A stretch of DNA of 44,135 bases from an uncultured Pelagibacteraceae bacterium (lineage in GTDB: Bacteria; Pseudomonadota; Alphaproteobacteria; Pelagibacterales; Pelagibacteraceae), in NCBI GenBank assembly GCA_902599665.1, contig CACKGK010000011.1:1-44135 (forward strand). Direction: 5' to 3'. The notes below the pieces were generated by a model, which saw only the letters and a program-made list of their open reading frames with translations, was not told where the DNA came from and made no database searches. The position numbers and the translations under genes were made by a program. Of the stretch, positions 1-44,135 are shown piece by piece (within the stretch, counting starts at the first letter, position 1; each line of letters starts with the position of its first letter).

Positions 1-863
1 TGGGTTTATCGGGAAGCGGAAAATCAACCTTAGTTAGATGTATTTCAAGATTAATTGAACCAACGTCTGGAACAGTAAAAATGGATGATGTTGACGTAAC
101 GAAAATGAGCGGAAAAGAATTATTAGATTTAAGAAGAAATAAAATGAGCATGGTTTTTCAACATTTTGGTTTATTTCCACATAGAACAGTTGTGGAGAAT
201 ATTGGATATGGTTTAGAGATTAGAGGAAATAAAAAAAATGATAGAGTAGAAAAATCAATGGAAGTTTTAAAAATGGTTGGTTTAGAAGGTTGGCACAATA
301 ATTATCCAAGAGAACTATCAGGAGGAATGCAACAAAGGGTGGGTTTAGCTCGTGCATTAGCTGTAGATCCAGAAATTTTAATTTTTGATGAACCCTTTTC
401 AGCATTAGATCCATTAATTAGAAGAGAAATGCAGGATGAACTTTTAAAGATTCAAGAAAAGTTACAGAAGACTATGGTATTTATTACTCATGATTTCTTA
501 GAGGCAATTAAAATGGGTGATCATATTGCAATTATGAAAGATGGAGAAGTTTCTCAAGTAGGGACACCAGAGGAAATAGTTGCTAACCCCAAAGATCAAT
601 ATGTAAAAGATTTTTGCGAAGATGTGCCAAAATACAAAGTCCTTAGTGCAAGCAAAGTAATGAGGGAAGAATGTTGTGACGATACAAAAAAAATGTTTGA
701 AAACGGATCAAATAATATTCCTCACAATTCAAAAATAGAAACTTTAATTGATAAGCTTGTAGATACAGATCAGAAATTTCCAGTGGTTAATAGTGAGACA
801 GGTGAGCTTATTGGTGAAATTGATAGAGCAATAGTTATGAAATCAATGAAATCTGCTAGTTAA
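1..863 (+). CDS. proV: Glycine betaine/proline ABC transporter ATP-binding protein, ProV type (5' end outside window)
   Basis: The reading frame is open from base 3, so the true start lies upstream; the first residues seen are the Walker A loop GLSGSGKST. Then follow the Q-loop (VFQHFGLFPHRTV), the signature LSGGMQQRVGLARAL and Walker B with D-loop (ILIFDEPFSALD), and the H-loop (FITHDF). The tail VKDFCEDVPKYKVLSA is characteristic of ProV/OpuAA ATPases, which power uptake of glycine betaine or proline betaine with ProW and ProX. A CBS-like segment ends the protein (FPVVNSETGELIGEIDRA), shorter than the two full CBS repeats of larger OpuA proteins. The permease and binding protein should lie just upstream. 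The 3' end overlaps the convergent DMT gene by 8 bases. The family is certain; the exact betaine substrate is inferred. Confidence 0.9.
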   Translation, partial: GLSGSGKSTLVRCISRLIEPTSGTVKMDDVDVTKMSGKELLDLRRNKMSMVFQHFGLFPHRTVVENIGYGLEIRGNKKNDRVEKSMEVLKMVGLEGWHNNYPRELSGGMQQRVGLARALAVDPEILIFDEPFSALDPLIRREMQDELLKIQEKLQKTMVFITHDFLEAIKMGDHIAIMKDGEVSQVGTPEEIVANPKDQYVKDFCEDVPKYKVLSASKVMREECCDDTKKMFENGSNNIPHNSKIETLIDKLVDTDQKFPVVNSETGELIGEIDRAIVMKSMKSAS

Positions 864-1788
864 TTTCTCTACTCACCTTAGTTTTTTTTTGTTTTACTTT
901 ATCTCTCCAAATTATAATCATTCCAGCAAACACAATTACGAAAACTCCTGGAAATAATTGTTCCCAAGGAGCTTCATTAAAAAATAACCAGCCCAAAACA
1001 AATGATGAAGGAATGCCAAAATATTCAAACGAAGCCATCTTACTTGCAGAGATTAATCTGTAAGAATAGATAAAAAGTATTGCTGCAGTACCTCCAAGAA
1101 TACCAGTCAATGTCATAAGAAAAAAATCTTGAGTATTTTTTATTTCTGCATGTCCAGTGGTCAATAAAAACAGTACAACACCACCAATTACATTAAATAT
1201 TAAAGTATATAATTGAATTTTTGCTGTTGAGTGACCATCAGGTATAAATTTTAAAATTATCACACTTAATGCCCAAGCTATCGCAGTTAGAATTGGAAAT
1301 ATTGAGTAAAAACTAAATATGTCACTTCCTGGCTGAACAATTAAAACAACTCCAAAAAAACCTATAAAAATTGCAGACCATCTATAAATACCAACCTTAT
1401 CCTTTAAAAAAATTATCGATAAAATTACAATGAAAAATGGTGAAGAAAATGTAAGAACCATAGCAGTAGCAAATTCTAAGTTAATAACAGAAATAAATAT
1501 AAATATATTCATTGATAAGAAAGCCAAACCTCTAAAAAAGCTTAAGATAATGAATTTATTGTTTAGGTTCCTAAAAACTGAAATGTACTCTTTAGTAAAT
1601 AAAATAAGTATAAATAAAGGGATTACCCCCGCAATATTTCTGAATACTGCTAACTGAATTACAGTATATTCATTACCCAAAAACTTTATTACAACCATAT
1701 ACATATCCACACATAGTATTGCTAAGAGCATGGTAAATATTGCTAAATATGTTTTTTTTAAATCTGTTTTTTCTGAAGAAATATTCAT
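856..1788 (-). CDS. DMT-superfamily (EamA) transporter
   Basis: This 310-residue protein is almost entirely hydrophobic, with about ten predicted membrane helices in two EamA-like halves, the usual size for the drug/metabolite transporter superfamily. Typical landmarks are the charged IFLKDKVGIYRW turn at the end of the first repeat and WLFFNEAPWEQLFPGV near the end of the second. EamA proteins export or import small metabolites such as amino acids and nucleotide derivatives; the substrate cannot be read from sequence. The gene is convergent with proV, overlapping it by 8 bases, and divergent from the alcohol dehydrogenase gene across a 36-base gap. It is one of three DMT transporters in the window. 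Confidence 0.85.
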   Translation of the reverse strand: MNISSEKTDLKKTYLAIFTMLLAILCVDMYMVVIKFLGNEYTVIQLAVFRNIAGVIPLFILILFTKEYISVFRNLNNKFIILSFFRGLAFLSMNIFIFISVINLEFATAMVLTFSSPFFIVILSIIFLKDKVGIYRWSAIFIGFFGVVLIVQPGSDIFSFYSIFPILTAIAWALSVIILKFIPDGHSTAKIQLYTLIFNVIGGVVLFLLTTGHAEIKNTQDFFLMTLTGILGGTAAILFIYSYRLISASKMASFEYFGIPSSFVLGWLFFNEAPWEQLFPGVFVIVFAGMIIIWRDKVKQKKTKVSREIN

Positions 1789-1824
1789 TTATAATTTTTT
1801 AAAATTGTATACTTTATAAAAGAA

Positions 1825-3015
1825 ATGCAAAGTTTTAAACTTAACGAAACCGATATTCTATCCAATCAAGATTGGACGTTTCCGACTAATATTGCATACG
1901 GTCCAGGTAGATTGAAAGAAATAGGTGGTATCTGTAATAATTTAAATATTAAAAACCCTTTAATTGTTACAGATAAAGGTAGCACAAAATTACCATTTAT
2001 AATTAATTTACAAAATTATTTAAAAAGTTCTGATGTAAAATCCGATTTATTTTTTGATATATCTCCAAATCCAAGAGAAGATGAAGTTTCAAATGGTGTT
2101 AGTAAATTTAAAGATGGAAACCATGATGCTATAATTGCAATCGGTGGAGGCAGTGCCATGGATGGAGGAAAATTAATTTGCCTCACAGCAAACAATGACG
2201 TTCCATTAAGAGATTTTGAGTTTGAATTAACTCCGCCTAACATTAGTAAGGATAACCCGTTCCCAAAAATTATAACTATTCCAACAACTGCTGGAACTGG
2301 AGCTGAAACAGAAATTTCAGCTATGGTTACTTATTTAAAAGAAGGCATGAAATTTTGTATGTGGCATCCAGATGTTAGACCTTCCTTAGCATTGTTAGAT
2401 CCAGAACTAACTATTGGATTGCCAGCAAATTTAACGGCATGGACTGGTGCAGATGCTTTAATCCATGGTATAGAGGGTTATTGTGTTCCTGGTTTCAATC
2501 CAATGTGTGATGGTGCTGCTTTAGAGGGTTTATCTTTGATATCAAAATCTTTAATCACAGCTGTAGAAGATCCTAGCAATATAGTTGCAAGAGGTGGAAT
2601 GCATGTTGGATCTTGTTTAGCGGGAATTTCTTTTTTAAAAGGTTTAGGATTAGTACATGCTATTGCTCATATGGTTGGAGCCGAATACAATACTCATCAC
2701 GGACTAACGAATGCAATAATATTACCTGTAGTTTTAAAATATAATTTACCAGGTATGGAAGAAAAAGTTAAAAGAATGTCAGAGGCTATGCAATTTAAAG
2801 ATCATTCTGTAGATGCATTTATATCAAACATTGAAAACATTCTTGATAGAATTAAAATTCCAAAAAGTTTGAGCGAAATTGGAGTCCCCGAGGATTGTGT
2901 TGATAGAATTGCTGAAAAATCAATGAAAGATCAAGCCTATGGACAAAATCCTAGAAAAGCAACTTTAGAAGAAATAAAGGAAATTACTCTAGCATCCATT
3001 AAAAAAGCTAGGTAA
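1825..3015 (+). CDS. Iron-containing (group III) alcohol dehydrogenase
   Basis: The 396-residue length is standard for Fe-ADH. The NAD(P)-binding GGGSAMDGGK motif and the phosphate/substrate segment PTTAGTGAETE are present. The four metal ligands fit the family pattern: Asp and His in WTGADALIHGIE, then the two His of HAIAHMVGAEYNTHHGL. Such enzymes oxidise alcohols to aldehydes with NAD+. In SAR11 they are associated with oxidation of small alcohols or choline, and the nearby proV makes a betaine-related role plausible, but substrate is not determined by sequence. It is the first gene of a plus-strand operon with the amidase (12-base gap). No alternative start upstream is more convincing. 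Confidence 0.88.
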   Translation: MQSFKLNETDILSNQDWTFPTNIAYGPGRLKEIGGICNNLNIKNPLIVTDKGSTKLPFIINLQNYLKSSDVKSDLFFDISPNPREDEVSNGVSKFKDGNHDAIIAIGGGSAMDGGKLICLTANNDVPLRDFEFELTPPNISKDNPFPKIITIPTTAGTGAETEISAMVTYLKEGMKFCMWHPDVRPSLALLDPELTIGLPANLTAWTGADALIHGIEGYCVPGFNPMCDGAALEGLSLISKSLITAVEDPSNIVARGGMHVGSCLAGISFLKGLGLVHAIAHMVGAEYNTHHGLTNAIILPVVLKYNLPGMEEKVKRMSEAMQFKDHSVDAFISNIENILDRIKIPKSLSEIGVPEDCVDRIAEKSMKDQAYGQNPRKATLEEIKEITLASIKKAR

Positions 3016-3027
3016 TAGTAAATTCCC

Positions 3028-4446
3028 ATGCTTGAAAATAAATCAGTTAAAGAAATTATTTCTTTAATTAAGAAAAAGGATGTTTCAGTAAAAGAAATAG
3101 TTGGCTTATATTTTGAAAGAATAAAAAAATTTAATCCATCTTTGAATGCTATTGTTTCAATTAAGAATGAAGAGGAAATAATTAAAGAAGCTGAGATTAA
3201 GGACAAAAATTTTGAACAGAATAAGCCGTTATTTGGCTTACCTCTTGCCTCTAAAGATTTGCTAGATGTAGTTGGTTTTCCAACCACTTATGGTTTTCCT
3301 GGATATAAAGATTATTTTCCAAAAAAAAATTCTATAATTGTTGATCGTCAGATAGATGCTGGTGGATTAATAATTGGAAAGACAAATACTGCTGAATTAG
3401 GAGTGGGCGCTCATACAGCTAATAGATTATTTGGAATAACACCAAACATATATGGAAATAGTCAATCATCAGGTGGATCGAGTGGTGGAGCTGGTGTTGC
3501 AGTTGCAGCAAATTTACTGCCATTTGCTGATGGTACAGATATGATGGGTTCTTGTAGAACACCTGCTGCTTACGCAAATGTTTATGGTTTTAGACCAACA
3601 CCAGGATTACTTCCCGATTATCGAACAAATGAAAAAAAGAAAAATCTTCCAGTTATTTCAACACCAGGATGTCTAGCCAGAACACCTGAAGATATGTCTA
3701 TTTTTTTAGATGTCATAGTTGGAGAACATAAAGAAGATCCAATTTCTTTCAGTTTAGATAATTCTTTTAGTGAGGTTAATTTAAGTGACCAGGAATTTTC
3801 AAAAATAAAAATTGGATGGTTATCTGATATGAATGGTAATTATCAATATGATCCTGAGATAATTGAAATATGCAACAAACAACTTAACAATCTTGAAAAG
3901 TATAAAGTTATAATTGAAAACTTAAAACCAAAAATAGATGCTCATAAATTATGGAATTGCTGGGGAACGTTGAGAGCAAAAAGTATTTATGAGGATATTA
4001 TTAAAATGAATATAAAAGATGTTAATGAAATGACTCCTCAAGCGATATGGGAATACAATAAAGGTATCAAACTTACAGATGAAGATGTAAAATCTGCTCT
4101 TAACTTAAGAATTGAATTATCAAATGATGTAAATAGTTTGTTTGGTGATTTTGATTTTTTAGCTTTACCATCTCAACAATCATTTCCTTTTGATAAAAAT
4201 TTAAGACATCCAGAAAAAATAAATGAAAAATTAATGGACACTTATCATAGATGGATTGAAATACATATATTTGCTAGTCTTTTTTACTTGCCATCAATTT
4301 CTTTACCTATTGGTTTTAATAAAGATGGATTTCCAATAGGTATTCAAATTATAGCTAAAGAAAAAGAAGATTTAAAAGTGATATCTTTTGCAAAAAGATA
4401 TGAAGAAATTTTTAATTTTTCTAAAATTAAACCAAAATTAAACTAA
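3028..4446 (+). CDS. Amidase-signature family hydrolase
   Basis: This 472-residue protein has the amidase-signature fold. The Ser-cisSer-Lys triad is visible: Lys76 in ASKDLLD, cis-Ser151 in SSGGSSGG and nucleophile Ser175 in GTDMMGSCR; the 24-residue spacing between the two serines is canonical. The family usually reads DxGGSIR around the nucleophile, so the MMGSCR version is atypical and may reflect an unusual substrate. It resembles GatA, but the next genes are not gatB or gatC and the context is catabolic, so it is more likely a small-molecule amide hydrolase. No signal peptide is seen, so it is cytoplasmic. The stop codon overlaps the next start by one base (TAATG), implying translational coupling. 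Confidence 0.85.
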   Translation: MLENKSVKEIISLIKKKDVSVKEIVGLYFERIKKFNPSLNAIVSIKNEEEIIKEAEIKDKNFEQNKPLFGLPLASKDLLDVVGFPTTYGFPGYKDYFPKKNSIIVDRQIDAGGLIIGKTNTAELGVGAHTANRLFGITPNIYGNSQSSGGSSGGAGVAVAANLLPFADGTDMMGSCRTPAAYANVYGFRPTPGLLPDYRTNEKKKNLPVISTPGCLARTPEDMSIFLDVIVGEHKEDPISFSLDNSFSEVNLSDQEFSKIKIGWLSDMNGNYQYDPEIIEICNKQLNNLEKYKVIIENLKPKIDAHKLWNCWGTLRAKSIYEDIIKMNIKDVNEMTPQAIWEYNKGIKLTDEDVKSALNLRIELSNDVNSLFGDFDFLALPSQQSFPFDKNLRHPEKINEKLMDTYHRWIEIHIFASLFYLPSISLPIGFNKDGFPIGIQIIAKEKEDLKVISFAKRYEEIFNFSKIKPKLN

Positions 4447-5339
4447 TGGTCAGACACAAACATCATTTTAAAATAGCTTTTGCGTTAGCAATAGCTGCTG
4501 GGTCATGGGGAGTTTATTGGCTACCTCAAAGAATTTTAGAAGATGGGGGACTCACTGGAGGTTGGGGAACAATTTCTCAAATGATGATCGGAATTTTATT
4601 ACTTACACCCATCTCTTTGTGGAGAAAGTATAAAGGTCGTACATCTGGTTTAGAAATTCCTTTTGTTGGTTTTTTAACGGGCAGTGGTTTTATATGTTAC
4701 GCATTAAGTTTCTTGCTTACAGATGTTGTGCGAGCATTGATCATGTTTTACATGATACCTGTCTGGACGACTATTTTTGAAATATATTTTTTAAAAAAAA
4801 GACCAGGTTTAGAAAGAGTTTTAACTTTAAGCTTAGCACTAGGGGGTTTGTGGGTAGTTTTTAGTCAATCTAACATTATACCGTTACCACAAAATGCAGG
4901 AGATTGGTTGGCATTGGTAGGTGGTGTGCTATTTGGGGCTGGGTTGGTACGTTTAGAAATTTCCAAAACAGACGGTGTCTTTCCTGTAATCTTTTCCTTC
5001 TTCGTTTATGGGACAATATTTAATATTTTTGCTGGCTTTATTTTAAAAGATTACTTAGGACCTATGCCGCCGATTGAAGCTTTTACATCAATGTTTACTT
5101 TTTTAGTTCTTATTTCAGTATTTTATTTTATTCCTACTGGAGTAGTTATAATGTGGTCTCCATCTGTTTTAGGTGCAGGCCTTTGTGCAATATTATATTT
5201 AAGCGAAATAGTAGTTGGAGTTATATCAGCTGGCATTCTGACTGACGAAACATTTGGTTGGAGAGAAGTTGTTGGAAGTACAATGATTGTTGTAGGAGGA
5301 GTATTAGCTGTTGTTCTAGCACCAAAAGAAGAAAAGTAG
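4446..5339 (+). CDS. DMT-superfamily (EamA-like) transporter
   Basis: This 297-residue integral membrane protein has about ten hydrophobic segments and the two-repeat layout of the DMT superfamily. The first repeat has the aromatic/proline-rich start GSWGVYWLPQRIL and the charged turn IYFLKKRPGLERV; the second ends in VVGSTMIVVGGVLAVVLAP. Its start overlaps the amidase stop by one base and its stop directly abuts the methyltransferase start, so it is a coupled middle gene of the operon and probably moves a substrate or product of these enzymes. By eye its codons look somewhat G-richer than its neighbours. The substrate is unknown. Confidence 0.85.
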   Translation: MVRHKHHFKIAFALAIAAGSWGVYWLPQRILEDGGLTGGWGTISQMMIGILLLTPISLWRKYKGRTSGLEIPFVGFLTGSGFICYALSFLLTDVVRALIMFYMIPVWTTIFEIYFLKKRPGLERVLTLSLALGGLWVVFSQSNIIPLPQNAGDWLALVGGVLFGAGLVRLEISKTDGVFPVIFSFFVYGTIFNIFAGFILKDYLGPMPPIEAFTSMFTFLVLISVFYFIPTGVVIMWSPSVLGAGLCAILYLSEIVVGVISAGILTDETFGWREVVGSTMIVVGGVLAVVLAPKEEK

Positions 5340-6329
5340 ATGCTGTTTAAAGAAAAGTTTAAATCAAATTCAAAAATATTCTTAGATGGTGGAAATGGTT
5401 CTGAGATTGCAAACTTAGGAGGTGAGATGACACCAGCTTTTTCTGCATTAGCAACAATCACAGCACCAGAAATTGTAAGACAAGTTCATGAAAATTTTAT
5501 GGATGCAGGCTGTGATGTTATTACAGCAAATACTTTTAGCACTACAAGACACAATATGAATAGTATTAACAAAGGTAATGAAACAAAAGATTTTATTATT
5601 AGATCTGTCGATATAGCCAAAAAGGCAATTAAGAATAAGGGAAAAGAAAATATAGTTGGAATAGCAGGGAGTATGTCGAATTTTTTCTCACTAAAGGAAA
5701 ATGAATTTGTTCCAAACCCAAAATACATACCTTCATTTAGAGAGGAAGAGAGAAACTATAAAGAGGCTGCTAAAATCTTAAAAGAAGAGGGAGTTGATCT
5801 TTTAATTCTAGAAATGATATTAGATATAGATCACTCAAAAATCTTACTTAACTCTGCATTAGAAACTGGTTTACCTGTTTGGGTTGGACTTAGTTGCTGT
5901 ATAAGCAAGTTTGATAATAAGGTTATTGGAAGAAATTTTAGAGCTGAAAAAGAAAAATCACTTATTTATGATGAAAGTATATACAAAGAGCAACCAAAAT
6001 TTATTCCTGATGATAAGATTGTTCTTTTAGATGATATTATGAAATCTCTAACAAATATCGGCGGAGATGTTTATGGTATTATGCATACTTGGCTTGTTGA
6101 TGCCTTTGATGGATTGAAGGTGATTAAAAATAATTGGCAGGGTCCAATTATGTTTTATCCAGAGATACATAAGTTTGATACAAAAACACATAAGGCAACA
6201 GTGACATACGCAGAGGATGAATTTGCTGATGAATGTGGAAAATTAATTGATGACCAAATTCAAATTATTGGAGGGTGTTGTGGTGTCACAGATAATCATC
6301 TCAAAAGATTAATTTCAAGGTATTCTTAA
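5340..6329 (+). CDS. Homocysteine S-methyltransferase (BHMT/MetH-N-like) family protein
   Basis: This 329-residue protein has the Pfam S-methyl_trans fold: ILLDGGxG-type start (FLDGGNGSEI), DVITANTFSTTR, and the zinc site formed by Cys186 or Cys187 (VGLSCC) plus the Cys313-Cys314 pair in IIGGCCGVT. Family members transfer a methyl group from betaine, S-methylmethionine or dimethylsulfonio compounds to homocysteine, giving methionine. In a SAR11-like genome next to betaine transport, a glycine-betaine or DMSP donor is plausible but inferred. The start codon follows the DMT stop with no gap. A paralogue lies at 7963-8877 on the opposite strand. The gene ends 8 bases before the convergent serine hydrolase gene, leaving no room for a separate terminator. 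Confidence 0.82.
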   Translation: MLFKEKFKSNSKIFLDGGNGSEIANLGGEMTPAFSALATITAPEIVRQVHENFMDAGCDVITANTFSTTRHNMNSINKGNETKDFIIRSVDIAKKAIKNKGKENIVGIAGSMSNFFSLKENEFVPNPKYIPSFREEERNYKEAAKILKEEGVDLLILEMILDIDHSKILLNSALETGLPVWVGLSCCISKFDNKVIGRNFRAEKEKSLIYDESIYKEQPKFIPDDKIVLLDDIMKSLTNIGGDVYGIMHTWLVDAFDGLKVIKNNWQGPIMFYPEIHKFDTKTHKATVTYAEDEFADECGKLIDDQIQIIGGCCGVTDNHLKRLISRYS

Positions 6330-6337
6330 TTTTAATA

Positions 6338-7495
6338 TTAATTTTTAACTAAGTTTATCAACATATTAATCATATCAACTTTATAACTCTCTTTTGTTGC
6401 AGATTTTGTTTCCAATACTGAAAAAAATGCTGCGACTTTGCCAGTTTTAAAATTTGTTGCCAAAAACTGACCTCCATATCCAGAGTGTCCAATCATGTTA
6501 CCTGATACCATTGTTGAATTTGAGTAATACAAATATTTATTTTTTGATAATTCCATGTATTTAGGTCCTAAATTTTTAATCGTTTTATCAAAATAAGAAG
6601 GTGATCCAACTTTTCTATTTCCAACCCCCATACCTTTTCTTGCAAAAAGTAAACCCATTCTTAAAAAATCTCTTGTAATTAAACAACCACCACCAGACAT
6701 CCATGGCATCCCATATCTATCAGAGGCAATATATAAGCCCTCTTCAAAGCCAGCAGCTTCAACTGCTGATAAAACCCAATCTCTTAAAGTTCTTCCACTT
6801 ACCTTTTCTACAATTAATCCCACCACATCAGTATTTGCAGATTTATAAAGTGCATATTCAGAACTATTTATTAAACTTTTGTTTTTAATTTTTTTAATTG
6901 TATTTAAATATTCTTCTTGGCTTAAATGATTTTTTAAATTTTTTGGAAGTCTCCAACCCCCAACAGGCTCATGTAAAAAAGAAGAAGAATATGCTTTAGT
7001 ATAATCTTCGGTATAGGAATTTATAATATTCATATTTAAAACATCTTGCACTTTTGCATTAGCATAACCACTTCCAATTTTAGGCAAATAATGTGAAACT
7101 TTTTTATTCAAATCTATCGATTTTTTTTTAACCAGTTCTCCAACAAATAAGTTAATAAACATTTTAGTTATTGACATAATTGTCTGTGGTTGATTTCTTT
7201 TGAAGTCTTTAGCGTATTTTTCAAATAATATATTTTGACCTTTGCCAACAATTAATGAGCAAAAAGATTTATTTTTGATCATTTTTTTAACCAATGGTAT
7301 TTTACTAATTTTATTATTAGGTTTTGACTTTAGTCTTAATACTAGATCAGATCTTAAATAAAGACTGTATCTATTTATTTTATGTAGATTTCTGTAACCT
7401 AATCTTCTAGTTTTTGGAAGATTCCATAAAGCCTTATTGTCTCTAATTGTCTCTAATTCAGGATTTTTAACAGTAGCTAATTTTTTTATTTTCAA
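6338..7495 (-). CDS. Serine hydrolase of the beta-lactamase / class C (EstB-NylB) family
   Basis: This 385-residue protein carries the penicillin-binding-type active-site signatures: SxxK as SITK (in TIMSITKMF), the Tyr motif YKSAN in ALYKSANTDVVG, and HSG (GHSGYGGQF) replacing KTG. This set typifies class C-like esterases, D-aminopeptidases and the 6-aminohexanoate-dimer hydrolase NylB, which cleave esters or amides of small molecules. No signal peptide is visible; the N-terminus is basic and hydrophilic, so the protein is probably cytoplasmic, unlike true beta-lactamases. It is last in the minus-strand operon and overlaps msrA by 4 bases. The substrate is unknown. Confidence 0.8.
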   Translation of the reverse strand: MKIKKLATVKNPELETIRDNKALWNLPKTRRLGYRNLHKINRYSLYLRSDLVLRLKSKPNNKISKIPLVKKMIKNKSFCSLIVGKGQNILFEKYAKDFKRNQPQTIMSITKMFINLFVGELVKKKSIDLNKKVSHYLPKIGSGYANAKVQDVLNMNIINSYTEDYTKAYSSSFLHEPVGGWRLPKNLKNHLSQEEYLNTIKKIKNKSLINSSEYALYKSANTDVVGLIVEKVSGRTLRDWVLSAVEAAGFEEGLYIASDRYGMPWMSGGGCLITRDFLRMGLLFARKGMGVGNRKVGSPSYFDKTIKNLGPKYMELSKNKYLYYSNSTMVSGNMIGHSGYGGQFLATNFKTGKVAAFFSVLETKSATKESYKVDMINMLINLVKN

Positions 7496-7944
7496 TATTT
7501 CAATGATTTTTTTTGTTCATATTTCTGGTGATATCCTTCTGCTTTACAATAATTTTTTTCCTTGGATATTTTTGTTGATACCTTACCGTCTAATTTCTTA
7601 TTAACCTCGTTTAATACTTTTTCAGCAATCTTTTTTTCCTCATCAGTATTATAAAAAATTTCCGATCTATATTGAATTCCTACATAAGTACCCTGTCGAT
7701 TTACTTGTGTTGAGTCGTGTAGTTCAAAAAATAGATTTACCATGTCCTCATATGATTTTTCTTTTTCATCATATTCAACTTTTACAACTTCAATATGGCC
7801 AGTGTCACCACCGCACACAGCTTTATAGGTTACATTGGGATCATCCCCTCCACAGTAACCACATTCGGTAGAGATTATACCTTTAATACCTTCGTACTTA
7901 GTTTCATCCCAAAAACAACCAATACCACCAATAAATGTTTTCAT
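7492..7944 (-). CDS. msrA: Peptide-methionine (S)-S-oxide reductase MsrA
   Basis: The protein reduces methionine-S-sulfoxide, free or in proteins, using thioredoxin. At 150 residues it is a short MsrA. The catalytic Cys10 sits in GIGCFWDE, followed by GYCGG, the VCGGDTGHIEVVKVEYD strand, NRQGTYVGIQYRS and the C-terminal AEGYHQKY motif. Compared with longer MsrA proteins it lacks N- and C-terminal extensions; Cys152-type resolving cysteines are missing, but CxxC-like cysteines near GYCGG and NYCK could recycle the enzyme. It overlaps the serine hydrolase gene by 4 bases and follows the methyltransferase gene by 18 bases. Its placement in a methyl/sulfur operon suggests methionine maintenance. 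Confidence 0.9.
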   Translation of the reverse strand: MKTFIGGIGCFWDETKYEGIKGIISTECGYCGGDDPNVTYKAVCGGDTGHIEVVKVEYDEKEKSYEDMVNLFFELHDSTQVNRQGTYVGIQYRSEIFYNTDEEKKIAEKVLNEVNKKLDGKVSTKISKEKNYCKAEGYHQKYEQKKSLKY

Positions 7945-7962
7945 TATTTTTTAATTTATACT

Positions 7963-8877
7963 TTAGTTTTTTAAAATTGAAATGGCTTTAATCTCATCAA
8001 CTCCTATTCCACAACAACCACCTATAATTTGAGCTCCATCTTTAATCCACGTTTTTACCTCATTCAAATAATCATCTGGAGTCATGTCATCTATAAATCT
8101 CCAATGTGGTTTTTCATAATATCCTTTATTTGGATATGCTCCTATAACTCCATCATAATTTTGTCTCGCAGTTTCGATTGCTTTTCCTGTAATATTTATA
8201 TCTGAATGAGCAACCAATATTGGCCCACTGTGTAATTTTTTAAAATTATTTATGGATGTCTCAAAGTTTTCATAGACATGTGTATCAGAATCAATTGTAT
8301 CATTATATCCAAGCATTATATTTTTTTGATCATCCATTACGCATGACACAGATAACCAAACAGGTATATTTACTTTTGTGGAACAATTTAACATTGCTTC
8401 AACTATGTCAGCTTGTGAAGACATAGCTTCTAAAATAATTAAGTCTACTCCAGCATCAGATAAAATTTTTAGTTGTTCATGAAAACCAGGTATCATTGCT
8501 TTGATACCAAGTTTATAAAAGTTTCCAAAAGTTGATACACTTCCAGCTAATGCAGTTTTGTTGTTAGTATTTTCTATTGCTTCTCTTGCAACCTTAACAC
8601 TTTTTTGATTGAATTTTTCTATAGAGTCTTCATAACCATATTGTCTCATTGATATAGGAGTAGTACTATAAGTATTAGTTGTAATTACATCGGCTCCAGC
8701 ATTTATATAATCCTCATGCACTTTTCTAACTAATTCAGGATGATCAACAGAACACTTCCCACACCACATATGCTTATCCATTTCAGCACCATTTTTTTCT
8801 AGTTCTGCGCCCATACCTCCATCTAAAATAATGATTCTATTGTTTTCTAATTTTGTCTTGATTGGATCGTATGACAT
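7963..8877 (-). CDS. Homocysteine S-methyltransferase family protein (paralogue)
   Basis: This 304-residue protein has the same fold as the protein at 5340-6329: IILDGGMGAELE near the start, DVITTNTYSTT, and a zinc site of Cys179 (LSVSC) with Cys288-Cys289 (IIGGCCGIG). It is expected to move a methyl group from a sulfonium or betaine donor to homocysteine. The sequences differ substantially from the other copy, so the two may use different donors. There is no B12- or folate-binding module, which rules out full-length MetH. It lies 18 bases upstream of msrA and 5 bases downstream of the VOC gene, in a minus-strand operon with aldehyde dehydrogenase and 3-hydroxyisobutyrate-dehydrogenase-like genes. 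Confidence 0.83.
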   Translation of the reverse strand: MSYDPIKTKLENNRIIILDGGMGAELEKNGAEMDKHMWCGKCSVDHPELVRKVHEDYINAGADVITTNTYSTTPISMRQYGYEDSIEKFNQKSVKVAREAIENTNNKTALAGSVSTFGNFYKLGIKAMIPGFHEQLKILSDAGVDLIILEAMSSQADIVEAMLNCSTKVNIPVWLSVSCVMDDQKNIMLGYNDTIDSDTHVYENFETSINNFKKLHSGPILVAHSDINITGKAIETARQNYDGVIGAYPNKGYYEKPHWRFIDDMTPDDYLNEVKTWIKDGAQIIGGCCGIGVDEIKAISILKN

Positions 8878-8882
8878 AAATT

Positions 8883-9269
8883 TTATTCTTTACTATTTGT
8901 AAATGCACAAATTTTATTTCCATCTAAATCACGAAGATAAGAATAATAAACTCCTGAGCCTTCTGGTCTTTCACCACCAGATCCCTCACTAGTTCCTCCA
9001 GCTTTTAAACCTACCTCATGAAATTTGTCTACTTGAGATCTTGATGAAGTTAAAAATGTGATTTGTGTTCCATTTCCAAAGGTAGCATCTTTTTTGTTGA
9101 AAGGTTTAGTGACGTAAAACTCAATATCTTTGGTGCCTTTTGCTCCATATGCAGCATAATCATCTTCTATTGTCTCGTTTCTATCTAAACCAATTACTTC
9201 TAAAACTTTGTCGTAAAATGTAATAGCATCATTTAAATTATTAGTACCTACCATCACATAACCAATCAT
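8883..9269 (-). CDS. VOC (glyoxalase/dioxygenase-fold) family protein
   Basis: At 128 residues this is a single-domain vicinal-oxygen-chelate protein with two beta-alpha-beta-beta-beta modules. It begins IGYVMVGTNNLNDAITFYDKVL, typical of glyoxalase-like proteins, and ends YSYLRDLDGNKICAF, where family members place a metal-binding or substrate residue. The usual glyoxalase I ligand set is not complete, so a glyoxalase I function is not claimed; epimerase, dioxygenase or binding roles are possible. It sits between the aldehyde dehydrogenase (44-base gap) and the methyltransferase-like gene (5-base gap) in the operon. Confidence 0.75.
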   Translation of the reverse strand: MIGYVMVGTNNLNDAITFYDKVLEVIGLDRNETIEDDYAAYGAKGTKDIEFYVTKPFNKKDATFGNGTQITFLTSSRSQVDKFHEVGLKAGGTSEGSGGERPEGSGVYYSYLRDLDGNKICAFTNSKE

Positions 9270-9313
9270 ATAAACCTCTATTAACTAACTCTGATTATAA
9301 GTTATTTAAACTA

Positions 9314-10744
9314 TTAATTCCAACCGGTAATTGCTTTTACTTCTAAAAATTCAGTGAAACCCCAGACACCACCTTCACGACCATTACCAGATTGTTTATA
9401 GCCACCAAACGGCATTCCAGTATCTGTAGCTTGACCATTGATATAAACCGTTCCAGCTCTAACTTTTCTAGCAACTCTTTTGGCTTTTTCTTTATCTTCT
9501 GTTTGTAGATAATTACCTAGTCCATAAGATGTATCATTTGTAATTGCTATAGCTTCTTCTTCAGTTTCAAAGGGTATAATTGAAAGCACAGGTCCAAAAA
9601 TTTCAGTTCTTGCAATTTTCATGTCATTATTTACATCTGAAAAAATTGTTGGTTTAACAAAATAACCTTTGTTAAGTCCATTTGGCAAATCTGGTCCACC
9701 TGCAGCTAATGTTGCGCCTTCTTTTATTCCCTCATTGATAAGATTTACAACTTTATCATATTGTACTTTTGAAACTAAAGGTCCAATATGATCTCCTTTT
9801 TTAGAAGCCAGATCAACTTTAATTTTATTTGCTTCATCAACAGCTTCTTTAACAGCTCTTTCATAAATTGGTTTTTCAACCAACATTCTTGTTGGAGCAT
9901 CACATGATTGTCCTGAGTTACTCATTATATTTCTTACACCATCTCTAACGGCATTTGGATAAGAGTCCGCAAAAACTATATTTCCACCTTTTCCACCCAA
10001 TTCAAGGGTAACTTTTTTTATAGTATCTGCTGCATTTTTTTGAATTAATTTTCCAGCTCTTGTTGATCCTGTGAATGAAACCATATCAATATCAGGATGA
10101 CCAGAAATATGATTTCCAACAACTTCTCCATTTCCATTAACTAAATTAAAAACTCCTGCAGGAAAACCAGCTTCATCAATCATTTCTGCAAACAATACTG
10201 CTGACACTGGAGCAATTTCGGATGGTTTTAAAATCATTGTACAACCAGCAGCTAAAGCAGGAATAACCTTTAATACGATTTGATTCATAGGAAAATTCCA
10301 TGGCGTAATTAATCCACAAACTCCAATTGGTTCATATCTTATATGATTATTAGATTTAGGATCAAATTGATGTTCAAAATTAAAATCTTTTAAAATTTCA
10401 ATGTTATTTCTGCAAATATCAGCACCCATTTTAGTGTGTGTTTCGGAAGCAAAATCTAATGGGGCGCCCATTTCTTTAGATTGTGCCTCAACCATTTCAT
10501 CCCATCTTCTATTATAAATTTCATCAAACTTCTCAAGTAAAGCTAATCTTTCTTCCTTTGTAGTTTCTCTCCAAGTCTCAAATGCGATCTTGGCAGCGTT
10601 TATTGCTTTATCAGCATCTTCTGTCGAGCCCAAAGATATTATTGCAAAAGGTTCCTCGGTTGAGGGATTTATTACTTCAAAGTCATTTGGCTTAGCAGGC
10701 GAAACCCACTTTCCATTTATATAAAAATCTTTCTTTTCAATCAT
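9314..10744 (-). CDS. NAD(P)-dependent aldehyde dehydrogenase
   Basis: This 476-residue protein is a complete aldehyde dehydrogenase. The catalytic residues are Cys281 (NSGQSCDAP) and Glu248 (VTLELGGKG), with the oxyanion-hole Asn in TPWNFPMNQ and the cofactor loop SFTGSTRAG. The family oxidises aldehydes to acids. It is clearly paralogous to the enzyme at 37561-38994, sharing the start MIEKK-FYING-WVSP and a C-terminus ending in GWN. The neighbouring 3-hydroxyisobutyrate-dehydrogenase-like gene (21-base gap) would supply a semialdehyde, so the pair may oxidise a hydroxy acid stepwise. It lacks features of CoA-acylating MmsA. The actual aldehyde is unknown. Confidence 0.88.
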   Translation of the reverse strand: MIEKKDFYINGKWVSPAKPNDFEVINPSTEEPFAIISLGSTEDADKAINAAKIAFETWRETTKEERLALLEKFDEIYNRRWDEMVEAQSKEMGAPLDFASETHTKMGADICRNNIEILKDFNFEHQFDPKSNNHIRYEPIGVCGLITPWNFPMNQIVLKVIPALAAGCTMILKPSEIAPVSAVLFAEMIDEAGFPAGVFNLVNGNGEVVGNHISGHPDIDMVSFTGSTRAGKLIQKNAADTIKKVTLELGGKGGNIVFADSYPNAVRDGVRNIMSNSGQSCDAPTRMLVEKPIYERAVKEAVDEANKIKVDLASKKGDHIGPLVSKVQYDKVVNLINEGIKEGATLAAGGPDLPNGLNKGYFVKPTIFSDVNNDMKIARTEIFGPVLSIIPFETEEEAIAITNDTSYGLGNYLQTEDKEKAKRVARKVRAGTVYINGQATDTGMPFGGYKQSGNGREGGVWGFTEFLEVKAITGWN

Positions 10745-10765
10745 AATTTTATTGTAGCATAAAAT

Positions 10766-11707
10766 TTAAATTTCATAACCTTTTTCTTCAGGTTCATTGT
10801 CAATTAACTCCTCAGGAAAACCTTCAACTCTAAAATTAATTTTATTTAAGTCTTCCATTCTTTTTACTATCATCGAGGACCAAGCTCTTGAGCCATATTT
10901 TTTTTGACCATCTTTAAATATTTCAACTATCTTAGGTGAAATTTCCAAAGGTGCATTTAATTTTTTTGCGAGTTCATCAAATAGACCAGTATCTTTTAAG
11001 ACAAGATCCATCGTAAAATTTATATTATAAGAGCCATTTAAAATAACCTGGCTCTCGGTTTCATGAACAAATGAATTTCCTGATGACACAGCAATTCCTT
11101 TATAAGCTTTTGTAAGATCTAGGTTTGATTTTTTGGCTACTGTCCATGCCTCCCCAAGGGCAACCAAATGTGTAGAGGCTAAATAATTTGTAATTACTTT
11201 GAGAATAGAAGCAGTGCCTAATTCCCCTGTATGTAATATTTTTCGCCCCATTACAGTTAAGGCAGGTAATATCTTTTCAAATGCATCTCTTTCTCCACCA
11301 ACAAATATTGCTATATTTCCTGACGCTGCTCTATGGCATCCACCACTTACTGGACCATCTAGGGGTATTGCCTTTTTTTCAATTACTTTTCTACCAATCC
11401 TTTTTACCTCTGCCTCATCTGTTGTACTCATTTCCAACCATATTTTATTTTCTGAAATACCTTTAAGAATCCCGTTCTCTCCCTCCATAACTTCTGCACA
11501 AATTTCAGGAGAAGGAAGACAAGTTATTATTAAATCAACTTCCTCAGCCAGCTCTTTAGCAGATTTTGCAATTTTAGCCCCCATGCTCTCAAATTGTTTT
11601 GTTAAATTTTTATCTAAATCTCTAACTGTTAAATTAAATTTATTCCTCAATAAACTCCCAGCTAGTTTCCCTCCAACATTTCCTAAACCAATAAATCCTA
11701 TATTCAT
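10766..11707 (-). CDS. NAD(P)-dependent beta-hydroxyacid dehydrogenase (3-hydroxyisobutyrate dehydrogenase-like)
   Basis: This 313-residue protein has the N-terminal Rossmann motif MNIGFIGLGNVGG, the substrate-binding motif DGPVSGGCHRAASG and the catalytic lysine region SILKVITNYLAS of the beta-hydroxyacid dehydrogenase family (3-hydroxyisobutyrate, tartronate semialdehyde and related reductases). These interconvert beta-hydroxy acids and semialdehydes with NAD(P). It is slightly longer than typical members (about 290-300) because of an acidic C-terminal tail. The start codon overlaps the stop of the upstream DMT gene by one base, and the aldehyde dehydrogenase follows after 21 bases, supporting a coupled alcohol-to-aldehyde-to-acid route. 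The specific substrate is not assignable. Confidence 0.85.
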   Translation of the reverse strand: MNIGFIGLGNVGGKLAGSLLRNKFNLTVRDLDKNLTKQFESMGAKIAKSAKELAEEVDLIITCLPSPEICAEVMEGENGILKGISENKIWLEMSTTDEAEVKRIGRKVIEKKAIPLDGPVSGGCHRAASGNIAIFVGGERDAFEKILPALTVMGRKILHTGELGTASILKVITNYLASTHLVALGEAWTVAKKSNLDLTKAYKGIAVSSGNSFVHETESQVILNGSYNINFTMDLVLKDTGLFDELAKKLNAPLEISPKIVEIFKDGQKKYGSRAWSSMIVKRMEDLNKINFRVEGFPEELIDNEPEEKGYEI

Positions 11708-12570
11708 TAATTTACCTCCTCTTTCTTTTTATATAATATCATTATGACACCAAATATTATTACTATTCCTCCAATAAATAATTCACTTGTTGGTTTCTCA
11801 CCTAATAAAAAAATTGCTGCAAGCAATCCAGTTGGTGGTATACCCATAGTCACTATGGGTAACACTTTATATAATGGATTATTTTTAAGAACATAATAAA
11901 AGCAGCCATAAGTTATAGGTTGCATTATAAATCCAATGTAAAATGCTATTAACCAATGATTAAATTTAGCAGTTGATAGATATGATATGGTATCACCTTC
12001 AATTACTGCAGAAATTAAAATTAAAGTGGGTCCAGAAAATAATGCAAGCCACGCAACTAAAGCTAAAGGATTAATTTCTTTACTCAAAGGTTTAACAATT
12101 ACTTGGCCAAGTGCCCATATTGCTGAACCTAAAATCGTAAGAGTGATACCAAATATTTTTCCATCTAAATTAGGTGAGCCAGTTAAAATATAAACTCCTA
12201 CAAATGCAACTCCTATACCAATCAAAGCTCTTAAAGTTGGCTTCTCTTTCAACATGAAAAAAGCAAATATTACTCCAAATGGAACTTCTGTTTGTACTAA
12301 TAATACCGCTGCAGATGCATCAATAAAATTTAAACCAGTATAGGTAATACTGTATTGCAAAGTGTTTGCTATAAACGAAGCGATAAAAATTTTTTTTAAG
12401 AAAACTTTTGGAATTGGAAACCACCAAATTAAAATAGAAGCAGCAAAAATAAATCTTAATCCCATTAGAAGTATTGGAGGAAAAGATTCAAAAGCAGGTT
12501 TGGCAATTACAAAACCAAAACCTAAAAAGATAGGAACAAGTGATGCAACTAGAGTGTCTTTAAAATTCAT
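11707..12570 (-). CDS. DMT-superfamily (EamA) transporter
   Basis: This 287-residue protein has about ten hydrophobic helices in two EamA repeats. Landmarks are the N-terminal GFGFVIAKPAFESFPPILL, the charged repeat junction FMLKEKPTLRALIG, and the second-repeat equivalent FLLGEKPTSELFIG, matching the O-acetylserine/cysteine exporter (YdcZ/RhaT-like EamA) layout. The substrate is unknown. It is the promoter-proximal gene of the seven-gene minus-strand operon and ends with a one-base TAATG overlap with the dehydrogenase gene. It is divergent from the EutA-like gene across a 60-base spacer, which must hold the promoters for both directions. Confidence 0.87.
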   Translation of the reverse strand: MNFKDTLVASLVPIFLGFGFVIAKPAFESFPPILLMGLRFIFAASILIWWFPIPKVFLKKIFIASFIANTLQYSITYTGLNFIDASAAVLLVQTEVPFGVIFAFFMLKEKPTLRALIGIGVAFVGVYILTGSPNLDGKIFGITLTILGSAIWALGQVIVKPLSKEINPLALVAWLALFSGPTLILISAVIEGDTISYLSTAKFNHWLIAFYIGFIMQPITYGCFYYVLKNNPLYKVLPIVTMGIPPTGLLAAIFLLGEKPTSELFIGGIVIIFGVIMILYKKKEEVN

Positions 12571-12610
12571 TCAATTCATTTAATATTAATGATTATTCAA
12601 GAACTTATGG

Positions 12611-12616
12611 TATATT
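12611..12616 (+). promoter_or_regulatory. Possible -10 element for the EutA-like/ectoine-hydrolase-like operon
   Basis: TATATT, five of six matches to the sigma-70 -10 consensus, lies 14 bases before the start codon at 12631. Only a weak -35 match (ATGATT at 12589-12594, 16-base spacer) precedes it. If used, the transcript would be nearly leaderless, and no Shine-Dalgarno is visible. In such AT-rich DNA chance matches are common. Confidence 0.25.
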
Positions 12617-12630
12617 CTCTTTTTTAAATT

Positions 12631-13371
12631 ATGAATTCAACAAAAATAGAACCAAAATACATAAGTAAATCAAATCCACGAGTTGGCCTTATTGCTCTTG
12701 CAAGTGATTTTATGATTGAAAGAGACTTTATTAATGTAATAAAGGATAGAGAGATTGATTTTTTTGTTAATAGAATAGAGTGCTATAATCCTTTAACAAA
12801 AGAAAATCTGATTAAAATGTCAGATAAAGTAACTGATGTTGCAAAAGATATTCTTCCAGACCAGGATATAGACTGTGTTGTCTATGGATGTACTTCAGGA
12901 ACAATAGCTGCGGGTTACAATTCTATAGAACAAAAGGTAAAAGCAGCAAAACCAATGGCAGAGGTTACAACACCAAGTACTGCTGCTATAAAAGCTTTAA
13001 AGAAATTAAATATAAGAAAGCTTTGTTTATTTACTCCATACAGTAAAAAACTTAATGATGATGTTATAGAATATTTTAAATCTGAAGGATTTGAAATAAC
13101 TTCCAATTCTTATTTTGATATAGAGGCAGACTACGATATCGGTAAAGTAGATCAAAATTATTTGTATGATGTGTTGTCTAAAATTGATTTAAATGGCGCG
13201 GAAGCATTATTTGTATCTTGTACAGCTTTACCAGTACTACCAATAATTGATAAACTTGAAAAAAAATTAAATACAATTGTTTTATCAAGTAACCAGGCTT
13301 TAATCTGGGATACTCTAGTCCAAATAAATAAAAATAATCTAGTTGAAGGTTTTGGAAAATTATTCAAATAG
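12631..13371 (+). CDS. Asp/Glu racemase-fold protein, maleate isomerase / arylmalonate decarboxylase family (EutA-like)
   Basis: This 246-residue protein has the two catalytic cysteines of the Asp/Glu racemase superfamily: Cys87 in VVYGCTSGT and Cys197 in FVSCTALP. This arrangement is that of maleate cis-trans isomerase, arylmalonate decarboxylase and EutA, a protein of ectoine-utilisation clusters. The next gene (6-base gap) is an ectoine-hydrolase-like M24 protein, the usual neighbour of eutA, which favours the EutA reading. EutB and EutC, often encoded with it, are absent here. Alternatives are a maleate isomerase of nicotinate degradation, but no nicotinate genes are nearby. The fold is well supported; the exact role is inferred from the neighbour. 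Confidence 0.78.
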   Translation: MNSTKIEPKYISKSNPRVGLIALASDFMIERDFINVIKDREIDFFVNRIECYNPLTKENLIKMSDKVTDVAKDILPDQDIDCVVYGCTSGTIAAGYNSIEQKVKAAKPMAEVTTPSTAAIKALKKLNIRKLCLFTPYSKKLNDDVIEYFKSEGFEITSNSYFDIEADYDIGKVDQNYLYDVLSKIDLNGAEALFVSCTALPVLPIIDKLEKKLNTIVLSSNQALIWDTLVQINKNNLVEGFGKLFK

Positions 13372-13377
13372 AAATTT

Positions 13378-14547
13378 ATGTCATTTACAAAAGAGGAATA
13401 CAAACAAAGATTAAAAAAAGTCCAGTCAATGATGGAAAAAAAAGGTATTGAACTTTTAATTTCCCACGACACTAATAATATGAATTATTTGACCGGTTAT
13501 GATGCATGGTCTTTTTATTATGCTCAATGTGCAATAGTACATGTCAATGCAGATGAACCATTTTGCTTTGTAAGAGCGCAAGATGCTGGAGGCGCCTACA
13601 TAAAAACTTATCTAAAAGATGAAAATATAATTGTTTATGATGAAAATTATATTCATACATGGCCAAAACATCCTTATGACTATTTAGTAAAAATAATTGA
13701 AGATAGAAAATGGGATAAACTTTCAATTGGTGTTGAAATGGATGCCCATTACTTCACAGCTTTTTGCTATGAAAAGATAAAACAAGGTTTACCAAATGCA
13801 AAAATTAAAGACTCAGAACGTTTAGTCAACTGGGCGAGATTTGCAAAATCTGATGCAGAAATAAAATATATGAAAAATGCTGCATTGATTTCAGAAAAAG
13901 GGATGAAAACTGCGATGGAGGTAATTAAACCTGGTGTAAGACAATGTGATGCTGTTGGAGAAATTCAAAAAACTTTATTTTATGGAACACCAGAGTTTGG
14001 AGGAGAATATTCGAGTATTGCAACACTTCTTCCAACAGGGAAGGGAACTTCAGCTTCACATTTAACTGCTACACAAGATAAGTTTGTAGAAGGGGAAGCA
14101 ACAATCGTAGAGTTATCTGGAGTTTACAAAAGATATCATGCTCCAATGGCAAGAACTGTTTTGTTAGGAAAACCCGATAAACTAAAAATTGATACGATGA
14201 AAAAGACTATTGAAGCTCTAGAAGCTGGAATTAAAGTAACAAAAGCTGGAAATACTGCAAATGATGTTGCTCGAGCATTTTGGGGAGTTTTAGACAAATA
14301 TGGAATAGAGAAAAAGTCTAGAACAGGTTACTCAATTGGTATTGGTTACCCACCAGATTGGGGTGAACATACTTTAAATATATATAAAGAAGAAATGACA
14401 GAATTAGTTCCAAATTCTTGTTTTCATATGATAGCTGTAATGCAATTTGGTGATTGGGGAGTCGAAGCATCAGAATCTATAAGAGTTACTGACAATGGAT
14501 GTGAATTATTTTGTAATTATCCAAAAGAGCTAAATATAAAGAGTTAA
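13378..14547 (+). CDS. doeA: M24 (creatinase-fold) hydrolase, ectoine hydrolase DoeA/EutD-like
   Basis: At 389 residues it has the N-terminal creatinase domain and C-terminal pita-bread domain of M24 proteins. Stretches such as NYLTGYDAWSFYYAQ and GYSIGIGYPPDWGEHTL match what is known of ectoine hydrolases, which open the ectoine ring to N-alpha-acetyl-diaminobutyrate. The metallopeptidase ligands are lost: the usual first Asp is Glu, the second aligns with Pro in HAPMART, and the His of GHGIG is replaced in SIGIG. This fits metal-free creatinase-like enzymes rather than aminopeptidase P or prolidase. It follows the EutA-like gene by 6 bases and precedes the PotA-like gene by 45. A related cyclic or N-substituted amidine substrate remains possible, and no deacetylase EutE/DoeB is in the window. 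Confidence 0.72.
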   Translation: MSFTKEEYKQRLKKVQSMMEKKGIELLISHDTNNMNYLTGYDAWSFYYAQCAIVHVNADEPFCFVRAQDAGGAYIKTYLKDENIIVYDENYIHTWPKHPYDYLVKIIEDRKWDKLSIGVEMDAHYFTAFCYEKIKQGLPNAKIKDSERLVNWARFAKSDAEIKYMKNAALISEKGMKTAMEVIKPGVRQCDAVGEIQKTLFYGTPEFGGEYSSIATLLPTGKGTSASHLTATQDKFVEGEATIVELSGVYKRYHAPMARTVLLGKPDKLKIDTMKKTIEALEAGIKVTKAGNTANDVARAFWGVLDKYGIEKKSRTGYSIGIGYPPDWGEHTLNIYKEEMTELVPNSCFHMIAVMQFGDWGVEASESIRVTDNGCELFCNYPKELNIKS

Positions 14548-14560
14548 TTAACTGTTGCAA

Positions 14561-14594
14561 ATAAGATAACTAAATGTTTTAAAAACTATCTTAT
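14561..14594 (+). repeat. Inverted repeat overlapping the start codon of the PotA-like gene
   Basis: ATAAGATA (14561-14568) pairs perfectly with TATCTTAT (14587-14594), an 8-bp stem with an 18-base loop whose second arm includes the first two bases of the ATG at 14593. The loop has a further GTTTT/AAAAC pairing. No Shine-Dalgarno precedes this start. The stem is A/T only, so it may be chance; if real it could mask initiation. Confidence 0.35.
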
Positions 14595-15678
14595 GTCAAA
14601 AAAAGCTGATTTCGTAAAATTTGATAAAGTAGACAAAAGTTACGACGGAAAAGTATTAGTAGTAAAAGATCTGAATTTAGATATTGAAGAAGGGGAGTTT
14701 GTAACAATGCTTGGACCTTCTGGTTCAGGAAAAACGACATGTCTAATGATGCTTGCTGGTTTTGAAACTCCAACTAATGGAGAAATATTTTTAGATAACA
14801 ATCCAATTTCTAATATTCCACCACATAAAAGAGGGATCGGAATGGTTTTTCAAAACTATGCTTTATTTCCTCACATGACAGTCTTTGAAAATTTAGCATT
14901 TCCTTTAAAGGTAAGAAAGATGTCTCAAGAGGATATAGAGAAAAAAGTCGACAAAGCTTTATCAATGGTCTCATTGGGTGGATTTGCAAACAGAATGCCA
15001 GGTCAACTGTCAGGTGGTCAACAACAAAGAGTTGCAGTTGCAAGAGCTTTAGTTTTTGATCCGGCTGTTGTTTTAATGGATGAACCTTTAGGGGCGTTAG
15101 ATAAAAATTTAAGAGAAAGCATGCAATACGAAATTAAACATATTCATGAAAATATTGGTGTAACAGTAGTTTATGTAACTCATGATCAGGGTGAGGCTTT
15201 AACGATGTCAAATAGGATTGCGGTGTTTAATGATGGTAAAGTTCAACAATTATCAAGCCCTGATAAGTTATATGAAGAACCAGTTAATTCTTTTGTTGCA
15301 GAGTTCATTGGCGAAAACAATACTTTTGGTGGAGAAGTTTCTGAAATTTCAAATGGAACATGTAAAGTTAAATTAGAAAAGGGTGAAATAATTGCTAATC
15401 CAATTTCAGTTAAATCTGTTGGAGAAAAAACTACAGTATCAATCAGACCAGAACGAGCATTGATAAACCCTAAAGATAAAATGGATAATAATCAAAAAGG
15501 AAAAATTGAAGAAGTCATTTATCATGGGGATCATACTAGAGTTAGATTAAATTTACTTGGTAACTCAGAATTTATATTAAAAGTTCCAAATAGTTCTCAA
15601 AACCTAGATATAAAACTTGGTAATGAAATTAATATTGGCTGGAACAGTCATGACGCTAGAGCTTTAGACCCAAAATAA
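14593..15678 (+). CDS. ABC transporter ATP-binding protein, PotA (polyamine/opine/betaine) type
   Basis: The protein has 361 residues, normal for PotA. Walker A is at 41-49 (GPSGSGKTT), the Q-loop at about 87 (FQNYALFPHMTV), the signature at 139-146 (LSGGQQQR), Walker B and D-loop at about 159-170 (VVLMDEPLGALD) and the H-loop in YVTHDQGEA. The C-terminal third (FVAEFIGENNTFGG, SIRPERALINP) is the TOBE regulatory domain found in importers of the polyamine/spermidine class. With the binding protein and two permeases downstream it forms a complete importer. The preceding hydrolase-like genes suggest an ectoine-like or related compatible solute rather than a polyamine, but that is inference. Confidence 0.9.
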   Translation: MSKKADFVKFDKVDKSYDGKVLVVKDLNLDIEEGEFVTMLGPSGSGKTTCLMMLAGFETPTNGEIFLDNNPISNIPPHKRGIGMVFQNYALFPHMTVFENLAFPLKVRKMSQEDIEKKVDKALSMVSLGGFANRMPGQLSGGQQQRVAVARALVFDPAVVLMDEPLGALDKNLRESMQYEIKHIHENIGVTVVYVTHDQGEALTMSNRIAVFNDGKVQQLSSPDKLYEEPVNSFVAEFIGENNTFGGEVSEISNGTCKVKLEKGEIIANPISVKSVGEKTTVSIRPERALINPKDKMDNNQKGKIEEVIYHGDHTRVRLNLLGNSEFILKVPNSSQNLDIKLGNEINIGWNSHDARALDPK

Positions 15679-15711
15679 GCGTTATTATAACATTTTCGCC
15701 AAAATCATCTG

Positions 15712-15740
15712 TTGACTCTTATATTCTATGTTGCTGTACT
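15712..15740 (+). promoter_or_regulatory. Candidate sigma-70 promoter for the binding-protein gene
   Basis: TTGACT (15712-15717, five of six to consensus) and TGTACT (15735-15740, four of six) are separated by an ideal 17-base spacer, about 37 bases before the start codon. The 99-base gap between the ATPase and binding-protein genes is large for this genome, which supports an internal promoter giving the binding protein its own, probably stronger, transcript. Confidence 0.5.
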
Positions 15741-15768
15741 CCTTTTTTTATAAAAAAAACGTTTAAAC

Positions 15769-15773
15769 GGAGG
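15769..15773 (+). promoter_or_regulatory. Strong Shine-Dalgarno of the binding-protein gene
   Basis: GGAGG, four bases before the ATG at 15778. Most genes in the window show no clear Shine-Dalgarno, so a near-perfect one here indicates high translation and fixes the start. Confidence 0.75.
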
Positions 15774-15777
15774 ATAA

Positions 15778-16896
15778 ATGAAAAAATTAAGTAAATTATT
15801 ACTTGCTTTAACATTTGCAGTTTCTGTATCTACATCCGCTTTTGCAGTAGTTGTTGCATCATGGGGTGGAGCATACACAGAAAGTCAAAAGTTAGGATAT
15901 GGAGATCCAACATCGAAAGCATTGGGTATACCAATCGAGTGGGTTGACTATTCTGGTGGACTTTCAGAAATTAAAGCGCAAATAGAAGCAGGAGCAATCA
16001 CATGGGATATTATAGACGTATTCGCTTACGATACTATTAATGGTTGTGATGAAGGAATTTTTGTTGAATTTGATTTTGACAAAGACTTCCCACCAGCACC
16101 AGATGGTACGCCTGCAAGTGAAGATTTCTTCACTGATATGCCAAGTAAATGTGCGGTAGGAAATATCTTATATTCTTGGAACTATGCTTATAATAGTGAT
16201 CTATTAAAAAGCACTCCAAAAACTATTAAAGATTTCTTTAACACAAAAAGATTTCCTGGAAAAAGAGCTATTTACAAAAGTGCATTAACTAACTTAGAAA
16301 TTGCTTTAGCAGCAGATGGTGTAAAAATGGGTAAAGGTGGAGAATTTATCTACAAAAAATTAGAAGAACCAGGATATGTTGACAGAGCAATGAACAAGAT
16401 TAAAGCACTTTGTGAGGATCCAAATGGCGGATGTGTATTCTGGTCAGCTGGAGCTCAACCACCAGAATTATTAATGAGTGGTGAAGTTGTAATGGCAACT
16501 GGTTGGAATGGAAGATTTTTCAATGCAGCAGTTGGAGAAGGTGCTCCAATAGTTCAGGTTTGGGATGGACAAGGTCTTGACTATGAATATTTTGCATTAG
16601 TAAAAGGTGGACCAAACCAAGCTGATGCTATGAAAGCTTTAGCAATGATGACAAACACTGAGATGTTAGCAGGAAGCGCAAAATATATTGCATACGCTCC
16701 TTGGAGAAAATCATCAATTGCAGTTATGGAAGCAGGAGAGCCGTGGTATAAAGATGGAAAAACTAATATGGTTCCGCATATGCCAACAGCGCCAGCTAAC
16801 CTTAAAAAATACTTCTTAGTAAACGCTGAGTACTGGGCTGACAACGGTACAGAGCTTGGTGAAAAATGGGAAGCTATGAAAGCTAGTATTAAATAA
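15778..16896 (+). CDS. Extracellular solute-binding protein, PotD/PotF-like (ABC importer)
   Basis: This 372-residue periplasmic protein has a signal peptide: basic start MKKLSK, a hydrophobic core and a likely cleavage after TSAFA. The mature protein starts VVVASWGGAYTESQK, the classic opening of PotD-like (SBP_bac family) proteins. The AGAITWDIIDVFAYD and VFWSAGAQPPELLMSGEVVMATGWNG segments match the hinge and ligand-cleft strands of this family. Conserved acidic cleft residues typical of polyamine binders cannot be confirmed by eye. It has its own candidate promoter, a strong Shine-Dalgarno and a 3' terminator, so it is probably made in excess over the membrane subunits, as is usual for SAR11 binding proteins. 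The ligand is unknown; the upstream EutA/DoeA-like genes point to ectoine-like solutes. Confidence 0.88.
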   Translation: MKKLSKLLLALTFAVSVSTSAFAVVVASWGGAYTESQKLGYGDPTSKALGIPIEWVDYSGGLSEIKAQIEAGAITWDIIDVFAYDTINGCDEGIFVEFDFDKDFPPAPDGTPASEDFFTDMPSKCAVGNILYSWNYAYNSDLLKSTPKTIKDFFNTKRFPGKRAIYKSALTNLEIALAADGVKMGKGGEFIYKKLEEPGYVDRAMNKIKALCEDPNGGCVFWSAGAQPPELLMSGEVVMATGWNGRFFNAAVGEGAPIVQVWDGQGLDYEYFALVKGGPNQADAMKALAMMTNTEMLAGSAKYIAYAPWRKSSIAVMEAGEPWYKDGKTNMVPHMPTAPANLKKYFLVNAEYWADNGTELGEKWEAMKASIK

Positions 16897-16931
16897 TTAA
16901 AGTTTTAAACACTTTAATTTTATATTATATT

Positions 16932-16961
16932 AAGGGCGGTTATTTTAACCGCCCTTTTTTT
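16932..16961 (+). terminator. Intrinsic terminator between binding protein and permease
   Basis: An 11-bp perfect GC-rich stem (16932-16942 with 16946-16956; arms AAGGGCGGTTA and TAACCGCCCTT) with a three-base TTT loop is followed by a T run to 16961. This is the strongest hairpin in the window. It ends directly at the ATG of the permease gene (16962), so it should act as a partial terminator that lowers permease expression relative to the binding protein and protects the upstream mRNA. Confidence 0.9.
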
Positions 16962-18215
16962 ATGAGTTCAGAAACAGGAAAAATTTTAACAACTGATGGA
17001 ATTCCCTTAGAGGAAAGTCTTAAACAGGCAGAAAAGAAAAATAAAATTAAGGCCTTTCTACTAGTTGCCCCATTATTATTGTTTTTAATAATTACATACA
17101 TGATTCCAATTGGAGATATGTTTTCTAGAAGCATAGACGACAAAATGGTTACAAACATGCTTCCCAAAACTTATAAAGCAATGGAAACTTGGGATGGTAA
17201 AGAACTTCCACCAGAAGAAGTTTTTGAAGCATTTTACTTAGACTACAAAATTCTAGTTAAAAACAAAACAGCAGGAAAATTACAGACACAATTAAACTAT
17301 GAAAAAAATGGATTTAAGAGTGTTTTAAAAAAACTAGCAAGAAAACAAAAGAAATTTGAGGAGGGAAACTATAAAGAACAAATAATGAAAGTTCATAAAA
17401 GATGGAGAAATGTTGAATATTGGAGAGCAATTAAAAGAAGAGCTCCATCTTATACATATTCAAAATACCTTAAAGGTGTAGACATGTACTCCAATGAAGA
17501 TGGAAAGGTTGTTCAAGTTTCTGAGGATAGAAGAATTCATAGAATTTTATGGATAAGAACAGTTGAGGTAGCTTTTTTTGTTACTTTATTTTGTTTTTTG
17601 ATGGCTTACCCAATTGCACATTTACTGGCAACTTTGCCAATGAAATATAGTAATTTACTTATGATTTGTGTTCTTCTTCCTTTCTGGACCTCTTTACTTG
17701 TAAGAACTGCTAGTTGGATGATTTTGTTACAGCAACAAGGGATTGTGAATGATTTCTTTGTTTGGACAGGTCTTGTTGCAGACGATAACAGACCTGAGAT
17801 GATGTACAATAAAACTGGAACTTACGTAGCAATGACTCAAATACTTTTACCTTTTATGGTTTTACCTTTGTATAGTGTTATGAAAACGATCTCTCCAAGT
17901 CTTATGAGAGCTGGTAAGTCTTTAGGCGCAACTCCAGCGGTTGCATTTTTTAAAGTTTATTTTCCACTTACAATTCCAGGAATAGGAGCAGGTTGTCTAT
18001 TAGTGTTTATTTTAGCAATTGGCTATTATATTACACCAGCACTTGTTGGAGGTGCATCTGGAACACTTATTAGTAATCAAATAGCATATCATATGAAAAG
18101 TACTTTAGATTGGAGTTTTGCATCTGCAATGGGTCTGATGCTTTTAACAGGCGTGTTAGTAATTTATTGGATCTATAATAAACTTGTGGGAGTTGATAAC
18201 ATCAAATTAGGTTAA
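16962..18215 (+). CDS. ABC transporter permease, PotB type with long N-terminal loop
   Basis: The 417-residue protein is much longer than the roughly 285 residues of E. coli PotB. Membrane helix 1 lies at about 27-47; a hydrophilic, lysine-rich stretch of some 130 residues follows (about 55-185), then the standard five-helix permease core. The EAA-type ATPase-contact loop is visible around MRAGKSLGATPAVAFFKVYFPLTIPGI. By PotB topology the inserted stretch faces the periplasm. The extended form is known in alphaproteobacterial PotB relatives. The start codon directly abuts the terminator hairpin, so there is no separate Shine-Dalgarno; no later Met is suitable before helix 1. It pairs with the permease starting 2 bases after its stop. 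Confidence 0.88.
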   Translation: MSSETGKILTTDGIPLEESLKQAEKKNKIKAFLLVAPLLLFLIITYMIPIGDMFSRSIDDKMVTNMLPKTYKAMETWDGKELPPEEVFEAFYLDYKILVKNKTAGKLQTQLNYEKNGFKSVLKKLARKQKKFEEGNYKEQIMKVHKRWRNVEYWRAIKRRAPSYTYSKYLKGVDMYSNEDGKVVQVSEDRRIHRILWIRTVEVAFFVTLFCFLMAYPIAHLLATLPMKYSNLLMICVLLPFWTSLLVRTASWMILLQQQGIVNDFFVWTGLVADDNRPEMMYNKTGTYVAMTQILLPFMVLPLYSVMKTISPSLMRAGKSLGATPAVAFFKVYFPLTIPGIGAGCLLVFILAIGYYITPALVGGASGTLISNQIAYHMKSTLDWSFASAMGLMLLTGVLVIYWIYNKLVGVDNIKLG

Positions 18216-18217
18216 TT

Positions 18218-19072
18218 ATGGCATTACCAAAGTATACAGAACCGCATTATAGAATTTGGCATTACTTTTATTTATTAATATGTGGTTGTGTCTTTTTCTT
18301 TTTGATAGCTCCTTTATTTGTAATTTTTCCGTTGTCTTTTAATGCTGAGGAGTTTTTGGTTTTTTCTGATGGAATGAAAAGGTTAGATCCTGATGCATTC
18401 TCTTTAAGATGGTATAAAGACATGATTTATGGAACAAAAAATCCATGGGGTTTGGCTGCAAGAAATAGTTTTATAATTGCAATTTTTGCAACATTGGGAT
18501 CAATTATTTTAGGTACTCTTGCTGCATTAGGCTTAAGCAGTAGACATATGCCTTACAAGGGTTTGATAATGGCAATTTTAATTTCGCCAATGATAGTTCC
18601 GTTAATTATTTCTGGGGTAGCGATTTTCTTTTTCATGGCTAAGGTAGGTTTGGCAGCAACTCATTTAGGTATTATATTGGCACATATAATTCTTGGAACT
18701 CCGTTTGTGGTAATAACTGTAACTGCAACACTTTCAGGTTTTGATCACAGTATTACACGTGCTGCTTCAAGTCTTGGAAGTAGTCCATACAATACATTTA
18801 TGAAGATTACTTTACCTTTAATATTACCTGGAGTTATTTCTGGTGGTCTTTTTGCTTTTGTAACCTCTTTTGATGAGGTGGTAGTTGTATTATTCTTAGC
18901 TGGCTTAGATAATACTACAATTCCAATACAAATGTGGACAGGGCTTAGAGAACAATTAAGTCCGACAATATTAGCTGTTGCAACCTGTTTGATTATATTA
19001 TCAGTATTAATTTTATTAACTGCTGAACTTTTAAGAAGAAGATCTGAGAGGTTAAGAGGAATAAATAGATAG
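18218..19072 (+). CDS. ABC transporter permease, PotC type
   Basis: This 284-residue membrane protein has six predicted helices, as in PotC/PotI. The ATPase-contact EAA loop is present as ITRAASSLGSSPYNTFMKITLPLILPGVISG. Helix 1 (about 15-40) is followed by the periplasmic NAEEFLVFSDGMKRLDPDAFSLRWYKD segment that typifies the family (F-L-x-W-Y). It starts two bases after the PotB-like gene and forms the heterodimeric channel with it. It ends one base before the convergent thiolase gene, so the operon ends here without an obvious terminator. Confidence 0.9.
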   Translation: MALPKYTEPHYRIWHYFYLLICGCVFFFLIAPLFVIFPLSFNAEEFLVFSDGMKRLDPDAFSLRWYKDMIYGTKNPWGLAARNSFIIAIFATLGSIILGTLAALGLSSRHMPYKGLIMAILISPMIVPLIISGVAIFFFMAKVGLAATHLGIILAHIILGTPFVVITVTATLSGFDHSITRAASSLGSSPYNTFMKITLPLILPGVISGGLFAFVTSFDEVVVVLFLAGLDNTTIPIQMWTGLREQLSPTILAVATCLIILSVLILLTAELLRRRSERLRGINR

Positions 19073-19073
19073 T

Positions 19074-20198
19074 TTAATTGACACTCTCAATTACTGTTGC
19101 AATTCCCATTCCTAAACCAATACACTGAGTAGAAAGAGCGTATTTTTTATTTTCTCGTTTTAATAAATCAGCTGCTTTACCAGTAATTCTTGCACCTGTT
19201 GCACCAAGTGGATGCCCCAGGGCAAGAGCTCCACCATCTAAATTAACTTTATTTTTATCTATACCTAAATCTTTAATGCACGCTAATGATTGAGAAGCAA
19301 AAGCTTCGTTCAATTCAACAATATCAATTTGATCAGCTGACAAGTTAGCTCTCTTTAAAGCTTTTTTTGATGCACCAATTGGACCTAGACCCATGTAATC
19401 AGGGTCACAACCCTCAACAGCTGTAGATACTATTCTTCCTAAAATATTTAAATTATTTTCTCTTGCATAATTTTCCTCACAAATTAGAGTTGCCGCAGCA
19501 CCGTCTGTTAATGGTGATGAAGTTGCTGCTGTAACTGTTCCATTTTCGTCAAAAGCAAGTTTTAAACCATCTAATTTTTCCATTGTGCTATTTGGTCTAA
19601 TGTTTCCATCAGTATCGCAATCACCAATTGATACGATTTCATTCTTAAAATTCCCTTTGGTTTGTGCTTCATGTGCTTTTTGATGACTTGATATAGCAAA
19701 CTCTTGTTGTTCATTTCTTGAAATGTTATATTTTCTAGCAACATTTTCTGCAGTTGTTCCCATTGAAAAATAAACATGTGGATTATCTGTCTTACTTTCA
19801 GGGTAGGGGATTGGTTCAAAACCAGTATTTACTCTCGTCATGCTTTCTACTCCACCACAAACAAATACTTTTCCAGCACCCAATGAAATTTTACCAGCTG
19901 CAATATGAATAGCTTCCATTGATGAACCACACCATCTATCTACTGTCATGCCTGAGGTTTTAACATTCATACCACTTAGAAAAGTTGTCAACTTTCCAAT
20001 ATTAAAACTTTGTTCTCCTGTTTGAAATGCACAACCAACTACGATATCTTCAATGTCATCTTTTTTAACATTTGATTTTGATACTAAATCTTTAATTACT
20101 TCTGCTAATAGATTAACCGGTTTTGTGTCTATTAAAGCACCTTTTCTAGCCATAGTAAAAGGTGATCTTGAAAATCCTGCTATAACTGGTTTAAACAT
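19074..20198 (-). CDS. Acetyl-CoA acyltransferase (thiolase), FadA/PcaF-like
   Basis: At 374 residues this is a complete, slightly short thiolase. The nucleophile is Cys90 (VDRWCGSS), with the NEAFA motif at 297-301, His329 (GGALALGHPLGATGAR) and the acid/base Cys359 (QCIGLGMG). It cleaves 3-ketoacyl-CoA with CoA, or condenses acyl-CoAs. In position it is the last gene of the minus-strand catabolic operon, 15 bases after the DmdA-like gene, suggesting the pathway ends in acyl-CoA units. The FadN-type partner is at 32808-35030, 13 kb away. Biosynthetic and degradative thiolases cannot be separated with certainty by eye, but the degradative type seems more likely. Confidence 0.9.
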   Translation of the reverse strand: MFKPVIAGFSRSPFTMARKGALIDTKPVNLLAEVIKDLVSKSNVKKDDIEDIVVGCAFQTGEQSFNIGKLTTFLSGMNVKTSGMTVDRWCGSSMEAIHIAAGKISLGAGKVFVCGGVESMTRVNTGFEPIPYPESKTDNPHVYFSMGTTAENVARKYNISRNEQQEFAISSHQKAHEAQTKGNFKNEIVSIGDCDTDGNIRPNSTMEKLDGLKLAFDENGTVTAATSSPLTDGAAATLICEENYARENNLNILGRIVSTAVEGCDPDYMGLGPIGASKKALKRANLSADQIDIVELNEAFASQSLACIKDLGIDKNKVNLDGGALALGHPLGATGARITGKAADLLKRENKKYALSTQCIGLGMGIATVIESVN

Positions 20199-20213
20199 AA
20201 TTTAAATATAAGG

Positions 20214-21380
20214 TTAATCAGGAAATGGTAAAGAAGTTATAATGCCTTTTCTGTTTTTTCCATTAAAAGTGTTTATAAAAACTTCATTCCCCAAATCCCA
20301 AAAATCTCTATTTATCATTGATAAACCTATATTTTTCTTAATTCTTGGGGAATAAATTCCGGAAGCAATTTGTCCAATCTTTTTATTGTTTTTTGAGTAT
20401 ACCGGCAAAGGAACTCCTGTTGGTTTACAGGGTTCACCATCAAAAATTATTCCTCTCATCTGTTGTTTAATTCCTTCAGATTGGATCTTTCTCAAAGCAT
20501 GTTTTCCAATAAAATCATGATCATCTTCTTGTTTACAATATTTCTCTAGATTGCATTCTAGTGGATTATTTTCTCTAGTGAAATCATTGCCATAGGACAT
20601 AAGTCCTGCCTCAATTCTATCAATGAGGTTTGGACATCCTGGAGATATATTAAATTTTTGACCATTATCCCAAACAATATCCCAAAGCTTTTCACCAAGT
20701 TCAATTTCATTAAAATGAGTTTCAAATCCTTTGAAATAAATTTCAAAACCATCTTGCTTGCTATAACCTGACCTCGCGATTATTTGTTTTGTACCTAAAA
20801 AGTCAAAAACTTTAAAATTGAAAAATTTTAATTTTTTTATGTCTTCACCAAATATTGAAACCAAAAGGTCTTCGGATTTTGGGCCTTGAATAGCCAATGG
20901 ATAAACATCTGGCTCTACTATTTCAACATTATATCCAGAACCTAATGCAATACCTTTTGCCCATAGAAGAATATCTGAGTCAGCTATTGAAATCCAAAAC
21001 ATATCATCGTCTAGTTTAAGTAAAACAGGATCATTAATCATTCCTGCGGTCTCATCTATTATTGGAATATAAAAACATTTTCCAGTTTCCATTTTTTTTA
21101 TTGAGCGAGGTGTCATTTTTTGTACAAGTTTTGCTGCATCAGGACCTGAGATTTGTACTTGTCTTTGGCAAGATACATCCCAGACCTGAACTTCCTTTCT
21201 TAAATGCCAGTAATCTTCCTCAACTGAGTTTTTAAATCCTTTTGGTAACAACATGTGGTTTACAACGGTAAAATCTGACACGCCACATTCTTCAACCTTA
21301 TTAGTAAATGGAGTACGCCTTATACGTCTTGACATATTTAATTTAATATTTTTTTGATGTATTAAATTTTCACCACTCAT
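20214..21380 (-). CDS. DmdA-like (GcvT-family) tetrahydrofolate-dependent demethylase
   Basis: This 388-residue protein belongs to the GcvT superfamily and is closest in appearance to DMSP demethylase DmdA: the start SRRIRRTPFTNKVEECGV, NHMLLP, VQVWDVSCQRQVQISGPDA and LVQKMTPR match the DmdA pattern, as do YGNDFTRENNPLEC and GCPNLIDRIEAGL. DmdA moves a methyl from DMSP to tetrahydrofolate, giving methylmercaptopropionate. Where I recall a Trp in DmdA (RSGWSKQ), this protein has Tyr (RSGYSKQ), so another substrate is possible. No dmdB, dmdC or dmdD is beside it. A paralogous, more distant GcvT-family gene lies at 25336-26553 in the same operon. Start chosen at the first ATG, giving a short extra N-terminus. 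Confidence 0.75.
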   Translation of the reverse strand: MSGENLIHQKNIKLNMSRRIRRTPFTNKVEECGVSDFTVVNHMLLPKGFKNSVEEDYWHLRKEVQVWDVSCQRQVQISGPDAAKLVQKMTPRSIKKMETGKCFYIPIIDETAGMINDPVLLKLDDDMFWISIADSDILLWAKGIALGSGYNVEIVEPDVYPLAIQGPKSEDLLVSIFGEDIKKLKFFNFKVFDFLGTKQIIARSGYSKQDGFEIYFKGFETHFNEIELGEKLWDIVWDNGQKFNISPGCPNLIDRIEAGLMSYGNDFTRENNPLECNLEKYCKQEDDHDFIGKHALRKIQSEGIKQQMRGIIFDGEPCKPTGVPLPVYSKNNKKIGQIASGIYSPRIKKNIGLSMINRDFWDLGNEVFINTFNGKNRKGIITSLPFPD

Positions 21381-21381
21381 T

Positions 21382-21717
21382 CTATTTTGACCACCACACA
21401 GTGTAGCTATTTTTAGAAATTATTATGGGTATATGATATTTTTTATTATTATCTTCCATTTTAAATTTAATATTTATTTCAGAAATAATTCTTTTCTCAG
21501 AAAAATAATCCCCAGTTTTGCAAATCATTTCATATTCGCACTTGGTATCATCATCACTTAGATCAAATTCTTTATGTATTCTACCACCATCATCAGATTT
21601 ACTTTCACAGAAAATTTCTTTATCTCCATTTTTTTTTATTTGATAAATTATTACATCAATATTCCCAGCATGAGATCCATTAGTAGCATCTAATAAGTGT
21701 GATGAAAATATTGCCAT
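21382..21717 (-). CDS. Diverged 5-hydroxyisourate hydrolase / transthyretin-like protein
   Basis: At 111 residues it has the size and strand order of HIU hydrolases. Conserved parts are SSHLLDATNGSHAGNI (catalytic-type His7), DGGR with Arg46, the strand TGDYFSEK and KYHIPIIIS with His95. These three residues match the HIUase catalytic His, Arg and His. The C-terminal signature YRGS that closes the HIUase active site is missing; the protein ends YTVWWSK. HIUase opens the ring of 5-hydroxyisourate in urate breakdown, but no urate oxidase or OHCU decarboxylase is present, so this may hydrolyse a different cyclic amide. It is packed between the DmdA-like and TPP-enzyme genes with 1-base gaps, suggesting a coupled role. 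Confidence 0.72.
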   Translation of the reverse strand: MAIFSSHLLDATNGSHAGNIDVIIYQIKKNGDKEIFCESKSDDGGRIHKEFDLSDDDTKCEYEMICKTGDYFSEKRIISEINIKFKMEDNNKKYHIPIIISKNSYTVWWSK

Positions 21718-21718
21718 T

Positions 21719-23461
21719 TTATTCTATTGATGACTTTTCTCTTTTGCTTGCAACTGCAGAGACTATTGGGCTTAATACTGGTTTTGCTTTAACATTTACA
21801 CATGCAGGTTTTCCACTTTCCATTGCCCTTTTAAGTGCCGGTGCTAGCTCTTCTCTTTTATTAACTAATTCTCCATACCCTCCAAAACCCTCAAAAATCT
21901 TATGAAATGGGATGTCTCTAAAATCAGTTGCAACACTTTTTCCACTTTTAAATAATCTTTCTTGTTGTTGTCCAATTGAGGCCAATCCACCATTATTATC
22001 AATTACAACAGTAATAGGTTTTTTTTCATAAAATACACTTTCAATAGACATACCTCCTGATAAAAACGCACCATCTCCACTTATAAGAACAACATTTGAA
22101 TCTGGATTATGATTTTTGGCAGATAAAGCAAACGAAACACCAACACCTAACATACTAAATGTTCCAGGATGTAAGATGCCTTTTAATTTTTTACCTTTTG
22201 CACCTGCAATATTAATTGCAATTTCTGACCAGAAATGTGTATTTCCTCCATCTATAACAAGCCAGTCATTTTCGCCCATTGCTTCTTGGACATCTAATGA
22301 AAGTTGTAGAGGATGGATTTTCCCTCCATTTTTTTTTGATGCCTCAGCCTCTATCTCTAAGTCTTTCAAGGATTTATCTACCCATTCTTTTTTCTTTTTT
22401 TTGTTTTCTTCGAACCAAGTTGTGTCTAAAGTCCACTTATTATTTTTCTTTAAATTAGATAATGTATCTAGAAAAACACCAGGATCACTCAGTAAACAAA
22501 AATCAGCTGCTCTATTAAGTTCTACTTCCTCATGAGAACCATTTATACAAACTAACTTTGATGATTTAGGTATAAAAGGTGGATTTCCAAAATTCATTTG
22601 ATTGTCTAAACGCGCCCCAACTACAAGTACTAAATCTGAATTTTGTAGTGCATATTCTGAGGGAGGATATTGGTGTATATCCGCCAAACCCATATAAGCA
22701 TTTGCTTCCTCACCTAATAATTTTTGATGATATGGGACATTAAAAATTGGTATATTTAAATTATTACCAGCTGCTTCAAGATTTTTTTCTGAATGCGACC
22801 ACCAAACTCCATGACCACCTATTATAATTGGTTTTTTAGCATTACAAGCAAGTTCTAAAACTTCTGATAGAGAATTTGGATCTGGCCAAGCTTTTGCTAA
22901 AGGTTTAGCTTTATGAGAAAATGGTCTTTCTTCTAATCCTACTTCTTCTGCAAAAGATGAAAACATTATATCTACTGGAAGACTAAGATGTACTGCACCT
23001 GGATAACCGTTGGTGGCAATGTGATATGCTTTGTCGACAAATTCTCTTATTCTAGTTCCATCGGTAATGCTTGCACTGTATTTTGTTAAAGGGGCTGCAA
23101 TTGAAACATCATCTATTTCTTTAAAACCACCTGAACCTTGCCTTTTAAGGCTGCTTGAACCTGTAATATAAATAACAGGACTTCTCTCACCCCAAGCCTC
23201 CATCATAGAGGGAACTGCGTTTGTAAATCCCTCTGGTCCAACTAAGCATACTGATGGTTTACGAGTAATTCTTGTATTGCCATCTGCTAAATGACCTGCA
23301 ATTTGTTCATGAGGAGTATTTATCACTTCAATTTGACACTCAGCAAATCCTTCAATTGCTGGATTACAAAAACCTCCCGCAAGAGTAAAAACTTTACTAA
23401 TTCCCTTATCTTTTAGAGCTCTAGCTAATAACGCTCCACCTCTAATTTTATTCTCAGCCAT
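21719..23461 (-). CDS. Thiamine-pyrophosphate-dependent enzyme, acetolactate-synthase-like
   Basis: This 580-residue protein has the three-domain layout of TPP enzymes: N-terminal pyrimidine-binding domain with the activating Glu52 (TPHEQIAGHLADG), a central domain, and the C-terminal PP domain with GDG at 462-464 and NN at 489-490, the expected GDG-x24-28-NN spacing. The family covers acetolactate synthase, oxalyl-CoA decarboxylase, 2-hydroxyacyl-CoA lyase, benzoylformate decarboxylase and others. There is no regulatory subunit gene nearby, arguing against biosynthetic acetolactate synthase. The next gene upstream in the operon, with no gap, is an FMN alpha-hydroxyacid oxidase whose 2-oxo acid product would be a natural substrate for such a decarboxylase or lyase. 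The reaction is inferred only. Confidence 0.82.
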   Translation of the reverse strand: MAENKIRGGALLARALKDKGISKVFTLAGGFCNPAIEGFAECQIEVINTPHEQIAGHLADGNTRITRKPSVCLVGPEGFTNAVPSMMEAWGERSPVIYITGSSSLKRQGSGGFKEIDDVSIAAPLTKYSASITDGTRIREFVDKAYHIATNGYPGAVHLSLPVDIMFSSFAEEVGLEERPFSHKAKPLAKAWPDPNSLSEVLELACNAKKPIIIGGHGVWWSHSEKNLEAAGNNLNIPIFNVPYHQKLLGEEANAYMGLADIHQYPPSEYALQNSDLVLVVGARLDNQMNFGNPPFIPKSSKLVCINGSHEEVELNRAADFCLLSDPGVFLDTLSNLKKNNKWTLDTTWFEENKKKKKEWVDKSLKDLEIEAEASKKNGGKIHPLQLSLDVQEAMGENDWLVIDGGNTHFWSEIAINIAGAKGKKLKGILHPGTFSMLGVGVSFALSAKNHNPDSNVVLISGDGAFLSGGMSIESVFYEKKPITVVIDNNGGLASIGQQQERLFKSGKSVATDFRDIPFHKIFEGFGGYGELVNKREELAPALKRAMESGKPACVNVKAKPVLSPIVSAVASKREKSSIE

Positions 23462-24625
23462 CTAGTAGTTTACCTTATTAATAGTATTATCTATTACTAT
23501 CTCAGATGTTACATCATTAATATCATTTAATCCAACTAACCCTAGAGTGGTACTAACTTCTTCTTTTATAATCTCTACTATTCTTCTCAATCCTTTTTTT
23601 CCATCTGCTCCCATTGCATACATAACGGGTCTTCCAATCATTGTATAATCTGCACCAAACGCAAGCGCTCTTACTATATCACTTCCACTTCTTATCCCAC
23701 TATCAAAGATTAAAGGAAAATTACTTCCAACCGATTTTCTAATTAGTGGAAGCATATTTATCGCTGCTGTAGCACTGTCTAATTGTCTACCTCCATGGTT
23801 TGAAACTTGAATAGCATCCGCACCAGCTTCTTTTATTTTTATTGCGTCATCAGGAGACATTACTCCCTTAACAATAAGTTTGCCTTTCCATTTATCCCTT
23901 ACTCTTTTAAGTGTATTCCAATCAGTAGAACCTCTACTTTCTTTTCTTTTAAAAATTCCATCTCCACTTTTTGATGTTACATAATTCATAGGCTTAGGAA
24001 TTCCACTCATTAAAGTTGATAGAGACCAAGTTGGATGAGTTGCAAAATCAAAAAATTGTTTTGGACCTATCTTAAAAGGATAAGAGAAACCATTTTTGTC
24101 ATCTCTGGTTCTTCTAGATAAAACTGGCACATCCACAGTTAAAATTGCTACCTCGTAACCAGTATTTTTTGCTCTTTCCAAAAGCTCCATCACGAAATTT
24201 TCATCTTGGAAAATATATAACTGCATCCAAGAATGACCTTCTGAGAGTTCATACATATTTTCTAATGTTGTAGTAGAGGCCATAGAAACAGAAGTTGGAA
24301 TATTATTTCTTGCACTTTCAGCGGCTAACATAGAATCTGCTCCCGGCCAAGACAAATTAGTCATTCCCATAGGAGCAAAACCAAATGGAAAATTAAATTC
24401 ATATCCTAAAACCTTTTTTTTAAGTGATCTTTTTTCAACGTTTCTTAAAACTTTAGGCTCTAGTCTTATTTGGTCAAGAGCAATACTGTTGATTTCAGCA
24501 AGTTTCTCATCTCCAGACGCACCATCAATAAAATCAAAAACTAATTTGGGAAGACGTTTACGTGATAATTCTCTTGCATCTTTTATGCTAAAGATTTTTT
24601 GACTTGGTAAAATATTATCACTCAT
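23462..24625 (-). CDS. FMN-dependent alpha-hydroxyacid dehydrogenase/oxidase (LldD/glycolate oxidase family)
   Basis: The 387-residue length is typical. Catalytic His277 and Arg280 lie in SNHGGRQLDS, the FMN-phosphate loop is FDSGIRSGSDIVRALAFGAD, Lys253 sits in IVKGVMSPDDA, and Tyr137 is in WMQLYIF. The family oxidises L-2-hydroxy acids such as lactate, glycolate and mandelate to 2-oxo acids, passing electrons to oxygen or the quinone pool. It directly abuts the TPP-enzyme gene and overlaps the S51 peptidase gene by 8 bases. Compared with membrane LldD, the substrate loop is not strongly hydrophobic, so cytosolic oxidase and membrane dehydrogenase are both possible. Confidence 0.87.
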   Translation of the reverse strand: MSDNILPSQKIFSIKDARELSRKRLPKLVFDFIDGASGDEKLAEINSIALDQIRLEPKVLRNVEKRSLKKKVLGYEFNFPFGFAPMGMTNLSWPGADSMLAAESARNNIPTSVSMASTTTLENMYELSEGHSWMQLYIFQDENFVMELLERAKNTGYEVAILTVDVPVLSRRTRDDKNGFSYPFKIGPKQFFDFATHPTWSLSTLMSGIPKPMNYVTSKSGDGIFKRKESRGSTDWNTLKRVRDKWKGKLIVKGVMSPDDAIKIKEAGADAIQVSNHGGRQLDSATAAINMLPLIRKSVGSNFPLIFDSGIRSGSDIVRALAFGADYTMIGRPVMYAMGADGKKGLRRIVEIIKEEVSTTLGLVGLNDINDVTSEIVIDNTINKVNY

Positions 24626-25310
24626 TATTAATTTTAATGTATTCTTTTAAGTTAAATTGTTTATTTTGATTAACAAAATAAGCATTATGACCTTTTCTAG
24701 AAGAATAAACCTCTGTTGGTTTTCCGTCAATAAAAAGTACCGCAACACCATCATCAACAGCAATACCATCTGGTAAAGTTTTGTTTTTAATATTTTCTCT
24801 ATATTTTTCCGCTCTTTTTGAGTCCGAATAATGTGGTGTAAAACTTCCGGTTAATAATCCAATGCCATTCATAGATTTAAATCCAGGTCCATCTGAGTCA
24901 GTCAGAAAGCAATCGAACCAACACGCGGCACCAGCACTTACACCTGATAGAATTATACCAGAATTATAAACTTCTTTGAAAAGACCAATTAAATTATTTT
25001 CTTTCCAATATTTCAGCATGAATTTTGTATTTCCACCACCAACGTAAACCACATCAAGATTTGAAAGCCAATTTTCAAAACCTTTTACGCTAGAGATAAG
25101 ATTAAAGTGAGACACATTTAAACCTGAAACTTCAAACCTTTTGTAAAAGAGCTTAGTTTTGCTTGAGTCATCGTTACTAGCGGTCGGTAAAAATCCTAAT
25201 GAGCAATTTTTTTTGTTGATACAGTCTAAAATGAATTGTTCCTGATCATCATCTTGGTTATGAGTAAACCCTCCACCTCCAATAGTAATTATTTTTTTTT
25301 TGATCTTCAC
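24618..25310 (-). CDS. S51-family peptidase (PepE/cyanophycinase-like)
   Basis: This 230-residue protein has the class I glutamine-amidotransferase-like fold of peptidase family S51. The nucleophile is Ser125 in GVSAGA, preceded by GGGNTKFML, with His160 in TPHYSDS as likely general base. S51 includes the Asp-dipeptidase PepE and cyanophycinase, which act on aspartyl bonds. There is no signal peptide, so it is cytosolic. It is second in the minus-strand operon, 25 bases after the GcvT-family gene and overlapping the FMN oxidase gene by 8 bases. Given the adjacent peptide-type ABC importer, a role in trimming an imported aspartyl or similar amide conjugate is conceivable but unproven. Confidence 0.8.
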   Translation of the reverse strand: MKIKKKIITIGGGGFTHNQDDDQEQFILDCINKKNCSLGFLPTASNDDSSKTKLFYKRFEVSGLNVSHFNLISSVKGFENWLSNLDVVYVGGGNTKFMLKYWKENNLIGLFKEVYNSGIILSGVSAGAACWFDCFLTDSDGPGFKSMNGIGLLTGSFTPHYSDSKRAEKYRENIKNKTLPDGIAVDDGVAVLFIDGKPTEVYSSRKGHNAYFVNQNKQFNLKEYIKINNE

Positions 25311-25335
25311 TAATTATATTTTTAACAATTAAAGC

Positions 25336-26553
25336 TTAAACACCAATCCAAGGTTTTGGCTCATTTGGGATATTTCTGTCTATACCTCTTACTATTTCTC
25401 CCTTTTCATCATACATTGGTAATTTACAGATTTGTCCTTTGTGTAATTTCCCGTCTGTGCATTTAACATAAACTATATCACCCGGCCCATTTTCATTGTT
25501 GTTAAGGTGCACTATACCAACACCGCAAACTTGATAAGGTGACCATGTGCTAGACGTTATTTTACCAATCTCTTTTTCATTTAATTTAATACTCTCCCCT
25601 TTAATTGCAGTTCCAGACATAACCCGAATTCCCCAAGTCTTACATTTTTTCTCTGATGACATAAGTGCATCTCTTCCAATAAAATCTTCTTTATCAAAAT
25701 TTATAAATCTTCCAAGGCCAACTGAAAAAGGATTGGTATTTTTTGAAAAATCTTGTCCAGCAGATAAAAGTCCAGCTTCAATTCTTCTACATCTAAATCC
25801 TGGTGTAGCCACCAAAATCATACCTAATTTTTTTCCTTGCTCAAGAATATAATCACCAATTTTCTCTGTTTCGTTTTCTGGCCTAAAATAAATTTCCCAA
25901 CCAAGTTCATTAGTAAAACCACTTCTGCTTACTATTACTTTTTGATCTAAAATTTGTAACTCTTTCCAATCAAAATATTTCCAATCGTTCTCTGAAAAAC
26001 CATTACTTAAATTTTCAAGTAGTTTCATGGACAATGGGCCTTGAACTTGACTTACCCAAACATTTGGATCATTAATTTCTACATTCAAATTTTTAGAATG
26101 TGCTTTATACCAAGAAAATAGGTCACCATCAGCTTGCGCAAACCAATATTTATCTTTATCAATTCTTAAAAGTATACCATCCGTAATCATCCCACCATCA
26201 TGATAACAAGCAAATTGATACGAACATCTTCCCACAGCGATTTTTGAAATATCTCTCGGAAATATTTTTTGTAAAAATTTAAGTGAATCTGGTCCAGATA
26301 TTTCAAATGGATGTTCTCCTGTATGCCTAAAAATAATTTCTCTCCTCGCCTTCCAATACATTTCTTCAGAACTAACATTAGATAATTTTTCAAGTGTTAA
26401 TCTTCCTGCGTAATTTGAATATTCTGGATCATATGGCAATTCTTGATAGGTTAAGGGGTGAACCTGAATTGATCTTGCAAGCTCTAATGAATTGGAATTT
26501 TCAAGGCTAACTGGCTTTACAGTAAACCTATATTTATTGATTAAATTGTTCAT
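25336..26553 (-). CDS. GcvT-family aminomethyltransferase/demethylase
   Basis: The protein has 405 residues with the GcvT fold, N-terminal folate-binding domain and C-terminal barrel. Visible landmarks are HTGEHPFEISGPDSLKFL, the RSGFTNELGWEIYF motif, GFRCRRIEAGLLSAGQDF and FIGRDAL. GcvT relatives transfer a one-carbon unit from an N- or S-methyl donor to tetrahydrofolate. It differs from canonical glycine-cleavage GcvT by an extra N-terminal segment and no gcvH/gcvP neighbours, so a stand-alone demethylase is likely. It is the first gene of the minus-strand operon and is divergent, across 116 bases, from the importer operon. A second GcvT-family protein lies at the other end of the same operon. 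Confidence 0.8.
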   Translation of the reverse strand: MNNLINKYRFTVKPVSLENSNSLELARSIQVHPLTYQELPYDPEYSNYAGRLTLEKLSNVSSEEMYWKARREIIFRHTGEHPFEISGPDSLKFLQKIFPRDISKIAVGRCSYQFACYHDGGMITDGILLRIDKDKYWFAQADGDLFSWYKAHSKNLNVEINDPNVWVSQVQGPLSMKLLENLSNGFSENDWKYFDWKELQILDQKVIVSRSGFTNELGWEIYFRPENETEKIGDYILEQGKKLGMILVATPGFRCRRIEAGLLSAGQDFSKNTNPFSVGLGRFINFDKEDFIGRDALMSSEKKCKTWGIRVMSGTAIKGESIKLNEKEIGKITSSTWSPYQVCGVGIVHLNNNENGPGDIVYVKCTDGKLHKGQICKLPMYDEKGEIVRGIDRNIPNEPKPWIGV

Positions 26554-26609
26554 TACTATTTTTGTAGATAATCAGAATACATCAATAAAATAAATAAAAA
26601 ATGTCCATT

Positions 26610-26636
26610 TTGACTGTTGCTATATAAGTATCTAAT
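26610..26636 (+). promoter_or_regulatory. Candidate promoter for the dipeptide-type importer operon
   Basis: TTGACT (26610-26615) and TCTAAT (26631-26636, five of six to the -10 consensus) are 15 bases apart, slightly short of the optimal spacing. They lie in the 116-base divergent spacer between the GcvT-family gene and the binding-protein gene. The -35 hexamer is identical to the one upstream of the other binding-protein gene at 15712. A minus-strand promoter for the divergent operon must also be here, but I could not place it. Confidence 0.4.
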
Positions 26637-26669
26637 TGTTACCTTTTGTTTTTTTAAAGAGAGGAAATT

Positions 26670-28157
26670 ATGAAAAACATTTTAAAATTGATATCAATTT
26701 CATTGGTATCACTATTTGTAACATTTTCATTTGCCAACGCTTCTAGTGGGGTTTTTAAGCTATCTCATGATCTTGGTTTTGGAAAAGATACAAATTTAGA
26801 TGCAATTACTAAAGGAAGACTATTTCAAGTAGTAATAATGACTCAAAACCGTCTTGTTAGAAAAGATCTTAAAGGAGTTACTTCTCCCGAGTTAGCTACT
26901 GACTGGTCAGGTAACGCAGACGCAACAGAGTGGACTTTTAATTTAAGGAAAGGTGTTAAATTCCATGATGGATCTGATTTTGATGCAGAGGATGTAAAAT
27001 ACTCTTTGATGAGAGTTAAAGATCCTGAAATTGGTTCACCCGCTAAAAAAAGTATGAGTGCAGTAACAGATATTGAAGTTGTTGACTCCCATACAGTAAA
27101 AATAAAGTTGAACACATCATTCGCAGATTTTCCACTTTTATTAACTGATTATAGATTAAGAATGATACCAAATGGATCAGGTGATACTATTGGGAAAACA
27201 GGTATTGGAACAGGACCGTTTATGGTTGATAAATTTGATGCAGAGGGAACTACAATTCTTAAAGCTAACCCAAATTATTGGGAAGGAGCACCTAAGCTCG
27301 CTGAGGTACACGTAATAGCTATCCCAGATGGTCAAGCTAGAATTCAAGCCTTGCTGACAGGTCAAATAGATATGAATAGATATGTTCCATTCAATCAGAA
27401 AAAAATTTTTGATGGTAATTCAAAATTTAACGTTTCAGTGATACCTACAGGAAACTGGAGAGGTATGGTAATGAGAACCGACGTAGCTCCATTTGATGAC
27501 CCTAGAGTAAGAAAAGCTGTCAGAATAGCTGTGGATAGACAAGAATTAGTTGATCTTGTTATGGCTGGAGCAGCAACTGTATCTTGCGATACTCCTGTTG
27601 CACCATCAGATCAATATAGAATGAATAAGAATTGTCCACCACAACCAGCTACAGCAAAAAAATTACTTGCAGAGGCGGGTTATCCAGATGGTATTGATTT
27701 CACAATTCACGTATCTACAAAAGAACCAACATGGCCAACTATTGCTGAGGTTTTACAACAACAATTTGCTAAAGCTAATATCAGAGCAGATATTCAAATG
27801 ACACCTTCAAAAAGTTACTGGAATGAAACTTGGATGAAAAAGCCTGTAGCAATGACACGTTGGAACGAAAGACCAGCAGATAGTATTTTGCATGAAGCTT
27901 ATCACAGTGAAGCAAAATGGAACGAGTCATATTATAAAAGTGCTTCTTTTGATAAGAATTTAGCTGACGCAAGAGGTGAGTTAAAGTTCAGCAAAAGAAA
28001 AGCAGCATACATTAATGCTCAGAAAACATTATGGGAAGAGTCTGGAACAATGATTCCTTACCATGTGTCTCGACTTGTTGTTACATCTTCTAGAGTGAAA
28101 AATCTTGACGAAGTTGAGTATTTTTCAATTAGATGGCACACAGTAAGCGTTCAGTAA
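26670..28157 (+). CDS. Solute-binding protein family 5 (DppA/OppA/NikA-like)
   Basis: This 495-residue protein has a signal peptide (MKNILKLISISLVSLFVTF, cleavage probably after ANA) and the SBP_bac_5 architecture. Family landmarks are ATEWTFNLRKGVKFHDGSDFDAEDVKYS, TGIGTGPFMVDKF, NPNYWEGAPKLAEV and DDPRVRKAVRIAVDRQELVD. The family binds peptides, nickel, opines and many non-peptide solutes. A good Shine-Dalgarno (GAGG at 26661-26664, five bases before the ATG) fixes the start. A 12-bp hairpin follows the stop. It is divergent from the operon containing the two demethylase-like genes, so the ligand is likely the substrate of that pathway rather than a peptide; this is inference. Confidence 0.88.
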   Translation: MKNILKLISISLVSLFVTFSFANASSGVFKLSHDLGFGKDTNLDAITKGRLFQVVIMTQNRLVRKDLKGVTSPELATDWSGNADATEWTFNLRKGVKFHDGSDFDAEDVKYSLMRVKDPEIGSPAKKSMSAVTDIEVVDSHTVKIKLNTSFADFPLLLTDYRLRMIPNGSGDTIGKTGIGTGPFMVDKFDAEGTTILKANPNYWEGAPKLAEVHVIAIPDGQARIQALLTGQIDMNRYVPFNQKKIFDGNSKFNVSVIPTGNWRGMVMRTDVAPFDDPRVRKAVRIAVDRQELVDLVMAGAATVSCDTPVAPSDQYRMNKNCPPQPATAKKLLAEAGYPDGIDFTIHVSTKEPTWPTIAEVLQQQFAKANIRADIQMTPSKSYWNETWMKKPVAMTRWNERPADSILHEAYHSEAKWNESYYKSASFDKNLADARGELKFSKRKAAYINAQKTLWEESGTMIPYHVSRLVVTSSRVKNLDEVEYFSIRWHTVSVQ

Positions 28158-28166
28158 TAACTTCTG

Positions 28167-28196
28167 TTTTACAGGCCTTTAATTAGGCCTGTAAAA
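28167..28196. other. Perfect 12-bp inverted repeat downstream of the binding-protein gene
   Basis: TTTTACAGGCCT (28167-28178) and AGGCCTGTAAAA (28185-28196) form a 12-bp stem with a six-base loop, nine bases after the stop codon. The stem starts with T and ends with A, and no T run follows, so it is not a classical intrinsic terminator on the plus strand. An mRNA 3'-stabilising or partial-termination hairpin between binding protein and permease is more likely. Confidence 0.75.
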
Positions 28197-28239
28197 CCTC
28201 TTTCATTTCAAAATAAATAATTTAAAATTTAATATTGTT

Positions 28240-29196
28240 ATGCTTTTTTTAATTATAAAGAGAATTTTATTAGGTTTTATTACTTTATTTATTGTATCTA
28301 TAATTACATTTGTAGGCACTGAAGTTTTACCTGGGGATGCTTGCACAACTTATCTAGAAAGGCAGGCTTTTGGTGAACAATTAGAAGCTTGTTATAGAAG
28401 GCTTGGTTTAAATGTTCCAGCATATGAGAGATATATATCGTGGGCATTAAATGCTATTCAAGGAGATTTTGGTTATTCTTTAAGTGGAGAGATGCCTATA
28501 AAAGATGTTTTAGGACCTAGAATTAAAAATTCACTAGTATTGGCATCAGCTGCAATTTTTATAGGTATTCCAATAGCTTTAATTTTAGGAATTATCACTG
28601 CTCTGTGGAGGGATAAGTTACCTGATGTCGCAATATCAACAGTTACAATATTTGCAATGACGATTCCAGAATTTATCAGTGCTACTTTATTAATTTTAAT
28701 TATTGCAATCTGGCTAGAGTGGTTGCCTGGTATCGTAATAGTTCCAACTGATGTATCTTTCCTAGAGTTGTTACCAAATATAATTTTACCAGTTGTTGCT
28801 ATAGCGATGATCATGACAGCTCACATGGCGCGAATGGTAAGATCGAGTGTAATTCAAGTAATGGCAAGTGAATATGTTCAAATGGCAATTCTTAAAGGAG
28901 TTCCTTATTGGAAAATGGTTTTCAAACATGTTTTACCAAATGCTTTATTGCCTGCCATCAATGTTGTAGCTTTAACTATTGCATGGCTTTTAGGTGGGGT
29001 TGTAGTAACTGAAGTTGTCTTTAATTATCCTGGCCTTGGAAGATTAGTTATTGAGTCAATTTCAAACAGAGACTTGCCAACAGTTCAAGCATTAGCAATA
29101 ATTCTTGCATCTATCTATGTAAGTATAAATTTATTAGCTGATCTATTGACACTAATGCTTAATCCTAGATTAAAAACGTTACAAATAAGAAAATAA
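28240..29196 (+). CDS. ABC transporter permease, DppB/OppB/NikB type
   Basis: This 318-residue membrane protein starts MLFLIIKRILLGFITLFIVSIITFV, the canonical DppB/OppB first helix, and has six predicted helices. The periplasmic RRLGLNVPAYERYISW segment and the EAA loop (YVQMAILKGVPYWKMVFKHVLPNALLPAIN) are typical of the family. The GGVVVTEVVFNYPGLGRLV stretch near the C-terminus is highly characteristic. It forms the translocation pore with the DppC-like protein encoded 1 base downstream. The 82-base gap before it contains the hairpin but no clear Shine-Dalgarno. Confidence 0.92.
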   Translation: MLFLIIKRILLGFITLFIVSIITFVGTEVLPGDACTTYLERQAFGEQLEACYRRLGLNVPAYERYISWALNAIQGDFGYSLSGEMPIKDVLGPRIKNSLVLASAAIFIGIPIALILGIITALWRDKLPDVAISTVTIFAMTIPEFISATLLILIIAIWLEWLPGIVIVPTDVSFLELLPNIILPVVAIAMIMTAHMARMVRSSVIQVMASEYVQMAILKGVPYWKMVFKHVLPNALLPAINVVALTIAWLLGGVVVTEVVFNYPGLGRLVIESISNRDLPTVQALAIILASIYVSINLLADLLTLMLNPRLKTLQIRK

Positions 29197-29197
29197 T

Positions 29198-30091
29198 ATG
29201 AAAGTGGATAATATTTATAAAGAGGAGAAGAAAAGTGCTTTTGCAAAATTATCTGAAATTATAATTACAATGGCTTCAAGACCATCTGGACTAATTGGTC
29301 TTAGTATTTTAGTTTTTCATATAATTCTTGCATTTATAAGCCCTTATATTGCACCTCATGATTTTAAAGCTATAGACCCTACCTTAATGCTTCAGGCTCC
29401 TTCAGCTGAATATTGGTTTGGAACTGATGATCTTGGGAGAGATGTTTTTACTAGAACAATTTTAGGGGGAAGAACGGCTCTCACAATAACTTTCTTTGGA
29501 TCTTTAATAGCATTATTGTGGGGTGGTCTTTTAGGAATATTTTGTGGATTGGTTGGAGGAAAAATTGATGATGTAGTTATGAGAATTGTAGATGCGTTCT
29601 TATCTATTCCATGGATTTTAGCAATGTTATTGATTGTTTCTTTGTTAGGCACATCTACTGAAGTATTAATACCTGCTTTAGGTTTTTTTTATGGTAAAGG
29701 AATTGTAAGAGTTGCAAGAGCAGCAACGCATGATGTTATTGCAAAAGACTTTATAGTTTCCGCAAGAGCAAGAGGACATAGTAATTTTTCAATTATTTGG
29801 AATGAGATAATTCCTAATGTAAGAGATGCAATCTTAGTTGAAGGTGCTATGCGATGGTCATGGATGCTGCTTGGTTTTAGTTCTCTTTCTTTTTTAGGTT
29901 TTGGGGTGAGCCCTCCAACACCAGACTGGGGATTAATGATATCAAATGCAAGAGGGTTAATGTCTTTCGCTTATTGGGCAGTAATAGCGCCTATAGTTGG
30001 ATTAAGTAGTTTAATTATTGGTATTAATTTAACAGCAGATGCTTTTGCCAAAGCTTTAGGTATAGATAGATCAACTAAAGCCCCTGTTTAA
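29198..30091 (+). CDS. ABC transporter permease, DppC/OppC/NikC type
   Basis: This 297-residue protein has the N-terminal cytosolic segment and first helix of OppC_N, then the signature PSAEYWFGTDDLGRDVFTR (family consensus HWFGTDxxGRDVxSR), the helix pack, and the EAA loop KDFIVSARARGHSNFSIIWNEIIPN. It ends with SFLGFGVSPPTPDWGLMISNAR, also diagnostic. It heterodimerises with the DppB-like permease and is coupled to the ATPase, whose gene starts two bases after its stop. Confidence 0.92.
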   Translation: MKVDNIYKEEKKSAFAKLSEIIITMASRPSGLIGLSILVFHIILAFISPYIAPHDFKAIDPTLMLQAPSAEYWFGTDDLGRDVFTRTILGGRTALTITFFGSLIALLWGGLLGIFCGLVGGKIDDVVMRIVDAFLSIPWILAMLLIVSLLGTSTEVLIPALGFFYGKGIVRVARAATHDVIAKDFIVSARARGHSNFSIIWNEIIPNVRDAILVEGAMRWSWMLLGFSSLSFLGFGVSPPTPDWGLMISNARGLMSFAYWAVIAPIVGLSSLIIGINLTADAFAKALGIDRSTKAPV

Positions 30092-30093
30092 TT

Positions 30094-32118
30094 ATGACAG
30101 ATATAATTCAAAAAGTAAAAAATCTATCTATTGGATTTAGAAGTAAAAAGGGCGAAGAAATCTTAATTTTAAAGAATATAACTACAAATATTAAAAAGGG
30201 TGAGACAGTTGGAATAGTAGGGGAGTCTGGTTCTGGAAAAAGCACATTAGCATTAGCAATGATGGGATATGTAAAACACGGTCTTTATACTGTTGGAGGA
30301 GAATGTGAGTTTAATTCATCAAATCTACTGAAAATGAAAAGTAAAGAATTAGAAAAAATTAGAGGTAGAAAGATAGCAATGATTCCACAAAATGCAGGTC
30401 AAGCATTGACACCAAACTTAAAAATAGGTTATCAAATTGATGAAGCTTTGCAATTACACTCTGATTTAAATGAAAAAGAGAGAGAAAAAAAAATTTCAGA
30501 ACTATTGAATAAAGTTAGACTTCCTTCACCGGAAACAATTGCCCTTAGATATCCTCATGAACTTTCAGGAGGACAACAGCAAAGAGTTGCTGTAGCTATG
30601 GCTTTAGCTGGAACTCCGGATTTACTTCTTTTAGATGAACCAACAACTGGATTAGATGTAACAACTCAAGCTCATGTATTAGAACTTCTCAATTTTATTG
30701 CGAAAGATACTGGAACATCAATGGTTTATGTAAGTCATGACTTAGGAGCTATTGCTCAAGTGAGTGATAGAATTATTGTTATGTATTCAGGAGAAATTGT
30801 TTTGGAAGGTCCATCAAGAGATATCCTTAAAAGACCAATTCATCCTTATACCCATGGATTGCTTAAATCTATACCAAAATTATCTTTAGCTGGTCTTCCA
30901 GAGTCGATGCCTGGTAGTCAACCTCAACCAGGTACAATTCAAAGTGGTTGTAGTTTTTTTGATAGATGTAACTTTTCAGATGAAAATTGTAAAAATAATT
31001 CTCCTAAATTAGAATTTTTAGAAGATTTAAATACTAGTGTTAGATGTTTTAATCATGAAAAACTTGTGAAAGAGAGTCGAGTAAGCCAAACAGTTAATAA
31101 GATTAAGAATAAATCACAAGATAAAGAAATATTAAATTTATCAGAAGTATCTATAAGTTACGCTAAACAAAAACTTTTAGATCAAATTTTCAATAGAATT
31201 TCTGACAATAACCCTACAGTTAAAGATATTAATATTAATATTAAAAAAGGAGAGACAATAGCTCTAGTAGGAGAGTCAGGAAGTGGAAAATCAACAATCC
31301 TTAAATCAATTGCCGGACTACTTAGAACTAAAGATGGCCTAATAAGATTTGATGAAAATAGAAATTTATCATCTGATTTGAAAGAAAGAGATCCCAATGA
31401 TTTAAGAATTATTCAATTAATATTTCAAAATCCAGATGAGTCTTTGAATCCAAACCACACAGTAGAAGAAATTATTGCACAACCACTAAAATTATATTTT
31501 GGATTAAAAGGTGAAGAATTAAAAAAAAATATTATAGATCTATTACAAAAAGTAAGGCTTGGAGAATTTTATACTTCTAGATATCCAAGACAATTATCTG
31601 GTGGTGAAAAACAAAGAGTAGCGGTTGCAAGAGCATTTGCTGCAAAACCAGATATTATTTTATGTGATGAGGTAACATCTGCTTTAGATGTTTCTGTGCA
31701 AGCTGCTGTATTAAATTTATTACAACAACTAAAAGAAGATTTTGGGACTACATATATCTTCGTATCACATGATTTAGCTGTTGTAAGATCAATTAGTGAT
31801 AGAGTAGCAGTTCTTTATCAAGGAAGACTTTGTGAAGTTGGACCTTCAAATGATGTTTATAAGTTTCCATCTCACCCTTATACAGAAGTTTTGTTGGGTG
31901 CTGTCTTAGAACCAGATCCAGATATAAAACCTAAATTAGTTGCTGAGGATATTGTTGAAGAAAGACCTCCTGAAAAAGGATGTAGTTTTCAAGGCAGATG
32001 CTCAAGAATTGTCGGAGATATTTGTAAAAAAGAAGTTCCACCATGGCAACTAACAGATAGTGGTAACGCTATCAGATGTCATATACCTATTAAAGAATTA
32101 CAAAAAGAACAATTTTAA
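30094..32118 (+). CDS. Fused double ATPase of a dipeptide/nickel-type ABC importer (DppD-DppF fusion)
   Basis: The 674-residue protein contains two complete ATPase units in one chain. Unit 1: Walker A GESGSGKST (about 49-57), signature LSGGQQQRVAVAMAL, Walker B LLLLDEPTTGLD. Unit 2: Walker A GESGSGKST (about 392-400), signature LSGGEKQRVAVARAF, Walker B IILCDEVTSALD. Each unit ends with the oligopeptide-importer tail bearing a cysteine cluster (GCSFFDRCNF...C...RC and GCSFQGRCS...C...RC), the pattern of the [4Fe-4S]-type motif in some DppD/OppF proteins. Fusion of the two ATPases is known in several alphaproteobacterial systems. Unit 2 has Glu-Val rather than Glu-Pro after Walker B. It completes the importer with the three genes before it. 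Confidence 0.92.
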   Translation: MTDIIQKVKNLSIGFRSKKGEEILILKNITTNIKKGETVGIVGESGSGKSTLALAMMGYVKHGLYTVGGECEFNSSNLLKMKSKELEKIRGRKIAMIPQNAGQALTPNLKIGYQIDEALQLHSDLNEKEREKKISELLNKVRLPSPETIALRYPHELSGGQQQRVAVAMALAGTPDLLLLDEPTTGLDVTTQAHVLELLNFIAKDTGTSMVYVSHDLGAIAQVSDRIIVMYSGEIVLEGPSRDILKRPIHPYTHGLLKSIPKLSLAGLPESMPGSQPQPGTIQSGCSFFDRCNFSDENCKNNSPKLEFLEDLNTSVRCFNHEKLVKESRVSQTVNKIKNKSQDKEILNLSEVSISYAKQKLLDQIFNRISDNNPTVKDININIKKGETIALVGESGSGKSTILKSIAGLLRTKDGLIRFDENRNLSSDLKERDPNDLRIIQLIFQNPDESLNPNHTVEEIIAQPLKLYFGLKGEELKKNIIDLLQKVRLGEFYTSRYPRQLSGGEKQRVAVARAFAAKPDIILCDEVTSALDVSVQAAVLNLLQQLKEDFGTTYIFVSHDLAVVRSISDRVAVLYQGRLCEVGPSNDVYKFPSHPYTEVLLGAVLEPDPDIKPKLVAEDIVEERPPEKGCSFQGRCSRIVGDICKKEVPPWQLTDSGNAIRCHIPIKELQKEQF

Positions 32119-32171
32119 AAGATTAAATTTATTATTTTAAAATTTATTTATTTGTGCTTAAATAATAATGT

Positions 32172-32735
32172 ATGAAAAATAATTCTACTTTAATAAAAAA
32201 TTTACTTTCAGATTATAGAATAAATACCTTTTTTCAAAATATATCTTTAATGTTAATTGGTACATTAATTTTAGTATTTTCATCAAAAGTACAAGTGCCA
32301 TTCTGGCCAGTTCCAATGACAATGCAAACATTTGCAGTGTTTATAATTGGAATGACATATGGTTCTAAATTAGCTTTCTTTACACTTTTACTTTACTTAT
32401 TCGAGGGAGCCATTGGACTGCCAGTTTTTGCTAAAGGAGGAGGATTGCTTTACTTAACTGGACCTACTGCAGGATATCTTTATGGAATGACAATCGCAGC
32501 AGGGGTTATCGGTTATTTAGCTGAAAGAAATTTTAACGACTCATACTTTAAAAGTTTAATTTCACTACTAATTGCAACTTCAATTATTTTTATAGTTGGG
32601 GTGGGCTATTTAGGCTCAGTTATTGGATATGACAAGGCACTTGCTGGTGGTTTATATCCTTTTTTACCAAGTGAATTGTTTAAAATTGCACTAGCTGTTG
32701 CAATTATTCCTTCAATTACAAAATTTATTAGATAG
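32172..32735 (+). CDS. bioY: BioY biotin transporter (ECF S component)
   Basis: This 187-residue membrane protein has six predicted helices and the BioY signatures SSKVQVPFWPVPMTMQTFAVFIIGMTYG, FEGAIGLPVFAKGGGLLYLTGPTAGYL and FLPSELFKIALAVAI. BioY is the substrate-binding subunit that imports biotin, alone at low affinity or with EcfA and EcfT. No ecfA or ecfT gene is in the window. It is flanked by unrelated genes with 50-70-base gaps, so it is probably expressed singly, with a candidate weak terminator downstream. Confidence 0.92.
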   Translation: MKNNSTLIKNLLSDYRINTFFQNISLMLIGTLILVFSSKVQVPFWPVPMTMQTFAVFIIGMTYGSKLAFFTLLLYLFEGAIGLPVFAKGGGLLYLTGPTAGYLYGMTIAAGVIGYLAERNFNDSYFKSLISLLIATSIIFIVGVGYLGSVIGYDKALAGGLYPFLPSELFKIALAVAIIPSITKFIR

Positions 32736-32757
32736 TATTTTGAGAGCTATTTAATGG

Positions 32758-32785
32758 CTTTAAGTTGCTCTTAAAGAAGTTTTTT
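32758..32785 (+). terminator. Weak AT-rich hairpin-terminator candidate after bioY
   Basis: CTTTAAG (32758-32764) pairs with CTTAAAG (32770-32776) around a five-base loop, followed three bases later by six T residues (32780-32785). The stem is short and AT-rich, but position between bioY and the next gene is appropriate. Confidence 0.4.
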
Positions 32786-32807
32786 ACTATAAGCATTTAT
32801 TCTCATT

Positions 32808-35030
32808 ATGAAAATTAACAAAGTTGTTGTAATAGGTTCAGGGACGATGGGGAGCGGAATAGCTGCTCAACTATGTAATGCAAATGTTCCAGTTACATTA
32901 CTAGATTTAACAACAGAAATATCTGAGAAAGCTAGAGAAAGAATTCTAAAATCAAGACCTCCTTTATTAGTCGATAAATCTAAAATCAATAATATTAATG
33001 TTGGTAACATAAATGATAACTTTAATGAAGTTGGTGAGGCTGACTGGATTGTTGAAGCTGTTGTAGAAAGAATTGATATCAAACATAATATTTATGAAAA
33101 AATTTTTAAAGAAAGAAAAAAAGGGTCAATTGTATCCTCGAATACATCTTCTATTCCAATCAAAGTACTTTCGGAAAAACTTTCAAATGAAGAAAAAAAA
33201 GACTTTTGTATAACTCACTTTTTTAATCCAGTTAGATATATGGATTTATTAGAAATTGTGAAAAATGAAAATAATGATTTAGAACAGATAAATTCACTTA
33301 AAAATTTTTGTGAAAAAGATTTAGGAAAAGGAACTTTAATCTGTAACGATACGCCAGGCTTCTTAGGAAATAGGATAGGTGTCTATGCCATGCAAGTAGC
33401 AATGACAGAAGCATTCAAAATGAAACTAACAATTGAAGAAGCTGATGCAATTTTTGGTCGACCAATGGGAATACCAAAAACTGGTGTTTTTGGACTCTAT
33501 GATTTGATCGGTATTGATTTAATGGCTGATGTTTTAAAAAGTTTTATAAAAGAACTTCCCGAATCAGATGATTTTCAAGTTGTTGCTAAAGAAATACCAC
33601 TTGTAAAAAAACTTATCGAAACTGGTTATACAGGAAGAAAAGGCAAAGGTGGATTTTATAGAATGAATAAAACTGATGGTAAAAAAGTTCTCGAAGGTAT
33701 CAATTTAGAAACGGGTGAATATTCAATATCACATAAGTTTAATCTAGGATCAGAAAAGATGGATATAGTTAACTTAATCAATAGAAAAGATAAATATGGT
33801 GAATATGCCTGGTCTGTATTATCAAAAATTATTAAATATGCATCTTCATTGGTTCCAGGGATAACTGATAAATTTAATGATATTGATGAAGCAATGAGAC
33901 TAGGTTTTAATTGGTCTAAAGGACCTTTCGAAATGTTAAAAGAAATTGGAGTTAAGAATTTTTTTGAAAGATTAGATAATTTTGAAAATAATAAGTTTCT
34001 TGAGGATTTATCTAAAAGTAAAGACGAAAACTTTTATGGGGAAAGACAACAATATACTGATTTAGAAACTCTTGGAAAAATTAAACCTAAAGCACTCAAA
34101 TTAGATAAAAACAACTCAGCTGAAATTTATCGATTCAATGATTTTAATATTGTTGAATTTACCACAAAAGCTAATGCATTAGATTATGACTCAATGGATA
34201 GTCTAAAAAATGCAACTGATAAACCACTTATAATTATAAATGAAGCAATGCAGTTTTCTGCTGGAGTAAACTTATCTTATACAATGAATTTTGCAGACAA
34301 GGGTGATTTTAAATCTATTGAAAAGTTTGTTAAATATTTTCAAGAAACTTGTAAACATTTAAAGTATTCAAAATTTCCCGTTGTTTCAGCTCCATCTGGC
34401 TTAGCATTAGGTGGTGGTTTTGAAGTTTTATGTCAAAGTAATTTTGTAGCTTCTCATACAAATATTGTTGTTGGTCTTGTAGAAACAATGGTTGGATTAA
34501 TCCCAGCTGGCGGTGGATGCAAAGAGATGTTATGGCGATGGTCTCAAACAGAGGAAGCCAAGAATGATCCTGATTATGCACCTCTTAAAGTATTTGATAT
34601 TATTGGTTACGCAAAAACTGCAACCTCTCCAATTGAAGCTGAGCCATTAAAATACTTAAGACCTGAGGATAAAAAAATAATGAGTAGAAATAGTTTATTA
34701 TCAGTTTCAAAAGAAATTATTCAACAAAATAAAGATTTTACTCCACCAAATGAAGTTTCTTTCAATCTATCTGGAAAAAAAGTTTATGAAAAAATGATAC
34801 AAATGTTAGAGAAATTATATAATGATAAAATTATACTTGATCATGGTATGGAAGTTGGAAAAGAATTGGCAAAAGTTTTGAGTGGTGGAGATACTACTTT
34901 GGAACATACTTTATCAGAGGATGACTTGTATAAGCTTGAGTTAGATGCGTTTATGAAATTAATTGAAACAGAAAAAACTCAAGATAGAATAAAACACACT
35001 TTAGCCACTGGAAAACCACTAGTTAATTAA
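32808..35030 (+). CDS. 3-hydroxyacyl-CoA dehydrogenase / enoyl-CoA hydratase, FadN-type domain order
   Basis: This 740-residue protein starts with the NAD-binding domain (VVVIGSGTMGSGIAAQL, Gly10-Gly17), continues with the 3-hydroxyacyl-CoA dehydrogenase domains (ITHFFNPVRYMDLLEIV; NDTPGFLGNRIG; second half at about 300-390), and ends with a crotonase-like domain from about 430 (APSGLALGGGFEVLCQSNFVASHTN, GLVETMVGLIPAGGG). This order, dehydrogenase first and hydratase last, is that of Bacillus FadN, not of E. coli FadB. It carries out two consecutive beta-oxidation steps. The thiolase that would complete the cycle is at 19074-20198 in a different operon. The catalytic His of the dehydrogenase (THFFNP) and the hydratase Glu (LVETM) appear intact. 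Confidence 0.9.
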   Translation: MKINKVVVIGSGTMGSGIAAQLCNANVPVTLLDLTTEISEKARERILKSRPPLLVDKSKINNINVGNINDNFNEVGEADWIVEAVVERIDIKHNIYEKIFKERKKGSIVSSNTSSIPIKVLSEKLSNEEKKDFCITHFFNPVRYMDLLEIVKNENNDLEQINSLKNFCEKDLGKGTLICNDTPGFLGNRIGVYAMQVAMTEAFKMKLTIEEADAIFGRPMGIPKTGVFGLYDLIGIDLMADVLKSFIKELPESDDFQVVAKEIPLVKKLIETGYTGRKGKGGFYRMNKTDGKKVLEGINLETGEYSISHKFNLGSEKMDIVNLINRKDKYGEYAWSVLSKIIKYASSLVPGITDKFNDIDEAMRLGFNWSKGPFEMLKEIGVKNFFERLDNFENNKFLEDLSKSKDENFYGERQQYTDLETLGKIKPKALKLDKNNSAEIYRFNDFNIVEFTTKANALDYDSMDSLKNATDKPLIIINEAMQFSAGVNLSYTMNFADKGDFKSIEKFVKYFQETCKHLKYSKFPVVSAPSGLALGGGFEVLCQSNFVASHTNIVVGLVETMVGLIPAGGGCKEMLWRWSQTEEAKNDPDYAPLKVFDIIGYAKTATSPIEAEPLKYLRPEDKKIMSRNSLLSVSKEIIQQNKDFTPPNEVSFNLSGKKVYEKMIQMLEKLYNDKIILDHGMEVGKELAKVLSGGDTTLEHTLSEDDLYKLELDAFMKLIETEKTQDRIKHTLATGKPLVN

Positions 35031-35037
35031 ATTTATT

Positions 35038-35166
35038 ATGTCGAAAAAACCAACAAAAAAACAAGTAGATACAGCTACAAAAATTCTAATTTCTTGGAAA
35101 AAGAAAATGCCATATTATTACGCAACTGCAATAATAATAGTTTTTTTAATTGTATTGTTCCAATAA
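35038..35166 (+). CDS. Small single-helix membrane protein (42 residues)
   Basis: An open frame of 42 codons starts 7 bases after the FadN-type gene. The N-terminal half is lysine-rich and hydrophilic (MSKKPTKKQVDTATKILI), the C-terminal half one hydrophobic helix (YYYATAIIIVFLIVLF), giving a tail-anchored or bitopic peptide. Its last 21 bases overlap the convergent cyclophilin gene. The basic/hydrophobic split and operon-like spacing argue for a real gene, but its length and the AT-rich setting leave doubt. I do not recognise a family. Confidence 0.5.
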   Translation: MSKKPTKKQVDTATKILISWKKKMPYYYATAIIIVFLIVLFQ

Positions 35167-35799
35167 TTTTAAATCACTTAAGAAATCTGGTCTTAAAACA
35201 TATTCTGTCTTATCTGAGGATTTAATTTTAGTTAATGCATCCAATCCATAAATAACTTTACCAATTGGTGTATATTCTCCTTTAAATAAAGGTACATCTT
35301 TTAATAAAATAAAAAATTCACTATCTTCAGTATTGAATTCATCACCTCTAACTAAACCTACGCTACCAGCATTAAACTCAAATGTAATATTTATTTCAGA
35401 GTTAATTGGACCAAGTTTTGATTTACCACTACCCACTCTGAAATAATCTATATTTTCTATGTTACCAAATTCTAAATCTCCTGCTTGCAATAATGTGTTT
35501 TTGATAACTCTATAAAAAGCTGATCCATCATAATCTCCATTTGATATAAAAAATTTAAACCTTTCTACAGAATTTGGAGATAAATTTGGTAAAAGCTCAA
35601 TAATAACCATACCGCATTCTACATTCATAATTGCAATATTATTTTTATTTGGGAAATTGATTTTTTTTAAATCTATTTTATCGACAAAAAGGCACTTATT
35701 TTTAATTGTGTAAAAAAATACAAACGAAGTAATTGCAAGTAAAATTAAAAAAATAAATAATATTTTTTCTCCTGTTGATGCTTTTATTTTTTTTATCAT
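35146..35799 (-). CDS. Membrane-anchored cyclophilin-type peptidyl-prolyl isomerase
   Basis: This 217-residue protein starts with a basic stretch and one hydrophobic helix (ILFIFLILLAITSFVFFYT, about 13-31), followed by a cyclophilin domain facing the periplasm. Landmarks are CGMVIIELLPNLSPNSVERFKFF, SAFYRVIKNTLLQAGD (equivalent of FHRVIxxFMIQGGD, keeping the catalytic Arg and the Gln), GSVGLVRG, EFFILL and TPIGKVIYGLDAL. The domain is diverged; the usual Trp/His near the drug site is absent. Cyclophilins accelerate proline isomerisation in protein folding, here presumably of envelope proteins. The gene follows the HExxH-protein gene by 6 bases in the same operon. Confidence 0.78.
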   Translation of the reverse strand: MIKKIKASTGEKILFIFLILLAITSFVFFYTIKNKCLFVDKIDLKKINFPNKNNIAIMNVECGMVIIELLPNLSPNSVERFKFFISNGDYDGSAFYRVIKNTLLQAGDLEFGNIENIDYFRVGSGKSKLGPINSEINITFEFNAGSVGLVRGDEFNTEDSEFFILLKDVPLFKGEYTPIGKVIYGLDALTKIKSSDKTEYVLRPDFLSDLKLLEQYN

Positions 35800-35805
35800 A
35801 AATGA

Positions 35806-36528
35806 TTATAAATTATTTATCTTTTTTATTTTGGACTCTATAAATTCAGCTTTTTTAAATATTATTGGATCGATTTTTTTAATTTTTTCTAAATTTTTAT
35901 TATCTGTAATTAAAAAAGAATAGACTTCAGCCATATCCTCTGATGGTATTGTCTTAGAGTATTCGGTTAAAAAACCATCTGTATTTTTGTAAATATCTAA
36001 GCCTAATTTATCTGTACATGTAGAACAATCTGCATATTTAAAACCTTTTTTATTTAAATTTGACCAAGCTTCTTCATTAAATATTTCTGGAAAACTATCA
36101 TGTATTAGATGAAACACTTCATGATGTATAACTCTTTCAAAATGTTTCTCATTAAACTCTAGATCCAATATTAATGTTCTTTTATTTAAATCAGGTATCC
36201 CAGCTGTATTTATTTTTGATATGTATAGATTTTGACAAAGAACTATAAATCTTAAATTTATTTTTTTTAAAAATTCATAATCGTAAATATCTAAATTTCT
36301 CTTTATCAATAAAAATTTATTGTCTAAGTTTTTTTCTCCTAGTTTATTACAACTAATATTACTCTGAACGCCAATTTTAAAATTTTTTTTAGCTGTTAAG
36401 TACTTAAGACCGTTTTTATTATTTAAACTAAAAGTTTTTAGGTTTGGAATCTTTAATAGATAATTAATCTCATCAGCTTTGAGTAAATTAAATTGAAATA
36501 TCAGCAATAAAATAAACAAAATTCTCAT
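35806..36528 (-). CDS. Secreted putative zinc metallopeptidase-like protein (HExxH)
   Basis: This 240-residue protein has a signal peptide (MRILFILLLIFQFNLLKA) and the motif HEVFH at 136-140, preceded by ERVIH and followed by LIHDSF. A downstream Glu in SEDMAEVYSFL is in a plausible position for a third zinc ligand, as in gluzincin- or DUF-type metallopeptidases. A short Cys-x2-Cys-like pair (YADCSTCTDK) is also present. I do not recognise a named family. It is co-transcribed with the periplasmic cyclophilin, suggesting a role in envelope protein maturation or turnover. The gene is divergent from the agmatinase-family gene. Confidence 0.65.
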   Translation of the reverse strand: MRILFILLLIFQFNLLKADEINYLLKIPNLKTFSLNNKNGLKYLTAKKNFKIGVQSNISCNKLGEKNLDNKFLLIKRNLDIYDYEFLKKINLRFIVLCQNLYISKINTAGIPDLNKRTLILDLEFNEKHFERVIHHEVFHLIHDSFPEIFNEEAWSNLNKKGFKYADCSTCTDKLGLDIYKNTDGFLTEYSKTIPSEDMAEVYSFLITDNKNLEKIKKIDPIIFKKAEFIESKIKKINNL

Positions 36529-36580
36529 TAAATAAATATAGAACTATATGCTAAAATAATATTACTTTAGAAAATGAAAA

Positions 36581-37540
36581 ATGAAAAAAGAAAAAAATAA
36601 AAACCCAAAACAGCCAGTGAGTGGTACTAAAGTTCCTAGATATGCTGGACCCTCAACATTTGCTAGGTTGCCTGAACTCAGAGATGTAGATAGTTGTGAT
36701 GTTGCCATTGTTGGAGTACCTTTTGATTCAGGAACTAGTTATAGACCCGGTGCAAGATTTGGACCACAAAGTATTAGACAAGCTTCAAGGCATTTAAGAA
36801 CAAATTATCACCCAAGTTATGATGTTGAACCATTTAAAGTACAACAAGTTGCAGATGCAGGAGATATTGCTTGTAATCCTTTTAATATTGACGAAGCAAT
36901 AAAACAAATTGAAGTTGGTGCAACAAATTTACTAGATAAAGTAGGAGGAATTATTAGTCTTGGAGGAGACCATACCATTGCAGTACCTTTACTTAGAGCA
37001 GCAAATAAAAAAAATAATGGACCTGTATCATTAGTGCATTTTGATGCTCATTTAGACACTTGGGATACTTATTTTGGGGCACCATACACACATGGAACGC
37101 CTTTTAGAAGAGCGCGTGAAGAAAATTTATTTTTAGACGATGCATCTATGCATGTTGGTATTAGAGGTCCATTGTACAGTAGAGATGATATAAAGAATGA
37201 TGAAAGTTTTGGCTTTAAAATAATTCATTGTGATGAATTTCAAACCGAGGGAACTGATAAAATTGCAGAAAGAATTAAAAAAAGAGTTGGGGATAATGCT
37301 TTGTACTTATCTATTGATATTGATGTTTTAGATCCTGCATTTGCACCAGGAACAGGAACACCTGAAATTGCAGGTATGACCACAAGAGAAATGGTAAATG
37401 TTCTTAGAGGGTTGTCAGGTCTAAATTTAATCTCAGCAGACGTGGTGGAGGTTGCACCAGCATATGATCATGCTGAAGTTACTTCTCTTGCAGCTGCTAC
37501 AATTGTTTACGAATTAACTAATTTATTTGCAAAATCATAA
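36581..37540 (+). CDS. speB: Agmatinase/guanidinobutyrase-family ureohydrolase
   Basis: The 319-residue protein has the dinuclear-manganese site of ureohydrolases: His131 (GGDHT), Asp155, His157 and Asp159 (DAHLD), Asp246 and Asp248 (SIDIDVLDPAFAPGTG). These enzymes release urea from agmatine, guanidinobutyrate, guanidinopropionate or related compounds; MHVGIRGPLYS sits in the loop that determines substrate. Agmatinase and guanidinobutyrase are not separable by eye, so the symbol is tentative. An upstream ATG at 36574 is in another frame and stops after eight codons, so 36581 is the start. The aldehyde dehydrogenase 20 bases downstream suggests removal of a guanidino or amino aldehyde in the same pathway. 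Confidence 0.85.
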   Translation: MKKEKNKNPKQPVSGTKVPRYAGPSTFARLPELRDVDSCDVAIVGVPFDSGTSYRPGARFGPQSIRQASRHLRTNYHPSYDVEPFKVQQVADAGDIACNPFNIDEAIKQIEVGATNLLDKVGGIISLGGDHTIAVPLLRAANKKNNGPVSLVHFDAHLDTWDTYFGAPYTHGTPFRRAREENLFLDDASMHVGIRGPLYSRDDIKNDESFGFKIIHCDEFQTEGTDKIAERIKKRVGDNALYLSIDIDVLDPAFAPGTGTPEIAGMTTREMVNVLRGLSGLNLISADVVEVAPAYDHAEVTSLAAATIVYELTNLFAKS

Positions 37541-37560
37541 GGAAAGGATAATTTGCGCGA

Positions 37561-38994
37561 ATGATTGAAAAGAAAAATTTTTATATTAATGGTTCATGGG
37601 TTTCACCAAAAAATCCAAAAGATATTAAAGTTGTTAATCCTGCAACTGAAAAAGATTGTGCAGTAATCTCATTAGGAGGTAAGGAAGATATTAACGATGC
37701 TGTATTAGCTGCGAAAGAGGCATTCAAAACCTGGGGTTTTTCATCAAAAGAGGAGAGACTTAGTTTATTAGAAAATTTTTACGCACTTTATAAAAAAAGA
37801 TGGAATGATATTACAGACGCAATTGTTCAAGAAATGGGTGCGCCAAAAGATTTTGCGTCAAAACTTCAAACAGGAACTGGTGCAAGTCATACAAAATCAT
37901 TTATTCGTTATTTAAAAGAATTTGAGTTTGAAAAACCACTTGGAGAACATGCTAAAAATCAAAGATTAATATATGAACCAAAAGGTGTTTGTGCGTTAAT
38001 TACGCCATGGAACTGGCCAATAAACCAAGTTACTTTAAAAGTTATTCCAGCTTTAGCTTCCGGATGTACCATGATTTTAAAACCTTCAGAGTTAGCACCT
38101 TTATCGGCAATTATAATTGCTGAACTAATTGATGAAGCAAAATTTCCAAAAGGAGTATTTAATTTAGTAAACGGAGATGGAGCAACTACTGGCGATGCAT
38201 TAACTAGTCATCCTGACGTGAATATGATTTCATTCACTGGTTCCACAAGAGCAGGAGCTTTGATTTCTCAAAATGCAGCTAAAGATTTTAAAAGAGTCAG
38301 TTTAGAACTCGGTGGAAAAGGAGCAAATATTATATTTAAAGATGCTGATGCTGAAGCAATTGAAAGAGGTGCTTTTAGATGTTTTAGAAATTCAGGGCAA
38401 TCTTGTAATGCCCCTACAAGAATGCTGGTTGAAAGACCAATTTATGATGAAGCTATTGAGAGACTTAAAAAATATGCAAGTGAATTTAAAGTAGACGATC
38501 CAAGTAAAGAGGGTGAGCATATAGGTCCTGTAATTTCAGATGTACAATTTAATAAAATTCAAGGCTTAATTCAAAAGGGAATAGACGAAGGTGCAAAATT
38601 AGTAGCAGGTGGACCAGGAAAACCTGAGGGATTAAAAGATGGTTATTATGTAAAACCAACAGTATTTGCGGATGTTAATAATAATATGGAGATTGCAAGA
38701 ACAGAGATTTTTGGACCAGTTTTATCTGTAATTCCATTTGAAACTGAGGAGGAGGCTATTCAGATTGCAAATGATACTGATTATGGGTTAACAAATTATA
38801 TTCAAACTCAAGATACAGAAAAAGTTCAAAGAGTTGCACGAAAACTTAGATCTGGAATGGTAGACGTTAATGGAGCTGGTATTGCAGTAGATGCTCCATT
38901 TGGAGGATTTAAACATTCTGGGATAGGTAGAGAAGCAGGAAAAGAAGGATTGCTTGAATTTCTTGAAGTTAAATCTGTAGGTGGCTGGAATTAA
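37561..38994 (+). CDS. NAD(P)-dependent aldehyde dehydrogenase (second copy)
   Basis: The protein has 477 residues and is paralogous to that at 9314-10744. Catalytic residues are Cys282 (NSGQSCNAP) and Glu249 (SLELGGKG), with the oxyanion Asn in TPWNWPINQ and SFTGSTRAG for the cofactor. It shares the N-terminal MIEKK-FYING-WVSP and the C-terminal LEFLEVKS-GGWN with its paralogue. A purine-rich Shine-Dalgarno (AAGGAAAGGA) overlaps the upstream stop, so it is an operon partner of the ureohydrolase; a guanidino- or aminobutyraldehyde substrate would fit. The 3' end overlaps the convergent ArgE-type gene by 4 bases. Confidence 0.88.
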   Translation: MIEKKNFYINGSWVSPKNPKDIKVVNPATEKDCAVISLGGKEDINDAVLAAKEAFKTWGFSSKEERLSLLENFYALYKKRWNDITDAIVQEMGAPKDFASKLQTGTGASHTKSFIRYLKEFEFEKPLGEHAKNQRLIYEPKGVCALITPWNWPINQVTLKVIPALASGCTMILKPSELAPLSAIIIAELIDEAKFPKGVFNLVNGDGATTGDALTSHPDVNMISFTGSTRAGALISQNAAKDFKRVSLELGGKGANIIFKDADAEAIERGAFRCFRNSGQSCNAPTRMLVERPIYDEAIERLKKYASEFKVDDPSKEGEHIGPVISDVQFNKIQGLIQKGIDEGAKLVAGGPGKPEGLKDGYYVKPTVFADVNNNMEIARTEIFGPVLSVIPFETEEEAIQIANDTDYGLTNYIQTQDTEKVQRVARKLRSGMVDVNGAGIAVDAPFGGFKHSGIGREAGKEGLLEFLEVKSVGGWN

Positions 38995-40178
38995 TTCAAA
39001 GATTTATTTTTTACGCCATCTAAAAAACTAATACATTTTTTTATTTCAGAAAGTTTTATAAATTCATCAATTTTATGAGCTTGTTTTATTGATCCTGGTC
39101 CACATACAACTGTACTTATTCCTATTTCTTGAAATAATCCTGCTTCAGTGCCAAACGAAACCACCTCTCTTGAATTGTCTCCAGTTATGCTTGAAACAAA
39201 CTCACATGCTTCAGAATTTGAAATTCTATCAAAACCAGTTATTTCACCAATAATATGTTTTTTTATTGAGGATTTAGGGTAAATTTTTTTCATTTCAGGT
39301 AATAGAGTTTCATTGGTGAATTTATCTATTTCTTTGTTTAAAAAAACTCCATCCTCTTTGATAACAGGCCTTGTTTCCCAGTTTACATGACATTTATCAG
39401 CAATAACATTATGTGCAATTCCTCCAAAAATTCCACCAACCTGTAAAGTAGAATATGGAGGATCGAATATAGAATCTTTTAGTTGTCTTTCTTTAAGTTT
39501 TGTTTTTAATTCTAGAAGTTTATTTACATATCTTGCAGCAAATTCAACAGCACTAACACCTTTATCCGGTTCTGAACTATGTCCAGCAAGGCCCTCAAAA
39601 TAAGTGGTATACTCATAACATCCTTTATGTGCATCTATGATTTTCATATTTGTAGGTTCACCTACAATACAAATACAATCTTTAATTTTTCTTTTTTTTA
39701 ACTCTTCAATTAAAATTGGAGCTCCTTTACATGCTGTTTCTTCATCAAAGGTAAATGAAAAATGAATATCTCTATCAAGATTTGATTTTGAGAAAATTGG
39801 TGCATAAGCCAAAACACATGCAATAAAACCTTTCATATCACATGATCCTCTTCCAAATAATTTATCCTCTTTAATTGTTGCGTCAAAAGGGTCTGTACTC
39901 CAACCCTTAGAAACTGGAACAACATCTGTATGTCCAGATAAAATAATTGGTTTTTTATTGCTATCTTTTTTTGCTTTTAATGTTGAAAAAAGATTAACTC
40001 TTTTTTTTTCTTCATCATAAGTTCTGAATGATATAGCGCCCAATGAACTCAAAATCTTATCACAATAGTCAATCAGTTGGTTATTATCTTCTCCAGAGAC
40101 TGTCTTAAATGCAATTAAATCTTTCAGTATTTCAATTGAATTGACATAAATATTTTCTAAATTATTTCCTGTACTCAT
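38991..40178 (-). CDS. argE: Acetylornithine deacetylase (M20 peptidase family, ArgE type)
   Basis: This 395-residue M20 metallohydrolase has the first zinc ligand region LSGHTDVVPVSKGWSTDPF, the bridging Asp in LFGRGSCDMKGFIACV, the catalytic Glu in FTFDEETACKGA and the late His in GPGSIKQAHKIDEFI. GRGSCDMKGF is the ArgE-type signature. The enzyme hydrolyses N-acetylornithine to ornithine in arginine biosynthesis. Because of the ectoine-like genes elsewhere, an N-acetyl-diaminobutyrate deacetylase function is an alternative, but known DoeB/EutE proteins belong to the AstE family, not M20. It is divergent from csaA (25-base spacer) and overlaps the aldehyde dehydrogenase by 4 bases. Confidence 0.83.
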   Translation of the reverse strand: MSTGNNLENIYVNSIEILKDLIAFKTVSGEDNNQLIDYCDKILSSLGAISFRTYDEEKKRVNLFSTLKAKKDSNKKPIILSGHTDVVPVSKGWSTDPFDATIKEDKLFGRGSCDMKGFIACVLAYAPIFSKSNLDRDIHFSFTFDEETACKGAPILIEELKKRKIKDCICIVGEPTNMKIIDAHKGCYEYTTYFEGLAGHSSEPDKGVSAVEFAARYVNKLLELKTKLKERQLKDSIFDPPYSTLQVGGIFGGIAHNVIADKCHVNWETRPVIKEDGVFLNKEIDKFTNETLLPEMKKIYPKSSIKKHIIGEITGFDRISNSEACEFVSSITGDNSREVVSFGTEAGLFQEIGISTVVCGPGSIKQAHKIDEFIKLSEIKKCISFLDGVKNKSLN

Positions 40179-40203
40179 TATTTTTTAATTATATATTAAA
40201 TTT

Positions 40204-40545
40204 ATGAAAGAACAAATAACCTACGAGATATATGACAAAGTAGATATTAGAGTGGGAACAGTAATATCGGTTAAAAAAAATGAAAAAGCTAGAAAGCCAT
40301 CACTTGTTGTCGAAGTAGATTTTGGCAATGAAATTGGAGTTAAGCAATCATCAGCACAAATCACTCACTATTATAATGAGGAGAATTTAGTTGGAAAACA
40401 AGTTATTGGAGTATGTAACTTTCCAGAAAAAAATATAGCTGGTGTTGTTTCTCAAGTTCTAATACTTGGATCTATTGATAAGGAAGGAAAAGTTGTACTT
40501 GTTCATCCTTCTCAAAAAGTAGATAATGGATTGCCTGTAGCCTAG
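40204..40545 (+). CDS. csaA: CsaA, tRNA-binding-domain chaperone-like protein
   Basis: The 113-residue protein consists of one EMAP/tRNA-binding OB-fold domain. Visible features are YDKVDIRVGTVISVKKNEKARKPS, EIGVKQSSAQITHYY, VGKQVIGVCNFPEKNIAGVVSQVLILG and VLVHPSQKVDNGLPV, all typical of CsaA. CsaA dimers bind tRNA and have been described as export-related chaperones in Bacillus; the role in alphaproteobacteria is not established. It is first of a plus-strand operon with a LysE-family exporter (2-base gap) and aconitase. Confidence 0.93.
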   Translation: MKEQITYEIYDKVDIRVGTVISVKKNEKARKPSLVVEVDFGNEIGVKQSSAQITHYYNEENLVGKQVIGVCNFPEKNIAGVVSQVLILGSIDKEGKVVLVHPSQKVDNGLPVA

Positions 40546-40547
40546 TA

Positions 40548-41138
40548 ATGCACCCAGAGTTACTGTCTCTTTGCTTGTTTATGTTTGTTACAAGCTGCTC
40601 TCCTGGTCCAAATAATATTGTTGCCTCACACTCAGGGTTTAATCATGGTTTTAAAAAAACAATTCCATTAATGCTAGGTGTAATATTTGGTTTTACATTT
40701 ATGCTTGCAGTAGTAAATTTTGGATTGATTAAAATTTTTAATCTTTATCCAATAATTCAAAAAATTCTAATATTCACAGGAACAATTTTTTTAATTTATT
40801 TATCTTATAAAATCTCATTTTCTAAATCTTCGAGTGAAAATGGAAGTTTAAAACCAGTCAATTTTATTGAGACTTTTTTATATCAATTTTTAAATCCCAA
40901 AGGAGTAATTGTTGCAATTATTGCTGTCTCTACTTATATAGAGTCTGGTAACAAATTTATAATTTACTCAATTTGGCTATTGGCAATTGCCTTTTTATTT
41001 GCGGTAATAAGTATAATTTTTTGGACATTAATCGGAAAATATATGAGGAAATTCGCGACAAATGAGAAATTTATAAAATGGTTTAATTATGTTATGTCGA
41101 CACTTTTATTAAGCTGTATAGCAACATTTTATTACTAA
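40548..41138 (+). CDS. LysE/RhtB-family exporter
   Basis: This 196-residue membrane protein has six predicted helices and the LysE-family motif SPGPNNIVASHSGFNHG in helix 1, followed by GVIFGFTFMLAVVNFG. The later FLYQFLNPKGVIVAI segment is also typical. The family exports amino acids or related compounds. Substrate is unknown. It is encoded between csaA (2-base gap) and aconitase (4-base gap), and shows no obvious regulatory gene nearby. Confidence 0.87.
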   Translation: MHPELLSLCLFMFVTSCSPGPNNIVASHSGFNHGFKKTIPLMLGVIFGFTFMLAVVNFGLIKIFNLYPIIQKILIFTGTIFLIYLSYKISFSKSSSENGSLKPVNFIETFLYQFLNPKGVIVAIIAVSTYIESGNKFIIYSIWLLAIAFLFAVISIIFWTLIGKYMRKFATNEKFIKWFNYVMSTLLLSCIATFYY

Positions 41139-41142
41139 AATT

Positions 41143-43818
41143 ATGAAACCTGGAAATAAAAATTCATTTAATTGTTTAAAAGAACTATCAGTTAATGGAA
41201 AAAATTATTTTTTTTATTCATTAAATGAAGCTGAAAAAAACGGCTTAGATGGAATTAATAGACTGCCAAAATCAGTAAAAGTTTTACTTGAAAATTTACT
41301 AAGATATGAAGATGGGTCTACAGTTAACAAAAAGCAAATACTATCAATTAAAGAGTGGTTAAATTCAAAAAAATCTAAAACTGAAATAGCATATAGACCC
41401 GCAAGAGTTCTTCTGCAGGACTATACAGGTATACCTGCTGTAGCTGATCTTGCAGCAATGAGAGATACAGTTAAAGAAAAAAATAAAGATCCAAAAAAAA
41501 TAAATCCTCTTTCATCTGTAGATCTAGTCATCGATCATTCAGTTCAAGTAGACAAGTTTGCAACCAAAAATTCTTTAAAAGAAAATGTTGATATTGAATT
41601 TGATAGAAACTTTGAAAGGTATTCTTTTTTAAAATGGGGACAACAAGCATTTGATAACTTTAGAATTGTTCCTCCTGGGACTGGAATTTGCCATCAAGTA
41701 AATTTAGAATACTTATCGAAAGTAGTATGGAATGAAAAATTTGAAGACAAAGAATATTTATTTCCAGATACTCTTGTTGGAACCGATAGTCATACAACAA
41801 TGGTAAATGGTTTATCAGTTCTTGGCTGGGGTGTAGGAGGGATTGAGGCAGAGGCTGGCATGTTAGGGCAACCAATATCAATGTTAATACCGGAGGTAAT
41901 CGGATTTGAAATGAAAAATAAATTACCTGAAGGCACAACTGCTACAGATCTGGTTTTAACAGTGGTTAAAATGCTAAGAGACAAGGGAGTTGTTGGTAAA
42001 TTTGTAGAATTTTATGGAGAAGGTCTTAAAAATTTGACACTTGCAGATAGAGCGACTATTGCAAACATGGCTCCTGAATATGGAGCTACATGTGGTTTCT
42101 TTCCAATAGACGAAGAAACTTTAAAATACTTAGAGTTTTCAGGCAGATCAAAAGAGAACATTAATATCGTTGAAAAATATGCAAAGGAACAAAATTTGTG
42201 GGCTAGTAATGATATTGTATTCACAGACACCTTGACTTTAGATATGTCAACTGTGGTTCCAACAATATCTGGGCCTAAAAGACCGCAAGATAAAGTCCTT
42301 TTATCAGATGCTTCCAAAAATTTTATTAAAGTTTATGAAGATGTTTGTAAAAAAACAAACCCAACCATTGCAAAAATTCAAGGTGAAGATTTTGAGATTA
42401 AAGATGGAGATATATTAATAGCAGCTATCACATCATGTACAAATACTTCAAATCCAAATGTTTTGATTGGCGCGGGATTATTAGCTAAAAATGCTATAGA
42501 AAAAGGATTAAATGTTAAACCTTGGGTTAAAACATCTTTAGCACCTGGGTCTCAAGTAGTAACAGACTATTTAGACAAAGCTGGTTTAAGTAAATACTTA
42601 GATCGATTAGGTTTTAATTTAGTTGGTTATGGATGTACAACTTGTATTGGTAACTCTGGACCTCTACCAGACAACATCTCTAATGCTGTTAAAGAAAACA
42701 ATATATATGCTGTTTCAGTATTGTCTGGAAATAGAAATTTTGAAGGTAGAATTTCACCATTAGTTAAAGCTAACTACCTAGCGTCTCCTCCTTTAGTAGT
42801 GGCTTATGCTATTGCTGGATCAATGAGAATAGATTTATATAAAGATCCTTTAGGAAAAGATAGCAATGGAAAAAATATTTACTTAAAAGATATTTGGCCT
42901 ACAAATCAGGAAATAGAGGATACTCTAAGGGAATCATTAAACCCGGAAATGTTTATAAACAGATATTCTAATGTTTCTAAGGGACCAGAGCAATGGCAAA
43001 AAATTAAAGTTGATAAAGGAAGTATTTACAACTGGGAGGAAAACTCTACATATGTAAAAAAACCTCCTTTTTTTGAAAATCTATCAGATAAACCAGAAGG
43101 ATTTAAAGAAATTAAACATGCAAGACCTTTATTAATTTTAGGCGATATGGTCACTACAGATCATATTTCTCCGGCTGGGAGTATTCAGAAAGAAAGTCCA
43201 ACAGGAAATTATTTTATGAAACATCAGATTTTGCCAAAAGATTATAATTCTTATGGCTCAAGAAGAGGAAATCATGAAGTAATGATGAGAGGTACGTTTG
43301 CTAATATTAGAATTAAAAATGAGATGGCTCCTGGGACAGAGGGAGGGTTTACAAAATTATACCCTGATGAGAAAGTCATGCCTATTTACGATGCTGTTGT
43401 TGAATATAAAAAAAGAGGAGTTGATTTAGTTGTGATTGGAGGAAAAGAATATGGAACAGGCTCTTCAAGAGATTGGGCTGCAAAAGGAACAAAACTACTA
43501 GGTATTAAGGCTGTTATAGCAGAAAGCTTTGAGAGAATTCATAGATCAAACCTTATAGGAATGGGTATTTTGCCATTACAATTTATAGAAAGTATGAATA
43601 GGCAGAATTTAAGTTTAAAAGGGTCTGAATTAATTTCAATTCTAGGTCTAGAAAAAGGAATAAATCCAGGAGATCAATTGAATGTTGAAATAAAATACGC
43701 AACAGGAGATATTAAAAAAATAAAAATGTTGTGCAGAATAGATACTAAAAATGAGCTAGAATACTACAAAAACGGTGGTATTTTACAGTATGTTTTAAGG
43801 AACATGATTAATGGATGA
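41143..43818 (+). CDS. acnA: Aconitate hydratase A
   Basis: At 891 residues this is a full-length AcnA/IRP1-type aconitase. The [4Fe-4S] ligands are Cys432 (TSCTNTSNP), Cys498 and Cys501 (GYGCTTCIGNSG). Active-site segments DHSVQVD, GTDSHTTM, GWGVGGIEAEAG and the swivel-domain GGKEYGTGSSRDWAAKG are intact. It interconverts citrate and isocitrate in the TCA cycle. It is third in the operon and its stop overlaps the next start by 8 bases. Nothing in the sequence shows an RNA-binding role beyond family membership. Confidence 0.97.
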   Translation: MKPGNKNSFNCLKELSVNGKNYFFYSLNEAEKNGLDGINRLPKSVKVLLENLLRYEDGSTVNKKQILSIKEWLNSKKSKTEIAYRPARVLLQDYTGIPAVADLAAMRDTVKEKNKDPKKINPLSSVDLVIDHSVQVDKFATKNSLKENVDIEFDRNFERYSFLKWGQQAFDNFRIVPPGTGICHQVNLEYLSKVVWNEKFEDKEYLFPDTLVGTDSHTTMVNGLSVLGWGVGGIEAEAGMLGQPISMLIPEVIGFEMKNKLPEGTTATDLVLTVVKMLRDKGVVGKFVEFYGEGLKNLTLADRATIANMAPEYGATCGFFPIDEETLKYLEFSGRSKENINIVEKYAKEQNLWASNDIVFTDTLTLDMSTVVPTISGPKRPQDKVLLSDASKNFIKVYEDVCKKTNPTIAKIQGEDFEIKDGDILIAAITSCTNTSNPNVLIGAGLLAKNAIEKGLNVKPWVKTSLAPGSQVVTDYLDKAGLSKYLDRLGFNLVGYGCTTCIGNSGPLPDNISNAVKENNIYAVSVLSGNRNFEGRISPLVKANYLASPPLVVAYAIAGSMRIDLYKDPLGKDSNGKNIYLKDIWPTNQEIEDTLRESLNPEMFINRYSNVSKGPEQWQKIKVDKGSIYNWEENSTYVKKPPFFENLSDKPEGFKEIKHARPLLILGDMVTTDHISPAGSIQKESPTGNYFMKHQILPKDYNSYGSRRGNHEVMMRGTFANIRIKNEMAPGTEGGFTKLYPDEKVMPIYDAVVEYKKRGVDLVVIGGKEYGTGSSRDWAAKGTKLLGIKAVIAESFERIHRSNLIGMGILPLQFIESMNRQNLSLKGSELISILGLEKGINPGDQLNVEIKYATGDIKKIKMLCRIDTKNELEYYKNGGILQYVLRNMING

Positions 43819-44135
43819 AGAAATACAGATAATTAATACGAATACCAGAATAGAAAAGATTAAAAACTTTTTTATATCCAAAAGAAAAACAATTATCACA
43901 ACTACTTTGGTAATTATTTTGCTTCTAATAAGTTTTTTTGGTTATTTGGAATTTAAAGACAGAAAAAAAGTACAACTTGCAAATAAATTTAATCTAATTG
44001 TTACAAAATTTGAGTCTAATCAAAAAGCTAAAGTAGAAAATGAACTGATTGCTATAATAGAAGAAAAAGATAAGACGTATTCACCGTTAGCATTTTACTT
44101 TCTTTTGGATAATAATTTGATTAATTCTAATGAAA
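43811..44135 (+). CDS. TPR/YfgM-like single-pass membrane protein (3' end outside window)
   Basis: The frame opens at 43811 inside the end of acnA (8-base overlap) and is still open at the window edge, giving 108 residues. A charged N-terminus (MDEEIQIINTNTRIEKIKNFF) is followed by one helix (about 30-48, TIITTTLVIILLLISFFGYL) and an alpha-helical region with lysine and glutamate repeats. This layout matches YfgM-type TPR proteins (TPR_21) that lie near bamB/der in proteobacteria and assist envelope biogenesis. A second ATG at 43815 is out of frame and stops soon. The identification is tentative because the TPR region is outside the window. Confidence 0.6.
   Translation, partial: MDEEIQIINTNTRIEKIKNFFISKRKTIITTTLVIILLLISFFGYLEFKDRKKVQLANKFNLIVTKFESNQKAKVENELIAIIEEKDKTYSPLAFYFLLDNNLINSNE

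Follow-up and report, generated by a model that had tools for sequence, protein, structure and literature searches.

A conserved gene block in Pelagibacteraceae that pairs a TPP-dependent enzyme and an HIUase-like protein with a DmdA-family protein and a dipeptide-type importer

In a 44,135-nucleotide stretch of DNA (here, the window) from an uncultured Pelagibacteraceae bacterium, we identified a seven-gene minus-strand operon, divergent from an SBP_bac_5 importer, whose gene order is conserved in the family and whose four-gene core recurs in other families. On sequence evidence, the block may be a catabolic module whose presence goes with that of its importer and which strips a methylated onium compound, one that carries or yields a 2-hydroxy acid, for one-carbon units; we propose this reading tentatively, at somewhat less than even confidence. 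The block looks undescribed, judging solely from literature searches (without preprints and most subscription journals) in which no account of it was noticed.

Organisation and conservation of the block

A preliminary description proposed seven packed minus-strand genes divergent from an SBP_bac_5 importer, and the open reading frames and their families bear this out (Table 1). Along the operon the intergenic distances are 25, -8, 0, 1, 1 and 15 bases, so the reported packing, with gaps of 0–25 bases or overlaps, was right; 116 bases separate the operon from the importer on the plus strand. A FadB-like gene lies at 32808, beyond the importer end of the block.

Table 1 Genes of the block, the minus-strand operon in reading order followed by the plus-strand importer
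Gene product	Position	Strand	Evidence and remarks
GcvT1, second GcvT-superfamily protein	25336..26553	-	GCV_T + GCV_T_C, 141 bits; first operon gene
S51-family serine hydrolase	24618..25310	-	Peptidase_S51 130 bits; 8-base overlap with FMN gene
FMN-dependent alpha-hydroxy-acid oxidase/dehydrogenase (FMNdh)	23462..24625	-	FMN_dh 394 bits
TPP-dependent enzyme, 2-hydroxyacyl-CoA lyase / oxalyl-CoA decarboxylase / benzaldehyde lyase group, own subfamily	21719..23461	-	TPP_enzyme_N/M/C
HIUase/transthyretin-fold protein without YRGS	21382..21717	-	PF00576 70 bits; TIGR02962 69 bits, below cut-off 87
DmdA2, GcvT superfamily	20214..21380	-	GCV_T 140 bits; NF009133 531 bits, cut-off 410
Thiolase, acetyl-CoA C-acyltransferase subfamily	19074..20198	-	Thiolase_N/C; TIGR01930 421 bits, cut-off 241; last operon gene in Pelagibacteraceae
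Periplasmic binding protein SBP_bac_5	26670..28157	+	PF00496 294 bits; below every listed NCBIfam cut-off
Importer permease, DppB/OppB type	28240..29196	+	NCBIfam Opp2B 244 bits, below cut-off 350
Importer permease, DppC type	29198..30091	+	ORF; named by position between DppB and ATPase and by homology to panel loci
Fused double importer ATPase, DppD-DppF like	30094..32118	+	Two ABC_tran stretches + oligo_HPY; PRK11308 474 bits, cut-off 408

Of 66 long Pelagibacteraceae loci, 65 have all 11 genes of operon and importer in one order. The exact seven-gene order is kept in 72 of the 74 loci of the family with enough flank, one gene being matched in two pieces in the other two, and the arrangement is therefore more than chance. 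Across 197 genomes of the family, the importer SBP_bac_5 gene and the TPP gene have identical distributions (17 genomes have both and, at the limits used, the remaining 180 lack both), as expected of the uptake-and-catabolism unit suggested earlier. Outside the family, 39 loci were fetched from seven other family labels, chosen for spread over labels rather than at random; 30 of them have the core FMNdh-TPP-HIUase-like-DmdA2, which is present under six of the seven labels. The preliminary description would have been undone by a neighbourhood restricted to one strain; it is kept in Pelagibacteraceae and in other families. Relatives in named genomes were considered for the best 80 of 273, and the class and phylum searches scored at most three candidates per genome, with misses possible. 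Several comparisons below use a set of 56 loci, 31 from outside the family and 25 of 96 Pelagibacteraceae loci, these 96 including at least six records present twice (L026/L045, L028/L094, L029/L105, L030/L102, L031/L109, L032/L120).

The importer resembles dipeptide, glutathione and nickel ABC importers in its SBP_bac_5 protein, permease and DppDF-type ATPase, but the binding protein stays below the cut-off of every NCBIfam model listed. Importer types near the core vary by lineage (TRAP-like, Pot-type and a second SBP_bac_5 type, assigned by homology or by eye), and the imported compound may therefore differ.

The TPP enzyme, its HIUase-like partner and the accompanying enzymes

A TPP-dependent step is the natural reading of its family. 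The TPP enzyme reaches the cut-off of none of its 25 best NCBIfam models, including the curated 2-hydroxyacyl-CoA lyase (HACL) and oxalyl-CoA decarboxylase (OXC) models (NF058623, 243 vs 600 bits; TIGR03254, 199 vs 739; NF006721, 214 vs 557). Among the matches listed, its nearest PDB sequences and folds are HACL/OXC, at ~25% identity. Orthologues are 62–100% identical, the next relatives listed 37–38%, and a plasmid search with the protein returned only relatives at 28–29%. Glyoxylate carboligase was rejected as an identity, being absent from the 25 best models. The AlphaFold2 model (pLDDT 77.7) has poor domain packing, with an rmsd of about 17 Å, and was set aside for active-site reading for that reason. 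Neither an aldehyde gene nor a CoA-ligase gene recurs constantly near the core, which leaves the TPP product unconstrained.

In all 64 loci checked, the TPP gene and the HIUase-like gene lie next to each other on one strand, a constant partnership that sets the TPP enzyme apart from HACL/OXC. The HIUase-like gene is more constant across loci than FMNdh, and 7 of the 39 outside loci have the pair without FMNdh and DmdA2; the pair is thus not bound to methylated substrates. The model of the HIUase-like protein (pLDDT 95.6) has the HIUase fold, with a TM score of 0.87 to 2g2n. Residues H7, H16, R46, H95 and W108 are invariant in 36 of 36 aligned sequences; H7, R46 and H95 align with PDB HIUases, whose catalytic residues we take to be His, Arg and His, whereas the invariant His16 and Trp108 are additional. 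HIUases have a C-terminal YRGS, which is found in 0 of the 36 copies, a Trp-containing end standing in its place. Purine or urate catabolism, as the HIUase label might imply, was set aside given the loss of YRGS and the score below the TIGR02962 cut-off (Table 1). Among the window ORFs scanned with Pfam, two of which have no family, none matched uricase, OHCU decarboxylase, allantoinase or any other purine-catabolism family that we recognised. We conclude that the HIUase-like protein is probably a hydrolase working with the TPP enzyme. Amide cleavage by the S51 and HIUase-like proteins as one step, as first proposed, is doubtful, since the latter lacks YRGS and pairs with the TPP enzyme even where no S51 gene was found.

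The genes beside the pair at other loci may offer hints of its chemistry. PhyH genes adjoin it in L206 (Pfam) and in L207, L221 and L263 (by eye), reminiscent of alpha-oxidation, which pairs PhyH with HACL. L206 also has molybdopterin oxidoreductase and NuoEF-like genes (Pfam), read as formate dehydrogenase, and the same genes were recognised by eye in its close relative L263 and in L221, while L215 has a formate-THF ligase; these formate-related genes come from four loci, two of them near-identical, and are counted without a background rate.

Among the remaining enzymes, FMNdh has L-lactate oxidase and (S)-mandelate dehydrogenase as PDB matches. The motif SNHGGRQL is present in 46 of 50 copies (four lack the exact pattern), the window protein has the catalytic motif SNHG.R.L, and oxidation of a 2-hydroxy acid is the natural reading of the family. 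The S51 protein scores far below the cut-offs of the PepE and cyanophycinase models; its nucleophile, the Ser of GxSAG, is retained in 37 of 37 copies, as is the aligned column of the following His (the literal PHY pattern in 16 of 37). The thiolase keeps its position in SAR11 loci, whereas outside the family only relatives at 36–37% were found, at three loci and never inside the core. On thiolysis the preliminary description therefore changes: outside SAR11, no close thiolase is part of the core.

DmdA2 and methyl transfer

Both GcvT-superfamily proteins of the operon match GCV_T, and demethylation to folate, as the preliminary description had it, is the natural reading of these families; only DmdA2 passes the NCBI DmdA model, which GcvT1 fails at 188 bits. 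The best PDB match of DmdA2 is 3tfh (1e-114). The operon copies form one clade (support 99/94) placed among known DmdA types, and all 17 copies from the 20 TPP-bearing genomes tested exceed the DmdA cut-off.

DmdA2 could still be an ordinary DMSP demethylase, an enzyme that converts DMSP to 3-methylmercaptopropionate with tetrahydrofolate. The block would then serve DMSP or a relative such as 4-dimethylsulfonio-2-hydroxybutyrate through a DmdA of another clade, with the FMN and TPP enzymes handling the 2-hydroxy acid side. The cut-off scores and the position of the clade agree with this, a 2-hydroxy sulfonium acid would suit FMNdh, and, as in the DMSP pathway (DmdA with DmdB, DmdC and DmdD), CoA-type genes occur near some copies, namely the SAR11 thiolase, an acyl-CoA dehydrogenase (L212, L220) and an enoyl-CoA hydratase (L139, L220). 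Residue 197 of 3tfh also bears on this possibility. A Trp described as key for DMSP in DmdA (W171 in the alignment of PMC7487153), which we equate with W197 of 3tfh, is replaced by Tyr in all 18 operon copies first aligned. A wider comparison pooled these 18 with 51 from the 56-locus set, some counted twice, and left out four non-operon copies; in it, Phaeobacter inhibens DmdA has the same Tyr, as do three further copies of roseobacter type. A P. inhibens DmdA deletion mutant is reported to lose its DMSP response under standard conditions (PMC12366255). We therefore dropped the substitution as proof against a DMSP demethylase role.

Other observations make the DMSP reading unlikely in our view. 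The window's own genome has another gene over the DmdA cut-off, a paralogue of DmdA2 (G000:C16; 571 bits, 48% identical), which adjoins AMP-binding and acyl-CoA dehydrogenase genes in a dmdB/dmdC-like context, and P. inhibens carries the order dmdC-dmdD-dmdB-dmdA. Pfam and NCBIfam results for the window operon include no such dmdB/dmdC/dmdD neighbourhood, and no dmdB-like AMP-ligase was recognised among the operon-copy neighbours inspected or in the window families; FMNdh, TPP and HIUase-like genes are found instead. Gene context of this kind gives a lead on DmdA identity but is not a strict criterion. At 3tfh position 32, 68 of 69 operon copies have V (the 69th has a gap), whereas the other DmdA-type proteins, 15 in number, all have Y; at position 63 the operon copies have Q, compared with E in 14 of these 15, all four of the non-operon copies mentioned above being included here. 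The characterised DMSP importer, DmpXWV of R. pomeroyi, whose SAR11 DmpX counterpart binds DMSP too, is named apart from dipeptide-type importers (PMC10030565). A DMSP pathway would also leave the HIUase-like, S51 and MttB-like genes unexplained.

The methyltransferases accompanying the core differ between lineages. Among the 56 loci tabulated, GcvT1 at ≥50% identity is confined to Pelagibacteraceae and to the order that includes genome G356, alone in 24 loci and with a homocysteine-methyltransferase-like gene in three. MttB-like genes are near the core in 8 of the 56, plus L266 and L267, and stand next to it in family f23 and in the order to which G407 belongs. MttB and GcvT1 never occur together in the loci tabulated, an alternation that follows taxonomy.

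The MttB-like genes raise the possibility that the substrate is a quaternary amine of the betaine family rather than a sulfonium, with DmdA2 and GcvT1 as N-demethylases. Consistent with this, TPP-HIUase-DmdA2 in L215 adjoins genes for a carnitine 3-dehydrogenase (647 vs cut-off 592) and for a keto-acid cleavage enzyme that scores below its cut-off, with soxBDAG-like genes nearby (by eye), and the homocysteine-methyltransferase-like gene of L139 has betaine-homocysteine methyltransferase as its best model, albeit far below cut-off (87 vs 338). Yet carnitine genes are seen at one locus only, the MttB-like proteins score 329 against a trimethylamine cut-off of 525, and DmdA relatives of known activity act on sulfonium compounds; we rate an amine substrate as unlikely too.

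A candidate pathway and its implications

From the gene families and how tightly the genes are packed, the conservation of the core, the shared occurrence of module and importer, and the retained active-site positions, we infer the following substrate class, step order, TPP product and formate outcome for the methylated-onium module. The SBP_bac_5 importer would take up the compound, possibly conjugated through an amide bond that the S51 hydrolase splits. DmdA2, with GcvT1 in SAR11, would transfer methyl groups to folate or another carrier, and in some other lineages the MttB-like or homocysteine-methyltransferase-like genes near the core may take part. The FMN enzyme would oxidise the 2-hydroxy acid to a 2-oxo acid, which the TPP enzyme may cleave or decarboxylate by chemistry of the HACL/OXC kind. 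Its HIUase-like partner would hydrolyse the product, perhaps to formate, and the leftover carbon would enter beta-oxidation, by way of the thiolase in SAR11.

The FMNdh and TPP genes also recall the mandelate pathway, in which mdlB (FMN dehydrogenase) and mdlC (TPP decarboxylase), members of the same two families, stand side by side; such a pair would make an aldehyde from a 2-hydroxy acid, the remaining genes forming a separate C1 unit. The FMNdh match to (S)-mandelate dehydrogenase fits, but the TPP enzyme is of a different subfamily, nearest to HACL, OXC and benzaldehyde lyase among the matches listed, where benzoylformate decarboxylase does not appear. There is, moreover, no aldehyde dehydrogenase constant near the core, the HIUase-like gene outlasts FMNdh, and to our knowledge demethylases, HIUase-like and S51 proteins are not part of that pathway, which we consider very unlikely here. 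Least probable, and already disfavoured, is the chance juxtaposition of at least two unrelated units in streamlined genomes: SAR11 genomes keep gene order in general, and the thiolase and the FadB-like gene, one at each end of the block, could together form a FadAB pair unconnected with it, but the core is kept in the larger genomes of other families and the importer and TPP gene share their presence.

A more specific and more doubtful proposal than the methylated-onium module as such is that the TPP enzyme, together with the HIUase-like protein that lacks YRGS, makes up an undescribed two-protein lyase/hydrolase system by which 2-oxo or 2-hydroxy acids lose a C1 unit in the form of formate and, at the same time, that the operon-tied DmdA clade is not a DMSP demethylase.

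SAR11 and SAR116 are described as among the most abundant marine heterotrophs (PMC3160333, PMC8547437), dmdA subclades are counted in surveys (PMC6309047), and a 2025 study of SAR116 took dmdA as the basis for predicting that most subclades demethylate DMSP (PMC12262181). The operon copy is the sole gene over the DmdA cut-off in 6 of the 17 operon-copy genomes tested, so annotation alone would credit these with DMSP demethylation. If DmdA2 does act on DMSP, the block is an unrecognised DMSP-linked pathway. If the clade is not a DMSP demethylase, part of the dmdA counted in surveys would report another methylated compound (if G407 is Ca. Puniceispirillum marinum, that part is probably clade B); DMSP predictions would then need revision, and a new dissolved compound would be there to be found.

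Organisation of the block and its conservation in Pelagibacteraceae

Seven minus-strand open reading frames and a divergent importer match the coordinates claimed for the block in the preliminary description, and Pfam and NCBIfam bore out the gene families named there (the second permease left out). Contig 11 of a 1.2-Mb draft genome (completeness 87%) makes up the window, in which the seven genes are separated by 25, −8, 0, 1, 1 and 15 bases. All belong to known enzyme families; the novelty is their combination, for which we know of no named pathway, and no description of this block was found in the literature searched.

Among the matches listed, the TPP protein of the window is 99–100% identical to copies from uncultured Pelagibacteraceae, and the window is accordingly taken to be SAR11. 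With presence limits of 1e-60 for the TPP gene and 1e-100 for the importer binding protein, both were detected in the identical 17 of 197 sampled family genomes, our own counted. In the family sample of 96 loci, at least six of whose records are present twice, the order of the seven-gene operon was exact in 72 of 74 loci, and the full set of 11 genes, thiolase through ATPase, kept a single order in 65/66, counting in each case loci with enough flank. Since the TPP and binding-protein genes share their genomes and the order is kept, the block is an accessory unit, gained or lost jointly with its importer. The two exceptions to the seven-gene order, L065 and L113, each have one gene in two pieces (the FMN gene and GcvT1, respectively), possibly through frame breaks or assembly faults.

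Several further genes flank the block (see table). In L028/L094, a single contig judging by its length, no Pot importer separates the DoeA-like gene from the thiolase. Ureohydrolase genes stand close to the core in L212 and L218 as well.

Features in and around the block, with positions in the window unless a contig is named
Feature	Position	Remarks
Homocysteine S-methyltransferase family genes (PF02574)	5340-6329, 7963-8877	two genes
EutA-like gene	12631-14547 region	198 bits, cut-off 318
DoeA/EutD-like gene	12631-14547 region	452 bits, cut-off 613
Pot-type ABC importer	14593-19072	after the EutA-like and DoeA/EutD-like genes; tail to tail with the operon
DmdA2	20214-21380	second GcvT-like protein
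GcvT1	25336-26553	first GcvT-like protein
FadB-like gene	32808-35030	740 aa; across the block from the thiolase
Ureohydrolase and aldehyde dehydrogenase	36581-38994	ureohydrolase over the agmatinase cut-off
Third DmdA-like copy	G000:C5:80306-81388 (contig 5 of own genome)	375 bits, cut-off 410

A conserved core outside the family

Our own genome aside, TPP orthologues were found in 5 of 385 genomes of the class (69–81% identity) and 1 of 398 of the phylum (66%), with at most three candidates scored per genome. They also occurred in 43/120 genomes of the order of G356, 12/248 of the family of G864, 5/14 of the order of G559 and 3/58 of the family of G1001. The order of G407 gave matches in 32 of 121 genomes and orthologues in 31, because G1028 has only a 37% relative. 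Orthologue identity reaches down to 62% and the next relatives, among the matches listed, stand at 37–38%, so the subfamily is clear-cut.

The genes FMNdh-TPP-HIUase-DmdA2 followed one another in this order on the same strand in 30 of 39 fetched outside loci, covering six of seven family labels. L215 has this core without FMNdh, L264 is truncated by the contig end, and seven loci (L143, L206, L207, L222, L260, L261 and L263) have TPP and HIUase alone. The HIUase-like gene adjoined the TPP gene in all 64 loci checked (median gap 2 bases, range −8 to 141, in 56 measured loci); this figure covers TPP-bearing loci and is the unbiased one because the loci were found through TPP. Locus and genome comparisons established the block as real and conserved. 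The thiolase, also assigned to it, belongs to the SAR11 version and is not part of the versions outside SAR11.

Neighbours of the core vary. S51 and the window-type SBP_bac_5 importer stand beside it in L146, in L213 and in 13 of 20 fetched loci from the order of G407, two of the other seven being short contigs. Among 56 loci, GcvT1 with at least 50% identity occurs in Pelagibacteraceae and in the order of G356 alone; in three loci of that order a homocysteine-methyltransferase-like gene adjoins it. MttB-like genes (PF06253), scoring under the trimethylamine cut-off, lie near the core in 8/56 loci plus L266 and L267; MttB and GcvT1 never share a locus, a pattern that follows taxonomy. PhyH genes were found in L206 by Pfam and in L207, L221 and L263 by eye. 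Molybdopterin oxidoreductase and NuoEF-like genes, read as formate dehydrogenase, lie 3′ of the pair in L206; by eye, such genes were also recognised 3′ of the pair in L263 and upstream of it in L221. In L215 a formate-THF ligase precedes the TPP/HIUase pair, and DmdA2 is followed by genes for a carnitine 3-dehydrogenase, which exceeds its cut-off, and for a keto-acid cleavage enzyme, which falls short of its own. In L218 an EutA-like gene and PotADBC precede the core, PotADBC being 36–62% identical to the Pot-type importer of the window.

Relation of DmdA2 to DMSP demethylases

DmdA2 passes the NCBI DmdA cut-off (531 vs 410 bits) and its nearest structure is P. ubique DmdA (3tfh); GcvT1 is a distant relative at 188 bits. 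Of 11 DmdA-model matches in our own genome, two exceed the cut-off: the operon copy and a contig 16 copy (571 bits), which adjoins AMP-binding and acyl-CoA dehydrogenase genes in a layout like dmdC-dmdD-dmdB-dmdA of Phaeobacter inhibens. GCV_T likewise gave 11 matches in the 1.2 Mb (contigs 2, 5, 11 and 16), six of them inside open frames of 788–1005 aa. The operon copy was present in 17 of 20 TPP-bearing genomes, always over the DmdA cut-off, and was the sole such gene in six (G407, G573, G936, G1182, G1210 and G1341); 10/20 carried sub-cut-off copies of 353–405 bits. Operon copies form a single clade (support 99/94), neighboured by a SAR11 type and by a mixed group that includes the roseobacter type.

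Excerpts of PMC7487153 term W171, in that paper's alignment, key for DMSP; from the offset of two neighbouring residues, it would equate to W197 of 3tfh. This position is Tyr in 18/18 operon copies and also in P. inhibens DmdA, whose deletion mutant loses its DMSP response under standard conditions (PMC12366255, in excerpt). Since a DmdA needed for the DMSP response has Tyr, the residue decides nothing and was rejected as a discriminator. Position 32 of 3tfh separates operon from non-operon DmdA better than W197: of 69 operon copies, some counted twice, 68 have V and one has a gap, and Y stands in 15/15 non-operon DmdA-type proteins. Position 63 is Q in 68/69 of the same operon copies and E in 14/15 non-operon ones, with Q also in one non-operon copy, L239. 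Enoyl-CoA hydratase genes near the copies in L139 and L220, and acyl-CoA dehydrogenases in L212 and L220, favour a DMSP-like route as much as any other.

We infer that G407 and its order correspond to SAR116, and DmdA2 of the operon to dmdA clade B; PMC6309047 gives Ca. Puniceispirillum marinum as the representative of dmdA subclade B/3. As excerpted, PMC8547437 places SAR116 dmdA in the LGC2 group only and the later PMC12262181 in most subclades, so the two disagree on its spread; neither excerpt mentions a block of this kind.

Possible working of the block

YRGS is the C-terminal motif of true HIUases. It is absent from all 36 HIUase-like sequences aligned, in which H7, H16, R46, H95 and W108 are invariant. 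The AF2 model (pLDDT 95.6) matches E. coli HIUase with a TM of 0.87, and the plain reading is a putative hydrolase with a changed substrate. Columns of the TPP alignment (n = 29) average 78% identity, and profile and fold searches placed this enzyme nearest 2-hydroxyacyl-CoA lyase, oxalyl-CoA decarboxylase and benzaldehyde lyase. Because the HIUase-like protein is its constant neighbour, gene order suggests that the hydrolase may act on the TPP product or form a complex with the TPP enzyme. The FadB-like gene is a possible partner of the thiolase, and the two may form a separate FadAB pair.

The formate-related genes agree with a harvest of formyl units, in four loci of which two are near-identical and with no background rate. 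We tentatively propose a mechanism for the block that is a serious possibility, somewhat short of probable. The substrate would perhaps enter as an amide, opened by S51; onium demethylases would pass methyls to folate, and the 2-hydroxy acid oxidase, TPP lyase and hydrolase would act in steps. Overall, methyl and formyl units would be harvested stepwise from a methylated 2-hydroxy acid.
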